48,252 nt of DNA. Origin: a virus. How positions within the stretch are numbered: position 1 is the first letter of the stretch; the number at the start of each line of letters is the position of its first letter. The position numbers and the translations under genes were made by a program. The notes beneath the pieces were generated by a model that saw only the letters and a program-made list of their open reading frames with translations, was not told the origin of the DNA and made no database searches. The stretch lies in IMG/VR virus record IMGVR_UViG_3300020419_001295, positions 1 to 48,252 of that record. One strand, given 5' to 3'. This document shows, piece by piece, positions 1-48,252 of this stretch.

Positions 1-242
1 TTTACAGGTCGCTCAGTTTCGAGCGATAGATCATCTGGAATGTTAGATACTCCTATACCTAAGTTTCCTTTGATAATTGTAGATGTATCGCCTTGTACTC
101 GTAAGACGCCTTTGGCATCTACCACTAATTTTGAATCGGCTTGACCTACTACATTACCCAAGCCAAGAAGAAGTTCAGATAATGAGTGTAATCCTTCTTG
201 TGCCATTGTAATAGTATTAGTGTCTATTTTGTGTAGTTTCAT
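1..242 (-). CDS. Virion/tail-fibre-like protein, N-terminal part (runs off the window)
   Basis: An open frame begins at the ATG at 242 and runs off the left edge, so only about 80 N-terminal residues are visible. It shares the style of the next gene upstream: a helical start (HSLSELLLGLGNVVGQ) followed by short beta-repeat wording (KLVVDAKGVLRVQGD, GNLGIGVSNIP) typical of trimeric fibre shafts in T4-like phages. The start overlaps the preceding stop as ATGA, so the two are translationally coupled. The structural role is inferred from repeat character only. Confidence 0.6.
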   Translation of the reverse strand, partial: MKLHKIDTNTITMAQEGLHSLSELLLGLGNVVGQADSKLVVDAKGVLRVQGDTSTIIKGNLGIGVSNIPDDLSLETERPV

Positions 243-1303
243 TTTTCGATTGCTCCAAATTTTTTCCATTTACCTGGATTTCCGCTTTCTACACAAATCC
301 AACCAACCCAGCCGCCGGCTGTTGGTTTAGTATTATATTGTAAATCACCTAAATTGTAATTTCCTTCCACAGGAACTTCTGCACCTACAGATATCTTCTT
401 ATCTGCAAATCTAATAGAACCTCCAACTTGTAAGTCTACATCGTCTCCTGGGTATTGAACGTTTACGCCTAAACTGCCTTTTACTTCTACGCCTCCGTGT
501 TCTTTAAGTACTAGTCTTTCTTTGTTGTCGGTTATCAAAGATAGCTTACTAGTGGTATAAGCACCTACCCTCAAATGATCAAAGTCAGGGTCAACAACAA
601 ATTCTGCTTCATTGCTGGCAACACTGAATTGAGCATTAGGTGCCTCTACCCCAATTCCAAATCTCATTGTACCACTGTCATACAATACAAAATCGTCTAT
701 ATTAACATCACCATCAGCTTGTAAGTTAGTCAATCTACCAACTGAAGTAAGTTCACTTTTTTTAATTGTAGGACCTAGTGAGTCTGCGTTTATTACAGTG
801 ATATCATCTATTTTTATCGATGCTTCTCTATGTAAGTCTATGTCACTGCTTATGTAAAATCTATTTTCACGCCAAACAATCTGTTTAGTTGCTTGACCTT
901 TTTTCCTCCATTGCATACCAATCAAGTCAGGTTCACTTGTTAGATCAAAGTCAATAGAAGTAGTATGTTTTTGATTTGAATATAGCTCTTCAATCTGTAG
1001 TTTTTGAGCCTTTAATTCACCACCAATTGTTAAGTTATTTTCAATATCTAAGTCGCCAAGCACATTATCAATATCTGCTTTTCCAACAGTTATTTGATCG
1101 TCTTCTACTAATAATGACGTTCTAGTTGCTTGATCACGTATTCCTGTGCTTCTTAAAAGTGTTATTTTACCACCGTGTATTGCATTACCACTAATGCTGT
1201 TCACAGTTGCTTCAGGAACATCTGGTTTGTCTGTATTTGCTATAGTCTCTATTGCTGAACTCAAGCTAGAGAGACCTTCTCTAATTTTGTTAATCTGGCT
1301 CAT
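239..1303 (-). CDS. Putative tail-fibre/virion structural protein (354 aa)
   Basis: The protein starts with a short helical segment and then carries beta-solenoid or fibre-like wording (LGDLDIENNLTIGGELKAQ, RFGIGVEAPNAQFSV, GGVEVKGSLGVNVQYPG). The C-terminus (YNTKPTAGGWVGWICVESG) resembles endings of fibre or baseplate-associated proteins of marine T4-like phages. This suggests a host-contact or baseplate-peripheral structural protein, but the exact T4 counterpart is not recognised. It has no Shine-Dalgarno sequence; a TAAATA box lies 5 bases before the ATG, so the message may be leaderless. It overlaps the next gene by ATGA. Confidence 0.6.
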   Translation of the reverse strand: MSQINKIREGLSSLSSAIETIANTDKPDVPEATVNSISGNAIHGGKITLLRSTGIRDQATRTSLLVEDDQITVGKADIDNVLGDLDIENNLTIGGELKAQKLQIEELYSNQKHTTSIDFDLTSEPDLIGMQWRKKGQATKQIVWRENRFYISSDIDLHREASIKIDDITVINADSLGPTIKKSELTSVGRLTNLQADGDVNIDDFVLYDSGTMRFGIGVEAPNAQFSVASNEAEFVVDPDFDHLRVGAYTTSKLSLITDNKERLVLKEHGGVEVKGSLGVNVQYPGDDVDLQVGGSIRFADKKISVGAEVPVEGNYNLGDLQYNTKPTAGGWVGWICVESGNPGKWKKFGAIEK

Positions 1304-1308
1304 GTAAG

Positions 1309-1314
1309 TATTTA
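1309..1314 (-). promoter_or_regulatory. T4-late-like TAAATA box, 5 bases before an ATG
   Basis: Reading on the minus strand, TAAATA is followed by CTTAC and then the start codon at 1303. There is no Shine-Dalgarno sequence between box and ATG. If it acts as a late -10 element, transcription would begin at or next to the A of ATG. It is one of six genes with this arrangement. Confidence 0.5.
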
Positions 1315-2583
1315 TCTTACTGCCTTGAGAAGAATCGTTTCAGGATTTATCCTACCATTTAGTTTTATCTCTACTGCATTGATATTTTCTAAATAATCAC
1401 GTAGTTTTATCTTACCAGCATCATGAAACTCTTTCAGCTTCTCATCTGGTTTACGTATGGTCTTTTGAATACTTTCGCTTTCCTTAAACCCTGTAATTGT
1501 TGTGCCTTTCACACTTAATCCTGTACCTTCACGTTCTTGCTTTAAAGGATCAATGTTTTGTGCAACATATTTGCCTATCTTACGTGTTTTTGTGTTGTAC
1601 ACCCAAAGCTCATTACAACCTACAATGTCTATAGGATTGATACTAGCTACATGTAGTTTATCATCTGAAACTTTGTACTTTAACTTTTGTACAAGTTTAT
1701 CTTTACTCTTAGGTGCTCTCTTACGTGTTTTACGACTAGCTTTAGCCATATCAATTAACATTGTTAATGCACCTAAAAGATTTTTATATCCTTCATATAA
1801 ATTTTCAATATCTTTTTTATCGTGTATTGCATACCCTTCTATAAGTTGATCAGCATAGTCTTGTTCTTTTTCGGTCATCCTGCCATATACTGCTTTAGAT
1901 GGAGGATTTAAAACTTCCTGTAGTTCCATTGCAACAGGCTCATACCAGCCTAACATTACTCTCGCGTGTGCCTGTGTTACTTTGTTTGCAATAAAGTGTT
2001 TACTAAATTTGAAATCGTCTTTTTTGAATTTTTTTGGATCTCTTGTCCATTTTTCTAACCAATCATCTATCTTTTCAGATTGGGTACATGCTTGTTCATG
2101 TATACGTTCTTGAATACTTGGCCTATAAACATTGCCTTTCTTCTTTTCTACTTCTTTTTTCTTCTCTTCTGACTGTTTTATTTGGCTACCTTTGTCTAAC
2201 AGTTCCTGTATCCATTTGTCAATTGATTCAGAACGAGGTTTAACTTCTCCTGTTGTGCCTGCTAGTGTAACCCAATAATCTGCATAAGGCTTATAGTAAT
2301 CAGGACATCCTACGTTTGACAACCTACATAAACCTGCTAGTGTTGATCTAAATTCTCTATCTGGATTTTTTGAAATAGTTTTTAAATGCTCTTTCCATTT
2401 TTCAGATGTCTTACAATACTCAAGTATCCATTTCTTATAGGCATCTTGCTTATAATCCATTCTGTAATGCTCTTGGGCATGATGCATTCGCCTGCCAAAT
2501 TGATCACCAGTCAGCTTATCAACATCGTCCCATTTAGGCTCTAGGGTCTTTGTCTTGAAAATATTTTTTCTTTTCTTTGCCAT
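1312..2583 (-). CDS. Conserved phage protein of unknown function (423 aa)
   Basis: I do not recognise the family. The protein is lysine-rich and helical with a basic N-terminus (MAKKRKNIFKTK), a central charged stretch (KQSEEKKKEVEKKKG) that looks like a linker or coiled coil, another basic patch (KASRKTRKRAPKSKDK), and a C-terminal mixed domain. The start at 2583 has a GGAG ribosome site (ATTGGAGATACC). A sigma70-type promoter lies just upstream at 2606-2634. The basic character is compatible with nucleic-acid binding, but this is only inference. Confidence 0.7.
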   Translation of the reverse strand: MAKKRKNIFKTKTLEPKWDDVDKLTGDQFGRRMHHAQEHYRMDYKQDAYKKWILEYCKTSEKWKEHLKTISKNPDREFRSTLAGLCRLSNVGCPDYYKPYADYWVTLAGTTGEVKPRSESIDKWIQELLDKGSQIKQSEEKKKEVEKKKGNVYRPSIQERIHEQACTQSEKIDDWLEKWTRDPKKFKKDDFKFSKHFIANKVTQAHARVMLGWYEPVAMELQEVLNPPSKAVYGRMTEKEQDYADQLIEGYAIHDKKDIENLYEGYKNLLGALTMLIDMAKASRKTRKRAPKSKDKLVQKLKYKVSDDKLHVASINPIDIVGCNELWVYNTKTRKIGKYVAQNIDPLKQEREGTGLSVKGTTITGFKESESIQKTIRKPDEKLKEFHDAGKIKLRDYLENINAVEIKLNGRINPETILLKAVR

Positions 2584-2605
2584 GGTATCTCCAATAATTT
2601 TTTAT

Positions 2606-2634
2606 AGTATATATTGCTTATATAGTAAAGTCAA
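2606..2634 (-). promoter_or_regulatory. Sigma70-type promoter TTGACT-17-TATACT
   Basis: The minus strand reads TTGACT (2634-2629), a 17-base spacer and TATACT (2611-2606). It lies in the short gap between the gene ending at 2636 and the 423-residue gene starting at 2583, and would drive the latter. Confidence 0.75.
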
Positions 2635-2635
2635 C

Positions 2636-3316
2636 TTATTTGAAAGTCTTTTTCTGGTGGAAAGCTCTCTTATACATATCGAAAAGAAAGAAATTCATCT
2701 TGCTACTTGTTTCTTCTTTTCCTAAATGCAAGGAGTGTGTCCAGGAATCTCTCTTGAAAGGAATAAACTGCACTAGAGGTTGTCCTGGTTTAATATCAAC
2801 TTCATTTTTTATTATGCAAGGGAATTCTAGATTGCTTAAATCATATAAGTCTGTATCTAGTATAAATGGCATAATAGAAAAGTCTTTTGTAAAATTATAA
2901 TATGGTTGAAAGAACAAGGTGCTATAGCCTTTAGGTGTTTCTATCCTCCAAGGTAATTTAAATTTATAATAACTTCTCTTAGCACCTTCTATTGGTATAG
3001 GACAAAACTCATGCGGGTAAAAGTAATGAGGTGCGGTAACATGATTAAGTGATCTATAAAATTCTCCAGGCAGTTCAACAGGGTGTATAACGTCTGGTTT
3101 TTCTATATTATCTTCTGTATTAATTCCTATTGCTTGTTCAAACACATTAGGAATGATATAACCAGCAGTGATATAATCACGTACTGGCATATCATTTGAA
3201 ATAGAATTTTTATCGTTTAACTTTGCATACCATTCTGGCATACTATCCTTTGCAGGAACAATAGGAAAGTTTTTTAAAACATTTTTATCGTGACATATGA
3301 ATTTTATATCATTCAT
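2636..3316 (-). CDS. Conserved phage protein of unknown function (226 aa)
   Basis: The likely start is the ATG at 3316 (MNDIKFICHDK), which overlaps the end of the preceding gene; a longer upstream reading is less likely. The protein is rich in aromatic residues and proline (SMPEWYAKL, HPVELPGEFYRSLNH, FFQPYYNFTKDFSIMPFI, LVQFIPFKRDSW), suggesting a compact beta-rich fold. It carries no signal peptide or membrane segment. Proteins like this recur in marine T4-like phages without a known role. Confidence 0.65.
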   Translation of the reverse strand: MNDIKFICHDKNVLKNFPIVPAKDSMPEWYAKLNDKNSISNDMPVRDYITAGYIIPNVFEQAIGINTEDNIEKPDVIHPVELPGEFYRSLNHVTAPHYFYPHEFCPIPIEGAKRSYYKFKLPWRIETPKGYSTLFFQPYYNFTKDFSIMPFILDTDLYDLSNLEFPCIIKNEVDIKPGQPLVQFIPFKRDSWTHSLHLGKEETSSKMNFFLFDMYKRAFHQKKTFK

Positions 3317-3689
3317 GCTCGCCGCCGGGATCACCTTCTGGCAATTCGACTTTATGTGCATTACCTTTTTTATCCCTGTAAATGGTATAGGTTCTGCCTC
3401 TACCATGCGAGTGATAACCTGATCTCCATTCGAACATGCTAGGTTTATGTTCTGCTACTTTGAATGTTCCTACAGTTACAACTACTGCCCCAACAAATAA
3501 AACATGGACAATGGCACTGATACCAAAAGTCATAATGCTATCTGCTATTGCAATAGAAAATACTGCTGACCACATAAATGCTAATATCTGCATCACCATG
3601 TGTCGCACTTGTAAGTCTGGAATATGCCTAAGCGGATTGACTTCAGCATCCATAATATGATTCCAACAATCGTAAATCCAAGCTCTCAT
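3309..3689 (-). CDS. Small membrane protein of unknown function (126 aa)
   Basis: Two hydrophobic segments (about residues 33-55 and 58-78) suggest two membrane helices, followed by a hydrophilic C-terminus rich in Gly, Arg and His (WRSGYHSHGRGRTYTIYRD). The ribosome site is strong (TAGGAGG, 7 bases before the ATG) and the TAG inside it is the stop codon of the upstream 38-residue gene, so the two are tightly coupled. I cannot assign a function. Confidence 0.7.
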   Translation of the reverse strand: MRAWIYDCWNHIMDAEVNPLRHIPDLQVRHMVMQILAFMWSAVFSIAIADSIMTFGISAIVHVLFVGAVVVTVGTFKVAEHKPSMFEWRSGYHSHGRGRTYTIYRDKKGNAHKVELPEGDPGGEHE

Positions 3690-3698
3690 AATAACCTC

Positions 3699-3815
3699 CT
3701 AGGAAACTTGTACTGCGATATAAATGCACAATGCAATTATGGTCAGTTTGCCATAATCCAAGTCCGCGGCTGTGCCTTCCCCGTACTTCTTTTTAAATGC
3801 TTCTAATGTTTTCAT
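3699..3815 (-). CDS. Small single-span membrane protein (38 aa)
   Basis: A short frame starting MKTLEAFKKKYGEG with a GGAG ribosome site (GGAGAAGTAA before the ATG). The C-terminal half (KLTIIALCIYIAVQVS) is a probable membrane helix. Its stop codon is embedded in the Shine-Dalgarno sequence of the next gene, which argues that it is real. Function unknown. Confidence 0.6.
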   Translation of the reverse strand: MKTLEAFKKKYGEGTAADLDYGKLTIIALCIYIAVQVS

Positions 3816-3828
3816 TTACTTCTCCTTT

Positions 3829-3906
3829 TTAAAAATCGCCATCAATACCATTAATGGTATAAGTCTTGCCTTTGTAACCTTCGTCCATTTTTTCAACGTC
3901 AGTCAT
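3829..3906 (-). CDS. Possible micro-protein (25 aa)
   Basis: A 25-residue frame begins MTDVEKMDEGYKGK behind a GGAG site (GACGGAGATAAA). A longer in-frame reading would extend back into the ligase gene, but the internal ATG has the better ribosome site. It lies between the ligase stop and the 38-residue membrane protein. The phrase GKTYTINGIDGDF looks protein-like. It may be a leftover of a larger gene. Confidence 0.4.
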   Translation of the reverse strand: MTDVEKMDEGYKGKTYTINGIDGDF

Positions 3907-3934
3907 TTTATCTCCGTCTTTACGTTCACGGGGA

Positions 3935-5272
3935 TTAAACTTTTTCTCCTGCTTCGAAACCTCGGAAGCACTTGAATCTCGGGAACCTGAGACTATACGT
4001 TTCAGAATCTTGAGACTTCGTTCTAGCATCAGCTCTAATCTCTATTAAGTTACCAATGAGACTATCACGTTCAATCCAGAACTCATCACGTTGAGAATCA
4101 GTGAAGCCGCTCCCACAGTTAAGTTTATAATTGTATCCATCGTCTTCTCCTTCCACTATTACGGCACCTAATCTTCCTTCGTTACGTCCAGTACCTTCTT
4201 CAACCGCAACCACTTTCAATGTCACTTCAATAAATGGTTTTGCTTTCAACCAACTATGTGTTCTTTTGCATTCATATGGTGCTTCAGGATCTTTTATCAT
4301 AACCCCTTCATAACCACCGTCTACAGCCGCTTTATTAAGCTCTACAAAGCGATCTTGACCTTCTTGGGTATCTAAGTCCACATCTTCCCAATCAAGTGTT
4401 TGTACGTGCTTTAAGACGTCTTTATGCTGATCTACCCAAGCCTTGACTGCTTGGCTTCTAAAAGACTGTGTTTTATCCCACATACCCTTTTGGAATTCGG
4501 ATAATGGACACATATCAAACAAATGTAATACTGCATCGTCTGATTGCTTACCATCTTTCCTATGTACCTGTTTCATTAAATCTTGAAAGTTAGCACTCAT
4601 TACTTCTCCGTCTAATACTAAGTCGTATGGTGCAGGATTTGTTTTGAGTACTTCTTCAATTTCTGCAATTATATGCGGAAAATTATGAAACTGTTTACCG
4701 TTACGGCTAAACATTTCTACTCTACTAAACTGACCGTGACTAGTATCACCTTGTATAATTGTAATTACCCTTACACCATCAAGTTTAACTTCTACTTGTT
4801 TCTTTCCTACCATTTTCTTTTCATGGTTAGCAGAATCATGTGCTAAAGGACAAGTAAAAATTGGAATAGCATATTGCGGAAACTTTTTAGCTACTTTGTT
4901 AACAGTCTTCTCACTTACACCGCAACGTAAGTCTTTGATTAATATTCTTCTATAAAACTTATTCCATTGATCCATTGTTGCAATGTCTCTTGTAAGCAAA
5001 ATTGCATCTCTGGCATCATGTCCTGTCAATTCTCTTTTGTTTAATTTTTCAGCAAGATCTAAAAATACTTCCCATTTTAATCCTTGCCCGTCTACTTTGG
5101 AATCAGGAACTTGTTTTACACCAAAAGTGTATAGTGGATCTAAAGCCATTTTAACACCAGCAAAGAATTCATCTAATCCTTCTTCCATAGCTGATTGTAA
5201 AACTTGTTCTTTTACTAAACGGCTGTTGTCAGCTTCTAAGTTATCTATAACTGTCTGTGGTTGTGTTCTCAT
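3935..5272 (-). CDS. ATP-dependent DNA ligase (445 aa)
   Basis: This enzyme seals nicks in DNA and is related to T4 gp30. The adenylated lysine motif KxDG is visible as VEVKLDGVRVI (about residue 160), followed by a FSRNGKQFHNFPH segment (motif Ia region), LVLDGEVM (motif III) and EGVMIKDPEAPYECKRTHSWLKAKP (motifs IV-V region). The C-terminus is an OB-fold-like domain (LKVVAVEEGTGRNEGRLGAVIVEG). The start at 5272 (MRTQPQTVID) follows AGAGGGAAAAAG; an upstream in-frame ATG has no good site. Its beginning overlaps a small membrane-protein gene by 32 bases. Phages of this type use it in replication and repair. Confidence 0.93.
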   Translation of the reverse strand: MRTQPQTVIDNLEADNSRLVKEQVLQSAMEEGLDEFFAGVKMALDPLYTFGVKQVPDSKVDGQGLKWEVFLDLAEKLNKRELTGHDARDAILLTRDIATMDQWNKFYRRILIKDLRCGVSEKTVNKVAKKFPQYAIPIFTCPLAHDSANHEKKMVGKKQVEVKLDGVRVITIIQGDTSHGQFSRVEMFSRNGKQFHNFPHIIAEIEEVLKTNPAPYDLVLDGEVMSANFQDLMKQVHRKDGKQSDDAVLHLFDMCPLSEFQKGMWDKTQSFRSQAVKAWVDQHKDVLKHVQTLDWEDVDLDTQEGQDRFVELNKAAVDGGYEGVMIKDPEAPYECKRTHSWLKAKPFIEVTLKVVAVEEGTGRNEGRLGAVIVEGEDDGYNYKLNCGSGFTDSQRDEFWIERDSLIGNLIEIRADARTKSQDSETYSLRFPRFKCFRGFEAGEKV

Positions 5273-5384
5273 CTTTTTCCCTCTGCTTTTCAAATTTATC
5301 ATTTACTACTATTATTGCCCATAATGTAAAAACCGAAACTGTTAATCCAATTACTAATAATAGTATGCCATGTCCTATTGTCAT
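5241..5384 (-). CDS. Small single-span membrane protein overlapping the ligase start (47 aa)
   Basis: The frame reads MTIGHGILLLVIGLTVS at the start, forming one clear membrane helix to about residue 27, followed by a charged tail (NDKFEKQREKDENTTTD). It ends 32 bases inside the ligase gene in another frame. A sigma70 promoter sits immediately upstream, with the ATG only about 12 bases after the -10 box, so the leader is very short. Function unknown. Confidence 0.55.
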   Translation of the reverse strand: MTIGHGILLLVIGLTVSVFTLWAIIVVNDKFEKQREKDENTTTDSYR

Positions 5385-5395
5385 TTATACTATGT

Positions 5396-5424
5396 ATAAT
5401 AACATCACAATCAAAGGTTGTCAA
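5396..5424 (-). promoter_or_regulatory. Sigma70-type promoter TTGACA-17-TATTAT
   Basis: The minus strand has a perfect -35 TTGACA (5424-5419), a 17-base spacer and TATTAT (5401-5396). It would transcribe the 47-residue membrane protein and the DNA ligase, as expected of an early gene set. Confidence 0.8.
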
Positions 5425-5462
5425 CTGAAATATATTAAATGTTAACCAAAAACGTTTTTGGC

Positions 5463-5495
5463 TAAATAGTTGTGTAGGACGTTCTGTCCACAACT
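5463..5495 (+). promoter_or_regulatory. TAAATA late-like box followed by a 5' hairpin
   Basis: On the plus strand TAAATA occupies 5463-5468. Immediately after it AGTTGTG (5468-5474) can pair with CACAACT (5489-5495), with an inner GAC/GTC pairing around the loop GTTCT. A start site about 6 bases past the box would put the inner hairpin near the 5' end of the message for the gene beginning at 5501. Confidence 0.5.
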
Positions 5496-5500
5496 AGAGG

Positions 5501-5992
5501 GTGCAGTATTTGATAGATCCAGTTACAGCCATTGCGGGGGCTACCGCGGCTTTTAACACAATCAAGGCAGGATTCGCGGCAGGTAGAGAAATAGAATCTA
5601 TGGCCGGCGATTTAGGTCGTTGGATGAATTCCGTTTCTGATATAAAAAAAGCAGAAGAGTTAAATAAAAAACCTCCAATATTCAAAAAATTGTTTGCTGG
5701 AGGTTCAGTAGAAGAAGAAGCCTTGCAAATCTTCATGGCGAAGAAAAAAGCAGAAGATATGAGAGAACAACTCAAACAGATAATCTCTTTTTCAAGAGGA
5801 CCGTCTGCTTGGGAAGAGCTTTTAAGAACAGAAGCAGACATCAGAAAGAAACGTCAAAAGATGATCTATGATCAAGAAGAACGACGCAGAAAACTTGGAG
5901 AAGCAATTTTAGTAGGTATCTTGATATGTATTGTAGGTGGTTCTATTATAGGTTTTGCTTATCTATTTGCAAGTACTAGAGGAATGCTCTAG
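5501..5992 (+). CDS. Conserved phage protein with C-terminal membrane helix (163 aa)
   Basis: One of few plus-strand genes. The N-terminus (DPVTAIAGATAAFNTIKAGFAAGREIE) is an amphipathic, Ala-rich segment; the middle is a charged helical region (FMAKKKAEDMREQLKQ, DIRKKRQKMIYDQEERRRK); residues about 138-157 form a membrane helix (ILVGILICIVGGSIIGFAYL). Similar proteins occur in marine T4-like phages with no assigned role. The start could be the GTG at 5501 or the in-frame TTG at 5510; the AGAGG site is better spaced for the TTG. Confidence 0.7.
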   Translation: MQYLIDPVTAIAGATAAFNTIKAGFAAGREIESMAGDLGRWMNSVSDIKKAEELNKKPPIFKKLFAGGSVEEEALQIFMAKKKAEDMREQLKQIISFSRGPSAWEELLRTEADIRKKRQKMIYDQEERRRKLGEAILVGILICIVGGSIIGFAYLFASTRGML

Positions 5993-5996
5993 GGAT

Positions 5997-6227
5997 ATGA
6001 TTCATGCATTTATGCTTGTCGTTATAATGGGTACCGGAGAATTCCGTAAACAACTGCCTGATGCGATGATTTTTAGGAGTATAGATGTCTGTCAATACTA
6101 TGCTAAAAGAATTCCTAGACAGTACGGAAATTATTCTTATTCAACACTAGTAGATCCAAAAGACAGAGTCACTGCCTATTGTAAACCCGTTAAAGTGAAA
6201 GACGGCCCGGACATTTATGACCATTAG
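5997..6227 (+). CDS. Small putative exported protein (76 aa)
   Basis: The frame begins MIHAFMLVVIMGTGEF just after the preceding stop, with AGGG shortly before the ATG. The hydrophobic start may be a short signal peptide or membrane anchor. Two cysteines (DVCQYYAKRI and VTAYCKPVK) could form a disulfide in the periplasm, a pattern also seen in the small proteins at 6440, 26774 and 27046. Function unknown. Confidence 0.55.
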   Translation: MIHAFMLVVIMGTGEFRKQLPDAMIFRSIDVCQYYAKRIPRQYGNYSYSTLVDPKDRVTAYCKPVKVKDGPDIYDH

Positions 6228-6415
6228 GCATTTCTATATTCGCAAACTGCTTTCTTTACAGTAGTTTTAATCTTTTTGTTTTTGATAGTTGCAACTGGTG
6301 TTTCAGCTACAATTTTTTCCAGTGCAAAATTACAATAAGTGCTTCTGCTAAATGAAAATTCTAATTTAATGTCCGGGCTTCCGGAAAGTGATAATATTAC
6401 AACTAACCAAGTCAT
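6224..6415 (-). CDS. Small putative exported protein (63 aa)
   Basis: Begins MTWLVVILSLSGSPDIKLEF, a likely signal peptide, followed by a short basic domain with two cysteines (STYCNFALEKI and KKAVCEYRNA). The ribosome site is GAGGAAGAC before the ATG. It converges with the plus-strand gene, whose end it overlaps by 4 bases. Function unknown. Confidence 0.55.
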   Translation of the reverse strand: MTWLVVILSLSGSPDIKLEFSFSRSTYCNFALEKIVAETPVATIKNKKIKTTVKKAVCEYRNA

Positions 6416-6439
6416 GTCTTCCTCAAAAAATAATAGTTT

Positions 6440-6637
6440 CTAGTTTACAAGTTTGTTACATACATACTTCTTGCCGTTAGGCGATTCTATTGCTATGTAT
6501 GGAACACTCTCGTCTGGGGCTCTACAATCAATTGACTTCCAGGCAAACCCTTGTTCCAACTGCTTGTTCATTGTGGCAATATAGTCTGCGTTGTCCCACG
6601 ACCATAATGCTAATACTGTCATTAATCCTAATACCAT
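6440..6637 (-). CDS. Small putative exported protein with two cysteines (65 aa)
   Basis: A hydrophobic start (MVLGLMTVLALWSW) suggests export, followed by a short domain with SIDCRAPDE and KKYVCNKLVN, which could be joined by a disulfide. The ribosome site AAGGAG is well spaced. It follows the FkbM methyltransferase gene with no gap, so it is probably in the same transcript. Function unknown. Confidence 0.6.
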   Translation of the reverse strand: MVLGLMTVLALWSWDNADYIATMNKQLEQGFAWKSIDCRAPDESVPYIAIESPNGKKYVCNKLVN

Positions 6638-7282
6638 TTAATTACTCCTTATGTTAATATATCTGTCCTCGCCCGAGGTATCGATATCTATGGCTTGGTA
6701 GCCATTCTTTTCCATGATCTGTCTAATAGCATTTCTACTATTATCATCATTATATTCTATTGTAAATAGTTTAATATTATATTTTTTAAAATCAAAACTT
6801 TCTAAAATATTTGTTTCACTTCCTTCAGCATCAATACTAATATAATCTATGTCCTTTGGTGCATTATACAGTTCTAATAAATCATTCAGTGTAATAGAAA
6901 ATACTTTATGATCATCAAATTTTACTAAAGTATTATCAACAACACTACTTATGCCTGACCTAAAATTCCAACCGAAGAAGTCTTTTCGTCCTTGTTGAAT
7001 ATATTTGAAATCTAAAATCTCACCAGACGTTTGCCAAACTGCTAAGTCGGATATTAACACATCTCTTGATCCACATAAACTTTTTAAAAAACTAGGATTA
7101 GGATCTATACATATTCCGTTCCAATCATAAAATTTTTCTAATGCAAAAGTATTACTACCAGTAACACCGTCACCTGCACCTATATCAACAAAGAAGCCGT
7201 TCTTTTTATAATGAACTTTATCTAGTACCCAATAGTCTTGTCTATTTTCGGAAAACTGTAATCCACTACCTTCAGGACCCAT
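6638..7282 (-). CDS. FkbM-family SAM-dependent methyltransferase (214 aa)
   Basis: The SAM-binding motif I is clear (GFFVDIGAGDGVTGSNT), followed by an acidic residue in GICIDPNPSFL and the FkbM signature IDYISIDAEGSETNILESF. FkbM proteins O-methylate sugars or small molecules, and phage members may modify surface glycans or nucleic-acid-linked groups. The substrate cannot be told from sequence. Its ATG overlaps the end of the upstream 59-residue gene by 11 bases, which suggests coupled translation. Confidence 0.8.
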   Translation of the reverse strand: MGPEGSGLQFSENRQDYWVLDKVHYKKNGFFVDIGAGDGVTGSNTFALEKFYDWNGICIDPNPSFLKSLCGSRDVLISDLAVWQTSGEILDFKYIQQGRKDFFGWNFRSGISSVVDNTLVKFDDHKVFSITLNDLLELYNAPKDIDYISIDAEGSETNILESFDFKKYNIKLFTIEYNDDNSRNAIRQIMEKNGYQAIDIDTSGEDRYINIRSN

Positions 7283-7451
7283 TTTCTAATTCCTTTTTAG
7301 TTTCTTTAAGTTCTTCTATCCTGTGTTCGAGCCAGTTAATAGCAGTATAAATGTGTCCTGTATCGTGAGGTTGTAATTGACTTTTTGCATACTCTATTTC
7401 TTTTTCAAGCATTGCAATTCTAATTAAATTTCCTGTAAAATCTTTTTTCAT
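7272..7451 (-). CDS. Small helical protein (59 aa)
   Basis: The frame starts MKKDFTGNLIRIAMLEKEIEY and is almost entirely helical and charged (NWLEHRIEELKETKKELEN), consistent with a short coiled coil. It overlaps the FkbM gene start by 11 bases and lies just downstream of the tRNA-Arg gene. Its ribosome site is weak (GAGAAAATAG). Function unknown. Confidence 0.6.
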   Translation of the reverse strand: MKKDFTGNLIRIAMLEKEIEYAKSQLQPHDTGHIYTAINWLEHRIEELKETKKELENGS

Positions 7452-7464
7452 CTATTTTCTCTAT

Positions 7465-7541
7465 TGGCCTTCTCGACAGGATTCGAACCTGTGGCCTCTG
7501 GTTCCGCAAACCAACGCTCTATCCAGCTGAGCTACGAGAAG
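7465..7541 (-). tRNA. tRNA-Arg, anticodon GCG
   Basis: A complete cloverleaf on the minus strand: acceptor stem CTTCTCG with CGAGAAG, D-arm GCTCAGCTGGATAGAGC, anticodon stem TTGGT/ACCAG with loop TTGCGGA (anticodon GCG at 7507-7505), T-arm ACAGGTTCGAATCCTGT, discriminator G and an encoded CCA at 7467-7465. It would read CGC and CGU codons. GCG is an unusual bacterial Arg anticodon, since most bacteria read CGN pairs with inosine-modified ACG. Confidence 0.93.
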
Positions 7542-7546
7542 TCTTA

Positions 7547-7834
7547 TTAAAATATGCACGGTTCTGCCTTGGTTACACGATCGTAACGGAAACTCCGCCA
7601 ACCCTTAGCATTAATGTCCCAAACAGTAACAGTTCCTTCTTTTGCTTTTTTATCCGTCTTAGGTCTGCTTTCTTCTGGAATCATATCTGTAATTTTAGTA
7701 CATGTCATAATTCTTTCTTCGCCGTCTAGCTTGTTAAACGTAATTTCAAATATTGCTTTCTGCAATGCCTCAACTAATTCCTTCTCTTCAGGAATACCTT
7801 TCATTTCTGCAACTTTTTCTTTTACTAGGTTCAT
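7547..7834 (-). CDS. Conserved phage protein with SH3-like C-terminus (95 aa)
   Basis: The N-terminal half is helical (EEKELVEALQKAIFEITFNK) and the C-terminal half has the phrase TVTVWDINAKGWRSFRYDRV, typical of small SH3-like domain proteins common in T4-like marine phages. Such proteins have no firm function. The stop lies 6 bases before the tRNA-Arg gene, and the start overlaps the PsiE-like gene end. Confidence 0.65.
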   Translation of the reverse strand: MNLVKEKVAEMKGIPEEKELVEALQKAIFEITFNKLDGEERIMTCTKITDMIPEESRPKTDKKAKEGTVTVWDINAKGWRSFRYDRVTKAEPCIF

Positions 7835-8259
7835 TTCTGTTTCTCTCTCATTTGTTGTTTTTCTAAACTAATTTTATCTTTAAGACTCATAATATATGCC
7901 GCTCCTCCTAATACAAGGATTGCACCAGCTTCTGCAATTAATACCCAAGGATCAGCATCTTTCGAATGTAATACTATCAATCTACACAATGCCGTCATAG
8001 CAATGATAATAGGTAAAGTAACAGGTATTCTATTACTAATATAAAATGCTCCAACCATTCCTATAATCTCTGCATAAATGAAAAGTAAAAATAGGTCTGC
8101 AAGTTCGACTTTAATATTCAATATCATATGATAGATATCCATGCCGGCCGCAAACATTGTAAGCATTCCGATCACTGCTAATAATAGTTTTTCACTGTAC
8201 AAAGTTGTCCAATGTAAACTACTGTTTACTTTTGCTAAATCTATCTTTTTACGTACCAT
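7831..8259 (-). CDS. PsiE-like integral membrane protein (142 aa)
   Basis: Four hydrophobic segments are visible (about residues 22-40, 48-68, 77-95 and 102-122), with conserved-looking YAEIIGMVGAFYISNRIPVTL, ALCRLIVL and an acidic residue within the last helix (AEAGAILVLG). This matches the layout of the phosphate-starvation-inducible PsiE family. PsiE is induced by phosphate limitation in bacteria, but its biochemical role is not established. The ATG at 8259 follows AAAGAGG; the gene overlaps the end of the methyltransferase gene by 19 bases. Confidence 0.65.
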   Translation of the reverse strand: MVRKKIDLAKVNSSLHWTTLYSEKLLLAVIGMLTMFAAGMDIYHMILNIKVELADLFLLFIYAEIIGMVGAFYISNRIPVTLPIIIAMTALCRLIVLHSKDADPWVLIAEAGAILVLGGAAYIMSLKDKISLEKQQMREKQK

Positions 8260-8786
8260 ATTTTTTGCCTCTTTGCTATTGACCAAGTCGATCCAAGCAC
8301 CTCCGATACTGCTCTTCTAACCTGGGCTTGATTTATGTCATGTCCTAATAAAAATCCGCCATCTTTAATTTTAGGATACCAGTTTATAATGTCCTCTTTT
8401 ACATCTTCGTATTCATGTCCTGCATCTATAAATGCAAAATCTAAAGAAGCATCTTCAACAAACTTTGTTGCATAACTTGTAAAATGTCTGTATAAAACCA
8501 AACGAGGATGTACTTCTCTTTGGTATTTTAAAAGGTTTTGATAAAACTTATAGTTAACACTAGATGTATCATTTTCTAAATCTTCACTTTTAGTTTCATT
8601 AAATCTTACAGATTTTTCTGACCATATGTCTACACCTATCATTTTCAAGTGAGGAACATTATCTAATAGATATTTTAGATTGACACCTTTTTGTACACCT
8701 AGTTCTGCACCATGTACTAATCCGTGCTTAAGAATAAACTTTACTAGCCAATCACCTTTTCCTTTGTCTGGTGGTAATTTAGTCAT
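8241..8786 (-). CDS. Class I SAM-dependent methyltransferase (181 aa)
   Basis: The motif AELGVQKGVNLKYLL is the glycine-containing SAM-binding loop, MIGVDIWSE supplies the acidic residue that holds the ribose, and FAFIDAGHEYEDVKEDI with DGGFLLGHDI match the methyltransferase_24 type often linked to glycan or lipid modification. The target is unknown. The start is coupled to the ClpP stop, and the gene sits between ClpP and the PsiE-like protein. Confidence 0.78.
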   Translation of the reverse strand: MTKLPPDKGKGDWLVKFILKHGLVHGAELGVQKGVNLKYLLDNVPHLKMIGVDIWSEKSVRFNETKSEDLENDTSSVNYKFYQNLLKYQREVHPRLVLYRHFTSYATKFVEDASLDFAFIDAGHEYEDVKEDIINWYPKIKDGGFLLGHDINQAQVRRAVSEVLGSTWSIAKRQKIWYVKR

Positions 8787-9370
8787 TATTTTTTCTCTGC
8801 GATAAAGTCAGCTAATCCATAATCAATGGATTCTTTTGCACTCATAAAGTAATCACGATCCATATCCTTCGCAATTCTATCTCTGTCAAGTCCAGTGTGT
8901 TTGACGTATATATCTGTCAGTGTTTCTTTCCAATATTGCAATTCTCTATATCTAATCTCTACATCACTTGCTTGACCTGACGCACCACCACTAGGTTGAT
9001 GAATCATGTGCCTAGCATGTGGGAGTATGGCTCTTTTACCTTTTTCACCTGCCATTGCTAAGAAACTACCCATACTAGCGGCAATCCCCATTACTGTTGT
9101 GTGTACAGGAGATTTAATAAACTGCATCGTATCGTAAATGCTCATACCGGCTGTAACACTACCGCCTGGCGAATTAATATAAAAATTAATTGGCTTTCCT
9201 GTATTTGTAGATTCAAGGAAAAGCATCTGTGCAACAATTAAACTTGCACTTGTACTATTCACATCAGTGTCTAGCATTATAATTCTATCTTTCAAAAGTC
9301 TGCTATAGATATCATAGCTTCTTTCACCTCTTGATTCTTTTTCTATTACTACTGGTACTAAATTAGGCAT
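8786..9370 (-). CDS. clpP: ClpP-type serine protease subunit (194 aa)
   Basis: This is the proteolytic barrel subunit of Clp proteases. The catalytic triad is intact: Ser99 in [10 protein letters not shown], His124 in HMIHQPSGG and Asp172 in [10 protein letters not shown]. The oxyanion-hole loop [10 protein letters not shown] is also present. The length matches bacterial ClpP without a long propeptide. No Clp ATPase is encoded here, so it must use the host ClpX or ClpA. Together with ClpS (18131), Hsp20 and the tmRNA it forms a proteostasis set. The start overlaps the upstream gene by 8 bases. Confidence 0.95.
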
Positions 9371-9596
9371 CGCCTCTTCCTTTCATCTTCGTAAGTTCTT
9401 GTGGACCTTTGGTTGTAAATTCATATCCAAACTGATTGCCCACATATACACTTCCATTATATTTCATATGTATTTTATTGGTTGCTAAAAAAATAGTCAA
9501 TGAATCTTTCTCTTTAAAATAATCCACTTCTGCTTCTGCTACTTTATCATTATCTGTACAGGTCACCATACATTTATTATCGTAGGTTGGTCTCAT
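9363..9596 (-). CDS. Small protein of unknown function (77 aa)
   Basis: A short beta-rich protein ([49 protein letters not shown]). It is linked at both ends by overlapping start/stop codons (ATGA with the upstream gene, 8 bases with clpP), so it belongs to the same operon. I do not recognise the family. Confidence 0.6.
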
Positions 9597-10276
9597 TTAG
9601 TTTTCCTTATATAATTTAATCTAGTTTCGTGTACATCAAACATCTTATTCTTTTGATGTGCTTTTACTTTAGCCTTGAAGTTAAAACGTGAATTAACTTC
9701 AAATTTATCTTTCTTCATAAAACTTACTAAATTTCCTGTCATGTCTGCAAGATAATTATATGAATCCCAGTTTTGACTGTAAGTTCTTGATAAAATTTTC
9801 ATATTACCTGTAACTGGAGTTGATACACTTCCGACAGGTTGACTATCCCTATATTCTGTACGAATAACTTTCTTTAATTTTGCCTCCTCAACTTCTCTAC
9901 GTACCAATTCTGGCACGAATGAAATTAAACCCAATTTATTTCTGCCTATAACGTCTCCAGATACTGTAGTAAATATATCTTTTTGGAAATCATTTAGTTT
10001 ATCTCCTAAAAGTTCCATGCTATATCTTTTAAAGTGTCTTAGTGCAATATCTACACTATCAAAGTCGTCGTCGTTTGGAATTGCTTTAATATAATCTTCT
10101 GGAGTAAAATTATCCTGTTCTGCAAAAAAGAATTTGACTATTTCTTTGTTTGCAAACTGTGTAGGCACATCTTCTGAATAACGCCTTGTTTCTTTGAAAT
10201 ATCCTTTGTTAAGCCTATCTGCCATAAATGCAACGGCAAGTGCCTGTTGTGTTTTAATTGTTGATGTAACTTTCAT
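9593..10276 (-). CDS. Conserved phage protein of unknown function (227 aa)
   Basis: The start at 10276 (MKVTSTIKTQQALAVAFMAD) follows AGAGGCACC; an upstream alternative start has no ribosome site. The protein is soluble and mixed alpha/beta, with a positively charged C-terminus ([30 protein letters not shown] in part), which could bind nucleic acid. It is first in an operon that leads into clpP, driven by the sigma70-type promoter at 10307-10335. Function not recognised. Confidence 0.65.
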   Translation of the reverse strand: MKVTSTIKTQQALAVAFMADRLNKGYFKETRRYSEDVPTQFANKEIVKFFFAEQDNFTPEDYIKAIPNDDDFDSVDIALRHFKRYSMELLGDKLNDFQKDIFTTVSGDVIGRNKLGLISFVPELVRREVEEAKLKKVIRTEYRDSQPVGSVSTPVTGNMKILSRTYSQNWDSYNYLADMTGNLVSFMKKDKFEVNSRFNFKAKVKAHQKNKMFDVHETRLNYIRKTK

Positions 10277-10306
10277 CGGTGCCTCTTTAGTAATAATCAT
10301 ACTACT

Positions 10307-10335
10307 AATATAACAATTAATTACTGATTTGTCAA
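10307..10335 (-). promoter_or_regulatory. Sigma70-type promoter TTGACA-17-TATATT
   Basis: TTGACA (10335-10330), a 17-base spacer and TATATT (10312-10307) on the minus strand. It overlaps the stop of the 30-residue membrane peptide and would drive the 227-residue protein, the 77-residue protein and clpP. Confidence 0.8.
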
Positions 10336-10424
10336 GAGATTTTTTCGTTATCCCACATAATTAATAACCAAATTATTAATCCATATGTGCCAATCATGAA
10401 AAGTAATATAAGAAGTAATTCCAT
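10332..10424 (-). CDS. Membrane micro-protein (30 aa)
   Basis: The frame MELLLILLFMIGTYG continues through LIIWLLIMWDNEKIS, one long hydrophobic helix with a short charged tail. It lies 3 bases after the metalloprotease gene. Its stop codon lies within the downstream -35 element. The size and composition resemble other phage membrane peptides, but the assignment rests on composition alone. Confidence 0.4.
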   Translation of the reverse strand: MELLLILLFMIGTYGLIIWLLIMWDNEKIS

Positions 10425-10427
10425 ATA

Positions 10428-10919
10428 TTATCTAGACTCTGCTCCGCCTGGATCTTGTGTCCATTTCCGTTTGCCTAATTTATGCTTTTCAGCCCAACGA
10501 ACGAAAAGTCCAACTTCTCTACCGTGTGCTTCAATTTCCCACGGCTCATCCCAATAGTCTAGTGTATCGGAAAAGAATTCACCTTTATATCTGTGTCCTT
10601 TTTTCATTGTATACTCATGCAATTCATTTTTTGCATATTGTTTTACGTGGACCATTTCGTGTGCAATAGTTTCTAAAATACGTCTTAATGGTTGGGAAGC
10701 ATCTGCTCTAATGGTAAACTCTTTAGGATATCTTTCTTCATCTTCCCAAATAGCATCTCCGTAGATCTTTTCGTTTTTCATTAGATGCTTAACCAATTCG
10801 ATTCTTATCTCTAATTTAGGATATAGTCTAACACCAAGTAACTTTTCACCACAAAAATCTGCCATACTTTTGACGTACTTCTTCTGTGTTGCTGAACCGC
10901 CTCTAGTCGTGATATGCAT
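10428..10919 (-). CDS. Putative zinc metalloprotease with HEMVH motif (163 aa)
   Basis: The sequence RRILETIAHEMVHVKQYAKNE contains a gluzincin-type HExxH zinc-binding motif, as in SprT-like or WSS1-like proteases; a downstream Glu/His-rich region (SDTLDYWDEPWEIEAHGREVG) could supply the third ligand. The start at 10919 (MHITTRGG) follows GGAGATCACTT. The protein could process virion or host proteins, but the substrate is unknown. A perfect sigma70 promoter lies 33 bases upstream. Confidence 0.72.
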   Translation of the reverse strand: MHITTRGGSATQKKYVKSMADFCGEKLLGVRLYPKLEIRIELVKHLMKNEKIYGDAIWEDEERYPKEFTIRADASQPLRRILETIAHEMVHVKQYAKNELHEYTMKKGHRYKGEFFSDTLDYWDEPWEIEAHGREVGLFVRWAEKHKLGKRKWTQDPGGAESR

Positions 10920-10951
10920 AAGTGATCTCCGCAAAAACAAAATATAAAGTA

Positions 10952-10980
10952 ATTATAATACTATTTAACCTGTTTGTCAA
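10952..10980 (-). promoter_or_regulatory. Consensus sigma70 promoter TTGACA-17-TATAAT
   Basis: Both hexamers match the consensus exactly on the minus strand (10980-10975 and 10957-10952) with a 17-base spacer. It should strongly transcribe the metalloprotease and the membrane micro-protein. Confidence 0.85.
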
Positions 10981-11040
10981 TGAAAATTGGTTGGATATGT
11001 AAAAAAACTATATATAGTATATGCTATATTAACACATACA

Positions 11041-11532
11041 CTATATAGTGTATTCAAAGTTTTGGGTATGGTCGTTGATGCTGATTTGCTTGGCTCCATT
11101 ACTAATATGAAAATGGGTAGCCATAGGAGTCAACGGAGAGAGTGTAACCATTCTAGTTGTACCTACTCTATCTGTTTTTAAGAACTCTCGCACCTTGGTA
11201 ATAATTTCTCTACCTGCTCCTCGTTTACGTGACCAAACTGTGTATGCAATAGCAATCTTACCAAACTCTTCTCCTTGGCAGGCAACTTGACTCATGTAAT
11301 CCATTTCTCTTACAGTATCAGGAACTTCGTTAGTATAAGCTACACAAACGATTGCTTCAATATTGTCTTCATATTTCAAACCATAGATTTTTCTTTCGGA
11401 AGAAAGTCTCCATTCTAAATCTAGTTCTGGTCTTACAGGATCCTCTGATACATCAATATCTGTCAATTCTACTAATTCAGTACCCTTCACCCATTTGAAA
11501 AAATCGTCAATATTTTTTTTAAATAATTTCAT
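11041..11532 (-). CDS. GNAT-type acetyltransferase-like protein (163 aa)
   Basis: The segment KIAIAYTVWSRKRGAGREIITKVREFL matches the GNAT acetyl-CoA binding motif (beta strand, then RxxGxG/A, then a helix). The core strand IYGLKYEDNIEAIVCVAYTNE precedes it as in GNAT folds. The C-terminus (ATHFHISNGAKQISINDHTQNFEYTI) resembles the family's last strands. The substrate is unknown. It lies just downstream of the tRNA-Trp gene. Confidence 0.68.
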   Translation of the reverse strand: MKLFKKNIDDFFKWVKGTELVELTDIDVSEDPVRPELDLEWRLSSERKIYGLKYEDNIEAIVCVAYTNEVPDTVREMDYMSQVACQGEEFGKIAIAYTVWSRKRGAGREIITKVREFLKTDRVGTTRMVTLSPLTPMATHFHISNGAKQISINDHTQNFEYTI

Positions 11533-11554
11533 ACGTAATATTTACTCCTGCCAT

Positions 11555-11629
11555 TGGCACAGGTAGGAGGATTTGAACCCCCACTTTCGGTTTTGGAGAC
11601 CGACGTGCTACCATTAACACCATACCCAT
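11555..11629 (-). tRNA. tRNA-Trp, anticodon CCA
   Basis: Minus-strand cloverleaf: acceptor stem ATGGGTA with TACCTGT (7 pairs including two G-U), D-arm GTG/CAC, anticodon stem TCGGT/ACCGA with loop CTCCAAA (anticodon CCA at 11596-11594), T-stem GGGGG/CCTCC with loop TTCAAAT, discriminator G, and an encoded CCA at the 3' end. It sits between the 81-residue gene and the GNAT gene. Confidence 0.92.
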
Positions 11630-11637
11630 TTATTATT

Positions 11638-11883
11638 TTATTCTACTCTATAAACTGTAACAGAGTCATCTGTATTTCGTCTGGTTGCAAACTTGCCACC
11701 GTTTCTATAACCCCAACTATGTGCCGAACTTGCTATAGAACAACCACCGCTAGAATTACGTTCTGCCGCATGATGATCCGCTGGAACTGTAAATGCTTGT
11801 CCTGGGGCCATTTGTGGAAAAGGATATTTTGTTTTTACAGTATACTCACGACTTGGAACTACTGCCTTGAAAACTTCGAACAT
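11638..11883 (-). CDS. Small conserved phage protein (81 aa)
   Basis: The phrase KYPFPQMAPGQAFTVP followed by a Ser/His/Ala stretch (ADHHAAERNSSGG) and FATRRNTDDSVTVYRVE is a recurrent small-domain pattern in phages, with a C-terminal strand. It may bind nucleic acid, but this is not established. The gene is preceded by a sigma70-type promoter and followed directly by tRNA-Trp, so tRNA and GNAT may be co-transcribed. Confidence 0.6.
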   Translation of the reverse strand: MFEVFKAVVPSREYTVKTKYPFPQMAPGQAFTVPADHHAAERNSSGGCSIASSAHSWGYRNGGKFATRRNTDDSVTVYRVE

Positions 11884-11916
11884 TGTTGACTCCTGTGTAA
11901 TGTATCAATGTAACTA

Positions 11917-11945
11917 ATAATAGCAAACATCTTTAGTATTGTCAA
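11917..11945 (-). promoter_or_regulatory. Sigma70-type promoter TTGACA-17-TATTAT
   Basis: TTGACA (11945-11940), a 17-base spacer and TATTAT (11922-11917) on the minus strand. It is positioned to drive the 81-residue gene, tRNA-Trp and the GNAT gene. It lies back to back with the plus-strand TAAATA box at 11957-11962. Confidence 0.8.
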
Positions 11946-11956
11946 GTTTTTTTGGA

Positions 11957-11962
11957 TAAATA
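11957..11962 (+). promoter_or_regulatory. TAAATA box 5 bases before an ATG (plus strand)
   Basis: TAAATA, then TTTTT, then the ATG at 11968. There is no Shine-Dalgarno sequence. Same arrangement as at 1309, 30849, 41975 and 42698. Confidence 0.5.
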
Positions 11963-11967
11963 TTTTT

Positions 11968-12381
11968 ATGGATGACGCTTACGCATCAGCCTTTTACGAT
12001 GTCGTAAAAGAAACACAAAGTAAGTCGGGTTACGAACTTCCAGTTGAGATCGAATCCTACATCGTAATGCTTTTGGCCTCTCACATAGATAAAACAAACT
12101 TTCTTCCTAATAAAACTTTTGCAGAATGTTATCTTACATTATCTGAACAACACAAATATTCTTCTAAAGAACTAGGTGACACCTGTCTTTTTGTAAGAGG
12201 AGTGTTTCCTAATTATGGAAGGCGTTACGGATTAACAAAAGGTTACTACACTCAGATAGGTAGAAGCAGTTACGAAAGAATATCAACTGTACTAAATCCA
12301 GAATTATTCGGACAACTTGCAAAACATTTTGACTTCTTAGGTGACTTTATAAGTCTTTCAGTAAAAAATGATTACTTTTGA
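11968..12381 (+). CDS. Conserved phage protein of unknown function (137 aa)
   Basis: A plus-strand gene with a mostly helical soluble protein (SYIVMLLASHIDKTNF, FAECYLTLSEQ, DTCLFVRGVFPNYGRRYGLTKGYY). There is no signal peptide. The start has no ribosome site but has a TAAATA box 5 bases upstream. It overlaps the convergent lipoprotein gene by 10 bases. I do not recognise the family. Confidence 0.62.
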   Translation: MDDAYASAFYDVVKETQSKSGYELPVEIESYIVMLLASHIDKTNFLPNKTFAECYLTLSEQHKYSSKELGDTCLFVRGVFPNYGRRYGLTKGYYTQIGRSSYERISTVLNPELFGQLAKHFDFLGDFISLSVKNDYF

Positions 12382-12563
12382 TCTGTAATAATAGTAGCAC
12401 CACCTGCCACAGCCGCACCTTTGGCACATTCACCAAATAACACTTCACCTGCGACACAGCCAATAGCACTATTGCCGATAAGTCTTTTACCATCATCAGT
12501 AATATAGGTTGAATTACAAGCTGTTAGCAAAAGCCCAGCCGATATGATTAAAATATATTTCAT
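12372..12563 (-). CDS. Small lipoprotein (63 aa)
   Basis: The N-terminus MKYILIISAGLLLTACNST is a classical lipoprotein signal with lipobox LTAC at residues 13-16. The mature part is small and glycine-rich (GCVAGEVLFGECAKGAAVAGGA) with two further cysteines, similar in style to short glycine-zipper lipoproteins. It would be anchored in the host outer or inner membrane and could affect superinfection or lysis, which is inference. Confidence 0.7.
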   Translation of the reverse strand: MKYILIISAGLLLTACNSTYITDDGKRLIGNSAIGCVAGEVLFGECAKGAAVAGGATIITDQK

Positions 12564-12577
12564 ATTTGTCTCCTCTT

Positions 12578-13102
12578 TTAATTTTTATCTAGATATTGTA
12601 AACAGTTTTCAGGCGTAGTTTCTACGTAGGGATCGTCATCAGTACCTTCATTGTTAATGCCTGGCTCTTGCCACCATTTTTCAACGACTCCGTCATTGAC
12701 TATAGTCATGTACCTCCAACTTCTCATGCCAAATCCTAAGTGGTTCTTTCCAATTAACATTCCCATGAACCTTGTAAAGTTTCCTGAACCATCTGGTATC
12801 ATCTTTATGTTTTCAATCTTCTGTTCTTTAGCCCATGCATTCATCACGTAGGCATCATTAACACTACAACAATATATTTCATCTATCTCTTGATTTCTTA
12901 TTGTATCATAGTTTTCTTCAAAACCTGGTAATTGATAATTTGAACATGTTGGAGTAAATGCTCCTGGTAAGCTGAATAGCACTACTCTTTTACCCTTGAA
13001 ATAATCATCAGTGGTTTTGTCTAACCAATAGTATTCCATTTTAGACTCGTCGAACGCCCGGGTACGAAACGTTGCTTTTGGTAATGAAAATCCTTCGATC
13101 AT
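12578..13102 (-). CDS. Peroxiredoxin, Prx5-like (174 aa)
   Basis: The peroxidatic cysteine motif is clear in SLPGAFTPTCSNYQLPGF (about residues 44-61), and the thioredoxin-fold remainder matches the AhpE/Prx5 type (EIYCCSVNDAYVMNAWAKEQ, GFGMRSWRYMTIVNDGVVEKWW). It reduces hydrogen or organic peroxides with thiol electrons, possibly from the phage glutaredoxin at 31657. It would protect the infected cell from oxidative stress. A candidate weak promoter lies around 13122-13149. Confidence 0.9.
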   Translation of the reverse strand: MIEGFSLPKATFRTRAFDESKMEYYWLDKTTDDYFKGKRVVLFSLPGAFTPTCSNYQLPGFEENYDTIRNQEIDEIYCCSVNDAYVMNAWAKEQKIENIKMIPDGSGNFTRFMGMLIGKNHLGFGMRSWRYMTIVNDGVVEKWWQEPGINNEGTDDDPYVETTPENCLQYLDKN

Positions 13103-13121
13103 TTTATGTCCTTTTGTGGAT

Positions 13122-13149
13122 TAATTATATATTTAAACATATATATCAA
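13122..13149 (-). promoter_or_regulatory. Weak sigma70-like promoter upstream of the peroxiredoxin
   Basis: The minus strand has TTGATA (13149-13144), a 16-base spacer and TAATTA (13127-13122). The match is weaker than the other promoters in this window, so the call is tentative. Confidence 0.35.
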
Positions 13150-13211
13150 GACGCGAAGCATTGCTCCTAAAAACTGGTTTAGGACTAAATACTATTAGAG
13201 CGTGAGGGCTT

Positions 13212-13463
13212 TCATGCAACGAAGTCTAGTAGGTTATACTTTCTCAATTTAGCAATCAAATTAGTCCGACCAATGCCCAGTTCTTCAGCTGTTTTGGTTC
13301 TATTACCTTGATTTTGTTCCAAAGATACTTGTATCCTTTTCACTTCAAGTGTCTGCACTTCTTGTGGTAGTGTTTCTTGAACATTGTCACCCGGTGCACC
13401 AAACATGTCTTCGAACATACTCCAAATATAGTCTTGTTCTGATATTTCAGGGTCCTTTTTCAT
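13212..13463 (-). CDS. Fis-type helix-turn-helix DNA-binding protein (83 aa)
   Basis: The C-terminal 40 residues (RIQVSLEQNQGNRTKTAEEL followed by GIGRTNLIAKLRKYNL) match the Fis/NtrC C-terminal HTH, in which the helix-turn-helix is AEELGIGRTNLIAKLRKY. The N-terminal half is acidic and probably flexible. It lacks a receiver or AAA+ domain, so it is a small stand-alone regulator or nucleoid protein. No Shine-Dalgarno sequence; TAAATA stands 4 bases before the ATG. A perfect 8-bp inverted repeat lies 36 bases upstream. Confidence 0.82.
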   Translation of the reverse strand: MKKDPEISEQDYIWSMFEDMFGAPGDNVQETLPQEVQTLEVKRIQVSLEQNQGNRTKTAEELGIGRTNLIAKLRKYNLLDFVA

Positions 13464-13467
13464 ACTG

Positions 13468-13473
13468 TATTTA
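13468..13473 (-). promoter_or_regulatory. TAAATA box 4 bases before the Fis-like gene ATG
   Basis: On the minus strand TAAATA is followed by CAGT and the ATG at 13463. It is part of the leaderless-type set and suggests late expression of this regulator. Confidence 0.45.
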
Positions 13474-13498
13474 GTACTCTGATTATGCTCTTTATGTA

Positions 13499-13518
13499 GG
13501 TGTAAAAAAATTTACACC
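13499..13518. repeat. Perfect inverted repeat GGTGTAAA-AAAA-TTTACACC
   Basis: An 8-bp perfect inverted repeat separated by AAAA lies between the divergent Fis-like gene (minus) and the exported-protein operon (plus), 7 bases before the plus-strand TAAATA box at 13525. Its position and symmetry fit an operator for a dimeric regulator, perhaps the neighbouring Fis-like protein. It has no long T-run after it, so it is unlikely to be a terminator. Confidence 0.5.
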
Positions 13519-13524
13519 AAACGA

Positions 13525-13530
13525 TAAATA
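13525..13530 (+). promoter_or_regulatory. TAAATA late-like box upstream of the plus-strand operon
   Basis: GATAAATA on the plus strand ends at 13530, 47 bases before the GTG start at 13578, which has its own GAGGG site. It is the likely late promoter for the exported-protein operon. Confidence 0.45.
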
Positions 13531-13577
13531 ACATACTAATGCAATACAATAGTACTAAAGTATAGAGGGCAAAACAA

Positions 13578-14120
13578 GTGAAGAAATTTTTTATTATATT
13601 ATCATTCATCGCATTCTTTTGGCCATTGGCCTTAAATGCAGAAACAAATACAGTTACTTCTACAGTAACTGGAACAACAACAGTAGATAAAACTCCACCT
13701 ACTGCATCAGCACCAAATGTCATGATAAACAATCAGGATGTATGTTCTACGGGAACAAGTGCGGCAGTGCAAACACAGGTGCTAGGAATTGCAGGCGGTA
13801 CTACAATTAGAGATTTAAACTGTGAAAGATTGAAATTATCTAGATCGTTATATGGTATGGGCATGAAGGTCGCGGCTGTGTCGTTATTGTGTCAAGATGC
13901 AAGAGTATTTGAGGCAATGGAGATGGCAGGTACACCTTGTCCTTACAAAGGTAAGATTGGTATTGAAGCGGCTAAGGCTTGGGCTGAAAATCCTGAGAGG
14001 CGTCCCGACTACGAGAAATGGTTAAAAGAAAATGATCTTGAAGCATACGAAAAAGAATGGCAAAATAAAGCAACTACTTGGAGTATTGGTATTGGTGCTT
14101 TGTTGTTGCTTTTACTCTAG
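13578..14120 (+). CDS. Exported protein with signal peptide and C-terminal membrane helix (180 aa)
   Basis: The GTG start follows GAGGGCAAAACAA. The first 21 residues are a good signal peptide (MKKFFIILSFIAFFWPLALNA, cleavage after NA). Then come a Thr/Val-rich stretch (NTVTSTVTGTTTVDKTPPT), a cysteine-bearing domain (NNQDVCSTGTSAAVQTQVLG, RDLNCERLKLSRSLYG, SLLCQDARVFEAMEMAG), and a C-terminal hydrophobic end (SIGIGALLLLLL). It may sit in the host envelope or be a virion component. Its end overlaps the next gene by 89 bases in another frame. Function unknown. Confidence 0.65.
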   Translation: MKKFFIILSFIAFFWPLALNAETNTVTSTVTGTTTVDKTPPTASAPNVMINNQDVCSTGTSAAVQTQVLGIAGGTTIRDLNCERLKLSRSLYGMGMKVAAVSLLCQDARVFEAMEMAGTPCPYKGKIGIEAAKAWAENPERRPDYEKWLKENDLEAYEKEWQNKATTWSIGIGALLLLLL

Positions 14121-16209
14121 TTCCTTAGAAGCATATACACAGCAATTCAATGTAGGGGATACCGGGCCTAACGGCGGTACTGTTACATCTAGTACAATCA
14201 CATCTGTAATTACAAACACAGAGGTTGCACTTAATGGTGGCTTTGAAGATACAACAACCACAACACAATATACAGAAACAGTCATTGAGCAAATTACTAC
14301 GACAAGCACTACAACGCAACAAACAACTGTTTTAACATCTACAACAACTTCAAACTCTTTGCCTACAATAAATGATTCGGATTGGTCTTCAACTGGTAGG
14401 GTAAAGTTACAGGGTCAAACACAATGTAGAACAGGTGGATCAAGTTCAACTGTCGGTGCAGGTGAAGCCTGTACAGGTTACCAAGCTAACAATAACAATA
14501 ATCTTGTAACAGAACAAAATTCGAACTTCCTTGCATTAGGTGGAGGCGAGATACAGTCAGAACAATTTGAAATGGGATTAGATTTAACTATTGCCGAAAT
14601 ACAATCAGGATTTCAACTAAACTATGGTGTTGATGTGCAATCACACAAATCAAATACTACTGTGCCTTTGTGTTCAGCAACCGGCGGCGACTGTAAAGAC
14701 GTATTTAGAATTACAGCAAAACTTTACAAGGCGGCAGGAGCAAATGCTACTAACCTAATAGGAGAGTATAGTCAATTTGTAACACTTACTTACAACGGCA
14801 CACAAACACATTCATTCACGCAAGACATTGCTACAAACAGTTACACCGAGGTATGGGGACAAATGGAACTGTGGGGAGTTGATGCGGGATACCACTCAGG
14901 TTATTATGGCCCTGTGTTTAGCGATCCTTTTATGACACTTACGTATGATGCTATAACAACTATCACAGAAACAATAACAAACATAATATTAAGCACACAA
15001 CAGACAGTCTATAATACAAGCGAAGATACATTAACAAGTGTGTTCATAGGTGATCCTACAATAGATGACGGAAGCACAGGAGTGATTGATATAGATTATA
15101 CAGATGTTGACTCCTTTGAAATAGCTATAGTAAATGACGACACAGGTGGTGGAATAGAAATGGAGTTTAGTGTAGAAGTAGACGAAACTTCAAATGTTGC
15201 TACAGTAGAAATGAATTCAACAAACTTAGACACAGGTATTGTGCAGGTAGAAACTATAGCTGAGATAGATCTAAACTTTGATTTAGATGTAGGTCCAACA
15301 GAAGTACCAGAAATTGCAGTAGCAGAAATAGAAGCAGACATCGGTTCGCAGATAGATTCAGCAGTTGCAGATGCAGTTGGAGAAATAGAAATAGAAATTG
15401 ATATGCCAGACACTAATATAGAAATAGCTGACGCAGGATCAACAAACGTTGAAATGGAAGTAAATGTTGAAGCTACTACAGAAGCTACGGTTGAAGTAGA
15501 AGTAAATACTGTAGAAGAGGGAGCAACAGAAAATGCCAGTGTGGAAGCGGAAGTTTCCGAAACCGAAAGTTCCAATGATGCGAACAGCAATGAACCGGCT
15601 TCAGAAGATATACAAGAGTCCGGTAGTGATGCTGAACAGTCAGTGGACGAAAATAACAGCGACAGTTCATCAGAAGCCGAAGGAGATTCTGATTCTAGAG
15701 GAGATACCAGTGAATCAGAAAGCGAGTCCGAAGCCGAAGATAGAGGGACTGGATCAGAGTCAACTAGTGAAGAAACAGATGGAGATGATGCCGGGAGAGA
15801 AGAGTCTGGAGGAGAAAAGACAGATGCTAAAGGAAGCAAAGGAGATAAGAAATCTAAGTCCAAGGGAACAGGAAAACAGAATAAAGAAAAAATCAAGACT
15901 GAGATAGCAAAGGCAAAACAAAAAATAGCAAATAGGATATTAAGTGCAATGGCAGATACTTATAGTGCAATAAACGAAACAACTAAGATTGCTCTTATGC
16001 AATCACTAGCAGATACAGAAAACTTTAAAAAATATGTGCAAAAGCAAAATGAAGATGCATTAGAATGGTATTCTGATACACAGGTTTATAGAGATCAGGT
16101 AATGATGGGTGATCCATACGGTGCTTTATTTGGTTCTGCACAGGACAATTTAATGAACGAAATGATTAATGAACAATACAAGCCAGGGTATGGACTTGGT
16201 TTACAATAA
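14032..16209 (+). CDS. Large acidic exported protein (725 aa)
   Basis: From the ATG at 14032 the N-terminus has a basic start, hydrophobic core (LLGVLVLVLCCCFY) and SSSLEA end, a signal peptide. A Thr-rich segment follows (TTTTQYTETVIEQITTTSTT), then a beta-rich domain (about residues 110-300, with two cysteine pairs), then Val/Glu alternating repeats (EVEVNVEATTEATVEVEVN) and a Ser/Glu/Asp-rich linker (about 490-590). It ends with a basic and helical C-terminal domain (KIKTEIAKAKQKIANRILSA). This resembles a surface-exposed or adhesin-like protein. It has only a weak ribosome site and starts inside the preceding gene. Confidence 0.65.
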   Translation: MILKHTKKNGKIKQLLGVLVLVLCCCFYSSSLEAYTQQFNVGDTGPNGGTVTSSTITSVITNTEVALNGGFEDTTTTTQYTETVIEQITTTSTTTQQTTVLTSTTTSNSLPTINDSDWSSTGRVKLQGQTQCRTGGSSSTVGAGEACTGYQANNNNNLVTEQNSNFLALGGGEIQSEQFEMGLDLTIAEIQSGFQLNYGVDVQSHKSNTTVPLCSATGGDCKDVFRITAKLYKAAGANATNLIGEYSQFVTLTYNGTQTHSFTQDIATNSYTEVWGQMELWGVDAGYHSGYYGPVFSDPFMTLTYDAITTITETITNIILSTQQTVYNTSEDTLTSVFIGDPTIDDGSTGVIDIDYTDVDSFEIAIVNDDTGGGIEMEFSVEVDETSNVATVEMNSTNLDTGIVQVETIAEIDLNFDLDVGPTEVPEIAVAEIEADIGSQIDSAVADAVGEIEIEIDMPDTNIEIADAGSTNVEMEVNVEATTEATVEVEVNTVEEGATENASVEAEVSETESSNDANSNEPASEDIQESGSDAEQSVDENNSDSSSEAEGDSDSRGDTSESESESEAEDRGTGSESTSEETDGDDAGREESGGEKTDAKGSKGDKKSKSKGTGKQNKEKIKTEIAKAKQKIANRILSAMADTYSAINETTKIALMQSLADTENFKKYVQKQNEDALEWYSDTQVYRDQVMMGDPYGALFGSAQDNLMNEMINEQYKPGYGLGLQ

Positions 16210-16234
16210 ATATCACTGATAAAAGGAGAAACAA

Positions 16235-16747
16235 ATGGCAGAAATAGAATACAAAGGTATCAAAGTAGGCGGTAGTAAGATGTTACTTATACTGCCTTTA
16301 ATAGGTACTATTATCGGAGGACTTTGGGGAGGCTTTGAACTTTATAACAGATATCTTATGATGGAACAAAAGATAGATGCATACGTGGCTCCTGACATGA
16401 GCGAATTCGATAAAAACCTAGCAATACTTAAAGAAGATTATATATTAATGAAAGAAGAAATTGGTATATTCAAGGAAATGTTAGGAGATGTAAAAAGTGA
16501 CGTACATGATATCAAGATAGAAATCAAAGACGATGTGGGCGACTTACATGATAGCATGGACAAACAAGACGAAAGAAACAGAGCTAATACTGATACAGTC
16601 AGAGGAGTTATCAATACATTTGAATTAAGAATGGATAGCAAACTTGATAGAATAGATAAAAAGATAGATGAACTTGAAACTCAATTAGACAACAAGATTC
16701 AAAAGGCTCTAGACAATCCACTAAACAATCCAGTGATATCTAAATAG
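16235..16747 (+). CDS. Membrane-anchored coiled-coil protein (170 aa)
   Basis: The ATG follows AAAAGGAGAAACAA, a strong ribosome site. One membrane helix is near the start (MLLILPLIGTIIGGLWGGF, residues 16-34), and the rest is a long coiled coil (LAILKEDYILMKEEIGIFKE, DVHDIKIEIKDDVGDLHD, LDRIDKKIDELETQLDNK). Similar layouts occur in marine T4-like phages and could fit a spanin- or holin-associated role, but that is inference. It follows the 725-residue gene by 25 bases. Confidence 0.65.
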   Translation: MAEIEYKGIKVGGSKMLLILPLIGTIIGGLWGGFELYNRYLMMEQKIDAYVAPDMSEFDKNLAILKEDYILMKEEIGIFKEMLGDVKSDVHDIKIEIKDDVGDLHDSMDKQDERNRANTDTVRGVINTFELRMDSKLDRIDKKIDELETQLDNKIQKALDNPLNNPVISK

Positions 16748-16828
16748 ATGTATTACCTATTTGGAATAATGATTGGAATTATATTCGTAGCTATGATAGG
16801 TCTTGCAATAATGCAAGGCCTTAGCTAA
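16748..16828 (+). CDS. Membrane micro-protein (26 aa)
   Basis: The frame MYYLFGIMIGIIFVAMIG continues to LAIMQGLS and starts immediately after the stop of the coiled-coil gene (TAG then ATG), suggesting re-initiation. It is a single hydrophobic helix and overlaps the convergent bilin-reductase gene by 8 bases. Without homology it remains tentative. Confidence 0.4.
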   Translation: MYYLFGIMIGIIFVAMIGLAIMQGLS

Positions 16829-17507
16829 TCTTAGGAAACAACATATCCGTACAAAAATTATCTACGTCTGCTTCGTCTAATCCTAGCGACTTCATCACTC
16901 TTGGTGTATGTGGATTTTGTTGTTGGTTTTCACAATAATAGTTTTGACTTGCAATAGTTAACTCTCTATCGCCTTCACCAGTGTATTCGCCAATAGTATC
17001 AAGATACGTATGAAGATTGTCCAGTGCCATTTGAATGATAACGTCAGCTTCATCTTCTTTAACATTACTAGCGGCAATCATGCTAGGAGTAAAGATGTTT
17101 TGTGCCCACTGTGGCAACTCTCGTACTTTTTCCGGAATAAAATCTTTAACAGTATCCTGATACCATTGAACCATTGGATGATCTTCACCACCCGAACTTG
17201 CTGAAAAATCATGAAATGCACCTGTCATTTTATTCTTGCCAGCAATCACGTCAAAGCCATATATCGGTCCGTTATTATTAAGTTGGGGGAATACACAAAC
17301 ATGCATCATCCAAAGACCTTTGGTCTTTCTAGCATCTACAACATCAATGTGAGCTCTTCTCACATCATCGTTTTTCCAAACCCTGTTTATCCAGCCACCG
17401 TCGGCTTGATTAAAATGCTCCATTCCTGGCTCATTTATTTCAGTTCCGTGGTGCTCAAATATTTGGATAATCTGGTCTTGGCACTTTACCAGCTGGTCCC
17501 AAATCAT
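16821..17507 (-). CDS. pcyX: Ferredoxin-dependent bilin reductase, PcyX/PebS/PcyA family (228 aa)
   Basis: Family signatures are unmistakable: VRRAHIDVVDARKTKGLWMM, HVCVFPQLNNNGPIYGFDVI, AGKNKMTGAFHDFSAS, and the C-terminal YYCENQQQNPHTPRVMKSLG followed by LDEADVDNFCTDMLFPK. The catalytic Asp of the family lies in IYGFDVIAG, a His is in MMHVCVFP, and the position of PcyA Glu76 appears to be Asp (AHIDVV). The enzyme reduces biliverdin with ferredoxin electrons to a bilin such as phycoerythrobilin. Phage members called PcyX are reported from marine metagenomes. It sits 10 bases after the heme oxygenase gene, its natural supplier. Confidence 0.9.
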   Translation of the reverse strand: MIWDQLVKCQDQIIQIFEHHGTEINEPGMEHFNQADGGWINRVWKNDDVRRAHIDVVDARKTKGLWMMHVCVFPQLNNNGPIYGFDVIAGKNKMTGAFHDFSASSGGEDHPMVQWYQDTVKDFIPEKVRELPQWAQNIFTPSMIAASNVKEDEADVIIQMALDNLHTYLDTIGEYTGEGDRELTIASQNYYCENQQQNPHTPRVMKSLGLDEADVDNFCTDMLFPKIS

Positions 17508-17517
17508 AATAGACCTA

Positions 17518-18087
17518 TTAAGCTAATTGTTCGTAAATTTTTTGTCTGTATCCGTATGCAATGTTACATTCGATTGAATCTGCATCACTTACTCTAGCAT
17601 CTAGTAAGTTCTTCATTTCTTCTTTCGATGTAGTCATATCTGCAAACTGGTACATTTTTCCACTACCTGGAACTTTATCAGCATACTTGCCTTCTAAGTC
17701 TCCCATATGGTTTGCATATACGTGGGCCATAAGCTTCTGCTTATCATGTTGAATACTTTTAATAATATGATTAATATATTCATCAATTGCCGCCACTGTT
17801 GCTGGAGGATTAGATTCGTCGCCGCCTAGTTCTTTGAAATCTTCTAAGATATCGCTGGCCTGCATTAAACCATCTAGTGGTAAATCATTACCTGGCATTT
17901 GTGGATCCATTGGTGCAAAACAACCCATGCTTAATGCAACATCTTCCATGATGTCATATAGCATGTACATGTTCCATAAGTATTTAAGATACTTGTCGTT
18001 GCTTATTTTACCTGCATTCATTTCAACCGCGAAAGATGTGCTTTCAGCATTGGCTTGCGATGCAGAAGTTAAACTTTGTAAGCTCAT
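17518..18087 (-). CDS. Heme oxygenase (189 aa), divergent heme pocket
   Basis: The fold and order match heme oxygenase: an N-terminal helix (SLTSASQANAESTSFAVEMN), NDKYLKYLWNMYMLYDIMED, and the distal-helix region KLMAHVYANHMGDLEGKYAD, equivalent to the GDLSGG motif. The enzyme opens heme to biliverdin, iron and CO. Aligned by eye with the usual TKxxHxxAExxxF motif, the proximal heme-ligating His is a Gln (SASQANAE), and GDLSGG reads GDLEGK. The start at 18087 has AAGGAGT, and a TAAATA box at 18123-18128 suggests late expression. The bilin reductase follows in the same operon. Confidence 0.8.
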   Translation of the reverse strand: MSLQSLTSASQANAESTSFAVEMNAGKISNDKYLKYLWNMYMLYDIMEDVALSMGCFAPMDPQMPGNDLPLDGLMQASDILEDFKELGGDESNPPATVAAIDEYINHIIKSIQHDKQKLMAHVYANHMGDLEGKYADKVPGSGKMYQFADMTTSKEEMKNLLDARVSDADSIECNIAYGYRQKIYEQLA

Positions 18088-18122
18088 TTTTTACTCCTTA
18101 AGTTATCATTCATTCTATACAT

Positions 18123-18128
18123 TATTTA
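18123..18128 (-). promoter_or_regulatory. TAAATA late-like box for the heme oxygenase/bilin reductase operon
   Basis: GCATAAATAATG on the minus strand, 35 bases before the heme oxygenase ATG, which has its own AAGGAG site. No sigma70-type -35/-10 pair is seen here, so these two genes look late while ClpS/Hsp20 upstream look early. Confidence 0.4.
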
Positions 18129-18130
18129 TG

Positions 18131-18448
18131 CTATTCTTTTTCTATTTGTATCTGTAAAGGAAAGCCATTAGCTCTAGCTAATTTTGTTGCTTCTAGAGAC
18201 CTTTGTTCAGCTATTTCAAAGCTATATAACCCAACAATAGCAGTGCCATCTTTGTGTATTTTCATTGTTAATTCTTGGGCTGTCTTCTCAGAATGTTTAA
18301 AAACTTGAACTAAGATTTCTACAACAAAGTCCATAGGTGTTGCGTCATCATTAAGGAAGATAACCTTGTACTTACCAGGTTCTTGAACAAAATCCTTTAT
18401 CTGTTCATTTACTTTTATATCTGTATCTAATTCAACTGTTACTGTCAT
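18131..18448 (-). CDS. clpS: ClpS adaptor protein (105 aa)
   Basis: ClpS binds proteins with destabilising N-termini and delivers them to ClpA-ClpP. The core is typical: GKYKVIFLNDDATPMDFVVE (NDD-TPM signature), ILVQVFKHSEKTAQELTMKI, HKDGTAIVGLYSFEIAE and QRSLEATKLARANGFPLQIQ. The N-terminal tail is short, as in other ClpS. The ATG at 18448 follows GGAG by 5 bases. It lies between Hsp20 and heme oxygenase and partners conceptually with the ClpP at 8786. Confidence 0.93.
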   Translation of the reverse strand: MTVTVELDTDIKVNEQIKDFVQEPGKYKVIFLNDDATPMDFVVEILVQVFKHSEKTAQELTMKIHKDGTAIVGLYSFEIAEQRSLEATKLARANGFPLQIQIEKE

Positions 18449-18465
18449 AATCACTCCATAGTGTC

Positions 18466-18486
18466 TAGGGGGTGAATCACCCCCTA
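18466..18486 (-). other. Strong hairpin between hsp20 and clpS
   Basis: TAGGGGGTG, loop of 3, CACCCCCTA: a perfect 9-bp, GC-rich stem in the 51-base gap. No T-run follows it on the minus strand, so it is more likely an mRNA processing or stability element that lets hsp20 and clpS accumulate to different levels than a terminator. Confidence 0.6.
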
Positions 18487-18499
18487 AACGTTTCCACTG

Positions 18500-18940
18500 T
18501 TACTCAGCCTCAACAATTTTAATTGTTTTAGGCTTTAGTTCTTCTGGAACTTCTCTTTCTAGATGTAGGTTCAACATACCTTTTTCTAGTTTAGCTGTCT
18601 TTACATCAACATGTTCTGCTAATGTAAACTGTCTGCTAAAGTTACGCCCAGCGATACCTCTGTGAACATAATTCACTTCATCAGCACCTTTAGGTTGAGT
18701 TCCTTCGATTGTAAGAATATTTTTATCCTTTTCAATCTTAAGATTATCCATACCAAAGCCAGCAACTGCGATTGAAATCATAAATTCATCTTCGCTGATC
18801 TTAGCTATATTGTATGGTGGATATCCACCCGATCTATCTGTACTGTTTTCAAATACTCTGTCCATTTCGTCGAACAGGCTTTCGAAGCCAATCATAGATC
18901 TGTGAAAAGTGGGAAGGTTTAGTGTAGTTACTCTTGTCAT
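18500..18940 (-). CDS. Small heat-shock protein, Hsp20/IbpA type (146 aa)
   Basis: The alpha-crystallin domain runs from about residue 38 to 130 (PPYNIAKISEDEFMISIAVA, GFGMDNLKIEKDKNILTIEG, YVHRGIAGRNFSRQFTLAEH, AKLEKGMLNLHLEREVPEEL), followed by a short tail with the KTIKIVE motif resembling the IxI anchor. It holds unfolding proteins in a refoldable state. T4-like marine phages commonly carry it. The start has GGAG (AAGGAGAAAACA). It is in the ClpS operon, under the promoter at 19047-19075. Confidence 0.93.
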   Translation of the reverse strand: MTRVTTLNLPTFHRSMIGFESLFDEMDRVFENSTDRSGGYPPYNIAKISEDEFMISIAVAGFGMDNLKIEKDKNILTIEGTQPKGADEVNYVHRGIAGRNFSRQFTLAEHVDVKTAKLEKGMLNLHLEREVPEELKPKTIKIVEAE

Positions 18941-18950
18941 TGTTTTCTCC

Positions 18951-19037
18951 TTATATAAGCAAGTTAACGTTATTTGGGCTCATGCCCTTGTCAAAAATAC
19001 CCAACCCTGGCATATCTCTGACATTACTATTTATCAT
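18951..19037 (-). CDS. Possible 28-residue leader peptide upstream of hsp20
   Basis: An open frame starting MINSNVRDMPGLGIFDK and ending MSPNNVNLLI, with its stop touching the ribosome site of hsp20 (TAA GGAG). The wording looks protein-like and the coupling to hsp20 is exact. It could be a translated leader or a small functional peptide; no ribosome site of its own is obvious. Confidence 0.4.
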   Translation of the reverse strand: MINSNVRDMPGLGIFDKGMSPNNVNLLI

Positions 19038-19046
19038 AGTAATACT

Positions 19047-19075
19047 AATATAAGCACTAAATGGCTTAAAGTCAA
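19047..19075 (-). promoter_or_regulatory. Sigma70-type promoter TTGACT-17-TATATT
   Basis: TTGACT (19075-19070), a 17-base spacer and TATATT (19052-19047) on the minus strand, just after the GMP reductase stop. It should transcribe the leader peptide, hsp20 and clpS. Confidence 0.8.
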
Positions 19076-19083
19076 TTGATTTT

Positions 19084-20130
19084 TTACTCAAATCTTGTAA
19101 ACACATGGTTGACAACATTATTGACACGAACGAAAGTGGTACATTTGGACATGTCTTTCATACGTTTTGCACCAATATAAGTTGCCGCAGAACGTACTCC
19201 TCCAAGTATTTCTGTTATAGTTGATTGCACAGGGCCTTTATGTGGTAGTTCAACTACCTTGCCTTCTGCACCTCTATATCCATCTTTCCGTGATCCGTGT
19301 CTTTCCATAGCCGCATTAGAGCTCATTCCATAAAATTGAACTTTGCCGTCGACTACTTCACCTTCTGCTTCATCATGTCCTGCTAACATTCCGCCTAGCA
19401 TTACAAAATGAGCACCTGCTCCAAAAGCCTTAGCAACATCTCCTGGATGCACACAGCCACCATCTGCAATTATGTGTCCTCCTACGCCATTGGCCGCATC
19501 AGCACACTCTATTACGCCTGAAAGTTGTGGTACACCAACGCCTGTCATTAAACGTGTTGTGCATACTGATCCTGGACCAATACCACATTTTACTACGTCT
19601 GCACCTCTTAGAATTAATTCTTCTGTCATTTCTCCAGTAATAACATTACCAGCGATTATTGTTTTATCTTGGTATTCGTATCGCAATTTTTCAATAAAGT
19701 CACCATAGTTTTCGTGATAACCATTAGCAACATCTACACAAATAAAAGGAATATCAGGATATTTTTGCAATACTGCTTTCATAGTGTTATAATCAGGTGC
19801 ATCTTTATCCCATATGACTCCAGTACCTGTACATACTGCAAGGTATTTCATTTTGACACCATCACCTATTGCAACTTTCCAATCATCTAATGAGTAATGT
19901 TTTCTTAACACGGTAATCATTTTGTGTTCTTGGAATATTTTTGCCATGGAGAATGTTCCAACACCGTCCATGTTACTTGCCATAATTGGAACACCAGTCC
20001 ATTCTTTACCACTGTTGTAAAATTTAAACTGTCTTGTTAGATCTACATCTTTACGAGATGTCAGTGTTGATCGCTTTGGTTTAAAAAGCACGTCTTGATA
20101 GTCTAATTTAATGTCTTGTTCAATTCGCAT
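19084..20130 (-). CDS. guaC: GMP reductase (348 aa)
   Basis: GMP reductase converts GMP to IMP with NADPH. The sequence is co-linear with bacterial GuaC of about 347 residues: start MRIEQDIKLDYQDVLFKPKR, VPIMASNMDGVGTFSMAK, catalytic Cys loop GIGPGSVCTTRLMTGVG, phosphate-binding IIADGGCVHPGDVAKAFGAG and FVMLGGMLAGHDE. No CBS domains are present, which separates it from IMP dehydrogenase. In a phage it would rebalance purine pools toward A nucleotides in an AT-rich genome. It overlaps the 2OG-oxygenase gene by 11 bases. Confidence 0.92.
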   Translation of the reverse strand: MRIEQDIKLDYQDVLFKPKRSTLTSRKDVDLTRQFKFYNSGKEWTGVPIMASNMDGVGTFSMAKIFQEHKMITVLRKHYSLDDWKVAIGDGVKMKYLAVCTGTGVIWDKDAPDYNTMKAVLQKYPDIPFICVDVANGYHENYGDFIEKLRYEYQDKTIIAGNVITGEMTEELILRGADVVKCGIGPGSVCTTRLMTGVGVPQLSGVIECADAANGVGGHIIADGGCVHPGDVAKAFGAGAHFVMLGGMLAGHDEAEGEVVDGKVQFYGMSSNAAMERHGSRKDGYRGAEGKVVELPHKGPVQSTITEILGGVRSAATYIGAKRMKDMSKCTTFVRVNNVVNHVFTRFE

Positions 20131-20704
20131 TTGGCTTCACTCCGTAGTTAAAAGACACACTTAGGCGATCTTCTTTTGTTAAGTTAGGTTGTACACTATG
20201 TTTCATCCACCCCGGAAAAACATAGATTGCTCCGGTCATTGCTTTATAGGTTGTAGCGGTACTAGTAAAATAGTTTGGTTTTTCCATAGGTGGTAAAAAA
20301 TATTCTGCATTATCACTTCGTTCAAACATGATGTTGCCCTGACTAGGATCGCTCTTAATATAATATACACCACTCAAAATTGCACCAGGATGATTATGTA
20401 ATGTATTGTATCCTCCTGGGGTATTAATATTAATCCATATAGATTGTATTTCTAATGCTGGCAATTCTGCCTGTGCCGCACATGTATTAATTTGTTCTGA
20501 GATAGCAGTTACAAGCTGATCAAATTCAGTGTTATCGTTTTGTTTAATAGGATTGCTCTGCCAACCTATGTAATTTGATACAGTAACACCTTTATCTAAA
20601 TTTTTCCTATCGTGTGCAAATGTTTCAATTGCATCGTTATCTACACCATTGAGTAATCCTGACCAGATTACACTAGGAAACCATTGTTCAGCATTTAAAG
20701 CCAT
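20120..20704 (-). CDS. 2OG-Fe(II) oxygenase-like protein (194 aa)
   Basis: The core IWININTPGGYNTLHNHPGA and LSGVYYIKSDPSQGNIMFER, followed by GAIYVFPGWMKHSVQPNLTK and DRLSVSFNYG, fits the 2OG-Fe(II) oxygenase_5 family found in marine phages and bacteria. The likely iron ligands are His in LHNHPGA and His in MKHSV, with Arg in EDRLSVSF to bind 2-oxoglutarate. The substrate is unknown. It is in an operon with bS21 and guaC. Confidence 0.8.
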   Translation of the reverse strand: MALNAEQWFPSVIWSGLLNGVDNDAIETFAHDRKNLDKGVTVSNYIGWQSNPIKQNDNTEFDQLVTAISEQINTCAAQAELPALEIQSIWININTPGGYNTLHNHPGAILSGVYYIKSDPSQGNIMFERSDNAEYFLPPMEKPNYFTSTATTYKAMTGAIYVFPGWMKHSVQPNLTKEDRLSVSFNYGVKPNAN

Positions 20705-20983
20705 TTAGTAACCTCTGTCTACTGTAGATTTTTCTTGTTTCTTTTTCCAACGTGCTTTTCCAGCCGCTTTTGCTTTTCTTCTTTTTTCACTAGGCTTTAC
20801 ATAATGTTGTCGTTCTTTGTATTCTTGTAGAATACCTTCGCCTTGTACTTTTTTCTTAAATATACGAAGAGCTTTGTTTACATCGTTATTCCTAACTTCT
20901 ACGTATATGCCGTCACCTATAGGTTTGTCCCTTTGGGGGCGTTTGCTATTAAAATTATTAAATCTTTTGTTATTATAACCCAA
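20705..20983 (-). CDS. rpsU: Ribosomal protein bS21 homologue (92 aa)
   Basis: The core GIYVEVRNNDVNKALRIFKK, VQGEGILQEYKERQHYVKPS and EKRRKAKAAGKARWKKK matches bS21, the small-subunit protein near the mRNA 3' anti-Shine-Dalgarno region. There is an added N-terminal Asn/Arg/Lys extension (YNNKRFNNFNSKRPQRDK). Phage-encoded bS21 is known from pelagiphages and could shift host ribosomes to phage messages. A sigma70-type promoter lies about 60 bases upstream. Confidence 0.9.
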   Translation of the reverse strand: MGYNNKRFNNFNSKRPQRDKPIGDGIYVEVRNNDVNKALRIFKKKVQGEGILQEYKERQHYVKPSEKRRKAKAAGKARWKKKQEKSTVDRGY

Positions 20984-21359
20984 AATATCCCGTCCTCTCG
21001 AAAAATTGTTTTAGTTCAAATATTCTTTTAACATTTATTTTATTATACAACATATCCTGCCTATTTGTCAAGTAGTAAGTTTTGCCAAAACTCAAAATGT
21101 ATCCAATTAACCATGGTTCTATATTAGTATTATCTATGTCTAAAATTATATAATCTACTTCTGCTATTACCTCTAACACCCATTGTACTTCTTCAACTCT
21201 ATTTTCGTATAGATACAAGTTTATTGGTGCTTTAAACAACGTAGCATGGTGGTTAAACTGGTCTTTTACAGTATCACTAGGGTTGACTAGCAATACACTT
21301 GCGTCTTTATTAAGTAGTTTATCCGGTGCGGTAATTAAATTTATTGTAGGATCAGGCAT
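20973..21359 (-). CDS. Conserved phage protein of unknown function (128 aa)
   Basis: A soluble alpha/beta protein (LITAPDKLLNKDASVLLVNP, EVDYIILDIDNTNIEPWLIG, KTYYLTNRQDM). The order of strands and acidic residues resembles a Rossmann-like or receiver-like fold, but no catalytic motif is evident. Its last 11 bases overlap the bS21 start, and it contains the bS21 promoter within its 3' end. Confidence 0.6.
   Translation of the reverse strand: MPDPTINLITAPDKLLNKDASVLLVNPSDTVKDQFNHHATLFKAPINLYLYENRVEEVQWVLEVIAEVDYIILDIDNTNIEPWLIGYILSFGKTYYLTNRQDMLYNKINVKRIFELKQFFERTGYFGL
21042..21071 (-). promoter_or_regulatory. Sigma70-type promoter TTGACA-18-TATAAT upstream of bS21
   Basis: Exact consensus hexamers on the minus strand (21071-21066 and 21047-21042) with an 18-base spacer, inside the coding end of the 128-residue gene. 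It would drive rpsU, the 2OG oxygenase and guaC. Confidence 0.8.
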
Positions 21360-21367
21360 CCTTATAT

Positions 21368-23233
21368 TTACTTGTCTTTGTTACGTATCTTATTCCAAAC
21401 TGAATTTTCACCCTGTTCGCCATTCTGTCTATAACCTTCTGGTTCTATTACTTCTGTCATGTCAGGTCTAATCCTGTCCAATTCTTCTTCCAAAACCTCT
21501 TTGTCTTCTACAAAACGTGCCCAAGGTAGATCGGAAATCTTTCCTGTAACATAGGCTTGTTTCCAATCTTTTATATTTTGATCTGGATTATCATCTTTCC
21601 AACGACGTTTTGCCTTTGTCCATTCGTTGTCGTTTTCATAAGTTTCTAAAAGTTTTGCTCTTTCTGTTATTTGCTCAGGAGTAAAGACTTCACCCAAATC
21701 TTTTTCTGCTTCAGCATTGGCGGCATTTACCCAATCATTCCAATTATCTAAATCTGTTTTTGATTCTTCCGATGATTCGGAATCTTTTTTTTCGACAGTG
21801 GTGTGTACACCTCGTTCTTTTACAGGGTCTATTTCTTCTGCCTTATCTTCGTAAAGCTCTTGCCATTCTTTTGTATTATCAACTTCGCCAGCGAATTCTT
21901 TATCTAAGGTTTCTTGATCGACGTCTTCGTACTTTTCTTCTTCTGGTTCGATACCTGGTTCGTCTTGTAAGGGAGGTTCATTTTCCAAAATCTTTTTAGC
22001 CCTTGCCTGTTCGTACTCACGCCAGGCCAACCCCCTGCGTTGTGGATCATTAAACTGAAATGTATATTGACTAGCAATTAAAAGTAAGACAGCTAAAGGA
22101 TCAAAAACAAAGATTATCAATATTATTACCCATCTGACTGCTTCTTCTAGTAGATCTCTATTTGCTTCTTCGCCATAGATAAATTCTGCTATGTATTTGA
22201 TTGGGCCAACTTCTGCTTCTAGCTTTCTATACTCTGCTTCGATTTTATATTTTTCTTCGGTAAGAACATCAATCTCAGCACTAGCATTTTTGATCTTAAG
22301 CATTTCAGAATCAATTAATTCACTACTATTATCTGTTACAACTGTTCCTATTTCTGTTCTTAACTTATTGATCAATTGCATTGAATCCTTTATTTCGTTT
22401 TCAGCAATTCCTCTAAGTCTTTTTATCTCTGCATTAGCCGCCACTATAAGCGATGATTCTTTATCTTCTATTTGTAATATAGTTCCTAGCACACTTTCAC
22501 GTTTGGCAAGTAAACCGTCTCGATAATTTTCTACTTGTTTTGCAGTTCTACTACCATAAGTTCCATCAATTCTTGTTCCAACAATACTTTGTAATTTGCG
22601 GATACTCTCGTTATCACGTCTATTAAGTAAATCAGATAGTGTTTGCAGATCAGCATCTATGCTAGATACTTGTGCTAGGTATGGTTCTATCTTCTTATCT
22701 TTTCTATCTAGCTCTGCTTGTATGATCTCTTGTTGTTTATCGACTAGAGGTTGTACTCTATCGTATGCGGTATCAACTCTCTTTTGTTCTCTATCAATTT
22801 GGTCTTGTATAGTATCGTTTTTGTTTGCACCTGCATTTTCAGCCTTTTCTATCTTCTGTTCTGCTCTTTCAACTATATTAGTATAACGAGCTATCTCAGT
22901 TTCTAGCTGACTTATTTTTTCTACAGATTCTATACTTGCAGATGTTTGTTCAATGTGTGCTTTTGATAGGTATCCAAAGATACCCATACTTGTAATAAAC
23001 ATAAGAACTACAACGGCAACACTTAAATATGTTTTCAACCACCAAACGGCTTGGCTCCAATACTTGTGAAGCCATACTGCGGTTACAAGTTTACCAACTT
23101 CTAATACAGTTCCCATCACCATAATGGGGATAGCGGCCGCGGCAAATATTGCTACTAGGCCTGCTATGCTATAATATATTGCTACTGCTGAAATACTTAA
23201 TGCAGATAATAATACTAATATTCCTAATGCCAT
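21368..23233 (-). CDS. Large membrane coiled-coil protein (621 aa)
   Basis: Three or four hydrophobic helices lie in the first 90 residues and another at about 375-395 (VRWVIILIIFVFDPLAVLLL). Between them is a long charged coiled coil. Within that, RKLQSIVGTRIDGTYGSRTA followed by KQVENYRDG resembles a peptidoglycan-binding repeat. The C-terminus is acidic and hydrophilic (WNDWVNAANAEAEKDLGE, WTKAKRRWKDDNPDQN). It may span the envelope and help lysis, or be a virion protein; this is inference. The promoter is a TAAATA box at 23255-23260; the ribosome site is AAGGA. Confidence 0.7.
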   Translation of the reverse strand: MALGILVLLSALSISAVAIYYSIAGLVAIFAAAAIPIMVMGTVLEVGKLVTAVWLHKYWSQAVWWLKTYLSVAVVVLMFITSMGIFGYLSKAHIEQTSASIESVEKISQLETEIARYTNIVERAEQKIEKAENAGANKNDTIQDQIDREQKRVDTAYDRVQPLVDKQQEIIQAELDRKDKKIEPYLAQVSSIDADLQTLSDLLNRRDNESIRKLQSIVGTRIDGTYGSRTAKQVENYRDGLLAKRESVLGTILQIEDKESSLIVAANAEIKRLRGIAENEIKDSMQLINKLRTEIGTVVTDNSSELIDSEMLKIKNASAEIDVLTEEKYKIEAEYRKLEAEVGPIKYIAEFIYGEEANRDLLEEAVRWVIILIIFVFDPLAVLLLIASQYTFQFNDPQRRGLAWREYEQARAKKILENEPPLQDEPGIEPEEEKYEDVDQETLDKEFAGEVDNTKEWQELYEDKAEEIDPVKERGVHTTVEKKDSESSEESKTDLDNWNDWVNAANAEAEKDLGEVFTPEQITERAKLLETYENDNEWTKAKRRWKDDNPDQNIKDWKQAYVTGKISDLPWARFVEDKEVLEEELDRIRPDMTEVIEPEGYRQNGEQGENSVWNKIRNKDK

Positions 23234-23254
23234 TGTTATCCTTAAATAGTTAAG

Positions 23255-23260
23255 TATTTA
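23255..23260 (-). promoter_or_regulatory. TAAATA late-like box upstream of the large membrane protein
   Basis: GTAAATACTTAAC on the minus strand, 21 bases before the ATG at 23233, with AAGGA between them. It overlaps the stop of the lipoprotein gene. Confidence 0.4.
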
Positions 23261-23716
23261 CCTGACGAAACGCCAAGTGTTATCAGTACTGTTAATACAA
23301 GCTGTCTCTGAAAAGTCTCTTATCTTGTTATTATACATAATTTGACTCATCAAAACTCTGCAATAACCACTACCTTGAGGATAAGACATAGATACTTTTA
23401 CTGCACCTCTGGCTCCTGTGTTACCATTATACCATCTAGTGATCTCACCTGTTTTTAAGTTGTTCAATGCAAAGAAAACTGCATTCTCTTGTTGCTTTCT
23501 ATCATAATCATTCATCATAGAAGCCTTCCATTGCATGGCATTCCAGGCTATTGCAAAAGTGCTATTAGCAGGATGATACAATTCGTTTGTACTAGCAACA
23601 GTACTATGACTAGTATTATGATATTGTTGTCCTGTAGAACAGGCTGTCAAGAATAAAATACTAATTATAAGGGTGGCTAACGATTTCCCATTCGCCGTTA
23701 AGTTTTTGACAAACAA
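23258..23716 (-). CDS. Lipoprotein, third of three (about 150 aa, start uncertain)
   Basis: A lipobox LTAC ends the hydrophobic stretch SLATLIISILFLTACST. The only ATG in frame (23758) would put 36 residues before it, so a TTG at 23716 or GTG at 23722 is more likely. The mature part (FAIAWNAMQWKASMMNDYDR, NNLKTGEITRWYNGNTGARG, VSMSYPQGSGYCRVLMSQIM) resembles surface-antigen or 17-kDa-antigen type lipoproteins. It overlaps the second lipoprotein gene by over 50 bases. Confidence 0.6.
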   Translation of the reverse strand: MFVKNLTANGKSLATLIISILFLTACSTGQQYHNTSHSTVASTNELYHPANSTFAIAWNAMQWKASMMNDYDRKQQENAVFFALNNLKTGEITRWYNGNTGARGAVKVSMSYPQGSGYCRVLMSQIMYNNKIRDFSETACINSTDNTWRFVR

Positions 23717-23993
23717 AACCACGTTGAGCAACTGCTTTCCCTTGAATCCATATATCATACCAATACTCCCTACAATCTTTAGCTATATCACTATATGCTA
23801 AGAAATGTTTGTTATTAGGATTGTCTGTACATTCAGTAACACCTTTACTATTAACTGTGTTATTGTTTTCAGTATTAATAGTAGTTGTCTGATGACAGTA
23901 CTGCGGTTTAAACTGAGACATTACAGGTTGATTATGAGAGGAGCAAGCCGATAGTATGGCGATTGCTCCTGTCATCATTATAAGATGTTTCAT
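23661..23993 (-). CDS. Lipoprotein, second of three (110 aa)
   Basis: The start MKHLIMMTGAIAILSACSS carries lipobox LSAC. The C-terminal part (DCREYWYDIWIQGKAVAQRG, FVCQKLNGEWEIVSHPY) has the Cys-framed GxxCxxxDGxW pattern of outer-membrane surface-antigen domains in alphaproteobacteria, which hints at host origin. It starts 2 bases after the preceding stop (TAAG ATG). Confidence 0.68.
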   Translation of the reverse strand: MKHLIMMTGAIAILSACSSHNQPVMSQFKPQYCHQTTTINTENNNTVNSKGVTECTDNPNNKHFLAYSDIAKDCREYWYDIWIQGKAVAQRGFVCQKLNGEWEIVSHPYN

Positions 23994-23994
23994 C

Positions 23995-24510
23995 TTAGTT
24001 ACTCTGTGCGATAGCATCACGTGACTTAGCTTCTGCCAATAAAGCATCGAAAGTTTCTTTCTTCATGCTTAATTTTACAAAAGTATAAGTTTGTCCAGCA
24101 TACTTGTATGTGCCAGTTTCACGTGAAACATGCTCACGAATCTTAGTATCGTTTACCTGATAGCTAATATAAGTGCTTGTCTCTTTAGTTTCTGCACCTT
24201 TATTATTCTTAAATTGAATCTTAGTATCACTGTTAACTGTACTGTTGATCCTTTTCGCAAAGTTGTTCATTGCGATAGCATACATCTGCTCTTCAGCGGC
24301 TTGTTCGAAAACACTAACACCTGCACCACAGGCATAAGCATATTCTTCTTTCCACCAAAACCAGCCTTCTGTACCAGTCTCGGCACATTTTGCATACCAT
24401 GTAGGTTGTGCATAACTGTCACGTTCCGCAATAGTTACATATCCACTTGAACATGCATTGAGCATTGCCATTGTTGTAATAATTGCGCCTATTTTAAAAA
24501 TGCCTTTCAT
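23995..24510 (-). CDS. Lipoprotein, first of three (171 aa)
   Basis: The ATG at 24510 follows GGAGGCTTTG. The signal MKGIFKIGAIITTMAMLNAC ends with lipobox LNAC. The mature part has AEEQMYAIAMNNFAKRINST and KETSTYISYQVNDTKIREHV, reminiscent of LPP20-type lipoproteins. It begins a three-gene lipoprotein operon under a sigma70-type promoter, so these envelope proteins are probably made early. Confidence 0.7.
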   Translation of the reverse strand: MKGIFKIGAIITTMAMLNACSSGYVTIAERDSYAQPTWYAKCAETGTEGWFWWKEEYAYACGAGVSVFEQAAEEQMYAIAMNNFAKRINSTVNSDTKIQFKNNKGAETKETSTYISYQVNDTKIREHVSRETGTYKYAGQTYTFVKLSMKKETFDALLAEAKSRDAIAQSN

Positions 24511-24541
24511 CAAAGCCTCCATTTAGTTTCATTGTTTAAGT

Positions 24542-24570
24542 AGTATACTATCGTCTATAGATAAAGTCAA
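24542..24570 (-). promoter_or_regulatory. Sigma70-type promoter TTGACT-17-TATACT
   Basis: TTGACT (24570-24565), a 17-base spacer and TATACT (24547-24542) on the minus strand, overlapping the stop of the glucosaminidase-like gene. It would transcribe the three lipoprotein genes. Confidence 0.75.
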
Positions 24571-25256
24571 GATGTTTTGGATACTTGTTTTGCCAAAATA
24601 GTTTGTATCTTTTTAATCTTTGAAATTATTAGATTTGTGTAAGCTGGATTAGTACTCCATTCACTCAAAGCTGGCACCAATGCAAAGATATCTTTATCAC
24701 CACTGGTCAATTGATGTGTTCGAATTACTCGAAAGTCTTCATAGACAGGCAGACGGTTGATAATAGATACCATATCCATAACAGATTGACATTTGGTTAT
24801 GTAAGTTTTAACTCCCCAAACCACATCAGGATTATCTTTTGGTTTGAGTTGGGCATCGTCCTTGTTCCAAGTTCTTACTCCGAAAAGATTATTGCCTTTC
24901 AATGCAAATCTACTTGTTCCATATCCTGTTTCTATCACAGCCATAGCCACTATAATCTCTCTAGGAACACGTTGCTCAACTGGTGTTGTCAAGTTTATAT
25001 AATCTATGCATCTTGTTACTGCTTTCACAAAGGATAGATTATCGTTATAGTCCATTTCAGGTTCATAGAACCCGTAGTTTTCCCATTCAGATTGAACTTT
25101 GTTTTGTACTTCTTTTGTCAGCTCAGCTACCACCCATTTGTTAGGTTGATTGGTTCCGGTAAAGTAGGCACCGGAGACTGTAGCTACCCAGAATAATAGT
25201 AATAAAAATATTGTTCTAATTCTATGTGGGATTTTTTTCCAAAGTTTTATGGCCAT
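24567..25256 (-). CDS. Membrane-anchored peptidoglycan glucosaminidase-like protein (229 aa)
   Basis: An N-terminal membrane anchor (FLLLLFWVATVSGAYFTG) is followed by the GH73/Bax-like catalytic region IIVAMAVIETGYGTSRFALK and GNNLFGVRTWNKDD, with the likely catalytic Glu in VIETGYG. Such enzymes cleave glycan strands of peptidoglycan. It overlaps the SleB-like gene by 10 bases, so both hydrolases are made together, presumably for lysis. Confidence 0.8.
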   Translation of the reverse strand: MAIKLWKKIPHRIRTIFLLLLFWVATVSGAYFTGTNQPNKWVVAELTKEVQNKVQSEWENYGFYEPEMDYNDNLSFVKAVTRCIDYINLTTPVEQRVPREIIVAMAVIETGYGTSRFALKGNNLFGVRTWNKDDAQLKPKDNPDVVWGVKTYITKCQSVMDMVSIINRLPVYEDFRVIRTHQLTSGDKDIFALVPALSEWSTNPAYTNLIISKIKKIQTILAKQVSKTS

Positions 25257-25867
25257 CTGTAAAATATATGAGTACCTATTCTACCTACCAGATCCAACTG
25301 AGGTGCCCATCTAGGACTAACATAAGTTGCATGGTAGTGGGTTGATCCTTCAGTGACTCCTCTAAACTTGGATTCACCAACTATTCGATAAGCAATCTCT
25401 TGTGCTTTTCTCCAAGCATCGCCATCTCGTACTTTGTCAGGCTTGCCATCACAATACCAACTGAATTGGCATTTATGTCTTATAGGATAAAATTGACGTT
25501 GATTGTCTTCTAAGTTTTCTATCTTCTTGGTCTTCCAACTTTCGCGTTGGGGGCCTTGTAGTACGACCTCACAAATACTATTAGGATAACGTGCATCATT
25601 AACTCTGTTAAGGACCACGTCGGCTACTGCGTATTGCCCAGCTATAGGTTCTGACTTGGCTTCAAAATATATATTCATTGCCAAGCAATATAGCTCTGGA
25701 TGGCTACTAGTAGTATATAATTCACCCTCTATCGCGTTTTGCAAAGTTATCGCTGATGCATAAGACATTGGCACAATAAACATTGCAAAGAACAAGAAAG
25801 AGGCAATTTGAATCATCAACCTCATATAGTATTTAATGATAGATACAATATTGTAATACTCCGACAT
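25247..25867 (-). CDS. SleB/CwlJ-type cell-wall hydrolase (206 aa)
   Basis: An N-terminal hydrophobic segment (MIQIASFLFFAMFIVPMSYA) is a likely signal anchor. The hydrolase_2 domain follows: LYCLAMNIYFEAKSEPIAGQ (catalytic Glu in YFEAKSEP), YAVADVVLNRVNDARYPNSI, CQFSWYCDGK and STHYHATYVSPRWAP. It is the probable endolysin, found widely in marine phages. It is coupled to the glucosaminidase gene. Confidence 0.88.
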   Translation of the reverse strand: MSEYYNIVSIIKYYMRLMIQIASFLFFAMFIVPMSYASAITLQNAIEGELYTTSSHPELYCLAMNIYFEAKSEPIAGQYAVADVVLNRVNDARYPNSICEVVLQGPQRESWKTKKIENLEDNQRQFYPIRHKCQFSWYCDGKPDKVRDGDAWRKAQEIAYRIVGESKFRGVTEGSTHYHATYVSPRWAPQLDLVGRIGTHIFYRWP

Positions 25868-26316
25868 TAGTTTCTCCTCATTTGTGCTATTTCTGTTGCT
25901 TGTTTTGAACCTGTCTTATCGTCATCGTCTGCAAATACCGGAACCAAATTACTCTTGTGCATCATTGCAATGCCTACAAGTCTACGTTCTCCTGTGTATT
26001 GCATACTAGGTTTCTTAGTAGCAGTACCAATTCCGTTGTTTGATGTATGACTTGGAACATTAGGTGACTCTCTACGATAGTTTGATTCAGTGTGATGCCA
26101 AGGCACAGATACTGCTCGAGGTTCTGTCTTGGGTTTGTAAACACCGTGAATATAATCAATATACTCATCTAATGTCATGGTTGGAAGATTTTTCTGTTTG
26201 TAAAATTTATTTTGTGATCGCCAGCCGTCCATATAGTAAGCATCAGGCTTTCTCTTAGAGGCTTTACGTTTTTTAGTGTTCAACGTGGTAAGTCCACGTT
26301 GTAAATGCATAGTCAT
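25867..26316 (-). CDS. Conserved phage protein of unknown function (149 aa)
   Basis: A basic N-terminus (LNTKKRKASKRKPDAYYMDG) and mostly disordered middle are followed by a conserved-looking C-terminal phrase YTGERRLVGIAMMHKSNLVP. That phrase is common in small proteins of marine T4-like phages without known function. Its promoter at 26349-26377 is of the sigma70 type. The first gene of the lysis operon. Confidence 0.65.
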   Translation of the reverse strand: MTMHLQRGLTTLNTKKRKASKRKPDAYYMDGWRSQNKFYKQKNLPTMTLDEYIDYIHGVYKPKTEPRAVSVPWHHTESNYRRESPNVPSHTSNNGIGTATKKPSMQYTGERRLVGIAMMHKSNLVPVFADDDDKTGSKQATEIAQMRRN

Positions 26317-26348
26317 GAAAAACTCCTGCTTATATTATTCATACTACT

Positions 26349-26377
26349 AATATAGCAGGAGTTTATTAGATTGTCAA
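26349..26377 (-). promoter_or_regulatory. Sigma70-type promoter TTGACA-17-TATATT
   Basis: TTGACA (26377-26372), a 17-base spacer and TATATT (26354-26349) on the minus strand. It is positioned to drive the 149-residue gene and probably the hydrolase genes behind it. Confidence 0.8.
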
Positions 26378-26389
26378 GAGTTTTGGTAA

Positions 26390-26653
26390 TTAATATGCAA
26401 ATACTCTTCTTCTTGAAATTGAATATTCAAGTGCTGGTCTTCCAACTTCACCTGTGTAAATTGGTTTTGATTTTACATTGAAACCTGCTTCTCTGATTTC
26501 ATGTACTCTTGCACCTGGTGACATTGCATCAAGTTTATCTGTCAAACCTTCTAGTGTGAAAGTTTTACCTGTACCCCAATAATTTGCTAGGATTTGTTGT
26601 TTTTGAGAACCTACTCTAAAGTAAGTAGAGCCTTTATTTTTATTGATTGGCAT
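26390..26653 (-). CDS. Small protein of unknown function, winged-helix-like (87 aa)
   Basis: The ATG at 26653 follows AAAGGAGGCACA, an excellent ribosome site. The phrase QKQQILANYWGTGKTFTLEG, LTDKLDAMSPGARVHEIREA and GFNVKSKPIYTGEVGRPALE resembles a small helix-turn-helix or winged-helix domain of the sort found in phage regulators. A strong terminator hairpin stands in its leader. Regulatory function is inferred, not shown. Confidence 0.62.
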   Translation of the reverse strand: MPINKNKGSTYFRVGSQKQQILANYWGTGKTFTLEGLTDKLDAMSPGARVHEIREAGFNVKSKPIYTGEVGRPALEYSISRRRVFAY

Positions 26654-26666
26654 TGTGCCTCCTTTA

Positions 26667-26693
26667 TTAAAAAAAGAGCTCGAAAGAGCTCTT
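26667..26693 (-). terminator. Intrinsic terminator/attenuator in the leader of the 87-residue gene
   Basis: On the minus strand AAGAGCTC, loop TTTC, GAGCTCTT form an 8-bp stem followed by T-run (26673-26669). It lies between the promoter at 26735-26763 and the gene at 26653. It therefore either ends transcripts arriving from upstream or acts as an attenuator, producing a short RNA of about 50 bases. Confidence 0.8.
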
Positions 26694-26734
26694 ATACTTG
26701 TTACTAGTCTATTTTTTATAAACATAATAACTTT

Positions 26735-26763
26735 AATATAATACAGGTTGCACTAAATGTCAA
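26735..26763 (-). promoter_or_regulatory. Sigma70-type promoter TTGACA-17-TATATT with attenuated leader
   Basis: TTGACA (26763-26758), a 17-base spacer and TATATT (26740-26735) on the minus strand. The predicted start near 26728 is only about 35 bases before the terminator stem. Confidence 0.8.
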
Positions 26764-26773
26764 GTGCTTTTGG

Positions 26774-27034
26774 TTATATTTCTGTTTGTTCCTCTGGTAT
26801 TGGGCGAGTTGATTCCATAATTTTTTCCACATTCTCTTCGGGAACACACATAATCTTATCCAAATTATTGTTAGGAAATTCTCTAGCTAACCTTAACATA
26901 ACTGCATTTTGATTTTCTTGTACATAAGAAATGCATTCTTGACTTGTTTCAAAATAAGGATCGGTAAACACAAACAGATCCTTATCTCCGTTTGTATGCA
27001 CCATTGCCATTATAGCAACAATAAACCAATTCAT
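26774..27034 (-). CDS. Small exported protein (86 aa)
   Basis: Short hydrophobic start (MNWFIVAIMAMVHTNG) suggests export. The remainder has an internal cysteine pair (TSQECISYVQENQ and DKIMCVPEE), like the paralogue at 27046. The two sit side by side with 11 bases between. Function unknown, probably periplasmic. Confidence 0.6.
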   Translation of the reverse strand: MNWFIVAIMAMVHTNGDKDLFVFTDPYFETSQECISYVQENQNAVMLRLAREFPNNNLDKIMCVPEENVEKIMESTRPIPEEQTEI

Positions 27035-27045
27035 TTTTTATCTCT

Positions 27046-27345
27046 CTAATTTATACTATACATTACTTTTTGGCCAATCACTTTAGGATGTTGTTGTTCT
27101 TGTGTCAACCTAGTATCAATTTCAACCATTGCACAAGATAGATATTCAACATCTAACGATTTGCCATACTTCTTTGTTCCATGATCTAATACACCATTGA
27201 GCAAGTTTGCTCCGTACCGGTCATAGAACTGTTCACATTTTTCATAACTATTAAACGTCAACTGCCAGCTGTAAAGATTCTCTTTTACTTCTGGTTGTGC
27301 TGTGTAAAATAGTGTTGCTAAAAAAATATACGTTATTGCATTCAT
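27046..27345 (-). CDS. Small exported protein, paralogue of the previous one (99 aa)
   Basis: The start MNAITYIFLATLFYTAQPEV looks like a signal peptide. Then LTFNSYEKCEQFYDRYG and DVEYLSCAMVEIDTR repeat the cysteine spacing of the 86-residue neighbour. It overlaps the thermonuclease gene by ATGA. Function unknown. Confidence 0.6.
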   Translation of the reverse strand: MNAITYIFLATLFYTAQPEVKENLYSWQLTFNSYEKCEQFYDRYGANLLNGVLDHGTKKYGKSLDVEYLSCAMVEIDTRLTQEQQHPKVIGQKVMYSIN

Positions 27346-27788
27346 ACTTTAACTTTACCTTCTTTAATTAGACGATCTCTATTTTTCAAATGTAAACTTT
27401 GTATATCGTCTTTTGATTGTCCATGATATGCGACCGCATACCCTTCATTAATAAGTATCTCGGTTACCTTAGTATGAGTATCATTTGTGGATTCAATTAA
27501 AAAGTCTCCTAAAATTCTTCCAAACTTTCCTTTTTTATCTTCTCCTGATCTGTCGATTTCTGTTTTTAATATCTGCATAGAACCAACAGGCATAATTTCC
27601 TTTAATCTTGCCTTACTTGCTAATCCAAACTTCTTTTCAACCTTATCTCTAGTTCTAGACTCAGGAGTATCTATGCCCATGATACGTACTCTTTCTTTGT
27701 GCATCCACATACCAAAACCAAGATCTATATCTACATCAACAGTATCACCGTCTACCACTCTTAAAACTTTACTTTTGTATTCATACAT
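27342..27788 (-). CDS. Thermonuclease-like (SNase) nuclease (148 aa)
   Basis: The core reads YKSKVLRVVDGDTVDVDIDL, ERVRIMGIDTPESRTRDKVE and KKGKFGRILGDFLI. It contains the metal-binding Asp of VVDGDTVDVDI and the two active-site Args in RVRIMGID and GRILGD. The enzyme cuts DNA or RNA in a calcium-dependent way. No signal peptide is seen, so it probably acts inside the cell on host nucleic acid. The start is preceded by GCAGGAGAATTGAT. Confidence 0.88.
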   Translation of the reverse strand: MYEYKSKVLRVVDGDTVDVDIDLGFGMWMHKERVRIMGIDTPESRTRDKVEKKFGLASKARLKEIMPVGSMQILKTEIDRSGEDKKGKFGRILGDFLIESTNDTHTKVTEILINEGYAVAYHGQSKDDIQSLHLKNRDRLIKEGKVKV

Positions 27789-27850
27789 ATCAATTCTCCT
27801 GCCATGTTTTATTATATACTCAGTTATTTATGTAATTTTGATTAATCGAC

Positions 27851-27856
27851 TAAATA
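27851..27856 (+). promoter_or_regulatory. TAAATA box on the plus strand
   Basis: GACTAAATACC ends 17 bases before the ATG at 27874, which has an AAAAGG ribosome site. It is the candidate late promoter of the small plus-strand pair. Confidence 0.4.
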
Positions 27857-27873
27857 CCTCCAAAAAGGTAAAT

Positions 27874-28059
27874 ATGGCAATTAAGCATAGAAAAGGTCAA
27901 GTGGTAAAACATCATAAGAAGATGCGTGATGGAACTGAAGTTAAACCTTGTAAGTATTACAAGCAAACTGGAAGTGCTATTATGGGCGGTTCGATAAATG
28001 GTGAACCTATATTAGACCAAGAAGGAAATCCTATTCCGTGGAGTAAGATTGAGTATTAA
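27874..28059 (+). CDS. Small basic protein (61 aa)
   Basis: Starts MAIKHRKGQVVKHHKKMRDG and ends with SINGEPILDQEGNPIPWSKI. It is strongly basic at the N-terminus, perhaps binding nucleic acid. It is coupled to the next frame by TAATG. Family not recognised. Confidence 0.6.
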   Translation: MAIKHRKGQVVKHHKKMRDGTEVKPCKYYKQTGSAIMGGSINGEPILDQEGNPIPWSKIEY

Positions 28060-28193
28060 TGAGTTTGGGAATAAGAAAAGTTATTGTCCGTTTAAGAATG
28101 TGGTATGCAGATATTCGTGGCCATCACGGTAAGCGATGGGATTACGAACCTTCTGAACACTACATGGGAATGGGCAAAAAGAAATCAAGATAA
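28059..28193 (+). CDS. Small basic protein (44 aa)
   Basis: Frame MSLGIRKVIVRLRMWYADIR continues with GHHGKRWDYEPSEHYMGMGK and KKSR. Its start overlaps the preceding stop (TAATG) and it converges with hemE, overlapping by 9 bases. Too short for a family assignment. Confidence 0.5.
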   Translation: MSLGIRKVIVRLRMWYADIRGHHGKRWDYEPSEHYMGMGKKKSR

Positions 28194-29159
28194 TCTATTA
28201 CGGACAGTTTCAATAAACAAATGAACATGTTCTTCAGGAGTAGTCTTATCTATTCCATGACCCAAACCGCAAACCCAACCAGTTGTATCCGACTTGTTAA
28301 TATCGTCACAATATTTTTCTATTTCATACATAAACTTGTGCTTAGATAAAAGCATTTTGTTTTCGTCAAAGTTGCCTTGAACAAACCCTTTGTCAAATGT
28401 TTTAAATGCATCTGATATATCTATTTTACTGTCTACGCCTATGCCACCCCAGTCTCCTTCTACTACTTTACCAATGCACTTTCTGGGTAAGTTCTTACTA
28501 TAGTAAGCTGTTTGTGGCATGGCCATTGCCATTAGTAAAGGAGAATACTTTTCATTAAAGAACTTAGCTGACATATTTTGTAATCCACTATCAAAGATCA
28601 TTACAACTTCCGCACCTGCATCTAACTGCATTCTAATATTTCTTACTAGCAAAGGTATTAATATAGTTTTCATATAGTCTAACTTAAATTGATCTGTTGC
28701 TCTTGTATCTCCACAAGCATAATTCATTAAAGTCCATGGGCCTCCAACAAATCCAATTAAACTTTTATCCTTAGGCAACATGGCTCTAGTTGTTAGCACT
28801 GCTTCTCTTTGAAATGATAAAAAAGATAATGCGTCAGAAATATTACTATGTTCTTCTGCGTTATCTATTGTAAGATTATGTCCAAACTTGGGACCAGGAT
28901 TAAATTCTAAAGGCAATCCTAATCCTTCTAACGGCCAAAGTATATCTGAAAACAAAATTGAAACATCGTAATCAAATTCTCTTATTGGTCCTAATGCTAC
29001 TTCTCCTGCTAAGTCAGGTTGCTTACACAACTCTTCAAATGTGTAAGTTTCTTTTAATTTTCTATAATGAGAATGATATCTTCCTGCTTGTCGCATAAAC
29101 CATATTGGTGGGACATTCTGTGCAACTCTATTACGTGCATTAATAAATTTTTTATTCAC
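28185..29159 (-). CDS. hemE: Uroporphyrinogen decarboxylase (324 aa)
   Basis: HemE removes four carboxylates from uroporphyrinogen III to give coproporphyrinogen III. The invariant arginines lie in PPIWFMRQAGRYHSHYRKLK, the catalytic Asp in SILFSDILWPLEGLG, and the C-terminal His in GWVCGLGHGIDKTTPEEHV. FVGGPWTLMNYACGD is also typical. It is slightly shorter than bacterial HemE (about 340-355 residues). The GTG start overlaps the hemC stop as GTGA. A porphyrin gene in a phage is unusual; see the heme oxygenase and bilin reductase at 16821-18087. Confidence 0.94.
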   Translation of the reverse strand: MNKKFINARNRVAQNVPPIWFMRQAGRYHSHYRKLKETYTFEELCKQPDLAGEVALGPIREFDYDVSILFSDILWPLEGLGLPLEFNPGPKFGHNLTIDNAEEHSNISDALSFLSFQREAVLTTRAMLPKDKSLIGFVGGPWTLMNYACGDTRATDQFKLDYMKTILIPLLVRNIRMQLDAGAEVVMIFDSGLQNMSAKFFNEKYSPLLMAMAMPQTAYYSKNLPRKCIGKVVEGDWGGIGVDSKIDISDAFKTFDKGFVQGNFDENKMLLSKHKFMYEIEKYCDDINKSDTTGWVCGLGHGIDKTTPEEHVHLFIETVRNRLS

Positions 29160-29986
29160 TTTATATTTTTTCCTACTTCCTCACCTAATAACTTATACTC
29201 TAATAACTTACTGGTTGACTCGTAATGTTTTCCTGTATTATAATTTATCGCTTTTAAATTTATACAATCTCCAACTAGACTTGAAACAGCACCTACGGCA
29301 GTATGGCAATCGCCATCTATTTCCTGTAACATAGCTCTTTCAGCCATTACAGAGTAGTATGTATTCCAGTGATTATTTAGTTTAGCTACATCACTATGAG
29401 AAGAACCTTTTCTAGTTTGAACTGCTATAACTCCTTGTCCAACACAAGGAAGCATTTTACTGAAAGGAAATATTTTTTTGATCTTATGTTCTAAGCCTAA
29501 GGCTTCAAGCCCTGCTACTGCTAGGATAATAGCATCATATTGGCCTTCTTCTAACTTCTTAATCCTAGTATCTATATTGCCTCTTATAGGCATGACATCA
29601 AACTCTACATTAAAATTTTCTTTGAGTTGTGCAACACGTCTAGGTGATCCTGTACCTACTTTCGCATGCGGAAACAGTGTCCCTATGTAACAATCTCTAG
29701 GATCGTTTCTTTTTAATACAGCGGAAATTTCTAAACTATCATCCATTACTGCCGGTAAGTCCTTAAAAGAATGCACTGCTACATCTATCTTTTTATCTAC
29801 CAATTGTTGTTCGATAGCAGAAACAAACACACCTTTGCCTCCAATATCTTGGATGCTCTTGTTTTCGAATATGTCGCCGTCTGTTTTAATTTTTACAAGG
29901 TTGGTTTGAAAACTTTTGAAACACTGTGCTTCTACTCTCTTAGCATAATCTATTGCTAGTTTACTACCTCTCACGCCAATGTTCAT
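29156..29986 (-). CDS. hemC: Hydroxymethylbilane synthase / porphobilinogen deaminase (276 aa)
   Basis: HemC joins four porphobilinogens into hydroxymethylbilane. The sequence has the N-terminal IGVRGSKLAIDYAKRVEAQ, the catalytic Asp in DVAVHSFKDLPAVM, the Arg-rich substrate loops GTGSPRRVAQLKENF and PIRGNIDTRIKKLEEG, and the dipyrromethane cofactor Cys in EIDGDCHTAVGAV. It is shorter than most (about 310), lacking part of the C-terminus. The ATG at 29986 follows GGAGG by 5 bases; an upstream TTG is unlikely. It lies 10 bases after the tmRNA terminator with no promoter of its own. Confidence 0.93.
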   Translation of the reverse strand: MNIGVRGSKLAIDYAKRVEAQCFKSFQTNLVKIKTDGDIFENKSIQDIGGKGVFVSAIEQQLVDKKIDVAVHSFKDLPAVMDDSLEISAVLKRNDPRDCYIGTLFPHAKVGTGSPRRVAQLKENFNVEFDVMPIRGNIDTRIKKLEEGQYDAIILAVAGLEALGLEHKIKKIFPFSKMLPCVGQGVIAVQTRKGSSHSDVAKLNNHWNTYYSVMAERAMLQEIDGDCHTAVGAVSSLVGDCINLKAINYNTGKHYESTSKLLEYKLLGEEVGKNIK

Positions 29987-29996
29987 ATGAGCCTCC

Positions 29997-30020
29997 AAAA
30001 AAATGCAACTTTTCTGTTGC
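29997..30020 (-). terminator. Intrinsic terminator after the tmRNA gene
   Basis: The minus strand reads GCAAC, loop AGAAAA, GTTGC, then A and seven Ts (30003-29997). The T-run ends directly before the GGAGG site of hemC. The tmRNA transcript should mostly stop here, with read-through feeding hemC and hemE. Confidence 0.85.
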
Positions 30021-30321
30021 TAGGTAAGTTGCCAACCCCGAGCAATTAAGCCGCTAAGGCGTAATCCTCATTTACGTAGTTCTTTAGTGAACCGAAGTTT
30101 ACAAAAGAAAATACGTTTGATACATTATCGTTTGCATCTATAACGTGTCTTCGCGTTAACCGAGCTTAGATCCGGACAACTCCACGAACTCTATTGACTG
30201 CCAGTCGATCCTATTTCAGGCCCATCATAAACACACTTCCGTTATCAAAATGTGTTTATGGTGGACCTGCTGGGTACTGCCCCCAGGTCCTGTTCAGCGT
30301 TTGAATTGCTTCAACGTTGCA
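30021..30321 (-). ncRNA. ssrA: Two-piece (circularly permuted) tmRNA of alphaproteobacterial type
   Basis: Gene order is acceptor piece then coding piece. The acceptor piece ends with a T-arm (CTGGG, loop GGCAGTA, CCCAG; 30286-30270), then CAGGTCC, A and an encoded CCA (30261-30259). A 35-base spacer follows, whose arms CATAAACACA and TGTGTTTATG pair. The coding piece starts GGGCCTG (30223-30217), which pairs in all 7 positions (one G-U) with CAGGTCC, then ATAGGATCGACTGG, a D-arm-like element. The tag frame starts at 30135: ANDNVSNV to NEDYALAA then TAA (30048-30046), 29 residues, preceded by ATAGATGCAAACGAT, matching the usual tmRNA resume context. tmRNA with SmpB rescues stalled ribosomes and marks the product for ClpXP. 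Confidence 0.9.
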
Positions 30322-30327
30322 AGTATA

Positions 30328-30356
30328 TTTATAACACGTTAAGTAAGGTTTGTCAA
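30328..30356 (-). promoter_or_regulatory. Sigma70-type promoter TTGACA-17-TATAAA for the tmRNA
   Basis: Perfect TTGACA (30356-30351), a 17-base spacer and TATAAA (30333-30328) on the minus strand. The predicted start is about 30321, the 5' end of the acceptor piece. The -35 lies inside the coding end of the DUF3307 gene. Confidence 0.85.
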
Positions 30357-30707
30357 GAAAAGATAATACAACATATAACAAGAATAATGGGCTATTTGGT
30401 CTACGCCCTGTATACACCAAAATAGTTTACTTTCGTATACAACTTTGTACTTTCTAACTAATTTTGTTTTTGTAAAATCTATAATAAAATGTAATACAAA
30501 ATCAACTAGGCCAACTGCTAATGCCCATTTTATCTCTGTAAAGAATATACAAACCAACACTGTGCATACAGCATGATCTAGTGCATGTTTGTATCCTTTT
30601 GTATCTTTTAAATTTGCTTTGTCTCCGGTAGTGAGACGGCTTTGCAAGATTAGATCTGCGATTGCGTGTTTAACGACGAGGAAGAAAAGAAGCCAACCTG
30701 TTTCCAT
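30339..30707 (-). CDS. DUF3307-like membrane protein (122 aa)
   Basis: Three to four hydrophobic helices carry conserved polar residues: VVKHAIADLILQSRLTTGDK, KGYKHALDHAVCTVLVCIFF, VDFVLHFIIDFTKTKLVRKY and SKLFWCIQGVDQIAHYSCYM. The His, Asp and Gln pattern within helices is typical of DUF3307, a family of unknown role in bacteria and phages. Its start lies inside the end of a 57-residue gene, and its end contains the tmRNA -35 element. Confidence 0.82.
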   Translation of the reverse strand: METGWLLFFLVVKHAIADLILQSRLTTGDKANLKDTKGYKHALDHAVCTVLVCIFFTEIKWALAVGLVDFVLHFIIDFTKTKLVRKYKVVYESKLFWCIQGVDQIAHYSCYMLYYLFLTNLT

Positions 30708-30843
30708 TTCGTAACATCTCCTGTTGCTTTTGGAGTAGTTCAGGATACAGTTTTGGGTGCTGATGTTTAAAGTTTTCTATTCTACTTTTTATATCTGCAC
30801 ACTTGTCTTCTGATGATAACTGTTTGAACTCAGTTTGCTCCAT
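30670..30843 (-). CDS. Small helical protein (57 aa)
   Basis: Frame MEQTEFKQLSSEDKCADIKS continues with RIENFKHQHPKLYPELLQKQ and QEMLRNGNRLASFLPRR. The content is charged and helical. It overlaps the DUF3307 gene by 38 bases. No Shine-Dalgarno sequence is present, but TAAATA sits 5 bases before the ATG. Confidence 0.55.
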   Translation of the reverse strand: MEQTEFKQLSSEDKCADIKSRIENFKHQHPKLYPELLQKQQEMLRNGNRLASFLPRR

Positions 30844-30848
30844 GCAAG

Positions 30849-30854
30849 TATTTA
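30849..30854 (-). promoter_or_regulatory. TAAATA box 5 bases before an ATG
   Basis: ATAAATA, then CTTGC, then the ATG at 30843, lying across the stop of the cold-shock gene. No ribosome site is present. Confidence 0.5.
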
Positions 30855-31073
30855 TTTTTCTGGAGTGTGAACTATTAGGATATCGGTAGCTACTGTTTTG
30901 CCGTTGTGATCTGATAGTTGATATTCAAGTATCATACCTTCAACAACTTTCTTTATATTAGCTTTTCGGAATTCTGATACATGAACAAAAATATCATTTT
31001 GTCCTTCATCACGTGATATGAATCCATATCCTTTTACGTGATTGTACCATTTTAATTTACCTTGTTTTGTCAT
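30852..31073 (-). CDS. Cold-shock-type RNA chaperone (73 aa)
   Basis: A single OB-fold cold-shock domain: GKLKWYNHVKGYGFISRDEG (RNP1 region) and NDIFVHVSEFRKANIKKVVE (RNP2 region), ending VATDILIVHTPEK. Such proteins bind single-stranded RNA or DNA and melt structure. It is preceded by a late-like box and a hairpin at 31097-31137. A phage copy could assist late translation. Confidence 0.92.
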   Translation of the reverse strand: MTKQGKLKWYNHVKGYGFISRDEGQNDIFVHVSEFRKANIKKVVEGMILEYQLSDHNGKTVATDILIVHTPEK

Positions 31074-31096
31074 ATTATTTATTAGCCCTTGTTATG

Positions 31097-31137
31097 TTAA
31101 AGGCGTGACAATCTATCCCACGCCTTTAAATTATTTA
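31097..31137 (-). promoter_or_regulatory. TAAATA box with 5' hairpin upstream of the cold-shock gene
   Basis: TAAATA occupies 31137-31132 on the minus strand. About 5 bases on, TTAAAGGCGTG (31129) pairs over 11 positions with CACGCCTTTAA (31107). A late start near 31126 would place most of this hairpin at the 5' end of the message. No T-run follows, so it is not a standard terminator. Confidence 0.55.
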
Positions 31138-31162
31138 TGTGAAATTATCTAGCCAGTTTTAG

Positions 31163-31342
31163 CTACATATTATTCTTTTTATCTTGTATTTCAGCTCTAC
31201 GTGCCTTTGCCAATTTACCCATTTCGCCTAGAGCCTTTCTTGCTCTTGCGGCTGATGCCTTTACACCTTTTTCGTCAAAAGATGAAGACTCATTTAAATA
31301 GGCTTCGTATTGTGCTTTAATTTGTTCATGTATGTCTGACAT
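31163..31342 (-). CDS. Small basic histone-H1-like protein (59 aa)
   Basis: Frame MSDIHEQIKAQYEAYLNESS continues SFDEKGVKASAARARKALGE and MGKLAKARRAEIQDKKNNM. The Ala/Lys/Arg-rich helix is a recurrent small protein in marine T4-like phages, perhaps DNA-associated. The ribosome site GGAG is 7 bases before the ATG. Confidence 0.72.
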   Translation of the reverse strand: MSDIHEQIKAQYEAYLNESSSFDEKGVKASAARARKALGEMGKLAKARRAEIQDKKNNM

Positions 31343-31353
31343 ATCGTTTCTCC

Positions 31354-31653
31354 TTAATTGACAGCTACTTTAAGCCCTGTAGTTGATTCTATATACTGCT
31401 TTGCGGTCTTATCGGCTGTCTTTGCGATAAAAACTACCGTGCTAAGGTTAATTAGCATTTCAGTATCCATGCTTACTGTAAGAGAGAATGGAACCATTCC
31501 AATTCCCTTTTCAGTTAGTGTCAAAGCCATTGGTTTTCTAACTTTGATAGAATCTGTGTTGACCTGAGTCAACCGTGCCACTACTTCTTCACCTGCTTGG
31601 GTTTTGAAGGTAATAGTATCGTGTACTGCGTAATCTGGTTTCGTTACTAACAT
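31354..31653 (-). CDS. Conserved phage protein of unknown function (99 aa)
   Basis: A beta-rich small protein (YAVHDTITFKTQAGEEVVAR, LTQVNTDSIKVRKPMALTLT, GIGMVPFSLTVSMDTEML) suggestive of a barrel or Sm-like fold, with a helical C-terminus (KTADKTAKQYIESTTG). It follows glutaredoxin by 3 bases in the nrd operon. Function unknown. Confidence 0.65.
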   Translation of the reverse strand: MLVTKPDYAVHDTITFKTQAGEEVVARLTQVNTDSIKVRKPMALTLTEKGIGMVPFSLTVSMDTEMLINLSTVVFIAKTADKTAKQYIESTTGLKVAVN

Positions 31654-31656
31654 ATT

Positions 31657-31947
31657 TTATCCTATTGAGTGTCCTGATCCGTTATAACCTGTACTTTCAA
31701 TGTACGCCAATAGAGCTTCATAGCCTCCTATATAAGTATCACCTATAAAGATCTGTGGTGCTGTTCTTGGCTGTGGAAGCTTCTTTTCTTCAAAAATTTG
31801 CATAAGTTCACTAGGTTGCATATCTACTCCTAGTGTCTTAACTGTGTAAGGCACATTCAATTTATCAAAAGTTGCTTTTGCTTTTAAACAGCTAGGACAA
31901 TGTGTTTTACTGTATATTAACACATTTTCCTGTTTCATTTGCGTCAT
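31657..31947 (-). CDS. Glutaredoxin (96 aa)
   Basis: Active site CPSC lies in IYSKTHCPSCLKAKATFDKL, and the glutathione-binding parts TAPQIFIGDTYIGGYEALLA are present. It can supply electrons to the neighbouring ribonucleotide reductase, as T4 NrdC does, and perhaps to the peroxiredoxin. It overlaps nrdB by ATGA. Confidence 0.92.
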   Translation of the reverse strand: MTQMKQENVLIYSKTHCPSCLKAKATFDKLNVPYTVKTLGVDMQPSELMQIFEEKKLPQPRTAPQIFIGDTYIGGYEALLAYIESTGYNGSGHSIG

Positions 31948-33047
31948 AGAGTAAATCCTTTCAGTACATCTTCATCTACGTCTTGTTTGATTCCACCAAT
32001 AATATAACTTTCAACTTCAGTTTCTTGTGGTGCAACCTGTAACCCTGCACTTGACAACCAATGTTGTGTCCAAGGTAACGGATTATTATTTAATGGGCGA
32101 TCATAAATTGTTTTATAACCAAGTGCTTTCAATCTCTTGTTAGCAATAAATTCAACATAGTGATGTAATAGTTCTTCATTCAATCCTATAATTGCTCCAT
32201 CCTTGAACAAATGATTTGCCCAAGCCTTTTCTTCATCAACACATGCTCTCCACATATCGTATATTTCTTCTTCACATTCAATTGCGATCTTTTTAAAGTC
32301 TGGGTCGTCATTACCTTTAATCCAATTCTTTAAAACATGTGTCGAAAGATTTAAGTGTGTTGCCTCATCTCTTGCTACTAGCGATACAATCTTTGCTGAA
32401 CCTTCCATGTTCTTAGATTCTGCAAAAGAAAAAGTACAAGCGAAAGAAACATAAAAACGTAAACCTTCTAGTATATTTACATTCATCATGGCTAAGTAGA
32501 GCTTCTTTTTGACATCGTAGAGTGAGCCTTGCTTACGTTGGAACCAATCATCAGCCGCTAATGTAAAATTATCATAGTTTTTGGTTACTGATTGAGCTCG
32601 TTTCAAAATCTCTTTATCGTCTAAAATAGTATCAAATACTTCACTTGGATCTGGATATACATTTTTAATAATGTGTGTATAGGAACGTGAATGGATAGTT
32701 TCAAAGAAATCCCAAGTAACAATACAACCTTCTAACTCTGGTAAAGATACATAAGGTAAAAAAGCCAAACTAGGACCTCTACCTTGTACACTATCCAAAA
32801 GTGTTTGGTACTTAAGGTTAGCAGTAAATATATGTCTTTGTTCTGGTCTGAACTTGGCAAAGTCTGCTCTGTCTTTTTGTAAACTTACTTCTTCAGGTCT
32901 CCAAAAATAACCTAGCATGGTTTGATTAAGTTTATCAAACTCCGGAAATTTAAATACGTCATATCTTTGTGTGTTTTGGTCTGGACCAAAAAACATGGTG
33001 CTCTTTGTAAAGTCTACTTTTTCTTTATTAAATACTGTCTTTGCCAT
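31944..33047 (-). CDS. nrdB: Ribonucleotide reductase class Ia, small subunit (367 aa)
   Basis: Iron ligands and radical tyrosine are seen in GCIVTWDFFETIHSRSYTHI, the second helix in GLRFYVSFACTFSFAESKNM and RDEATHLNLSTHVLKNW. NrdB houses the diferric tyrosyl radical needed by NrdA. It ends with a C-terminal tail (IIGGIKQDVDEDVLKGFTL) used to bind NrdA. Gene order nrdA, nrdB, grx matches T4-like phages. Confidence 0.95.
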   Translation of the reverse strand: MAKTVFNKEKVDFTKSTMFFGPDQNTQRYDVFKFPEFDKLNQTMLGYFWRPEEVSLQKDRADFAKFRPEQRHIFTANLKYQTLLDSVQGRGPSLAFLPYVSLPELEGCIVTWDFFETIHSRSYTHIIKNVYPDPSEVFDTILDDKEILKRAQSVTKNYDNFTLAADDWFQRKQGSLYDVKKKLYLAMMNVNILEGLRFYVSFACTFSFAESKNMEGSAKIVSLVARDEATHLNLSTHVLKNWIKGNDDPDFKKIAIECEEEIYDMWRACVDEEKAWANHLFKDGAIIGLNEELLHHYVEFIANKRLKALGYKTIYDRPLNNNPLPWTQHWLSSAGLQVAPQETEVESYIIGGIKQDVDEDVLKGFTL

Positions 33048-33061
33048 TTCTCTTCCTTTTT

Positions 33062-35368
33062 CTATATTGTGCAGGCTTCACAATCTTCTTCGTTATCAAC
33101 TCGAAGTTCGTTTTCCTGTAACGGTTCTACTTTCTCTGGTACTTCTTCTATTTCACCATCTGTCTTATAATCGTATGTATTCTGATAGTATGATGTTTTC
33201 CAACCATACTTATAAGTGTTTAACAAATCTTTCATCATAACACTCATTGGTACCTCATTGTTCTCAAAATGCGTTGGGTTGTATGACCAATTACCACTAA
33301 TGGCTTGATCAAAGAACTTTTGCATTACAGCCACTATATTGATATAACCATCGTTACTTGGCATATCCCATAGTAGAGTATAGTTATCTTTTAACGTTTG
33401 ATACTGTGGTACAATCTGCTTAAGAGGCCCTTTCTTTGACTTCTTAACGGACAAGAATCCTCTAGGTGGTTCGATTCCATTGGTAGCGTTCGACACAACG
33501 GAACTGCTCTCCGATGGCATCTGTGCGGACAATGTTGAGTGCCTAAGGCCGTGAAGTCTAATGTCCTCGCGAAGATGATCCCAATCATATTTTAGTGTTA
33601 TAGAACATATATCATCTAATTCTTTTTTGTATGTATCAATAGGCAGTATGCCATCACTATATTTAGTGCGATCATAATAATCACATTTACCTTTTTCCTG
33701 TGCTAATTTGTTACTTGCTACAAGTAAATAGTATTGAAATGCTTCAGTAAGCTCGTGTACTTTAGTAAGAGCTTTCTTATCTGAATACTTACATCCATTC
33801 TTAGCTAGGTAATGTGCAAGACCTATATAACCTATACCTAATGATCGTCTTGCTTTTGTACTAATCTCAGCCGCCTTAATAGGATATTTTTGATAATCTA
33901 TAATTTCATCTAAGGCTCTAACTGCTAACTCACAAAGTTCTCCTAAGTCATCTAGTTGTTTAATAGTACCAACATTTATTGCAGATAGAATACACAAAGC
34001 TATTTCTCCATCTGGGTCATCAATATGATTAAGAGGCTTTGTAGGTAATGTAATCTCTTGACAAAGATTACTCATGTAAACTGTATCCTTAAATGAACTA
34101 TGAGTATTGGCATGATCAACGTTCATAATATAAATGCGTCCTGTTTCTGCACGTTCTTTAATAAGAGCAGAAAAGAGTTGCATTGCTGGTAAAGTTTTTT
34201 TCTTAATAGTAGGATCCTTTTCATACTTTTCATATAACTCCTTAAACTTTTCTTGATCGTTAAAGAAGGCTTCGTATAAACCTGGTACCCTATGAGGTGA
34301 AAAAAGAGTAATCTCTCCTTGTTTCAATAACCTCTCATACATAAGTTTATTCAGTTGAATAGAATAATCTAACTTACGTACTCTATTATCCTCTGTTCCT
34401 TTGTTGTTTTTAAGAACAAGGATGTCTTCAATCTCTTGGTGCCAAAAAGGAAAATGTGTTGTTGCACTTCCTCCTCGAACTCCGTTTTGTGTACAACATC
34501 TAACAGTTGCTTCGAACTTTTTTAGGAACGGGACAACACCTGTGTGTGCTACTTCGCCTCCCCTTATCTTGGAATTGATTCCTCTGATACGTCCTGCGTT
34601 GATTCCGATGCCTGCTCTTTGTGCCGTGTATCTACCAATCGACATATCACTTGCGAAGATACTATCAAGGGTATCGTCACTGTCAACAAGGACACACGAA
34701 GCAAACTGTCTAATAGGTGTACGGACACCGGCCATGACTGGCGTCGGGATATTAATTTTAAAAAGTGAGGTCGCATCATAATATCTCCTTACATAATGCA
34801 TCCTATCTTCTTTAGGATAGTTTGCAAATAGAGTTGCCGCAATTAACATATACATGTGTTGTGGAGACTCATATATCTCACCAGAACTTCTATCTTGACA
34901 TAGGTACTTGTCTACTATCTGTCTGAGTCCTGCATAGGTAAAGTTCTCATCTCTGTTGTGTTTGAGATACTTTTCCATTTTATCAAATTCTTCTTCGGTA
35001 TATGAATCAAGTATTGCTGAGTCATACACTTTTCTTTCTATATTTTTCTTTACCATATCATGTAAAGAAGTTTTATCAAATCCGCCATAAACATCTTTAT
35101 AAATTCCGTATAATAAAAGTCTTGCGGCAACATATTGATAGTTAGGTTGCTCAAGTGTTATTAAATCGTTTGCGGATCTAACTAATAAGTCTTGTATTTC
35201 TCTTGACGAGATTCCATCTACAAATTGAATACCTGCATTCATCTGTACTAAACTACTAGATACTCCATTCAATCCTTCACAGGCAAAATTTACAACCTTG
35301 TGAATTTTTTCTACATCTAGTGGTACGCTGGTTCCTGTTCGCTTTGTAATGTTGAGGTCTGTCTTCAT
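33062..35368 (-). CDS. nrdA: Ribonucleotide reductase class Ia, large subunit (768 aa)
   Basis: It reduces ribonucleoside diphosphates to deoxy forms. An ATP-cone domain is present (about residues 5-90, DVEKIHKVVNFACEGLNGVS). Active-site cysteines lie in RQFASCVLVDSDDTL and MSNLCQEITLPTKPL; the C-terminus ends EDCEACTI, the redox-active CxxC. NATNGIEPPRGFLSVKKSKK is also typical. A TAAATA box at 35394-35399 and a GGGAAAG site precede the ATG. Confidence 0.95.
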   Translation of the reverse strand: MKTDLNITKRTGTSVPLDVEKIHKVVNFACEGLNGVSSSLVQMNAGIQFVDGISSREIQDLLVRSANDLITLEQPNYQYVAARLLLYGIYKDVYGGFDKTSLHDMVKKNIERKVYDSAILDSYTEEEFDKMEKYLKHNRDENFTYAGLRQIVDKYLCQDRSSGEIYESPQHMYMLIAATLFANYPKEDRMHYVRRYYDATSLFKINIPTPVMAGVRTPIRQFASCVLVDSDDTLDSIFASDMSIGRYTAQRAGIGINAGRIRGINSKIRGGEVAHTGVVPFLKKFEATVRCCTQNGVRGGSATTHFPFWHQEIEDILVLKNNKGTEDNRVRKLDYSIQLNKLMYERLLKQGEITLFSPHRVPGLYEAFFNDQEKFKELYEKYEKDPTIKKKTLPAMQLFSALIKERAETGRIYIMNVDHANTHSSFKDTVYMSNLCQEITLPTKPLNHIDDPDGEIALCILSAINVGTIKQLDDLGELCELAVRALDEIIDYQKYPIKAAEISTKARRSLGIGYIGLAHYLAKNGCKYSDKKALTKVHELTEAFQYYLLVASNKLAQEKGKCDYYDRTKYSDGILPIDTYKKELDDICSITLKYDWDHLREDIRLHGLRHSTLSAQMPSESSSVVSNATNGIEPPRGFLSVKKSKKGPLKQIVPQYQTLKDNYTLLWDMPSNDGYINIVAVMQKFFDQAISGNWSYNPTHFENNEVPMSVMMKDLLNTYKYGWKTSYYQNTYDYKTDGEIEEVPEKVEPLQENELRVDNEEDCEACTI

Positions 35369-35393
35369 ACTTCTTTCCCTTTTTTATAAAAAA

Positions 35394-35399
35394 TATTTA
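35394..35399 (-). promoter_or_regulatory. TAAATA late-like box upstream of nrdA
   Basis: CTAAATATTTTTTATAAA on the minus strand, 26 bases before the ATG. It overlaps the stop of the upstream 141-residue gene. A late-type element before nrdA would be unexpected, since this gene is usually early or middle. Confidence 0.35.
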
Positions 35400-35822
35400 G
35401 TTTAGCAGTGGCATCTTGTAAATCTTTTGTGACACAATATGTTCGGGAAGTTCCTCAACTGTTGTTACTTCGTTATTGTATCCGATTACAATAAAGTTAT
35501 CCACATAAACCAAATATATTAAATTACTTTTCTTTGTTTCCTTACTGATATGTATCTCTATTTCAGTTGAACTAAACCTATCGGTTAACTGTAAAGTATA
35601 GGCGATAAGTTGTGCAATTTCATACTCAGTAAATTCATTTTTTTCAATTAGATGCCAGGGTTCTATCTTGGTTTTAGGATCCCAAGCATTGTCTTTCTTG
35701 GATGACATGTGTAACTTGTTAACAAACTGTAACACTGCCTCAAAAGGTCGAGGGTGTGTTTCTAGTTGTTCTCTTAAGTTTTTCCAGACTTTTACTTTAT
35801 CTTCAAATTTTAATTCAAACAT
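35397..35822 (-). CDS. Conserved protein of unknown function (141 aa)
   Basis: A soluble alpha/beta protein (KVKVWKNLREQLETHPRPFE, YEIAQLIAYTLQLTDRFSST, NLIYLVYVDNFIVIGYNNEV). It starts within the stop of the beta-helix protein (TAATG), so it may be a chaperone or partner of that tail protein; this is inference. Confidence 0.6.
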   Translation of the reverse strand: MFELKFEDKVKVWKNLREQLETHPRPFEAVLQFVNKLHMSSKKDNAWDPKTKIEPWHLIEKNEFTEYEIAQLIAYTLQLTDRFSSTEIEIHISKETKKSNLIYLVYVDNFIVIGYNNEVTTVEELPEHIVSQKIYKMPLLN

Positions 35823-37441
35823 TAACCTAAAACTTTTATTTTGTAGTTGAAACTTCCTGTATCATTTGTAGTAGAGTTTAACATAGAAACTATGATTGTG
35901 TCAACCCCTACTTGTCCATTTGTGTTAACCATTGAAGCAGTAAATTGGAGAGCTGTTTCATAATTCGAATCTCCTTGATAGTCGTGGTCATCAATAAAAT
36001 TTAATGTATTGTTGCCAGTGTCTAGTTGAAACGTCATCTTTCCGCTTCTTTGTGCATTTACTAATCCACTGTTATAAAAGTATTCAACTTCGTAAGTTCT
36101 AGAATAATCGCCTGGTAATCTAAAAAAGTATGTTGCGGAAGATTGTTCTGTAACTGTAAGTGACATGAACCCGCCTAGTGTTGTGTTGACTTTGCCTTTT
36201 ATTTCTGATACGTAAGGATACGTTGTAAGATATGTTTGATTGTTTGATAAGTCAGATGTTCTTGCAAATGTATCTTCAACTGAACTGTTGCCTCCAGCAG
36301 TAAAATCTAATACACTATATTGTGCATTACCTTCATTACCTCCTACATTTCCTACACCTTCATAATTATTATGTGAGCTATAGTTTTCTGTTCCTTTTGC
36401 TATCGCCATGCCTTCTCTATCAATATCCGAAAATTGACATTGGCTAAATTTATTCCTGCAAGGTCCTGTTGATTGTCCTTGTGCGCCGATAACTGTTCCT
36501 TGCCCAAATTGTATTCCGTATCCGCAACCTGTAAAATATGAACAATGAAAATGATTATTATAAACATCATCGTCACTAGCTATAGCTGTACTGAATCCTG
36601 ATACACTTACGTGATCAAATTTGTTCTTTTGTGTACCAACTAATGAACTAAGTGAACCTAGTTTAATAGCTGAGTTTGTTGTTGTAATTGCAGTACCAGT
36701 TGTCCAAGGTCCTGTAATTTTAATTTCTTTAAAGTGACTATTTTTACAACTTTGTATAATCATAGCAGGATTAGTTGTAGACATAGTAGCTAGAGTAAAT
36801 CCCTCTAGTGTAACATTAGTAGGCTGGTTTAGTGTTGTGCTTGTACTATCATTAGCATAATTACCTGGGGTACTACTACTATTAACAGTTTCAAATGCTG
36901 TTGCACTGTTTGTCATATTAAATTTAGTTTTATCCATGCCATCGCCTACAATAGTTGCGTATGGCGGAATCTTTACTGTAGATGTTATCTGATAAACTCC
37001 TGCAGGAAAGTAAAGTCTTACTCTACTTGCTTCTGTGCCCTTAGTTGAATTGTTTAGGTATAGTTGATCTATTGCACGTTGTATGGCAACTGTTTGATCT
37101 GATCCGTCTCCTGCAACACCAAACGATTTCACACTTACTGTTTCATCTAATCTTTGTTGTAATGTTCTTTTAATAGGTGATGTAGCAGATGTTCCTGTTT
37201 GAACCTGTGTACCGCCTAGATAAGTGTAACTATCTGCTAAACTAAACAAGTCATCATGTTGTGTGATTATCTTTGTATTTCCAACTGCTGGTGATCCTTC
37301 TGCAACAGAGCCATTTCCTATGTACAATTCTCTGGCATCTACTGCCCAACCAAACTCACCGCCTGATAATTGAGGAATACCTGAACCTTGATTCTTTTGT
37401 CCTCTTCTAACTTGTATTCGGGATATCTGTACGACTGCCAC
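35822..37441 (-). CDS. Beta-helix tail spike/fibre-like protein (539 aa)
   Basis: The N-terminus (SRIQVRRGQKNQGSGIPQLS, GGEFGWAVDARELYIGNGSV) is the typical virion-attachment domain of marine phage fibres. Then TVSVKSFGVAGDGSDQTVAI begins a pectate-lyase-like right-handed beta-helix with turn repeats (FKEIKITGPW, FDHVSVSGFSTAIASDDD, NKFSQCQFSDIDRE). It ends with a beta-sandwich-like domain. This is probably a receptor-binding or glycan-degrading spike. The GTG start follows AGGAGTTTAGCA; TAAATA is at 37465-37470. Confidence 0.82.
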   Translation of the reverse strand: MAVVQISRIQVRRGQKNQGSGIPQLSGGEFGWAVDARELYIGNGSVAEGSPAVGNTKIITQHDDLFSLADSYTYLGGTQVQTGTSATSPIKRTLQQRLDETVSVKSFGVAGDGSDQTVAIQRAIDQLYLNNSTKGTEASRVRLYFPAGVYQITSTVKIPPYATIVGDGMDKTKFNMTNSATAFETVNSSSTPGNYANDSTSTTLNQPTNVTLEGFTLATMSTTNPAMIIQSCKNSHFKEIKITGPWTTGTAITTTNSAIKLGSLSSLVGTQKNKFDHVSVSGFSTAIASDDDVYNNHFHCSYFTGCGYGIQFGQGTVIGAQGQSTGPCRNKFSQCQFSDIDREGMAIAKGTENYSSHNNYEGVGNVGGNEGNAQYSVLDFTAGGNSSVEDTFARTSDLSNNQTYLTTYPYVSEIKGKVNTTLGGFMSLTVTEQSSATYFFRLPGDYSRTYEVEYFYNSGLVNAQRSGKMTFQLDTGNNTLNFIDDHDYQGDSNYETALQFTASMVNTNGQVGVDTIIVSMLNSTTNDTGSFNYKIKVLG

Positions 37442-37464
37442 TGCTAAACTCCTTAATTATATTA

Positions 37465-37470
37465 TATTTA
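37465..37470 (-). promoter_or_regulatory. TAAATA late-like box upstream of the tail spike
   Basis: GCATAAATATAATATAATTAAGGAG on the minus strand (shown here in two parts: box, then AT-run and ribosome site), 23 bases before the GTG. It overlaps the end of the nuclease gene. Confidence 0.4.
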
Positions 37471-38148
37471 TGCGAACTTGTCGTAATACTTGTATACTCT
37501 GTCCCACCATTTTGACTCCCATGTTTTAAAGTCATCTGGCCATAAATCAAACTGTTGGTACTGTAGGTCTCTAGAACACATGAATACATGTCCTTCTTGT
37601 ATGTTTGTACCATAAACTTCGTTATGGGCTAGTGCATAAGCTGTAAGCTGTAAATAATAGTCCTCTACCCATTCTTTTTTCTTAGGTTTATTTGTTTGTT
37701 TAAAATCCATTATTGCAGGTTGTCCTTTGTATTTTCCTACTACATCGGTTGTGCCTGCATATATCTTAGGATGGTATAGATTTATTTCACTTCCCCATAT
37801 TTCGTCTACATCTGCCATGGCATTTTGCTTAACTTGTTCAGCCATTTTATGTGCCTGTTGAGCATAAGGATTAGAACCAGGAGTAGGCCAAGTGCCTTCT
37901 TCAATATAGTCCTCTAGGTATTTGTGCATACGAGTTCCTACACCTGCGGCTTCTGTAGTAATCTCTCTAGCTTTAGTTTCACCAACTCGTTTTCGCCAAG
38001 CAATAAGGTGAGTTTTGTCCTTCGTAGCATCTAATATAGTTGTTACACTTGCAACATGGTTGCCGTCTGGACAGGCATAAAGCCTTTTACCTTCTACACT
38101 TTGCTTCTTTATTTCTTTATAATCGTATTTGTTTGTTATCAATGTCAT
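37468..38148 (-). CDS. PD-(D/E)XK-type exonuclease (226 aa)
   Basis: The nuclease core is KIYAGTTDVVGKYKGQPAIM followed by DFKQTNKPKKKEWVEDYYLQ, giving the Asp, Asp-x-Lys metal centre; AAGVGTRMHKYLEDYI supplies the upstream helix with catalytic Glu-like residues. Such Cas4/RecB-like nucleases in T4-like phages act in recombination or DNA degradation. Ribosome site is AGGTG. It sits beside structural genes. Confidence 0.82.
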   Translation of the reverse strand: MTLITNKYDYKEIKKQSVEGKRLYACPDGNHVASVTTILDATKDKTHLIAWRKRVGETKAREITTEAAGVGTRMHKYLEDYIEEGTWPTPGSNPYAQQAHKMAEQVKQNAMADVDEIWGSEINLYHPKIYAGTTDVVGKYKGQPAIMDFKQTNKPKKKEWVEDYYLQLTAYALAHNEVYGTNIQEGHVFMCSRDLQYQQFDLWPDDFKTWESKWWDRVYKYYDKFA

Positions 38149-38163
38149 TCTATCACCTAGTTA

Positions 38164-38766
38164 TTATTCTATATCAAAATCCCAAACTAAACATCTGCGA
38201 TTATCTTCTGTGGGGTAAGATCCGTGCCAAACTCTATCATCCATTACTACTACCTTACCTGGAGTAGGATGGAACTTATGATCATAAGAATATCCGTTAG
38301 GATCTTGTAAAACTGTAGTCAGACAACCGTTGAACGGATTCTTTTTTGTTGGGGTAAGCTCGTCGAAAAACATTACACTTGAAGCAAAACGTTTGTTGGA
38401 TTGATCAGTTTTTCTTGTAGAATGAAAATGCCCTGCTTGCCAACCACCTGGAAAGTAATTTATAGTCCAGGCCTTGTGACCTTGTTCATTTTTGCCTCTA
38501 TCATTAATTTTATTAATAGGTAAGTCAATTTGTTTAAAAATATCAAGAAACCATTTCTTATATTCTAATCTTTCATCTTCCCATTCTGAATCTTCAATAG
38601 GTTTCTGTATGCCATTTACTGTGCATGATCCTTTACTAATATCTTGATTAGTAAAATCAAACAACTTTTCTAGGTCTTGGTAAAAGGGATATTCAGCAGT
38701 AACAATCCAATGTTGATTAGGAACTGCGTATAACTCTATATTATTATTCTTTCTTAGTAGGCTCAT
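38164..38766 (-). CDS. 2OG-Fe(II) oxygenase-like protein, second copy (200 aa)
   Basis: Iron ligands are probable in INYFPGGWQAGHFHSTRKTD and GKVVVMDDRVWHGSYPTEDN, with the Arg in DNRRCLVWDFD as a 2-oxoglutarate anchor. It resembles prolyl-hydroxylase-like phage proteins, with substrate unknown. The start at 38766 overlaps the end of the Nfu-like gene. Distinct from the copy at 20120. Confidence 0.75.
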   Translation of the reverse strand: MSLLRKNNNIELYAVPNQHWIVTAEYPFYQDLEKLFDFTNQDISKGSCTVNGIQKPIEDSEWEDERLEYKKWFLDIFKQIDLPINKINDRGKNEQGHKAWTINYFPGGWQAGHFHSTRKTDQSNKRFASSVMFFDELTPTKKNPFNGCLTTVLQDPNGYSYDHKFHPTPGKVVVMDDRVWHGSYPTEDNRRCLVWDFDIE

Positions 38767-39103
38767 CTGAATTCCAACTTTCATACTGATCAAAGTTTTC
38801 CATAAACGGATCCATTCTATAGTATGGATCTACCGTTGAGTTTGGATCGTCATCTGCTGATATAGTATGTACTTCAGGAACATAATGTTTTACCATATTT
38901 TCCACACCCATTTTGAGAGTGATTGTGCTACTTGCACACCCGCTACATGCACCTCCCAAAATAAGTTGTAAGTGTCCGTCTTTGTAACTTACAAAGTCAA
39001 TTACTCCACCGTGGCTGTCTACTGCTGGTTTGACATAATCTTCTAATATTTTTTTGATTTGAGCAATGATTTCTTCATCTGTTCTATCTTCTGCTACGGC
39101 CAT
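38744..39103 (-). CDS. Nfu-type Fe-S cluster scaffold (119 aa)
   Basis: The NifU C-terminal domain is clear: EIIAQIKKILEDYVKPAVDS, HGGVIDFVSYKDGHLQLILG, GACSGCASSTITLKMGVENM. The CxxC motif binds a 4Fe-4S cluster. An acidic tail follows (PFMENFDQYESWNSDEP). In a phage it could mature Fe-S proteins such as ferredoxin used by the bilin reductase, or serve ribonucleotide synthesis; this is inference. The ATG at 39103 follows GGAG. Confidence 0.9.
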   Translation of the reverse strand: MAVAEDRTDEEIIAQIKKILEDYVKPAVDSHGGVIDFVSYKDGHLQLILGGACSGCASSTITLKMGVENMVKHYVPEVHTISADDDPNSTVDPYYRMDPFMENFDQYESWNSDEPTKKE

Positions 39104-39121
39104 AATTTTTCTCCAACTGTT

Positions 39122-39150
39122 ATTATATATTAAAAATAAAAGTTTGTCAA
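39122..39150 (-). promoter_or_regulatory. Consensus sigma70 promoter TTGACA-17-TATAAT upstream of the Nfu-like gene
   Basis: Both hexamers are exact on the minus strand (39150-39145 and 39127-39122) with a 17-base spacer. It separates the Nfu gene from the virion block upstream. Confidence 0.85.
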
Positions 39151-39155
39151 CCGGT

Positions 39156-39485
39156 TTATGATAGTGCTGATTTAGCCGCTCTGCTAGCCATTTTGTCGAC
39201 AGTTTTATCTTCTGGTTTGGTTTGTGGAGCATCTCCACCTGCTAAAACTACACCGTTTTCATCAAAACTGTCGACAAGTTCTTGTATTCTTGAGTCATTG
39301 TTATATGCCTTTACAAAACTTTTTTGGTCAAAGTGTTCACTGCCTACATTATCGAGAAACATGTTCAAGTCATCCCAACTTATTCTAGTTGCGCCTTGTT
39401 GTAATTTAAGATGTAGTATTTGGGCTAGGCCGTCTTTTGTGTTTGAAGTTGTAGTGTTTGCTTCAGCTTCACCTATTTGATAGCC
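39156..39485 (-). CDS. Frame reached by possible -1 frameshift (109 aa extension) or separate small protein
   Basis: An open frame runs from 39485 to a stop at 39156 with no ATG/GTG/TTG until the TTG/ATG near 39374-39368. Its wording is protein-like throughout (NTTTSNTKDGLAQILHLKLQ, QGATRISWDDLNMFLDNVGS, DKTVDKMASRAAKSALS). It begins at a run of nine As at the end of the upstream gene, where a -1 shift at AAAAAAG would join the frames. The minimal form is 70 residues from the ATG at 39368. A homopolymer error is another explanation. Confidence 0.5.
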   Translation of the reverse strand, partial: GYQIGEAEANTTTSNTKDGLAQILHLKLQQGATRISWDDLNMFLDNVGSEHFDQKSFVKAYNNDSRIQELVDSFDENGVVLAGGDAPQTKPEDKTVDKMASRAAKSALS

Positions 39486-40351
39486 TTTTTTTTTGATCCT
39501 GCTAATAGCAAGCCTAATCTTTTGCTTAATTCAACGCTTTCGCGTTTGGCCCTGTCCGCCGGTTCATCACCTCCTGCTGAGGCATCTGATGTGGCAAACT
39601 CATCGCCTTCTGGGTCATCTGCTTCCATTCCTTCATCGTCGTCGACGGTTGGCTCCATGTCCATATCGTCGTCCGCAGGAATTTCATCGCCCATGGTAGC
39701 TGGTGCGCCTTCGCCTGTCAAAATGGCTACGCCACTTGTTAAGGCGTCTCTGGTGCTTTCCAATGACGTGAACAAACTTTCGAGTGCAGGTTTAACACTG
39801 CCGATAAATTGTTCGGACTTGTCAACACCCATTTCATCTCTAATCTTATCGCCTATTTCTAACATAGATTCAGTTTGCATTTCTGCTGTATCTTCCATCC
39901 AGCCTGTTACCCTGTCTACCATGTCCTTTGCGGCCATAGTAAGTGCGGCTTCTTCTTCAGCACCTTCTGTTATTGAAACTCCAGGTCCTGCTTTGTATCT
40001 TTTGTTGCCCTTTACAAGTTCTTGGTATGCTTTTGTGTTAGCCTTCTTGTCTGCTTTTGAAACTATCATTGGCTCATCTTTTTTATCTGTATCGTCTTCC
40101 TCACGCTCTGATATAGCTGTATTAAGGACATCTAGGAACATCTTGTTTTTTTGGTAATCATTGCTTGAGTGTACAGCATCAAAACTTTCGTTAGTTTCAA
40201 TTTGAGATAATTTAGTTCTAATTTTGTTACGTGCATCTTCTAACTGTTCAAGTGTGAACTTAGATACATCAATTCTAGTTCCAAATTGCTTGGATAGATT
40301 CTCGTTCAGGTCATCTGATGAGACTCTTTTTGAAAATTCTTTTAATAGCAT
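39473..40351 (-). CDS. Virion-associated/prohead-like protein (292 aa)
   Basis: N-terminus MLLKEFSKRVSSDDLNENLS, then a helical domain (EQLEDARNKIRTKLSQIETN), a Lys-rich linker, a second helical domain (MVDRVTGWMEDTAEMQTESM) and an acidic stretch (DEIPADDDMDMEPTVDDDEG). The layout (acidic, helical, LxE motif at the start) resembles scaffold or internal proteins of T4-like heads. It ends GSKKKAIK over a run of nine As, which may allow -1 frameshifting into the frame at 39156. TAAATA lies at 40383-40388. Confidence 0.65.
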   Translation of the reverse strand: MLLKEFSKRVSSDDLNENLSKQFGTRIDVSKFTLEQLEDARNKIRTKLSQIETNESFDAVHSSNDYQKNKMFLDVLNTAISEREEDDTDKKDEPMIVSKADKKANTKAYQELVKGNKRYKAGPGVSITEGAEEEAALTMAAKDMVDRVTGWMEDTAEMQTESMLEIGDKIRDEMGVDKSEQFIGSVKPALESLFTSLESTRDALTSGVAILTGEGAPATMGDEIPADDDMDMEPTVDDDEGMEADDPEGDEFATSDASAGGDEPADRAKRESVELSKRLGLLLAGSKKKAIK

Positions 40352-40381
40352 GTTCTATTCCTTTTATTACAACTCTTACTT

Positions 40382-40810
40382 TTATTTATCAAATATATAT
40401 CTTTCTATGGCGGCCAATGCGGTCCAGGCTTCTTGTGTAGCTATATCAAATTGTACCTCTGCAGACTCTCTACGTTCTTCGGTTTCCCCTGTTTTCATGC
40501 TTCTTTTGGCATAAAGAGCATCCATATAATATTTTGCTACCTTATCATCCATTTTTTGCAGTATTTTTAGGTCAAACGGTACCTTTTCCACAGTCATTTT
40601 TGCAACAGCCAATGCAGTTGCTTTAGCAAAAGTTGTACATATATGTTTGTTTGTAGTTAAATTAAATAGTCTATAACCGTTATGATGCTTTCGTATAATG
40701 ATATTCTTTACACGTATGCTATTACCTTTTTGATATGGTATTGCTACCCTTATCAAATTAGATTCTATTATTTCTTCTAATTGTTCTGTTAGATACTTGT
40801 CAAAACTCAT
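40382..40810 (-). CDS. Conserved phage protein of unknown function (142 aa)
   Basis: The centre VKNIIIRKHHNGYRLFNLTT and HICTTFAKATALAVAKMTVE, with the preceding amphipathic helix, recurs in small proteins of marine T4-like phages. It lies in the virion block, coupled to its neighbour by an 11-base overlap. It may be a virion protein. Function unknown. Confidence 0.6.
   Translation of the reverse strand: MSFDKYLTEQLEEIIESNLIRVAIPYQKGNSIRVKNIIIRKHHNGYRLFNLTTNKHICTTFAKATALAVAKMTVEKVPFDLKILQKMDDKVAKYYMDALYAKRSMKTGETEERRESAEVQFDIATQEAWTALAAIERYIFDK
40383..40388 (-). promoter_or_regulatory. TAAATA late-like box upstream of the prohead-like gene
   Basis: GATAAATAAAAGTAAG on the minus strand, 32 bases before the ATG at 40351, with AAAAGGAAT as ribosome site. 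It fits a late virion gene. Confidence 0.45.
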
Positions 40811-41003
40811 TCACTTTAACCATTACAGTGTTGCCTTGCATTACTTTACTTACTAATGCTTTGCGTATAAGATTCTCTAATATGGATCTATCTCTTTCAG
40901 AAAAACTGTCAAATGGTCTAAGTTCTGTGCATTTATCAAGCACATTTTGTTCTTCGTTACTTCTTTGTATATGGAAGTCTTGTAGTAATTCGGTTATCCT
41001 CAT
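40800..41003 (-). CDS. Small protein with capsid-targeting-like start (67 aa)
   Basis: N-terminus MRITELLQDFHIQ has the ITE motif seen at T4 capsid-targeting sequences. The rest is helical and charged (RPFDSFSERDRSILENLIRK). Its start overlaps the preceding stop (ATGA). Function unknown. Confidence 0.55.
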   Translation of the reverse strand: MRITELLQDFHIQRSNEEQNVLDKCTELRPFDSFSERDRSILENLIRKALVSKVMQGNTVMVKVNEF

Positions 41004-41368
41004 TTAGGTGCACCTTGAGCCATTGCCTGAATTGCTCCTGCTATCATAGGATCCTTTTTCTGTAGTACAGTTTTAGGAGCCATTTTGTTTTTTGGATCAG
41101 CTATAGTAACTTCTTTACCTTGAACTTTATCAACTACTGTATCCTTACCGCCTATAGATAATTTTTGTCCTGGTTTAAGAACTTGATTAGCTAGGTTGGC
41201 ATTAGATTGTTGTGTAGCCTGTTGTGCTTTCTTTTGTAGTGCTGTATTAGGTGCTGGAGCTGTTTTACCTGCTCCCATTTGTTGTCCAACTTTACTGGAA
41301 CCTGTTGTTCCTGTTGTACCTTGTGTTTGTCCACCATACTCTACAATATTAAATTCATTGAATCTCAT
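41000..41368 (-). CDS. Gln/Thr-rich protein with capsid-targeting-like start (122 aa)
   Basis: Starts MRFNEFNIVEYGG, then a Gly/Thr/Gln-rich low-complexity part (GTTGTTGSSKVGQQMGAG, AQQATQQSNANLANQV) and a small beta domain (LKPGQKLSIGGKDTVVDKVQ, KEVTIADPKNKM). It begins at the stop of the basic protein upstream. Possibly internal virion protein. Confidence 0.55.
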   Translation of the reverse strand: MRFNEFNIVEYGGQTQGTTGTTGSSKVGQQMGAGKTAPAPNTALQKKAQQATQQSNANLANQVLKPGQKLSIGGKDTVVDKVQGKEVTIADPKNKMAPKTVLQKKDPMIAGAIQAMAQGAPK

Positions 41369-41688
41369 TACTTGATCCTTTTACGCTTAGCCGTGCTTCT
41401 TTTTGTTGGTTTAAGTCGTGTTTTATTTAATCTTGTTAATCTTCTAGTGTTAGGACTCATTCTTTTTGTAAATCTACTTTTAATTTTTATTAATGGTGAA
41501 CGTCTTGCTTTTGCTTTTTTAATAGCTATCCTACTTGAAACTCTAATAGGTGCTGAACATGTTGTAGGTTTTGCAACGATTCTACCTTTTTTCTGTCCAC
41601 TGGTGCATCTATACTTACGTACAACTTTTCCTTTGTTCCGACCAAAAATCTGTACTGCACCTTCAGGTATTATCTCTGATATAATCAT
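41368..41688 (-). CDS. Highly basic protein, tandem paralogue 1 (106 aa)
   Basis: Begins MIISEIIPEGAVQIFGRNKG then KVVRKYRCTSGQKKGRIVAK, PTTCSAPIRVSSRIAIKKAK and an Arg/Lys tail. It shares the RKYRC-x-GRIVA-C block with the next gene. The high positive charge and two conserved cysteines suggest a DNA-binding or packaging protein, and the start resembles a capsid-targeting sequence. Confidence 0.68.
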   Translation of the reverse strand: MIISEIIPEGAVQIFGRNKGKVVRKYRCTSGQKKGRIVAKPTTCSAPIRVSSRIAIKKAKARRSPLIKIKSRFTKRMSPNTRRLTRLNKTRLKPTKRSTAKRKRIK

Positions 41689-41969
41689 TTTGCTCTCTTG
41701 TTCAATCTTCTCAATGCAATAGAAGCCGGGTTTGTTCTTTTTGTCCTACGAGCTTTTCTTGCCATTCTTGCACCTAGCCTAGCTCTAGTTTTTTTCATAG
41801 CCATCCTGGCTTTCATGTTAGGTGCGGCGAAACACTGTGCCATTGATGCCACAATTCTTCCTTTGCGTCTACCAGCGGCGCACCTATATTTTCTAACAAG
41901 TTTTTTACCTCTGCGTCCCCAGATCTGTTTTTCACTTAGGTCAGAAGTTATGATCTCTGTTACTAGCAT
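41685..41969 (-). CDS. Highly basic protein, tandem paralogue 2 (94 aa)
   Basis: Begins MLVTEIITSDLSEKQIWGRR, then KKLVRKYRCAAGRRKGRIVA and SMAQCFAAPNMKARMAMKKT, ending with an Arg-rich tail. Same domain as its neighbour, so the pair arose by duplication. ATGA overlap couples them. TAAATA lies 5 bases before the ATG and there is no ribosome site. Confidence 0.68.
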   Translation of the reverse strand: MLVTEIITSDLSEKQIWGRRGKKLVRKYRCAAGRRKGRIVASMAQCFAAPNMKARMAMKKTRARLGARMARKARRTKRTNPASIALRRLNKRAK

Positions 41970-41974
41970 AACAG

Positions 41975-41980
41975 TATTTA
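41975..41980 (-). promoter_or_regulatory. TAAATA box 5 bases before an ATG
   Basis: TAAATA, CTGTT, then the ATG at 41969 on the minus strand, with no ribosome site. It would give a leaderless late message for the two basic proteins. Confidence 0.5.
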
Positions 41981-41993
41981 TGTTTTTCTATTC

Positions 41994-42230
41994 TTAGTTA
42001 AAGGAAATTAAGAGAACAACTATAGTGGAAAGTAATCCAGCTACTATAGTACCTGTGGCACCTAGAACTACTTTCATCATTGCTTTGTTCCCGTTGGTGA
42101 TATCAGAGTGGATATGCTCCACTTTCATCTCAATCTTCTCAAGACGTGCTTCTAAATTGATATATCTCTGCTCACACAGATCAACATGTGCTTCTAGACT
42201 TTCACGCTCTAATTTTGTGGCTCTTGCCAT
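41994..42230 (-). CDS. Coiled-coil protein with C-terminal membrane helix (78 aa)
   Basis: The start at 42230 (MARATKLERESLEAHVDLCE) follows GGAGAGATAATATT. A coiled coil (INLEARLEKIEMKVEHIHSD) is followed by one membrane helix (VVLGATGTIVAGLLSTIVVL). The layout resembles phage XhlA/holin-associated proteins; role in lysis is inferred only. Confidence 0.6.
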   Translation of the reverse strand: MARATKLERESLEAHVDLCEQRYINLEARLEKIEMKVEHIHSDITNGNKAMMKVVLGATGTIVAGLLSTIVVLLISFN

Positions 42231-42290
42231 AATATTATCTCTCCATTCCATTCTCTCTCGAGGAAGGGGCCTTGCATACATTGCCTGATA

Positions 42291-42692
42291 TTATGTGTCG
42301 TCTGCCTTAAATGTTATGTTTTTTGCCTTTTTGTCTGCTGTTCTAAATACGTTATTATTTATCTTAATCGTCTCATCTAAAGCATTTATCACAGGCACTA
42401 AATCAAAGTCTTCTTCGAAAGTTTTTATGTCTCCGAAGGTTCGTCCTTCATCAACCGTTAATGCTAGGCGCCATACGTTGTGGCTACCTTTATAGTCAGT
42501 ACCAAACCCTAGTTCACGTAATTTTTTTTCAGATAATTTTTCAATGACTGGCGAATTTTCATAACCATAGTTACTTCTCAAACATAAAGTCTGAAAGAAG
42601 GTCATAAAGTTTGCCTGCTGATGATTTAATTTTTGATCAGCACTTCTATAGCTTTTTGTTTCAGTTATATCTATAAGGGTATAGGCAATCAT
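42291..42692 (-). CDS. Conserved phage protein of unknown function (133 aa)
   Basis: A compact alpha/beta protein (MIAYTLIDITETKSYRSADQ, QANFMTFFQTLCLRSNYGYE, HNVWRLALTVDEGRTFGDIK). It has no ribosome site, but TAAATA lies 5 bases before the ATG. A terminator at 42712-42748 precedes it. Confidence 0.6.
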   Translation of the reverse strand: MIAYTLIDITETKSYRSADQKLNHQQANFMTFFQTLCLRSNYGYENSPVIEKLSEKKLRELGFGTDYKGSHNVWRLALTVDEGRTFGDIKTFEEDFDLVPVINALDETIKINNNVFRTADKKAKNITFKADDT

Positions 42693-42697
42693 ACTTC

Positions 42698-42703
42698 TAT
42701 TTA
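42698..42703 (-). promoter_or_regulatory. TAAATA box 5 bases before an ATG
   Basis: GGTAAATA, GAAGT, then the ATG at 42692 on the minus strand. It lies just beyond the upstream gene's terminator, so it must start a new transcript, which supports the box being a promoter. Confidence 0.55.
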
Positions 42704-42711
42704 CCGGTCAT

Positions 42712-42748
42712 AAAAAAAGGGCTCAAACAATGTGAATGAGCCCTTTAA
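42712..42748 (-). terminator. Intrinsic terminator
   Basis: AAAGGGCTCA and TGAGCCCTTT form a 10-bp stem; on the minus strand it is followed by a T-run (TTTTTTTATG). It ends transcription of the 114-residue gene and could act in both directions. Confidence 0.85.
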
Positions 42749-42772
42749 TTTAACTTATTTTAATTACTATAA

Positions 42773-43117
42773 TTATACAGCAATTACAAGTGTTTTAGCA
42801 TTTACAGTAGCGCCTGATAAGTCAACTGAGTCAACTGTACCTAATGCTCTGATTGCCGCTTGTAGTGTAGCTACAACAACTGAATCTTCACCTTCTGTCA
42901 TGAAAGTTTGTTCTGTGTTTGAGTTACCTAATGGGCCTGCCATGATGATTGTTGCAGTATTCATGATTGTATCTAATACTGCCTTTTGTGCACCAAGTGG
43001 TCCTGCTGAACCATTAATTGCATTAATGTAATCGATTGTAAACAACTGAACTGGTTTACCAATATTTGCGTGTGGAACCTTAGTTGCTGTTGGATTTACT
43101 TTTGTTATTCCGGCCAT
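42773..43117 (-). CDS. Conserved small virion-like protein (114 aa)
   Basis: A compact, polar protein (KVNPTATKVPHANIGKPVQL, NGSAGPLGAQKAVLDTIMNT, DSVVVATLQAAIRALGTVDS) with its own late-like promoter, a leader hairpin and a terminator, so it is transcribed alone. That layout suggests abundant expression, as for a structural or decoration protein. Strong ribosome site TAGGAGAAAAAA. Confidence 0.6.
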   Translation of the reverse strand: MAGITKVNPTATKVPHANIGKPVQLFTIDYINAINGSAGPLGAQKAVLDTIMNTATIIMAGPLGNSNTEQTFMTEGEDSVVVATLQAAIRALGTVDSVDLSGATVNAKTLVIAV

Positions 43118-43149
43118 TTTTTTTCTCCTATTTTCTCTTAAAATGACAC

Positions 43150-43183
43150 CTTCGTTACTCTACGAAGTTGTTATATGTATTTA
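43150..43183 (-). promoter_or_regulatory. TAAATA box and leader hairpin of the 114-residue gene
   Basis: TAAATA lies at 43183-43178 on the minus strand. CTTCGT (43167) and ACGAAG (43155) then pair around a 6-base loop, about 5 bases beyond the predicted start near 43172. The hairpin could protect the 5' end. Confidence 0.55.
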
Positions 43184-43200
43184 CCAATTTAGGAAAAATA

Positions 43201-44076
43201 TTAGGTATTAGGCGTCTTTTTAGCTCGATTTTCTAATGTTCTTAGCATTTGTACGAAACCAGGCCCTGCTTTTACTATATTATCTATCATTGTAATAGCA
43301 GGCAAATATGCTTGTACCATCTGTGGAGGAATTGATTTGCCGTCTTTTGCAAGTTCTAAAAACTTCTTTGTCATCATTAAATTCTTAGAACCAACTAGAT
43401 ATCTGTAACCTGCTAGGTCTTTACCTGTTACTTCTATGTCTGGCATACTAATCTTTGGTTCTGGATCCGTAACCTTATATGTTTCTAAGTCACGTTGAGC
43501 AGATAGTTGTTCAAGATATTTAATAATATCACTTGATCTTAGTTTGGCTCTAGATGCTAATAATAATCTAGTAACCGTCTTTTTCTTTTCAAACGTAGGA
43601 AGTCTATTAAAGCTGAATAAGTTTCGTCTGGTTGCTTTATAATCAGAGTTTGTTATTCCTAATGTACTTTCTGCCCTTATAAGGAATTGTTCGTCGGCTG
43701 AGCTTGGAGCAAATCCTCTTGACATGTTACTCACATATCTGTTGAAAGCCATCACTGGAAACTGTGTTTTCTCACGTTTCTTTCTTGCATTACCTGGATC
43801 CTTTAACTTGTCTTGAGCGTTCTGATCTCCTACAACAAAGTAAACAAAGTTGTACAAGTCCGTGCCACTTATTCTAAAGTGTTTATAGCTATCGTATCCT
43901 GATGTGCTTTTTGCATAACCATGAGCATAAGGTGCCGTGGTAGGAAAACGTCTTAACGTTTCAAGAATCAACATGGTCAAGTAAGCTCTTTCGCAACAAT
44001 CTGTATATGTCAGAGCTTTAAGTCCTGACGAGTTACGAGTCATTCTTGCCTCATGAAGTTCTTGTAGGAATTCCAT
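43201..44076 (-). CDS. Virion-block protein of unknown function (291 aa)
   Basis: Starts MEFLQELHEARMTRNSSG, with a capsid-targeting-like LQE. The body is helical and basic (YDSYKHFRISGTDLYNFVYF, KKREKTQFPVMAFNRYVSNM, KTVTRLLLASRAKLRSSDII). It begins at the last base of the 142-residue gene. Function unknown. Confidence 0.6.
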   Translation of the reverse strand: MEFLQELHEARMTRNSSGLKALTYTDCCERAYLTMLILETLRRFPTTAPYAHGYAKSTSGYDSYKHFRISGTDLYNFVYFVVGDQNAQDKLKDPGNARKKREKTQFPVMAFNRYVSNMSRGFAPSSADEQFLIRAESTLGITNSDYKATRRNLFSFNRLPTFEKKKTVTRLLLASRAKLRSSDIIKYLEQLSAQRDLETYKVTDPEPKISMPDIEVTGKDLAGYRYLVGSKNLMMTKKFLELAKDGKSIPPQMVQAYLPAITMIDNIVKAGPGFVQMLRTLENRAKKTPNT

Positions 44077-44504
44077 TATGCTTTTGCTACTGCTTTAGCT
44101 AGGTTATTAATACCGCGATCTTGTTGGTCTGGATCTGGTGCAGACTTTGTAATGTCTACGTTGCCTGTTTTAATAAAATCAAATATAGCTTGTGCTTTTT
44201 CTTTGTCCATTCCTCTAGTTCTTGCAATAACACTATCAAGTGTATCTTCACGACCTGAATGTATTAATGCATTAGAAAAATGCAATGCATCTAAAAATTG
44301 TTGATCATCTTTCCAAATTAAATCACTGCTTCTTGGACTTAATGCCGCCGCAATCTGTTGACCCATTTTTGCTAATTTTCTTTCACTGTCAGACATATCG
44401 TGAGCACTGCCGCCTTTGACTGGAATAGCTTCTGCTTGTACATAACCCAGATCAGCTTTGATTGGTTGGAATGCTTCGCTGTCCATCATTTCTGTCATCT
44501 TCAT
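44076..44504 (-). CDS. Virion-block protein of unknown function (142 aa)
   Basis: Starts MKMTEMMDSEAFQPIKAD, again a short MxxTE-type start. It is a helical soluble protein (SDSERKLAKMGQQIAAALSP, RTRGMDKEKAQAIFDFIKTG). It follows the 805-residue gene by 9 bases with a ribosome site in the gap (AGGAGAAAACT). Confidence 0.6.
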   Translation of the reverse strand: MKMTEMMDSEAFQPIKADLGYVQAEAIPVKGGSAHDMSDSERKLAKMGQQIAAALSPRSSDLIWKDDQQFLDALHFSNALIHSGREDTLDSVIARTRGMDKEKAQAIFDFIKTGNVDITKSAPDPDQQDRGINNLAKAVAKA

Positions 44505-44513
44505 AGTTTTCTC

Positions 44514-46931
44514 CTATCGTTGTCCGGCTCTATTGGCCGCTGTGAACCCTGCTCTATTTACCAGTTTCATGTCTCCGCCAGGGTGTGCTAAGACATATCC
44601 TTCTCCTCCAGGCTGGCCTGCTGTAGTTGCCTTTACAGAACCTCCCTGTGAATCTAATTGTTTTATAATATTATTTTTTACCTTCATTATACCACTTACT
44701 ACTTCCCATAAGCTAGAAAATGCTTTCATATTTTGTTTTACATATTTTGCAATCTTATCTTTTTTAGGTGCACTAATCTTTTCATGGTTCATTAACCAAC
44801 TCATAAAGTCTCTGCCTAGTTTATCTAGTGTTCCCCTGTCTACACTTTGGTTAACATAATTGTATAGTATGTTATCAAAGTCCGATAATTTCATTGACTG
44901 TAATTTTGCTTTATCAAGCAAACTATCTATATCAGCACTATCTTGTTTTATAATATTTGCAAGTCTTTCTACTTCTTCGTTAGGTACTTCTGGTGGTGTT
45001 TCTACGCTCATTGGTGGAACAACTAACAGTTCATTACCTTGAAACATTCCTAAATCTTTTAAACCTGATTCAGATCCATCTAAATCAACCATTCTATGTA
45101 CAACTACTGCTGTCTTGCTTTTAGCAATACGTTTTCCTAAGTCACTTGCTATATCTACTGCATACTCTACACCATTTGGATTAGGTTTGAATACAAAGTT
45201 TTTATCAATAACTTTAGGTGTGTTGTAATAAAGCAAATCCCCTTTGAAAAATCCTATATGATCTGTTGGAACTGCTCTTTCAAATACAGAAAATATTTCT
45301 GCCATGCTGTCAGCAAATTTTATACGGCCTGGATCATCTTTGAACTTTCCACCACTACGACCGAGGAGCTCTGCCTTAAGGTCATCTGGACTTTTTGCTC
45401 TACCAACTCCGCCTTTTTTAACGAAGCCACCTTTGTCTGTAAGTATAAACTCTCCATCTTCATCGCGACCAAAAATGACTGCGGGAGATCCATCCCATTT
45501 GATTGTAACATCTTTATGTCCTCCACTTGCCATGTTCCTTAAACTTGCCAATGCTCTCATGGCTCCTTTTGAACCTTCGAAGAAAACCAAATCTTCTATG
45601 TGTTGTATTCTAGCACCTTCATTAATGCTTTCTTTTTTAATACTTTCTGTTGAAGAACTATCGTAGCCTTGCATTTTAAAGCCGGCTTTATCATATTCTC
45701 CTCTATTGGCATTATAAACATTGATTGGTACTGTTTGTCGTTCAGTGCCAAACTTTTTTTGTCTTACAATTACAACATTCTTAGGTTGTTCCTTAGTATT
45801 ACTATCGTCTTTTAGAGTATATACATTACCATCTTTGTCTTTAATTTGTTTTTTCTTTTTAGGATCAACTTCTTTCCATCCTTTTTTCGTGTACATGTCT
45901 AGATCACTTCTAGCAATTTTTTTCTTCTTATATTTGCCTTTGACATTGCCATGTACAGTAACTACATCGTCTGTTGCTCTGTCCCAAGTTCTTTTTGCTA
46001 GATCTTTCACTTGTCCTATTGTAGTTTTTCCACCACCTGCATCTGTGTATGCTTTCTTAGCCGCCGCATATCCATCCTTAGATTTATATCCAGCCATAAA
46101 GCCCCCCTTGGCTGTTCGTAGTGCTCCTGCAACACCTTTACCTACGTTTCCAATACCTCTCATTACTGAACTAGGACCTAGTTCGTCTAGTTCTCTTTCT
46201 GCTAACATCATTCCTGATCTAATACTTTTAGACTCTGGCATAGGCAATCCTTGATTTTCAAAGTTTGCTCTTACATCTGCCGTGAGTTGTTCATAGTCTG
46301 GACGACCTTTAATTGCTTTGTTAATAGTTTCTACACTATCAAGGTTAGCTCTGTTGGCTCCTGGACCAATTAATTTCTTTGCTATCTCATTAGGATCAGT
46401 TGTAATAACTTCCTTTGTTTCTCTATCTACTAGCCCTTTTGTAGGTGACCACATCATACCTTGTGCTTTTGCGATGCTAGCCAAAAATATCATTCTATGC
46501 GATCCTTTGTAAGGTGTACCATCGCCCATACCTTTAAGTGCAAACTTCATCCATTCTGGATTGCCAAACATCAAGTCTGTTTGTACAAAGCCATTAGCTG
46601 GATTGCCGTTAATTGGTGTTTTCAAATGTACATTGGTACCTGACTTTGCTACCCATTGTCTTGAATTATCATTAGGGTGATTCTTTTGTTGCCATGCAAC
46701 TAATTTCTGGAACACTTCTTCTTTACTGTGTTGACTTTGGTCAACTGCAACATCTATATCACCACTAGAACTTCTAATGCCCGTGCTACCTAGCTTCATC
46801 TCTTTGTGATTGAGCCCTGTAATCTTTTCTACCCAATCTAGAGTAGTATCGATATCGCCTCTAGCAATACGTTGTGTAACAGGTTTACCTTCGGCATCCT
46901 TAAAAATATTCCCACCTTCTTTAAGTATCAT
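44514..46931 (-). CDS. Nucleotidyltransferase plus ligase-like two-domain protein (805 aa)
   Basis: The N-terminal part has a nucleotidyltransferase-type motif, GSTGIRSSSGDIDVAVDQSQ (Gly-Ser then Asp-x-Asp). A basic linker with a glycine-rich and Lys-rich stretch follows (about residues 280-410). The C-terminal part has KDVTIKWDGSPAVIFGRDED, which resembles the KxDG adenylation motif of ligases, then HIGFFKGDLLYYNTPKVIDK and TAVVVHRMVDLDGSESGLKD. Start MILKEGGNIFKDAEGK shows an LKE capsid-targeting-like motif. Activity is not established. Confidence 0.65.
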   Translation of the reverse strand: MILKEGGNIFKDAEGKPVTQRIARGDIDTTLDWVEKITGLNHKEMKLGSTGIRSSSGDIDVAVDQSQHSKEEVFQKLVAWQQKNHPNDNSRQWVAKSGTNVHLKTPINGNPANGFVQTDLMFGNPEWMKFALKGMGDGTPYKGSHRMIFLASIAKAQGMMWSPTKGLVDRETKEVITTDPNEIAKKLIGPGANRANLDSVETINKAIKGRPDYEQLTADVRANFENQGLPMPESKSIRSGMMLAERELDELGPSSVMRGIGNVGKGVAGALRTAKGGFMAGYKSKDGYAAAKKAYTDAGGGKTTIGQVKDLAKRTWDRATDDVVTVHGNVKGKYKKKKIARSDLDMYTKKGWKEVDPKKKKQIKDKDGNVYTLKDDSNTKEQPKNVVIVRQKKFGTERQTVPINVYNANRGEYDKAGFKMQGYDSSSTESIKKESINEGARIQHIEDLVFFEGSKGAMRALASLRNMASGGHKDVTIKWDGSPAVIFGRDEDGEFILTDKGGFVKKGGVGRAKSPDDLKAELLGRSGGKFKDDPGRIKFADSMAEIFSVFERAVPTDHIGFFKGDLLYYNTPKVIDKNFVFKPNPNGVEYAVDIASDLGKRIAKSKTAVVVHRMVDLDGSESGLKDLGMFQGNELLVVPPMSVETPPEVPNEEVERLANIIKQDSADIDSLLDKAKLQSMKLSDFDNILYNYVNQSVDRGTLDKLGRDFMSWLMNHEKISAPKKDKIAKYVKQNMKAFSSLWEVVSGIMKVKNNIIKQLDSQGGSVKATTAGQPGGEGYVLAHPGGDMKLVNRAGFTAANRAGQR

Positions 46932-47181
46932 GCTTCTTGCTTTCTTTAATCTTTGTTATACCACGTCTAAACTTCTTAGGATCACCTGTTCTTACACTGT
47001 TGATAAAACGCCTTTCTAACTCCATAGCTTCTTCATCTGAATACTGTTCAGATATCTTTTGGAACAAATTAATAGTGCTTTCTATTAAATTATGCCCTGT
47101 AGTAGCTATAAGGCTTTCCTTATCCTTTGTCCAACTAAGGTTGTTTAGTTCTTGTAATATAGATCTGGTGACTTTTTTCAT
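46921..47181 (-). CDS. Small helical protein with capsid-targeting-like start (86 aa)
   Basis: Begins MKKVTRSILQELNNLSWTKD and continues helical (STINLFQKISEQYSDEEAME, LERRFINSVRTGDPKKFRRG). It overlaps the 805-residue gene by 11 bases in another frame. Ribosome site ATGAGGACAAACTGAC; TAAATA at 47204-47209. Confidence 0.6.
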   Translation of the reverse strand: MKKVTRSILQELNNLSWTKDKESLIATTGHNLIESTINLFQKISEQYSDEEAMELERRFINSVRTGDPKKFRRGITKIKESKKHDT

Positions 47182-47203
47182 GTCAGTTTGTCCTCATATA
47201 ACA

Positions 47204-47227
47204 TATTTAGCTATGAAACGATAAATA
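47204..47227. promoter_or_regulatory. Back-to-back TAAATA boxes for divergent genes
   Basis: TAAATA on the minus strand (47209-47204) points to the virion block, and TAAATA on the plus strand (47222-47227) points to the lipase gene. They are separated by only 12 bases. Both genes have Shine-Dalgarno sequences. Confidence 0.45.
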
Positions 47228-47253
47228 TGTTTAGGTTAAGAAGAAGGTAAATT

Positions 47254-47997
47254 ATGATAGAAAAGTTAAATTTCAAACAAAGATCCTTGCTATTTGCTAA
47301 TTTGTCACGTATAGCATACTATAACACAAAAAAAGCAACAAGTCAAGCGAAAAAGTTAGGCTTTACTACAACAGAATTTTACAATAAAGAAGGTGCTCAA
47401 GCATATCGTTTTATGAACAAAACGGATCTAGTAATAGCTTGTAGAGGCACTGAACCTACTCAATGGAACGATATAAGTGCTGACCTTAAGGCTATACCTG
47501 TGATGGCTGAAACTGTTAGCAGAGTACATAAAGGCTTCAAAGAAGAAGTAGACGAACTATGGCCAATGGTGTGCGAAGACATTGACAGAAAAGTTAACCT
47601 AAAAAAGAAACTTTGGTTTTGCGGACATAGTTTAGGAGCGGCAATGGCAACTATTATGTCAAGCCGAGCCAAACACAATGCTGACTTAAATGATCCTGTA
47701 GAATTGTATACTTATGGTTCACCTAGAGTAGGTTGGAATGCATATTGCAAGAGCCTTAACGTTGAACATCATCGTTGGAGAAACAACAATGATATAGTAA
47801 CAAAGGTACCGTTATGGATAATGGGCTACAGACACCATGGTAACTTACATTACATCACATCAGACTGTAAGATAGGTAAACCAGGATTTAAAGATTGGTG
47901 CAAAGGCATGTGGGCTGGCATTAAAGATAGAAAGTTTGATTCAATAGGCGATCATGATATCCAAGCCTATCACGATAATATAGTTAAAGCTCTCTAG
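47254..47997 (+). CDS. Class 3 lipase-like alpha/beta-hydrolase (247 aa)
   Basis: The nucleophile elbow GHSLGAAMATIMSSRA gives Ser in GHSLG; VIACRGTEPTQWNDISADLK supplies the oxyanion-side strand; the acid and His are likely in HRWRNNNDIVTKVPLW and YRHHGNLHYI. LYTYGSPRVGWNAYCK is typical of the class 3 lipase fold. No signal peptide. In phage it could open the host membrane at lysis or after injection; inference. Ribosome site AAGAAGG. Confidence 0.85.
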   Translation: MIEKLNFKQRSLLFANLSRIAYYNTKKATSQAKKLGFTTTEFYNKEGAQAYRFMNKTDLVIACRGTEPTQWNDISADLKAIPVMAETVSRVHKGFKEEVDELWPMVCEDIDRKVNLKKKLWFCGHSLGAAMATIMSSRAKHNADLNDPVELYTYGSPRVGWNAYCKSLNVEHHRWRNNNDIVTKVPLWIMGYRHHGNLHYITSDCKIGKPGFKDWCKGMWAGIKDRKFDSIGDHDIQAYHDNIVKAL

Positions 47998-48006
47998 GAG
48001 ATACAA

Positions 48007-48192
48007 TTGAAAGAATGGTTACTTGTATTAGTTACAGCCTTGACAAACGGGTCAATTACTATTGAAGTTGTTGATGGTTATGATAACAAACCACGTTGTG
48101 AATATTCAGCCAAAGCAAGAAAAACGTTCTTTGCATTTGAGAATAATAAAAACTTTATATGTTTAGAGGAACCTATACAATCCAAACATTAA
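48007..48192 (+). CDS. Small putative exported protein (61 aa)
   Basis: A TTG start behind TAGGAGATACAA gives MKEWLLVLVTALTNGSITIE, a likely signal peptide, then PRCEYSAKARKTFFAFENNK and FICLEEPIQ with two cysteines. It follows the lipase gene by 9 bases. Function unknown; it resembles the other small exported Cys-pair proteins here. Confidence 0.55.
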   Translation: MKEWLLVLVTALTNGSITIEVVDGYDNKPRCEYSAKARKTFFAFENNKNFICLEEPIQSKH

Positions 48193-48252
48193 TGATCCCG
48201 TAAAAGCACAGCCTATTGCCATTGCTACCCAAAAACCAAAAGCAGGTAAAAA
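48163..48252 (-). CDS. Possible C-terminus of a membrane protein (partial, runs off the window)
   Basis: The minus strand is open from the right edge to a stop at 48163, reading FLPAFGFWVAMAIGCAFTGS then LMFGLYRFL, a membrane-helix-like stretch. It overlaps the end of the plus-strand gene by 30 bases. With only 29 residues visible this is tentative. Confidence 0.3.
   Translation of the reverse strand, partial: FLPAFGFWVAMAIGCAFTGSLMFGLYRFL

Follow-up and report, generated by a model that had tools for sequence, protein, structure and literature searches.

The window, meaning the whole stretch of DNA analyzed, comprises the 48,252 bases of an IMG/VR virus record; among isolates in the phage collection, Pelagibacter phage Mosig EXVC030M comes closest to it. 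On the minus strand, an ORF running from an ATG at 18087 down to 17518 encodes a 189-aa protein related to heme oxygenases (HOs), directly followed by a bilin reductase gene in the same orientation. The features of this locus, and of two hem genes that provide context, are as follows.

16821..17507, minus strand: intact ferredoxin-dependent bilin reductase of the PcyX type, 10 bp downstream of the HO-like ORF (PF05996, E 4e-17; Asp55)
17518..18087, minus strand: candidate pseudo-heme-oxygenase ORF, 189 aa (PF01126; AlphaFold2; VIA)
17533..17535, minus strand: codon 185, Tyr for a pocket Phe (HO-1 F214; Phe in 99% of canonical relatives)
17554..17556, minus strand: codon 178, Tyr for a pocket Phe (HO-1 F207; Phe in 100% of canonical relatives)
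17599..17601, minus strand: codon 163, Asp where HO-1 has R183, the Arg contacting the heme propionate (99% of canonical relatives have Arg; position assigned by profile alignment to HO structures)
17686..17709, minus strand: degenerate distal motif HMGDLEGK, residues 127-134 (alignment; half of the helix missing in the model)
18055..18057, minus strand: codon 11, Gln where HO-1 has its proximal His, H25 (96 of 100 distinct relatives have His)
18094..18099, minus strand: AAGGAG, ribosome-binding-site-like, six bases before the ATG (sequence)
28185..29159, minus strand: hemE, uroporphyrinogen decarboxylase, about 10 kb away (PF01208, E 1e-59)
29156..29998, minus strand: hemC, porphobilinogen deaminase, overlapping hemE (PF01379, E 7e-63)

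The match of the ORF product to Pfam Heme_oxygenase (E 3.4e-11; 43.8 bits against a curated cut-off of 23), together with its predicted HO fold, places it in the heme oxygenase family. An in-frame stop lies immediately upstream of the ATG, which means that the protein is not missing an N-terminal His; an upstream alternative start restoring a His was ruled out by this stop together with the good ribosome-binding site. The clpS gene and an hsp20 gene lie farther upstream, together with genes for an IMPDH/GMP-reductase-type protein and a 2OG-Fe(II) oxygenase. The window phage encodes both a ClpP-family protease (8786-9370) and the ClpS adaptor (18131-18454, minus strand).

In the window and in two related IMG/VR contigs, L002 and L003, a gap of 10-12 bp separates the HO gene from the reductase gene that follows it. 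The window reductase, which is 89% identical to that of L002, carries Asp55 (in AHIDVV) and the other invariant residues, and has the features both of the ferredoxin-dependent bilin reductase family and of PcyX. Asp55 is the PcyX-specific catalytic residue (PMC11480375). Given that this residue is kept and that role is reported for it, PcyX activity of the window reductase is reasonable to infer.

We compared the window protein with other members of a set of 100 distinct phage HO proteins, drawn from IMG/VR loci and Mosig. A first-pass annotation of this DNA had claimed that the proximal His is replaced by Gln and that the distal GDLSGG reads GDLEGK. Both readings were borne out. Residues 8-19 are SASQANAESTSF, as quoted there, with Gln11 within SASQANAES, and the distal motif of the family, GDLSGGQM, is shortened by two residues (HMGDLEG--K in the window compared to HMGDLSGGQM in sister proteins). 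In the alignment with phage HOs, which the annotation had proposed as a check, the proximal column is His in 96 of the 100 proteins; the four exceptions are the window (Gln), L002 (Gln), L003 (Lys, but with a His one residue earlier), and the second copy in a further record, L097 (Tyr). The deletion in the distal motif recurs in L002 (GDLEG--K) and L003 (GDLEQ--K), and a scan of IMG/VR for the distal signature returned these two other contigs only, which implies that the altered form is rare in that collection. Assembly error was ruled out because the change is common to three separate contigs. Thus, the window protein lacks the proximal His and the distal GDLSGGQ with its glycine kink that characterize canonical HOs. 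The catalytic distal Asp (HO-1 D140) is present as Asp130 and is invariant in the alignment.

Window residues were matched to HO-1 numbering via profile alignment to solved HO structures, and the alignment revealed changes beyond those annotated earlier, at the equivalents of R183, F207, F214, and R136. The basic residue at the heme propionate (R183), an Arg shared by 99% of canonical phage HOs, is replaced by an acidic residue in all three His-less proteins (window Asp163, L002 Glu, L003 Asp). Both residues 178 and 185 are Tyr in the three proteins alike, and in the window residue 126 (HO-1 R136) is Asn and residue 132 (HO-1 S142) is Glu. Heme-pocket positions, which we take to be the HO-1 contacts, make up 7 of 10 near-invariant columns lost in all three proteins, compared to 9 of 36 kept columns (Fisher p 0.013, for columns that did not evolve independently). 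Equivalents of D140, K179, and G139 are kept, as is E29 in two of the three His-less proteins.

The structure prediction that had also been proposed gave a confident HO fold with a shortened distal helix. The AlphaFold2 model, built from the window and locus sequences (72 in all, with the Mosig row left out), had a pLDDT of 95.2 and a pTM of 0.90. Its best structural matches (VIA) were heme oxygenases, with HmuO at Z 20.8 (rmsd 2.2 over 178 residues) and human HO-1 H25R with biliverdin (5btq) at Z 19.6; TenA was also among the matches. The model of a canonical phage HO, L004, matched HOs at Z up to 22.0. The distal helix spans residues 116-131 plus 133-137 in the L004 model, whereas it spans 116-132 in the window model, where the second half is absent.

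In an IQ-TREE phylogeny, the window protein grouped with L002 (89% identical) and L003 (72% identical) at 100/99, and L085 was their sister at 100/99, within a clade that has eight further members, all of them canonical. The nesting of the three His-less proteins and L085 among canonical HOs implies that the proximal His is ancestral. The first-pass annotation had treated relatives with His in this column as evidence against a replaced ligand; such relatives are the rule (96/100), but the reading stands, since these relatives show the ancestral state, from which this clade has departed by losing the His. L085 keeps the proximal His but has an altered distal motif (ADLTDGPT) and Ser at the R183 equivalent, and so it looks like an intermediate in a stepwise loss of HO residues. 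On this sequence evidence, the window protein is established as a descendant of an ordinary phage HO of the hemO-pcyX cassette. Between the window and L002, dN/dS was 0.067 for the HO gene (dN 0.075, dS 1.13), an approximate value given the high dS, and 0.058 for the reductase gene. Faster evolution of the HO than of the reductase was rejected as proof of relaxed constraint, since canonical pairs do the same in places. The window protein has a predicted HO fold without the His ligand and is under strong purifying selection, as in pseudo-heme-oxygenases of the Arabidopsis HO2 and Plasmodium PfHO type; judging from the lost residues, it would resemble them in lacking heme-degrading activity as well.

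Record L097 carries an intact HO (1129-1707), a His-less HO-like gene (2629-3255), and a reductase (3925-4620). Grouping of this His-less copy with the window clade was rejected (AU p 0.0003), although its long branch makes its exact place unsure. His-less HO proteins thus seem to have two or more separate origins in hemO-pcyX cassettes. The L097 copy and the window clade share A125, E132, and D163, which are absent in 95 canonical proteins; of 17 columns changed in both, only 4 have the same residue, little above chance.

The hemE gene was present in all four records with an altered HO (window, L002, L003, and L085) and in none of 10 other records tested. hemC is more widespread and is not specific to the altered-HO records. 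A link between the altered HO and phage hemE is suggestive only, because the four records form one clade and a further record has a distant hemE together with a canonical HO. A strict link was rejected on these grounds and because the records are fragments. Neither ferrochelatase nor AlaS was found in the window, L002, L003, and L085 records. A scan of genome contigs with the HO alignment returned 14 bacterial MAG loci, and a hemE scan of genome contigs returned no relative. The contig of L011 (G010, 261,806 bases) has a match to 5-aminolevulinate synthase with one TAA inside (54429-55613), and a canonical HO and a bilin reductase are also present there.

Several known systems resemble the window protein in part. 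Mosig HemO belongs to the same family with clear homology and, as in the window, is an annotated HO directly before a bilin reductase. However, Mosig and the 96 of 100 relatives keep the His, and their distal motifs are nearly all canonical or near-canonical, whereas the window protein has neither. HO activity has been shown for CB_2 vHemO of a freshwater phage (PMC11480375), another HemO of such cassettes; the sequence comparison covers Mosig and the IMG/VR loci. Arabidopsis HO2 is an HO homolog in which the proximal His is replaced by Arg and which has no detectable HO activity (PMC11634067). The window protein is similar in its replaced proximal His, but HO2 is a chloroplast protein beside active HO paralogs, whereas the altered window protein is the sole HO found in its record and belongs to a phage cassette. 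Plasmodium PfHO likewise has an HO fold without a His ligand, does not degrade heme, and is retained in its lineage (PMC11634067). Unlike the window protein, PfHO functions in apicoplast gene expression, which requires a charged leader peptide that the window protein lacks; moreover, PfHO is 15-20% identical to known HOs, compared to 57-60% identity between the window protein and canonical-type sister proteins. Finally, human HO-1 H25R with biliverdin, whose fold matches the window model, has a bound bilin in an HO pocket without the His, although this is an engineered protein whose pocket is otherwise unaltered, whereas the window pocket is changed further.

With no strong iron ligand in the proximal helix and with the distal kink, which activates oxygen, gone, the window protein very probably can no longer cleave heme. 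The H25A form of HO-1 is described as inactive (Wilks 1995, as cited in PMC8388933), and this inactivity, taken with the lost distal motif and the lost propionate Arg, points to the same loss. That another His serves as ligand, which the first-pass annotation had suggested (LMAHVYANHMGDL), was not supported, because H122 and H127 occur in 99-100% of canonical relatives and lie on the distal helix, and are thus ordinary family residues and not new. Its alternative, a different heme mode or function, is favored over a replacement His. Catalysis through an unusual axial ligand is very unlikely: the gene occupies the usual place of hemO before pcyX, and searches of the window, L002, L003, and L085 records, all of which are fragments, turned up no second intact HO, but the His is near invariant across the family, and the distal glycine motif and R183 were lost together. 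That the gene is simply decaying beside PcyX is extremely improbable. Loss of active-site residues is indeed progressive from L085 through L003 to the window, but the low dN/dS in practice excludes decay, and the ORFs are full-length in three phages and conserved inside and outside the pocket.

Since the gene has kept its full length, its conservation, and its link to pcyX, we favor a product that works with a tetrapyrrole but without catalysis, and we give roughly an even chance to the interpretation that it is a conserved, non-catalytic pseudo-heme-oxygenase, probably acting with a bilin, beside an intact PcyX. The 5btq structure shows that a bilin can be accommodated in an HO pocket lacking the His. 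The reshaped cavity would bind a tetrapyrrole, most plausibly biliverdin or another iron-free bilin, and the protein, without catalysis of its own, would work with the PcyX encoded next to it in the same orientation, perhaps by keeping the substrate of PcyX bound or passing it on, with biliverdin for PcyX presumably supplied from elsewhere in the infected cell. More tentatively, judging from gene adjacency, a weak indicator on its own, the window protein may be a partner of PcyX in bilin binding or delivery. The retained D140 and K179 equivalents and overall fold suggest that some heme binding may remain, and the protein could instead carry, buffer, or sense heme, with weak axial ligation by Gln11, Glu15, or water. 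The kept G139 equivalent, E29 in two of three proteins, the weak heme binding of PfHO without a His ligand (Kd about 8 uM; PMC11634067), and the hemC and hemE genes of the window phage are consistent with such a role, but the acidic residue in place of the propionate Arg, the two Phe to Tyr changes, and the shortened distal motif predict low affinity; we consider it unlikely. Decidedly unlikely is a pocket re-tooled for an iron-free porphyrin or as a non-heme metal site with the new acidic residues E132, D163, and D170. The three proteins, though diverged, mostly carry the same specific substitutions, three of which recur in the independent L097 copy, and the HO fold hosts non-heme enzymes, as the TenA matches illustrate. 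Against this, few jointly changed columns carry the same residue in both lineages, the window clade has no new His ligands, and a sequence search matched no known non-heme HO-fold enzyme. Similarly doubtful is a broader scenario, in which marine phages turned the cassette HO at least twice into a non-heme-oxygenase protein with an acidic, re-tooled pocket, which might be a new enzyme or ligand-binding protein for an iron-free tetrapyrrole; within the clade of the window, these phages also carry the upper heme-pathway genes hemC and hemE.

Why many phages carry hemO and bilin-reductase genes has been called enigmatic (PMC11480375). A lineage that drops heme cleavage but keeps the HO scaffold and the reductase would separate the two steps naturally, and would make a second role of HO, such as bilin delivery to PcyX, testable. 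Pseudo-heme-oxygenases are few and known from Arabidopsis and Plasmodium, and the phage case described here adds a viral example; none was described in phages in the openly accessible papers searched. At two other loci, the HO gene and a nitrilase-like gene are separated by an additional ORF of about 500 aa (L100, 2479-3993; L103, 2418-3992), and by eye its product resembles a flavin-dependent tryptophan halogenase.

Follow-up and report, generated by a model that had tools for sequence, protein, structure and literature searches.

The window analysed here, a 48,252-nucleotide stretch of marine phage DNA that makes up IMG/VR virus record IMGVR_UViG_3300020419_001295, carries on its minus strand what is very probably a working phage-encoded ssrA gene of the permuted alpha type, with a tag that is split by an in-frame hairpin. 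The anatomy of the gene, its conservation, the covariation within it and the constraint on its codons could be read directly. A first-pass annotation, made from the letters alone, had placed a two-piece tmRNA with a 29-residue tag at positions 30021-30321. Indeed, the alpha_tmRNA model RF01849 matched the locus over its full length (model positions 1-355 of 355) with 103.4 bits, at a gathering cut-off of 50 and an E-value of 3e-27, and the tmRNA_permuted model RF04321 matched the same locus with 90.7 bits (cut-off 47; model positions 1-213 of 213). Independently, ARAGORN called a permuted tmRNA with the tag ANDNVSNVFSFVNFGSLKNYVNEDYALAA. The span proposed at first covers the mature RNA but leaves out the promoter and the terminator, both of which had been noticed and are present (Table 1). 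At the gathering threshold, an Rfam scan of the window returned only two tRNAs besides the tmRNA, and no riboswitch.

The gene is arranged in permuted order, with the CCA-ended acceptor strand located upstream of its own 5′ partner. From 5′ to 3′, it consists of the promoter, the P2 strand, the T-arm, CAGGUCC-A-CCA, the spacer, GGGCCUG AAAUAGGAUCGAC, the P2 return with PK1, the pre-resume stem, the tag and the terminator. The seven-pair acceptor stem, the T-arm and the structured spacer recognised by the first-pass annotation were all recovered: GGGCCTG (30223-30217) pairs at 7/7 positions, including G3-U70, with CAGGTCC (30269-30263), which is followed by A73 and an encoded CCA, and the spacer is a 35-nt hairpin. 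The G3-U70 pair is an alanine identity element, and relatives show the same acceptor pairing, G3-U70 included, despite other stem sequences. The precursor fold was far below that of shuffled sequences (z -5.1; 0/100 shuffles). Cutting of the precursor into two RNAs, charging with alanine and binding of SmpB are predicted, and the covarying stem of the intervening segment is consistent with this. The promoter hexamers, their spacing and their place were kept in most of the relatives compared, with a changed spacer sequence; a promoter scan that requires T at the last -10 position did not call the TATAAA promoter. The T-run of the terminator is missing in some relatives, and in the window the terminator is directly followed by the ribosome-binding site of hemC. 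The phage tmRNAs scored about 100 bits, as compared to 143-313 bits for nearly all sampled host tmRNAs, and are therefore divergent.

Table 1. Positions of the tmRNA gene, its parts and other genes of the window discussed in the text.
Feature	Position	Strand	Basis
Full-length alpha_tmRNA match	30002..30360	-	RF01849
Sigma70-type promoter: TTGACA (30356-30351), 17-nt spacer, TATAAA (30333-30328)	30328..30356	-	read directly
First piece: P2 strand, T-arm, acceptor 3′ strand CAGGTCC, A73, CCA (30261-30259)	30259..30320	-	Rfam alignment, pairing check
T-arm CTGGG-GGCAGTA-CCCAG	30270..30286	-	
Intervening segment, 35 nt: hairpin TAAACACA...TGTGTTTA and linker TGAT	30224..30258	-	closing stem covaries in phage segments
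Second piece: acceptor 5′ strand GGGCCTG, GAAATAGGATCGAC, PK1, pre-resume stem (30158-30141), tag frame	30046..30223	-	RF01849 and RF04321 alignments
Tag frame: resume codon GCA (30135-30133), 29 codons, stop TAA (30048-30046)	30046..30135	-	ARAGORN; frame kept in 34 distinct phage sequences
In-frame stem-loop ACGTA...TTCG (30096-30093)...TACGT	30074..30116	-	folding and covariation
Terminator hairpin GCAACAGAAAAGTTGC, then T-run	30005..30020	-	terminator scan and sequence
Phage ClpP, 194 aa, possible partner degrading tagged proteins	8786..9370	-	Pfam CLP_protease, E 1.1e-77
Phage ClpS adaptor, 107 aa, which may modify Clp proteolysis	18131..18454	-	Pfam ClpS, E 1.5e-28
ClpP, ClpS and Hsp20	8786..9370 and 18131..18940	-	
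Bilin reductase, heme oxygenase, HemE and HemC	16821..18087 and 28185..29989	-	

A tmRNA supplied by the phage itself is supported by the origin of the window as a virus record and by a conserved phage synteny. The window encodes ribonucleotide reductase, DNA ligase, ClpP, ClpS, Hsp20 and IMP-dehydrogenase-type, heme-oxygenase and bilin-reductase proteins. Furthermore, the same tmRNA and tag family was present in more than 60 related viral contigs, in which both the acceptor pairing and the tag frame were conserved. Of the two outcomes that the first-pass annotation had named as refuting it, a lack of significant alpha-tmRNA matches and a lack of conserved pairing and frame in relatives, neither was obtained. 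In scans of viral contigs, the tag end VNED[FY]ALAA was found in at least 64 contigs and long ANDN...ALAA frames likewise in at least 64, the two sets being largely overlapping. Since the loci were found by sequence patterns and IMG/VR contigs are redundant, none of these frequencies can be taken as an estimate for the population. When 75 long-tag contigs were examined, the gene order in most of them was nrdA-nrdB-grx-ORF-cspA-(DUF3307)-tmRNA, with CspA in 66 and NrdB in 60 of them, while hemC-hemE directly after the tmRNA was restricted to the sub-clade of the window. The tag end was found in 0/385 alphaproteobacterial genomes, and the 29-residue tag appears to be phage-specific as far as sampled. 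Neither BLASTN of the tmRNA nor tBLASTN of one long tag gave a match among cultured phages. The best NrdB matches among cultured phages were to cyanophages (63%) and Pelagibacter phage Mosig (61.5%); HemC showed about 40% identity to alphaproteobacteria in general, which is not decisive for the host. In an NrdB tree, the long-tag phages formed two main groups that were separated by phages with tags of 9-13 and of 24 residues, which means that the tag insert repeatedly arose or disappeared, or that it moved.

The tag had been described as two to three times longer than usual alphaproteobacterial tags and as ending in TAA, and the frame was confirmed. As for its length, the statement holds against the median of 12 residues in sampled alphaproteobacterial hosts (ARAGORN, n=73), where 63/73 tags have 9-15 residues. 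Yet five of the 73 host tags have 25-32 residues, so a tag of 29 is unusual but not unparalleled: it lies outside the usual length of about 9-15 residues in the lineage, which is not a length that defines the family. Predicted tags of 29-32 residues, several of them rich in Arg and Lys, occur in the host alphaproteobacteria L295, L299, L298, L284 and L278, and some of the 25-32-residue host tags are very basic and come from small genomes. When 34 distinct phage tags were aligned, an ANDN-type head was followed by a variable bridge, the motif [ST]-[FY]-[VA]-[DNS]-F-[GS], a free stretch and, mostly, the end VNED[FY]ALAA. The extra 15-16 codons correspond to a stem-loop whose cap is UUCG, UUUU or UUUG. 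The tag is a canonical ANDN...EDYALAA tag of about 13-14 residues that is split by a translated hairpin of 43 nt. A tmRNA tag with a translated hairpin in it is not known to us from any report, and a limited literature search, which is weak evidence, found none.

Taken by itself, the tag hairpin of the window was unexceptional when compared with shuffled sequences (z -0.97), so the case for it rests on the relatives. In the UUCG group, to which the window belongs, the covariation score was 0.318 versus 0.134 +/- 0.028 after shuffling (0/500), and 89% of cells were paired versus 32-41% when the partners were slid; the shuffles ignore relatedness, whereas the slid-partner controls account for it. 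The UUUU group scored 0.380 versus 0.176 in shuffles (0/500), and the fold was less clear in a 31-residue subtype (AKATINNGEFTFVNFGALNDFAVNEDFALAA). At the codon level, the 5′ arm of the hairpin was constrained (pN 0.14-0.20 versus pS 0.54), with conservation of the peptide [ST]FV[DN]F, and the 3′ arm was free (pN 0.52, pS 0.65). The Phe and Val codons vary at their third positions, Val being found in all four codons, and the tag end was constrained (pN 0.03-0.06 versus pS 0.37-0.42). Because the two arms differ, which speaks against pure selection on RNA, and pairing is kept, which speaks against pure selection on the peptide, both RNA pairing and peptide constraints seem to act on the hairpin. 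The first-pass annotation had suggested that the hydrophobic middle of the tag could do more than mark proteins for degradation. The hydrophobic middle is, however, the 5′ arm of the in-frame RNA stem-loop, so its hydrophobicity does not by itself indicate a peptide function. Further long tags from phages (ANDNVAQPKFMKK..., ANDNAFDFTAMSF..., AN[ED]N[SY][FY]AMTV..., ANENFAPEAFTSL...) are unrelated in sequence and showed strong intra-tag folds, as judged from single-sequence folding. Unrelated phage tags of 24-31 residues with strongly folding tag frames lie at L178, L179, L184, L188 and L040, L184 and L188 being one-piece tmRNAs.

Conceivably, the extra residues could have been selected as a peptide, [ST]FV[DN]F[GS] acting on a host protease, adaptor or membrane and the RNA hairpin being a by-product. 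The constrained 5′ arm next to a free 3′ arm and the varying third positions of the Phe and Val codons would fit this idea. However, stem pairing is kept by changes on both sides, the groups differ in their loops and stems, and strong folding within the tag is also seen in unrelated long phage tags whose peptides differ; we regard a selected peptide with a by-product hairpin as rather unlikely. Still less probable is a decoy RNA that binds SmpB or alanyl-tRNA synthetase and blocks trans-translation by the host instead of tagging. A tmRNA-like molecule is described as able to inhibit tmRNA, perhaps by SmpB titration (PMC4131195), and the divergence of the phage tmRNAs would be compatible with such a role. 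Nevertheless, the tag frame, the resume region, the stop and the ALAA end are strongly constrained, as the values for the tag end illustrate, and this counts against a decoy because a decoy needs neither a tag frame nor an ALAA end. Finally, it is hardly conceivable that the locus is host DNA, that is, a fragment of a bacterial chromosome or the relic of an attachment site inside a phage contig. While ssrA is a known integration site and HemC and HemE resemble cellular enzymes, the tmRNA gene is complete with its own promoter, its tag end was absent from the 385 alphaproteobacterial genomes, and most of the contigs with this tmRNA and tag family have the same phage neighbours. We discarded host contamination or an ssrA attachment relic on the grounds of this synteny and this absence, and a chance tag on the grounds of conservation in more than 60 contigs.

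For the working permuted ssrA gene, we infer the following course of processing, charging, SmpB use and proteolysis. The tmRNA would be transcribed from its own sigma70-type promoter, the precursor would fold, its spacer hairpin would be excised, and the acceptor stem would keep the two resulting pieces paired. Once charged with alanine through G3-U70, the tmRNA would use host SmpB to rescue ribosomes that have stalled on broken mRNA. The tag would be added to the rescued chain, which would then undergo ClpXP-type destruction, perhaps with the phage ClpP; ALAA-type ends are recognised by ClpX. As no SmpB was found in 14 records (13 phage contigs with such tmRNAs and the phage Melnitz; most of them incomplete), the host SmpB must presumably serve. 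The in-frame hairpin begins 19 nt past the first base of the resume codon, and the stretch of the tag that is threaded first therefore stays single-stranded; owing to these free 19 nt, ribosome loading should precede the encounter with the hairpin. The job that we would assign to the hairpin before any other, although only tentatively, is to hold the exposed coding strand in a compact, nuclease-resistant state while infection proceeds, or else to set the pace of the ribosome. Among related contigs, ClpP was found at full strength in five, and weaker ClpP-like matches in five more. Together, the phage ClpP and ClpS suggest that Clp proteolysis is adjusted by the phage. ClpP, ClpS and Hsp20 beside the tmRNA form a possible protein-turnover set.

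The two-piece tmRNA had been presented as a trait of alphaproteobacteria and a few other lineages. Its alpha type was verified, but a phage two-piece tmRNA is not new, as it was already published with the OM43 myophage Melnitz and related marine phages, where 53 phage cases, mostly aquatic, were counted (PMC9004378). Like the window, Melnitz, a T4-like marine myophage, carries a permuted alpha-type ssrA (106.7 bits to RF01849). However, its tag has 14 residues (ANDNYVPVDYALAA) and no hairpin insertion, as opposed to the 29 residues with an in-frame hairpin in the window, and its ssrA neighbours differ. In addition, ssrA of Melnitz is followed by a glutamine riboswitch (L208 1926-1974), in contrast to the window, where none was detected at the gathering threshold; such a riboswitch beside phage ssrA is common and not defining (PMC9004378). 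The two-piece tmRNAs of alphaproteobacteria (RF01849) share with the window the order of the pieces, the acceptor stem, the T-arm, G3-U70, the resume region GCAAACGA and the segment hairpin. The phage form differs by its divergence and the tag insertion, the alphaproteobacterial hosts having tags with a median of 12 residues and segments of at most 80 nt in 74/77 cases. The tmRNAs of the mycobacteriophages Bxz1, Cali and Wildcat and of Bacillus phage G belong to other lineages and are not known to be of the permuted alpha type. These phages and further mycobacteriophages carry ssrA genes for one-piece tmRNAs, and no long hairpin tag is reported for them in the part of the source available (PMC4131195). 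As a separate observation, bilin reductase, heme oxygenase, HemE and HemC are encoded together in the phage of the window, HemC with only a partial match to its C-terminal domain. Phage heme oxygenase, bilin reductase and AlaS have been described (PMC11480375), and hemC was not found in the text of that paper.

In the window, the 35-nt segment that separates CCA from the 5′ acceptor strand has no ORF; in relatives, this segment measures up to 224 nt. Over 91 distinct phage spacers, its closing stem paired at 8.89 of 10 positions versus 6.59 +/- 0.12 in shuffles, indicating covariation, and phage spacers have a fixed 4-nt linker, mostly UGAU. Among the distinct phage tmRNAs with spacers of at least 108 nt, 38/39 have a reading frame that fills more than 55% of the spacer, usually preceded by a Shine-Dalgarno-like sequence that often lies in the closing stem, on its 5′ strand. 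Twenty-nine of the 38 frames stop inside the spacer, mostly at the linker UGA, and nine run on into the tmRNA. Of 77 host spacers examined as a control, only three were longer than 80 nt and none contained a frame that filled it. The ORF-bearing loci tested with cmscan are tmRNAs. Judged by their substitutions (Table 2), the nested frames are coding and under purifying selection in families with two or more comparable variants. In the close relatives of the window, the segment holds F1 (L155, L171, L092, L133 and L165) or F6 (L132, L137, L141 and L154).

Table 2. Families of reading frames nested in the spacers of sister loci.
Family	Loci	Substitutions
F1	L007, L015, L048, L092, L102, L110, L133, L155, L165, L171	pS 0.42, pN 0.20
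F2	L008, L017, L045, L055, L095, L116, L180, L187, L190, L191, L193	pS 0.54, pN 0.20
F3	L010, L057, L064, L076, L111, L119	
F4	L025, L051	L025/L051: 8 synonymous, 0 nonsynonymous changes
F5	L046, L052	pS 0.44, pN 0.04
F6	L132, L137, L141, L154	
F8, run-on, without stop inside segment	L097, L029, L059, L113	pS 0.69, pN 0.17
Other run-on segment ORFs	L013, L054, L151, L021, L208 (Melnitz)	

F4 matches Pfam DUF6356 (E 5e-12), and an NCBIfam search of the nested ORFs gave no match. The predicted structure of F1 (pLDDT 80) had no significant match in the PDB, the best one (E 0.5) coming from a type I-C CRISPR-Cas3 entry, where it was a chain of 70 residues. Melnitz has F1 as a free-standing gene (MelnitzEXVC044M_85, hypothetical protein; MZ577097.1 45780-45980, corresponding to L316 1481-1681) that ends 3 bp before ssrA and is 70% identical to the ORF nested in the segments of other phages. 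F1 may be a tmRNA-associated protein. By eye, the F2 segments of L045, L055, L116 and L180 may contain, in a different frame, a further short acidic ORF that starts before the membrane-type ORF and overlaps it. No publication on a protein gene inside a tmRNA spacer was found in the literature. We consider it likely that, in marine phages, the genes for permuted tmRNAs are composites that encode protein as well as RNA, in which the excised segment is a cargo site for small genes and the tag frame takes in-frame hairpins, the window representing the hairpin form with an empty segment. Since the run-on frames have no stop inside the segment, an excised run-on segment would be a nonstop mRNA. If the composite reading is true, such nonstop segment mRNAs would be substrates of the tmRNA itself.

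The lineage with a hairpin in the tag, in which RNA pairing and peptide both seem to be constrained, offers a direct handle on the viral reshaping of ribosome rescue and proteolysis. The sister loci, where a protein gene lies within the portion of an RNA gene that is cut out, would link three processes on a single transcript, namely RNA processing, translation and the rescue of ribosomes.

Follow-up and report, generated by a model that had tools for sequence, protein, structure and literature searches.

The internal proteins IPI-IPIII and Alt of T4 are several unrelated head cargoes, basic when mature, each made with a short N-terminal prefix that closes in L/I-x-E and is processed by a gp21-type protease. 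IPII and IPIII both begin MKTYQEFIAEA, and Alt is reported to be cut after ITE-6. Many head-loaded proteins with propeptides trimmed after Glu are likewise reported for the jumbo phages phiKZ and SPN3US, for which the available accounts give an S80-type prohead protease, of another family than the one considered here, and for phiKZ the motif S/A-x-E. Clusters of virion proteins, detected by mass spectrometry according to the published accounts, lie beside primase and helicase genes in the jumbo phages Atu_ph07 and PA5oct. In addition, RlaP of jumbo phages is a pol-beta-like enzyme adjoining or fused to a ligase-like protein.

With these systems in mind, we analysed a stretch of 48,252 nt from record IMGVR_UViG_3300020419_001295 (the window), which holds a block of genes at 39473-47181 on the minus strand (Table 1). 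Probably, this block is a locus for virion cargo in a T4-related marine phage of jumbo type, most of its proteins bearing short tags that a gp21-type protease would remove. It resembles T4 in its prefixes, its unrelated cargoes and its basic predicted mature proteins; unlike T4, it has different, unrelated families of cargo that share a single long locus, has V also in the motif and encodes a polyprotein (polymerase-beta-like plus DUF6267) with a predicted internal site, cutting here being a prediction. The locus is colinear with the virion-protein clusters of PA5oct (gp245-gp259, 11 of 15 genes with ESI-MS/MS annotation) and Atu_ph07 (CDS 31-76), where p291, the N-terminal part of p805, p86 and p292 have homologs; p94 and p106 gave no significant match in these clusters. 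In the literature covered, which is incomplete, we found no description of such a locus, including under DUF6267, jumbo-phage capsid targeting and packaged polymerase X.

Table 1. Features of the block (a slash marks the predicted cut)
Feature	Coordinates	Strand	Description
p292	39473..40351	-	MLLKEFSKRVSSDDLNE/N; predicted prefix 40301-40351; acidic virion protein
p142a	40382..40810	-	MSFDKYLTE; signal unconserved
p67	40800..41003	-	MRITE/L; Glu5 alone
p122	41000..41368	-	MRFNEFNIVE/Y; tentative prefix 41339-41368
p106	41368..41688	-	MIISEIIPE/G; predicted prefix 41662-41688
p94	41685..41969	-	MLVTEIITSDLSE/K; predicted prefix 41931-41969
p95	41994..42281	-	without signal
p133	42291..42692	-	MIAYTLIDITE; Glu11 in 26/47, unconserved
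p114	42773..43117	-	no signal; homolog of SCTP-2 gp14
p291	43201..44076	-	291 aa, MEFLQELHE/A; predicted prefix 44050-44076; basic, pI 9.7
p142b	44076..44504	-	142 aa, MKMTE; second site not conserved
p805	44514..46931	-	805 aa: predicted prefix MILKE (46917-46931), pol-beta-like nucleotidyltransferase domain, linker, DUF6267
DUF6267 part of p805	44517..45617	-	invariant KWDG, later EG and K motifs
Predicted internal cut of p805	45618..45626	-	INE(438)/GAR, linker/DUF6267 boundary
Pol-beta-like domain of p805	46329..46904	-	residues 10-201; Foldseek 7m43_A, E 9e-4
p86	46921..47181	-	86 aa, MKKVTRSILQE/L; predicted prefix 47149-47181

N-terminal motifs of the block

A preliminary description had read the hydrophobic-x-Glu starts of nine neighbouring proteins as a T4-like delivery signal shared by unrelated proteins and cut after that Glu. 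All nine N-termini are present in the block on the minus strand; because the block holds 13 genes, their share is 9/13, and six of the nine fit strict L/I-x-E, MRFNE, MLVTE and MKMTE having F, V and M instead. Of the remaining proteins, p142a and p133 also have [LI]xE near the start, unconserved in orthologs, and p95 and p114 have no such N-terminal motif, so that in the ortholog alignments four of 13 genes are without a conserved T4-type signal. Three more have a site at residue 5 alone (p67, p142b) or a poorly aligned site (p122), in each case without a conserved second site. The carriers are mutually unmatched families in an all-against-all profile search (E 0.01), with the exception of p94 and p106, which are paralogs.

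The preliminary description had proposed a motif search across all proteins, and in the window [LIVMF]xE ending at residues 5-11 is found in 11/13 block proteins compared with 5/67 other gene calls (p=2.8e-8); by the T4 rule, [LI]xE ending at residues 5-20, the counts are 10/13 and 6/67. In a 262-kb relative with blind gene calls, the first pattern occurs in 10/12 block proteins and 47/288 others (p=1.5e-6). The control region of residues 21-36 gives 1/12 and 42/288 in this relative. Nor is the motif equally common in other small proteins, as an anticipated objection had it: among proteins of up to 150 aa in this relative, it is present in 10/10 versus 22/116, the test comprising the ten families with a placeable start there and omitting p95, p114 and p142b. 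Among the proteins of PA5oct detected by mass spectrometry, plain [LI]xE is not enriched (19/93 versus 68/271) and the start M-x-h-x-[ED]-h is (11/93 versus 9/271, p=0.0037); in the Atu_ph07 cluster this start is not enriched (3/49 versus 35/759) and [LI]xE is (28/49 versus 163/759).

The two-layer signal and its predicted cut

Orthologs show a variable start of the form hydrophobic-x-[E/D] and, mostly 9 to 17 residues in, a near-invariant [L/I/V]xE that abuts the conserved body. As far as aligned sequences can tell, this two-layer arrangement is the layout of the T4 capsid targeting sequence. L/I-x-E, with some V, is near-invariant at the body start among distinct orthologs of p106, p94, p291, p292, p805 and p86. 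In p106, E9 and [ILV]7 are kept in 45/45, compared with Glu5 in 19/45; in p94, E13 is kept in 42/42 and [LI]11 in 41/42, and in both families the residue between is free to vary. In p291, [LI]7, E9 and A10 are kept in 42/42, and in p292 [LI]15 in 51/51, E17 in 50/51 and E5 in 36/51. L9 and E11 of p86 are kept in 42/42, which may have a structural reason, because the residues flanking them are conserved too. Strict T4 specificity calls for L or I at the motif position; some block-family sites have V, an observation that counts against the cargo-locus reading, as do the motif counts in PA5oct and Atu_ph07 that show no enrichment and the block genes lacking a conserved signal.

The shared T4-type N-terminal signal and the virion cargo locus are supported by enrichment, conservation, prefix gain and loss, an acidic boundary, the gp21-type protease of a relative and PA5oct homologs detected by mass spectrometry; what fails is a cut after residue 5 as the general rule. 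We rejected it for p106, p94, p291 and p292 because Glu5 is unkept or the glutamate lies elsewhere, while the later site is kept, and residue 5 is frequently Asp (16/45 in p106, 8/42 in p94). In most carriers the cut is therefore probably not after residue 5, judging from the alignments. The position does fit p805, MILKE/GGN, where [LIV]xE abuts [GS]GN in 74/74 placeable loci (80 loci with a match). If cut, Glu5 of p67 would be an Alt-like site; its orthologs have E in 28/41, D in 9, Q in 3 and S in 1, and those of p142b E5 in 5 and D5 in 2 of 7 distinct sequences. The protein p122 is of low complexity and fast-evolving; I[VA]E/Y is common to the window and L016, and its 10 distinct orthologs align poorly.

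Relatives without the prefix begin at the predicted cut or at most two residues from it. Where p805 reads MILKE/GGNIF, the prefix-free counterparts are Phosso gp447 (MGGAAF), PA5oct gp253 (MSGNAF) and Atu_ph07 AUZ94877 (MGGRAF), and no upstream start for the nucleotidyltransferase gene was found in Phosso or PA5oct. Similarly, SCTP-2 gp12 is a p94-type body that starts MAKLIYG where the window reads LSE/KQIWG. Removability of the prefix is thus seen for p805 and p94/p106, the families whose prefix-free homologs the comparison covers, unlike p292, p291 and p86. Since PA5oct gp253 is a virion protein, the prefix is unnecessary in PA5oct. The p94 and p106 bodies have a pI of 12 and lack acidic residues; two to four acidic residues in the prefix and none in the body are found in 35/45 p106 and 34/42 p94 orthologs, acidic density being 0.25 in the prefix and under 0.003 in the body.

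Genes for a gp21-type (S77) protease are present in the 262-kb relative, PA5oct, Phosso, Atu_ph07 and T4; the 48-kb window has no gp21 match because it is a fragment. The scaffold-like protein of the 262-kb relative has 19 [LI]xE in 366 aa, the highest density among its proteins of at least 150 aa, and its capsid protein has [LI]xE solely at 6, 18 and 41, position 41 aligning with LTE65 of T4. As to the candidate cargo itself, p86 matches the virion structural protein family phrog_11854 and has homologs in PA5oct gp259, Phosso gp444 and Atu_ph07 AUZ94880, and p292 matches the virion structural family phrog_14154 and PA5oct gp247 (5.8e-15), annotated ESI-MS/MS. Homologs of p291 are Atu_ph07 AUZ94876 (4e-38) and Phosso gp448 (1.7e-33); its fold search gave no PDB match at E <=0.001 and four BFVD matches at this threshold, the best being the Atu_ph07 homolog. 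Matches of p67 to Phosso gp455 (0.04) and of p142a to PA5oct gp248 (0.03) are weak yet colinear; p142a further matches SCTP-2 gp9 (1.6e-7) and p114 SCTP-2 gp14 (hmmsearch 1.2e-8, small SCTP-2 set).

The 805-residue protein

In the predicted model, the N-terminal domain of p805 has a family X (pol-beta-like) nucleotidyltransferase fold (VIA Z 9.7, rmsd 3.8, 162 residues aligned), and all 50 matches listed are polymerases beta, lambda or mu. The call is limited to the fold, since the structure is a predicted model. D58, D60 and D119 are invariant in 16 sequences, and we take them to be the catalytic carboxylates of the pol-beta family. Against Pfam, the domain matches no family up to E=5, and RlaP membership was set aside for want of such a curated family match; p805 further differs from RlaP in being apparently virion-borne.

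The C-terminal part matches DUF6267 (E=7.3e-33), with K49-W-D-G, E348-G and K360 invariant in 12 sequences, presumably the KxDG, EG and K motifs of the ATP-dependent ligase superfamily. Its similarity to the ligase-like neighbours in Atu_ph07, Phosso and PA5oct is weak (hhalign probability 4%, E 0.01 around KxDG), and sequence searches against solved structures gave nothing usable for the DUF6267 profile, for p805 or for these neighbours. An Ika8 chain match to this part (2.5e-8) was set aside, its single stretches all lying below threshold. In Atu_ph07 and PA5oct the nucleotidyltransferase is unfused and prefix-free and the ligase-like protein has its own gene, unlike in p805; many relatives encode the pol-beta-like part and DUF6267 in two genes, and both products then have a prefix of their own. 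At the junction, [LIV]xE is found in 16/17 distinct fused forms, and just upstream of the same point in 20/21 distinct stand-alone DUF6267 genes. Probably, p805 is a cleaved polyprotein, with a predicted second cut at LxE between its domains.

Alternative readings and a putative mechanism

The N-termini could dock the proteins on the core or scaffold and stay uncut, as a T4 IPIII signal with Asp at position 10 is described to block cutting and allow targeting (PMC9026906); the frequent Asp at residue 5, and p67 with that site alone, would agree. This is improbable given that the second [LIV]xE is far better kept than Glu5 with its middle residue free, that prefix-free relatives start at or beside it, and that a further [LIV]xE, inside a protein, is preserved where two domains meet. 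The starts might also lack any delivery role and go back to common ancestry, or to amphipathic helices that arise by chance at the N-termini of small proteins. This would suit the paralogy of p94 and p106 and the looseness of [LI]xE, near the start of 59/288 other proteins of the 262-kb relative. It is already disfavoured and highly improbable: the motif is enriched over size-matched proteins, the other families are mutually unmatched, and stand-alone and fused DUF6267 share the motif position.

A weightier alternative, though still rather unlikely, is that the block proteins are head or tail structural parts, cut at maturation and retained rather than injected. PHROG and PA5oct annotations indeed say structural or virion protein only, and p292 and p114 look structural, but acid-free basic p94 and p106 together with nucleic-acid enzymes resemble the T4 internal proteins, which are described as basic and ejected (PMC9026906). 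As to the enzymes, it is somewhat doubtful that gapped DNA after injection, and not cleaved RNA, is what the polymerase-beta-like and DUF6267 pair repairs: DNA polymerases beta, lambda and mu are the top matches by fold, whereas the RNA-ligase-associated pol-beta enzymes of jumbo phages (RlaP) are reported to act in RNA repair (PMC7824862) and the Atu_ph07 ligase neighbour matches Pfam RNA_ligase, below cut-off.

Under the cargo-locus reading, most block proteins would begin with a short capsid targeting sequence, whose variable hydrophobic head-piece (M-x-hydrophobic-x-E/D-hydrophobic) would dock the protein on the prohead core. The gp21-type prohead protease would cut after the [L/I/V]xE that closes the prefix, leaving the mature proteins inside the head. 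The retained cargo would comprise an acidic virion protein, a helical protein and two polycationic proteins, the latter potentially binding the packaged DNA. A second cut in the polyprotein would separate the pol-beta-like nucleotidyltransferase from the ligase-like DUF6267 protein. We infer that this cargo probably enters the host with the DNA, where the enzymes perhaps mend RNA or DNA termini that host defences have attacked. Tentatively, and somewhat short of an even chance, we propose that widespread uncultured marine T4-like jumbo phages load into the head a repair polyprotein, which the head protease splits into nucleotidyltransferase and ligase-like enzyme, and protamine-like proteins that lose their sole acidic residues along with the tag, and inject them to mend such broken ends as the DNA enters.

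If true, this offers a sequence rule for spotting head-delivered proteins in uncultured phages, namely a two-part signal sharpened by comparing orthologs with and without the prefix. It would extend head proteolysis from tag trimming to the splitting of polyprotein enzymes, and suggests that repair enzymes enter alongside the DNA. Genes for relatives of one block protein are present in 529 IMG/VR stretches, and the phage group is therefore widespread.

N-terminal motif and predicted cut sites

The 13 minus-strand genes at 39473-47181 are best read as a T4-type capsid-targeted cargo locus, a reading that we consider quite probable and that predicts cutting, packaging and injection of the products. 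All nine N-termini listed in the preliminary description were found at their minus-strand positions; its nine-protein block holds for the named starts, which occupy nine genes, but the block totals 13 (proteins are named by length). The motif [LIVMF]xE, ending at residue 5-11, is concentrated in the block, with 11/13 block genes against 5/67 other gene calls of the window; genes beyond the block were predicted with a basic in-house caller, so some of their starts may be wrong. That caller set the window starts of p291 and p142b further in; the upstream starts were retained because orthologs conserve them. In G001, a 262-kb IMG/VR contig carrying a syntenic block, blind gene calls gave 10/12 against 47/288, and the control region at residues 21-36 showed no enrichment (1/12 vs 42/288). 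The motif also stands out against other small proteins: among G001 proteins of at most 150 aa it occurs in 10/10 block proteins and 22/116 others, p95, p114 and p142b being excluded for want of a placeable G001 start. That the start is shared by unrelated proteins is correct for most of them, p94 and p106 being the sole related pair in an all-against-all profile search.

Orthologs were drawn from 95 IMG/VR loci and G001, excluding exact duplicates and matches with no placeable start. Most of the listed starts end at residue 5, yet Glu5 is poorly conserved: of 45 p106 orthologs 19 have Glu there and 16 have Asp (p94, 34 and 8 in 42; p292, 36 and 6 in 51; p67, 28 and 9 in 41). A second, better-kept site lies further in. 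It reads [ILV]xE9 in 45/45 p106 orthologs and [LI]xE9-Ala in 42/42 of p291; p94 has Glu13 in 42/42, with L or I in the motif in 41/42, and at [LI]xE17 of p292 the Glu is present in 50/51. The sites of p86 and p805 are LxE11 (42/42) and LxE5 (17/17). The middle residue of the second site is of 7 kinds in p106 and 10 in p94 and is Asn without exception in p292, and both GAA and GAG encode the motif Glu in five of six families. Residues adjoining the motif are also conserved in p292, p291 and p86, which lowers the weight of the motif by itself in these three. The ortholog comparison showed no conserved second site for p67, p142b or p122; the sites of p142a and p133 are not conserved, and p95 and p114 have none. 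These corrected predicted cut sites, with their evolutionary support, are new. Separately, p292 residues 127-131 (window 39959-39973) form a possible second site, [LIV]xE/G (slash, predicted cut) in 45/51 distinct orthologs, mostly with V and with L or I in only 18/51.

Charge boundary and prefix gain and loss

Also new is a charge boundary at the predicted cut of p106 and p94, both of pI 12 with about 36% Lys plus Arg. Their predicted prefixes hold 2 to 4 acidic residues; the p106 body has none in 35/45 sequences, one in 8 and two in 2, and the p94 body none in 34/42, one in 8 and two in 0 (locus L003 enters both counts with identical figures, probably as one gene). Acidic-residue density drops at the predicted cut from 0.25 to <0.003.

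In the window p805 starts MILKE/GGNIF, and its homologs Phosso gp447 (MGGAAF), Atu_ph07 AUZ94877 (MGGRAF) and PA5oct gp253 (MSGNAF) are prefix-free; there is no in-frame start upstream of Phosso gp447 and PA5oct gp253, and two in-frame TTG lie upstream of AUZ94877. Among 80 marine loci with a p805 match, all 74 with a placeable start have [LIV]xE directly before [GS]GN, after a prefix of 4 to 7 residues. Likewise, the p94/p106 body occurs in Salicola phage SCTP-2 gp12, whose start MAKLIYGRSG sits where the window has LSE/KQIWGRRG, with a stop only two codons upstream.

DUF6267, the C-terminal part of p805, shows the same pattern of prefix gain and loss as p805 and p94/p106. [LIV]xE lies 2 or 3 residues ahead of the ARIxHxED Arg in 16/17 distinct fused junctions and within 8 residues of that point in 20/21 distinct stand-alone genes (90 loci matched; 22 excluded, 12 for a long N-terminal stretch and 10 for lack of the landmark); 16 of these 20 start with M-x-h-x-[EDQ]-h (h, hydrophobic), e.g. 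MKFNEFNNILRE/GARIDHAED. Among cultured relatives, Melnitz-3 (MINFSKYITE/D) and C48C1 (MMLDFKNFITE/Q) carry the prefix, and P-TIM40, S-WAM1, S-SZBM1 and S-H9-1 lack it. Cyanophage and methylophage genes adjoining DUF6267 (L182, L184, L185) have T4-like starts (MRFRQFIIE/AAA, MQGFKTFLSE/AKV), and basic-looking proteins there start MKKFSELTSE/L and MLSFKQFVSE/V. Since DUF6267-adjoining genes there carry T4-like signals, the cargo type may, judging from sequence, extend to Kyanoviridae.

A further new point is that p805 is probably a cleaved polyprotein of two predicted nucleic-acid enzymes. Its structure model (mean pLDDT 66) has two better-modelled parts. The first, residues 10-201, resembles the DNA polymerases beta, lambda and mu (lowest Foldseek E 9e-4; VIA Z 9.7, rmsd 3.8, 162 aligned); as a top Z of 7-8 often arises even without a true match, the modelled pol-beta-like fold has moderate support. 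Its residues D58, D60 and D119 do not vary, nor do the KWDG, EG and K motifs of the second part, Pfam DUF6267, motifs that we take to be ligase-like. In Atu_ph07 and Phosso the gene adjoining the nucleotidyltransferase has a sub-threshold match to Pfam RNA_ligase (0.002 and 0.085), and comparing the DUF6267 profile with these ligase-like neighbours gave a weak result. Pol-beta (RlaP) enzymes of jumbo phages are described as RNA-repair partners of RNA ligases (PMC7824862); the p805 nucleotidyltransferase domain matched no Pfam family. A predicted role in RNA repair is therefore a lead, and one in DNA gap repair its rival.

Cultured phages and the T4 system

Profiles made from the marine families recovered colinear relatives in cultured phages. 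That of p292 matches PA5oct gp247 (5.8e-15) and Phosso gp458; p291, Atu_ph07 AUZ94876 (4e-38) and Phosso gp448; the p805 N-part, Phosso gp447, AUZ94877 and PA5oct gp253 (2.7e-10); and p86, all three phages. Weaker matches at the colinear place link p67 to Phosso gp455, p142a to PA5oct gp248 and p133 to PA5oct gp250. Eleven of 15 genes in PA5oct gp259-gp245, gp247 and gp253 among them, carry an ESI-MS/MS note, which is no proof of a structural role because metabolic enzymes are also listed. Plain [LI]xE did not separate PA5oct detected proteins (19/93) from others (68/271); M-x-h-x-[ED]-h did (11/93 vs 9/271), having been fixed in the window and G001 enrichment test, which ran alongside the plain [LI]xE test. 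The Atu_ph07 homologs are CDS 64, 65 and 68, counted from the record in agreement with the gp70 helicase-primase of PMC6102473, and lie within CDS 31-76, a region for which that paper reports 29 proteins detected in virions. [LI]xE starts are frequent in this cluster (28/49 vs 163/759); the Phosso block has 7/17 vs 102/619. Inside the Atu_ph07 (L120) cluster, eight consecutive near-equal genes (43318-49507; 759-804 bases) look, by their lengths, like tandem paralogs.

The signal architecture of the block matches that of the T4 targeting and cutting system. L/I-x-E is described as the motif after which T4 gp21 cuts, and according to PMC9026906 the T4 IP prefix spans 10-19 residues, targeting relying mainly on the early ones and cutting on those at positions 8 and 10, where an Asp at position 10 prevents cutting and leaves targeting intact; Alt is reported to be cut after ITE-6 (PMC5694885). 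T4 IPII and IPIII share the start MKTYQEFIAEA. An S77 (T4 gp21) protease was found in G001 (Pfam, E 2.2e-26) and in none of the 11 other relatives searched, all shorter fragments, and S77-type proteases occur in PA5oct, Phosso, Atu_ph07 and T4. Adjoining it in G001 is a scaffold-like protein with 19 [LI]xE in 366 aa (5.2 per 100 vs 0.99 on average), the highest density among proteins of at least 150 aa. The G001 capsid protein has three [LI]xE, at 6, 18 and 41, and none beyond; LAE41 aligns to LTE65 of T4 gp23, whose propeptide is given as 65 residues (PMC9026906).

Other genes of the window

Positions of selected block genes and of other genes in the window
Feature	Position	Strand	Evidence or remark
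p142a	40382-40810	-	
p291	43201-44076	-	
p142b	44076-44504	-	
p805	44514-46931	-	
Uroporphyrinogen decarboxylase and porphobilinogen deaminase, adjacent	28185-29998	-	Pfam URO-D 9.9e-60, Porphobil_deam 6.7e-63
ClpP-like protease	8786-9370	-	Best PHROG matches: head maturation protease families
ClpS adaptor and Hsp20	18131-18454, 18500-18940	-	
Class 3 lipase	47254-47997	+	Lipase_3, 3e-21; directly adjoins the block, opposite strand
NifU-like domain protein, iron-sulphur scaffold type	38744-39238	-	7.1e-23; adjoins the block
725-aa protein, hydrophobic start	14032-16209	+	No Pfam or PHROG match

The ClpP-like protease is distinct from the T4-type S77 protease. URO-D and Porphobil_deam belong to the haem or tetrapyrrole pathway, and G001 has, at 46947-47708, a gene similar in size and place to the class 3 lipase.
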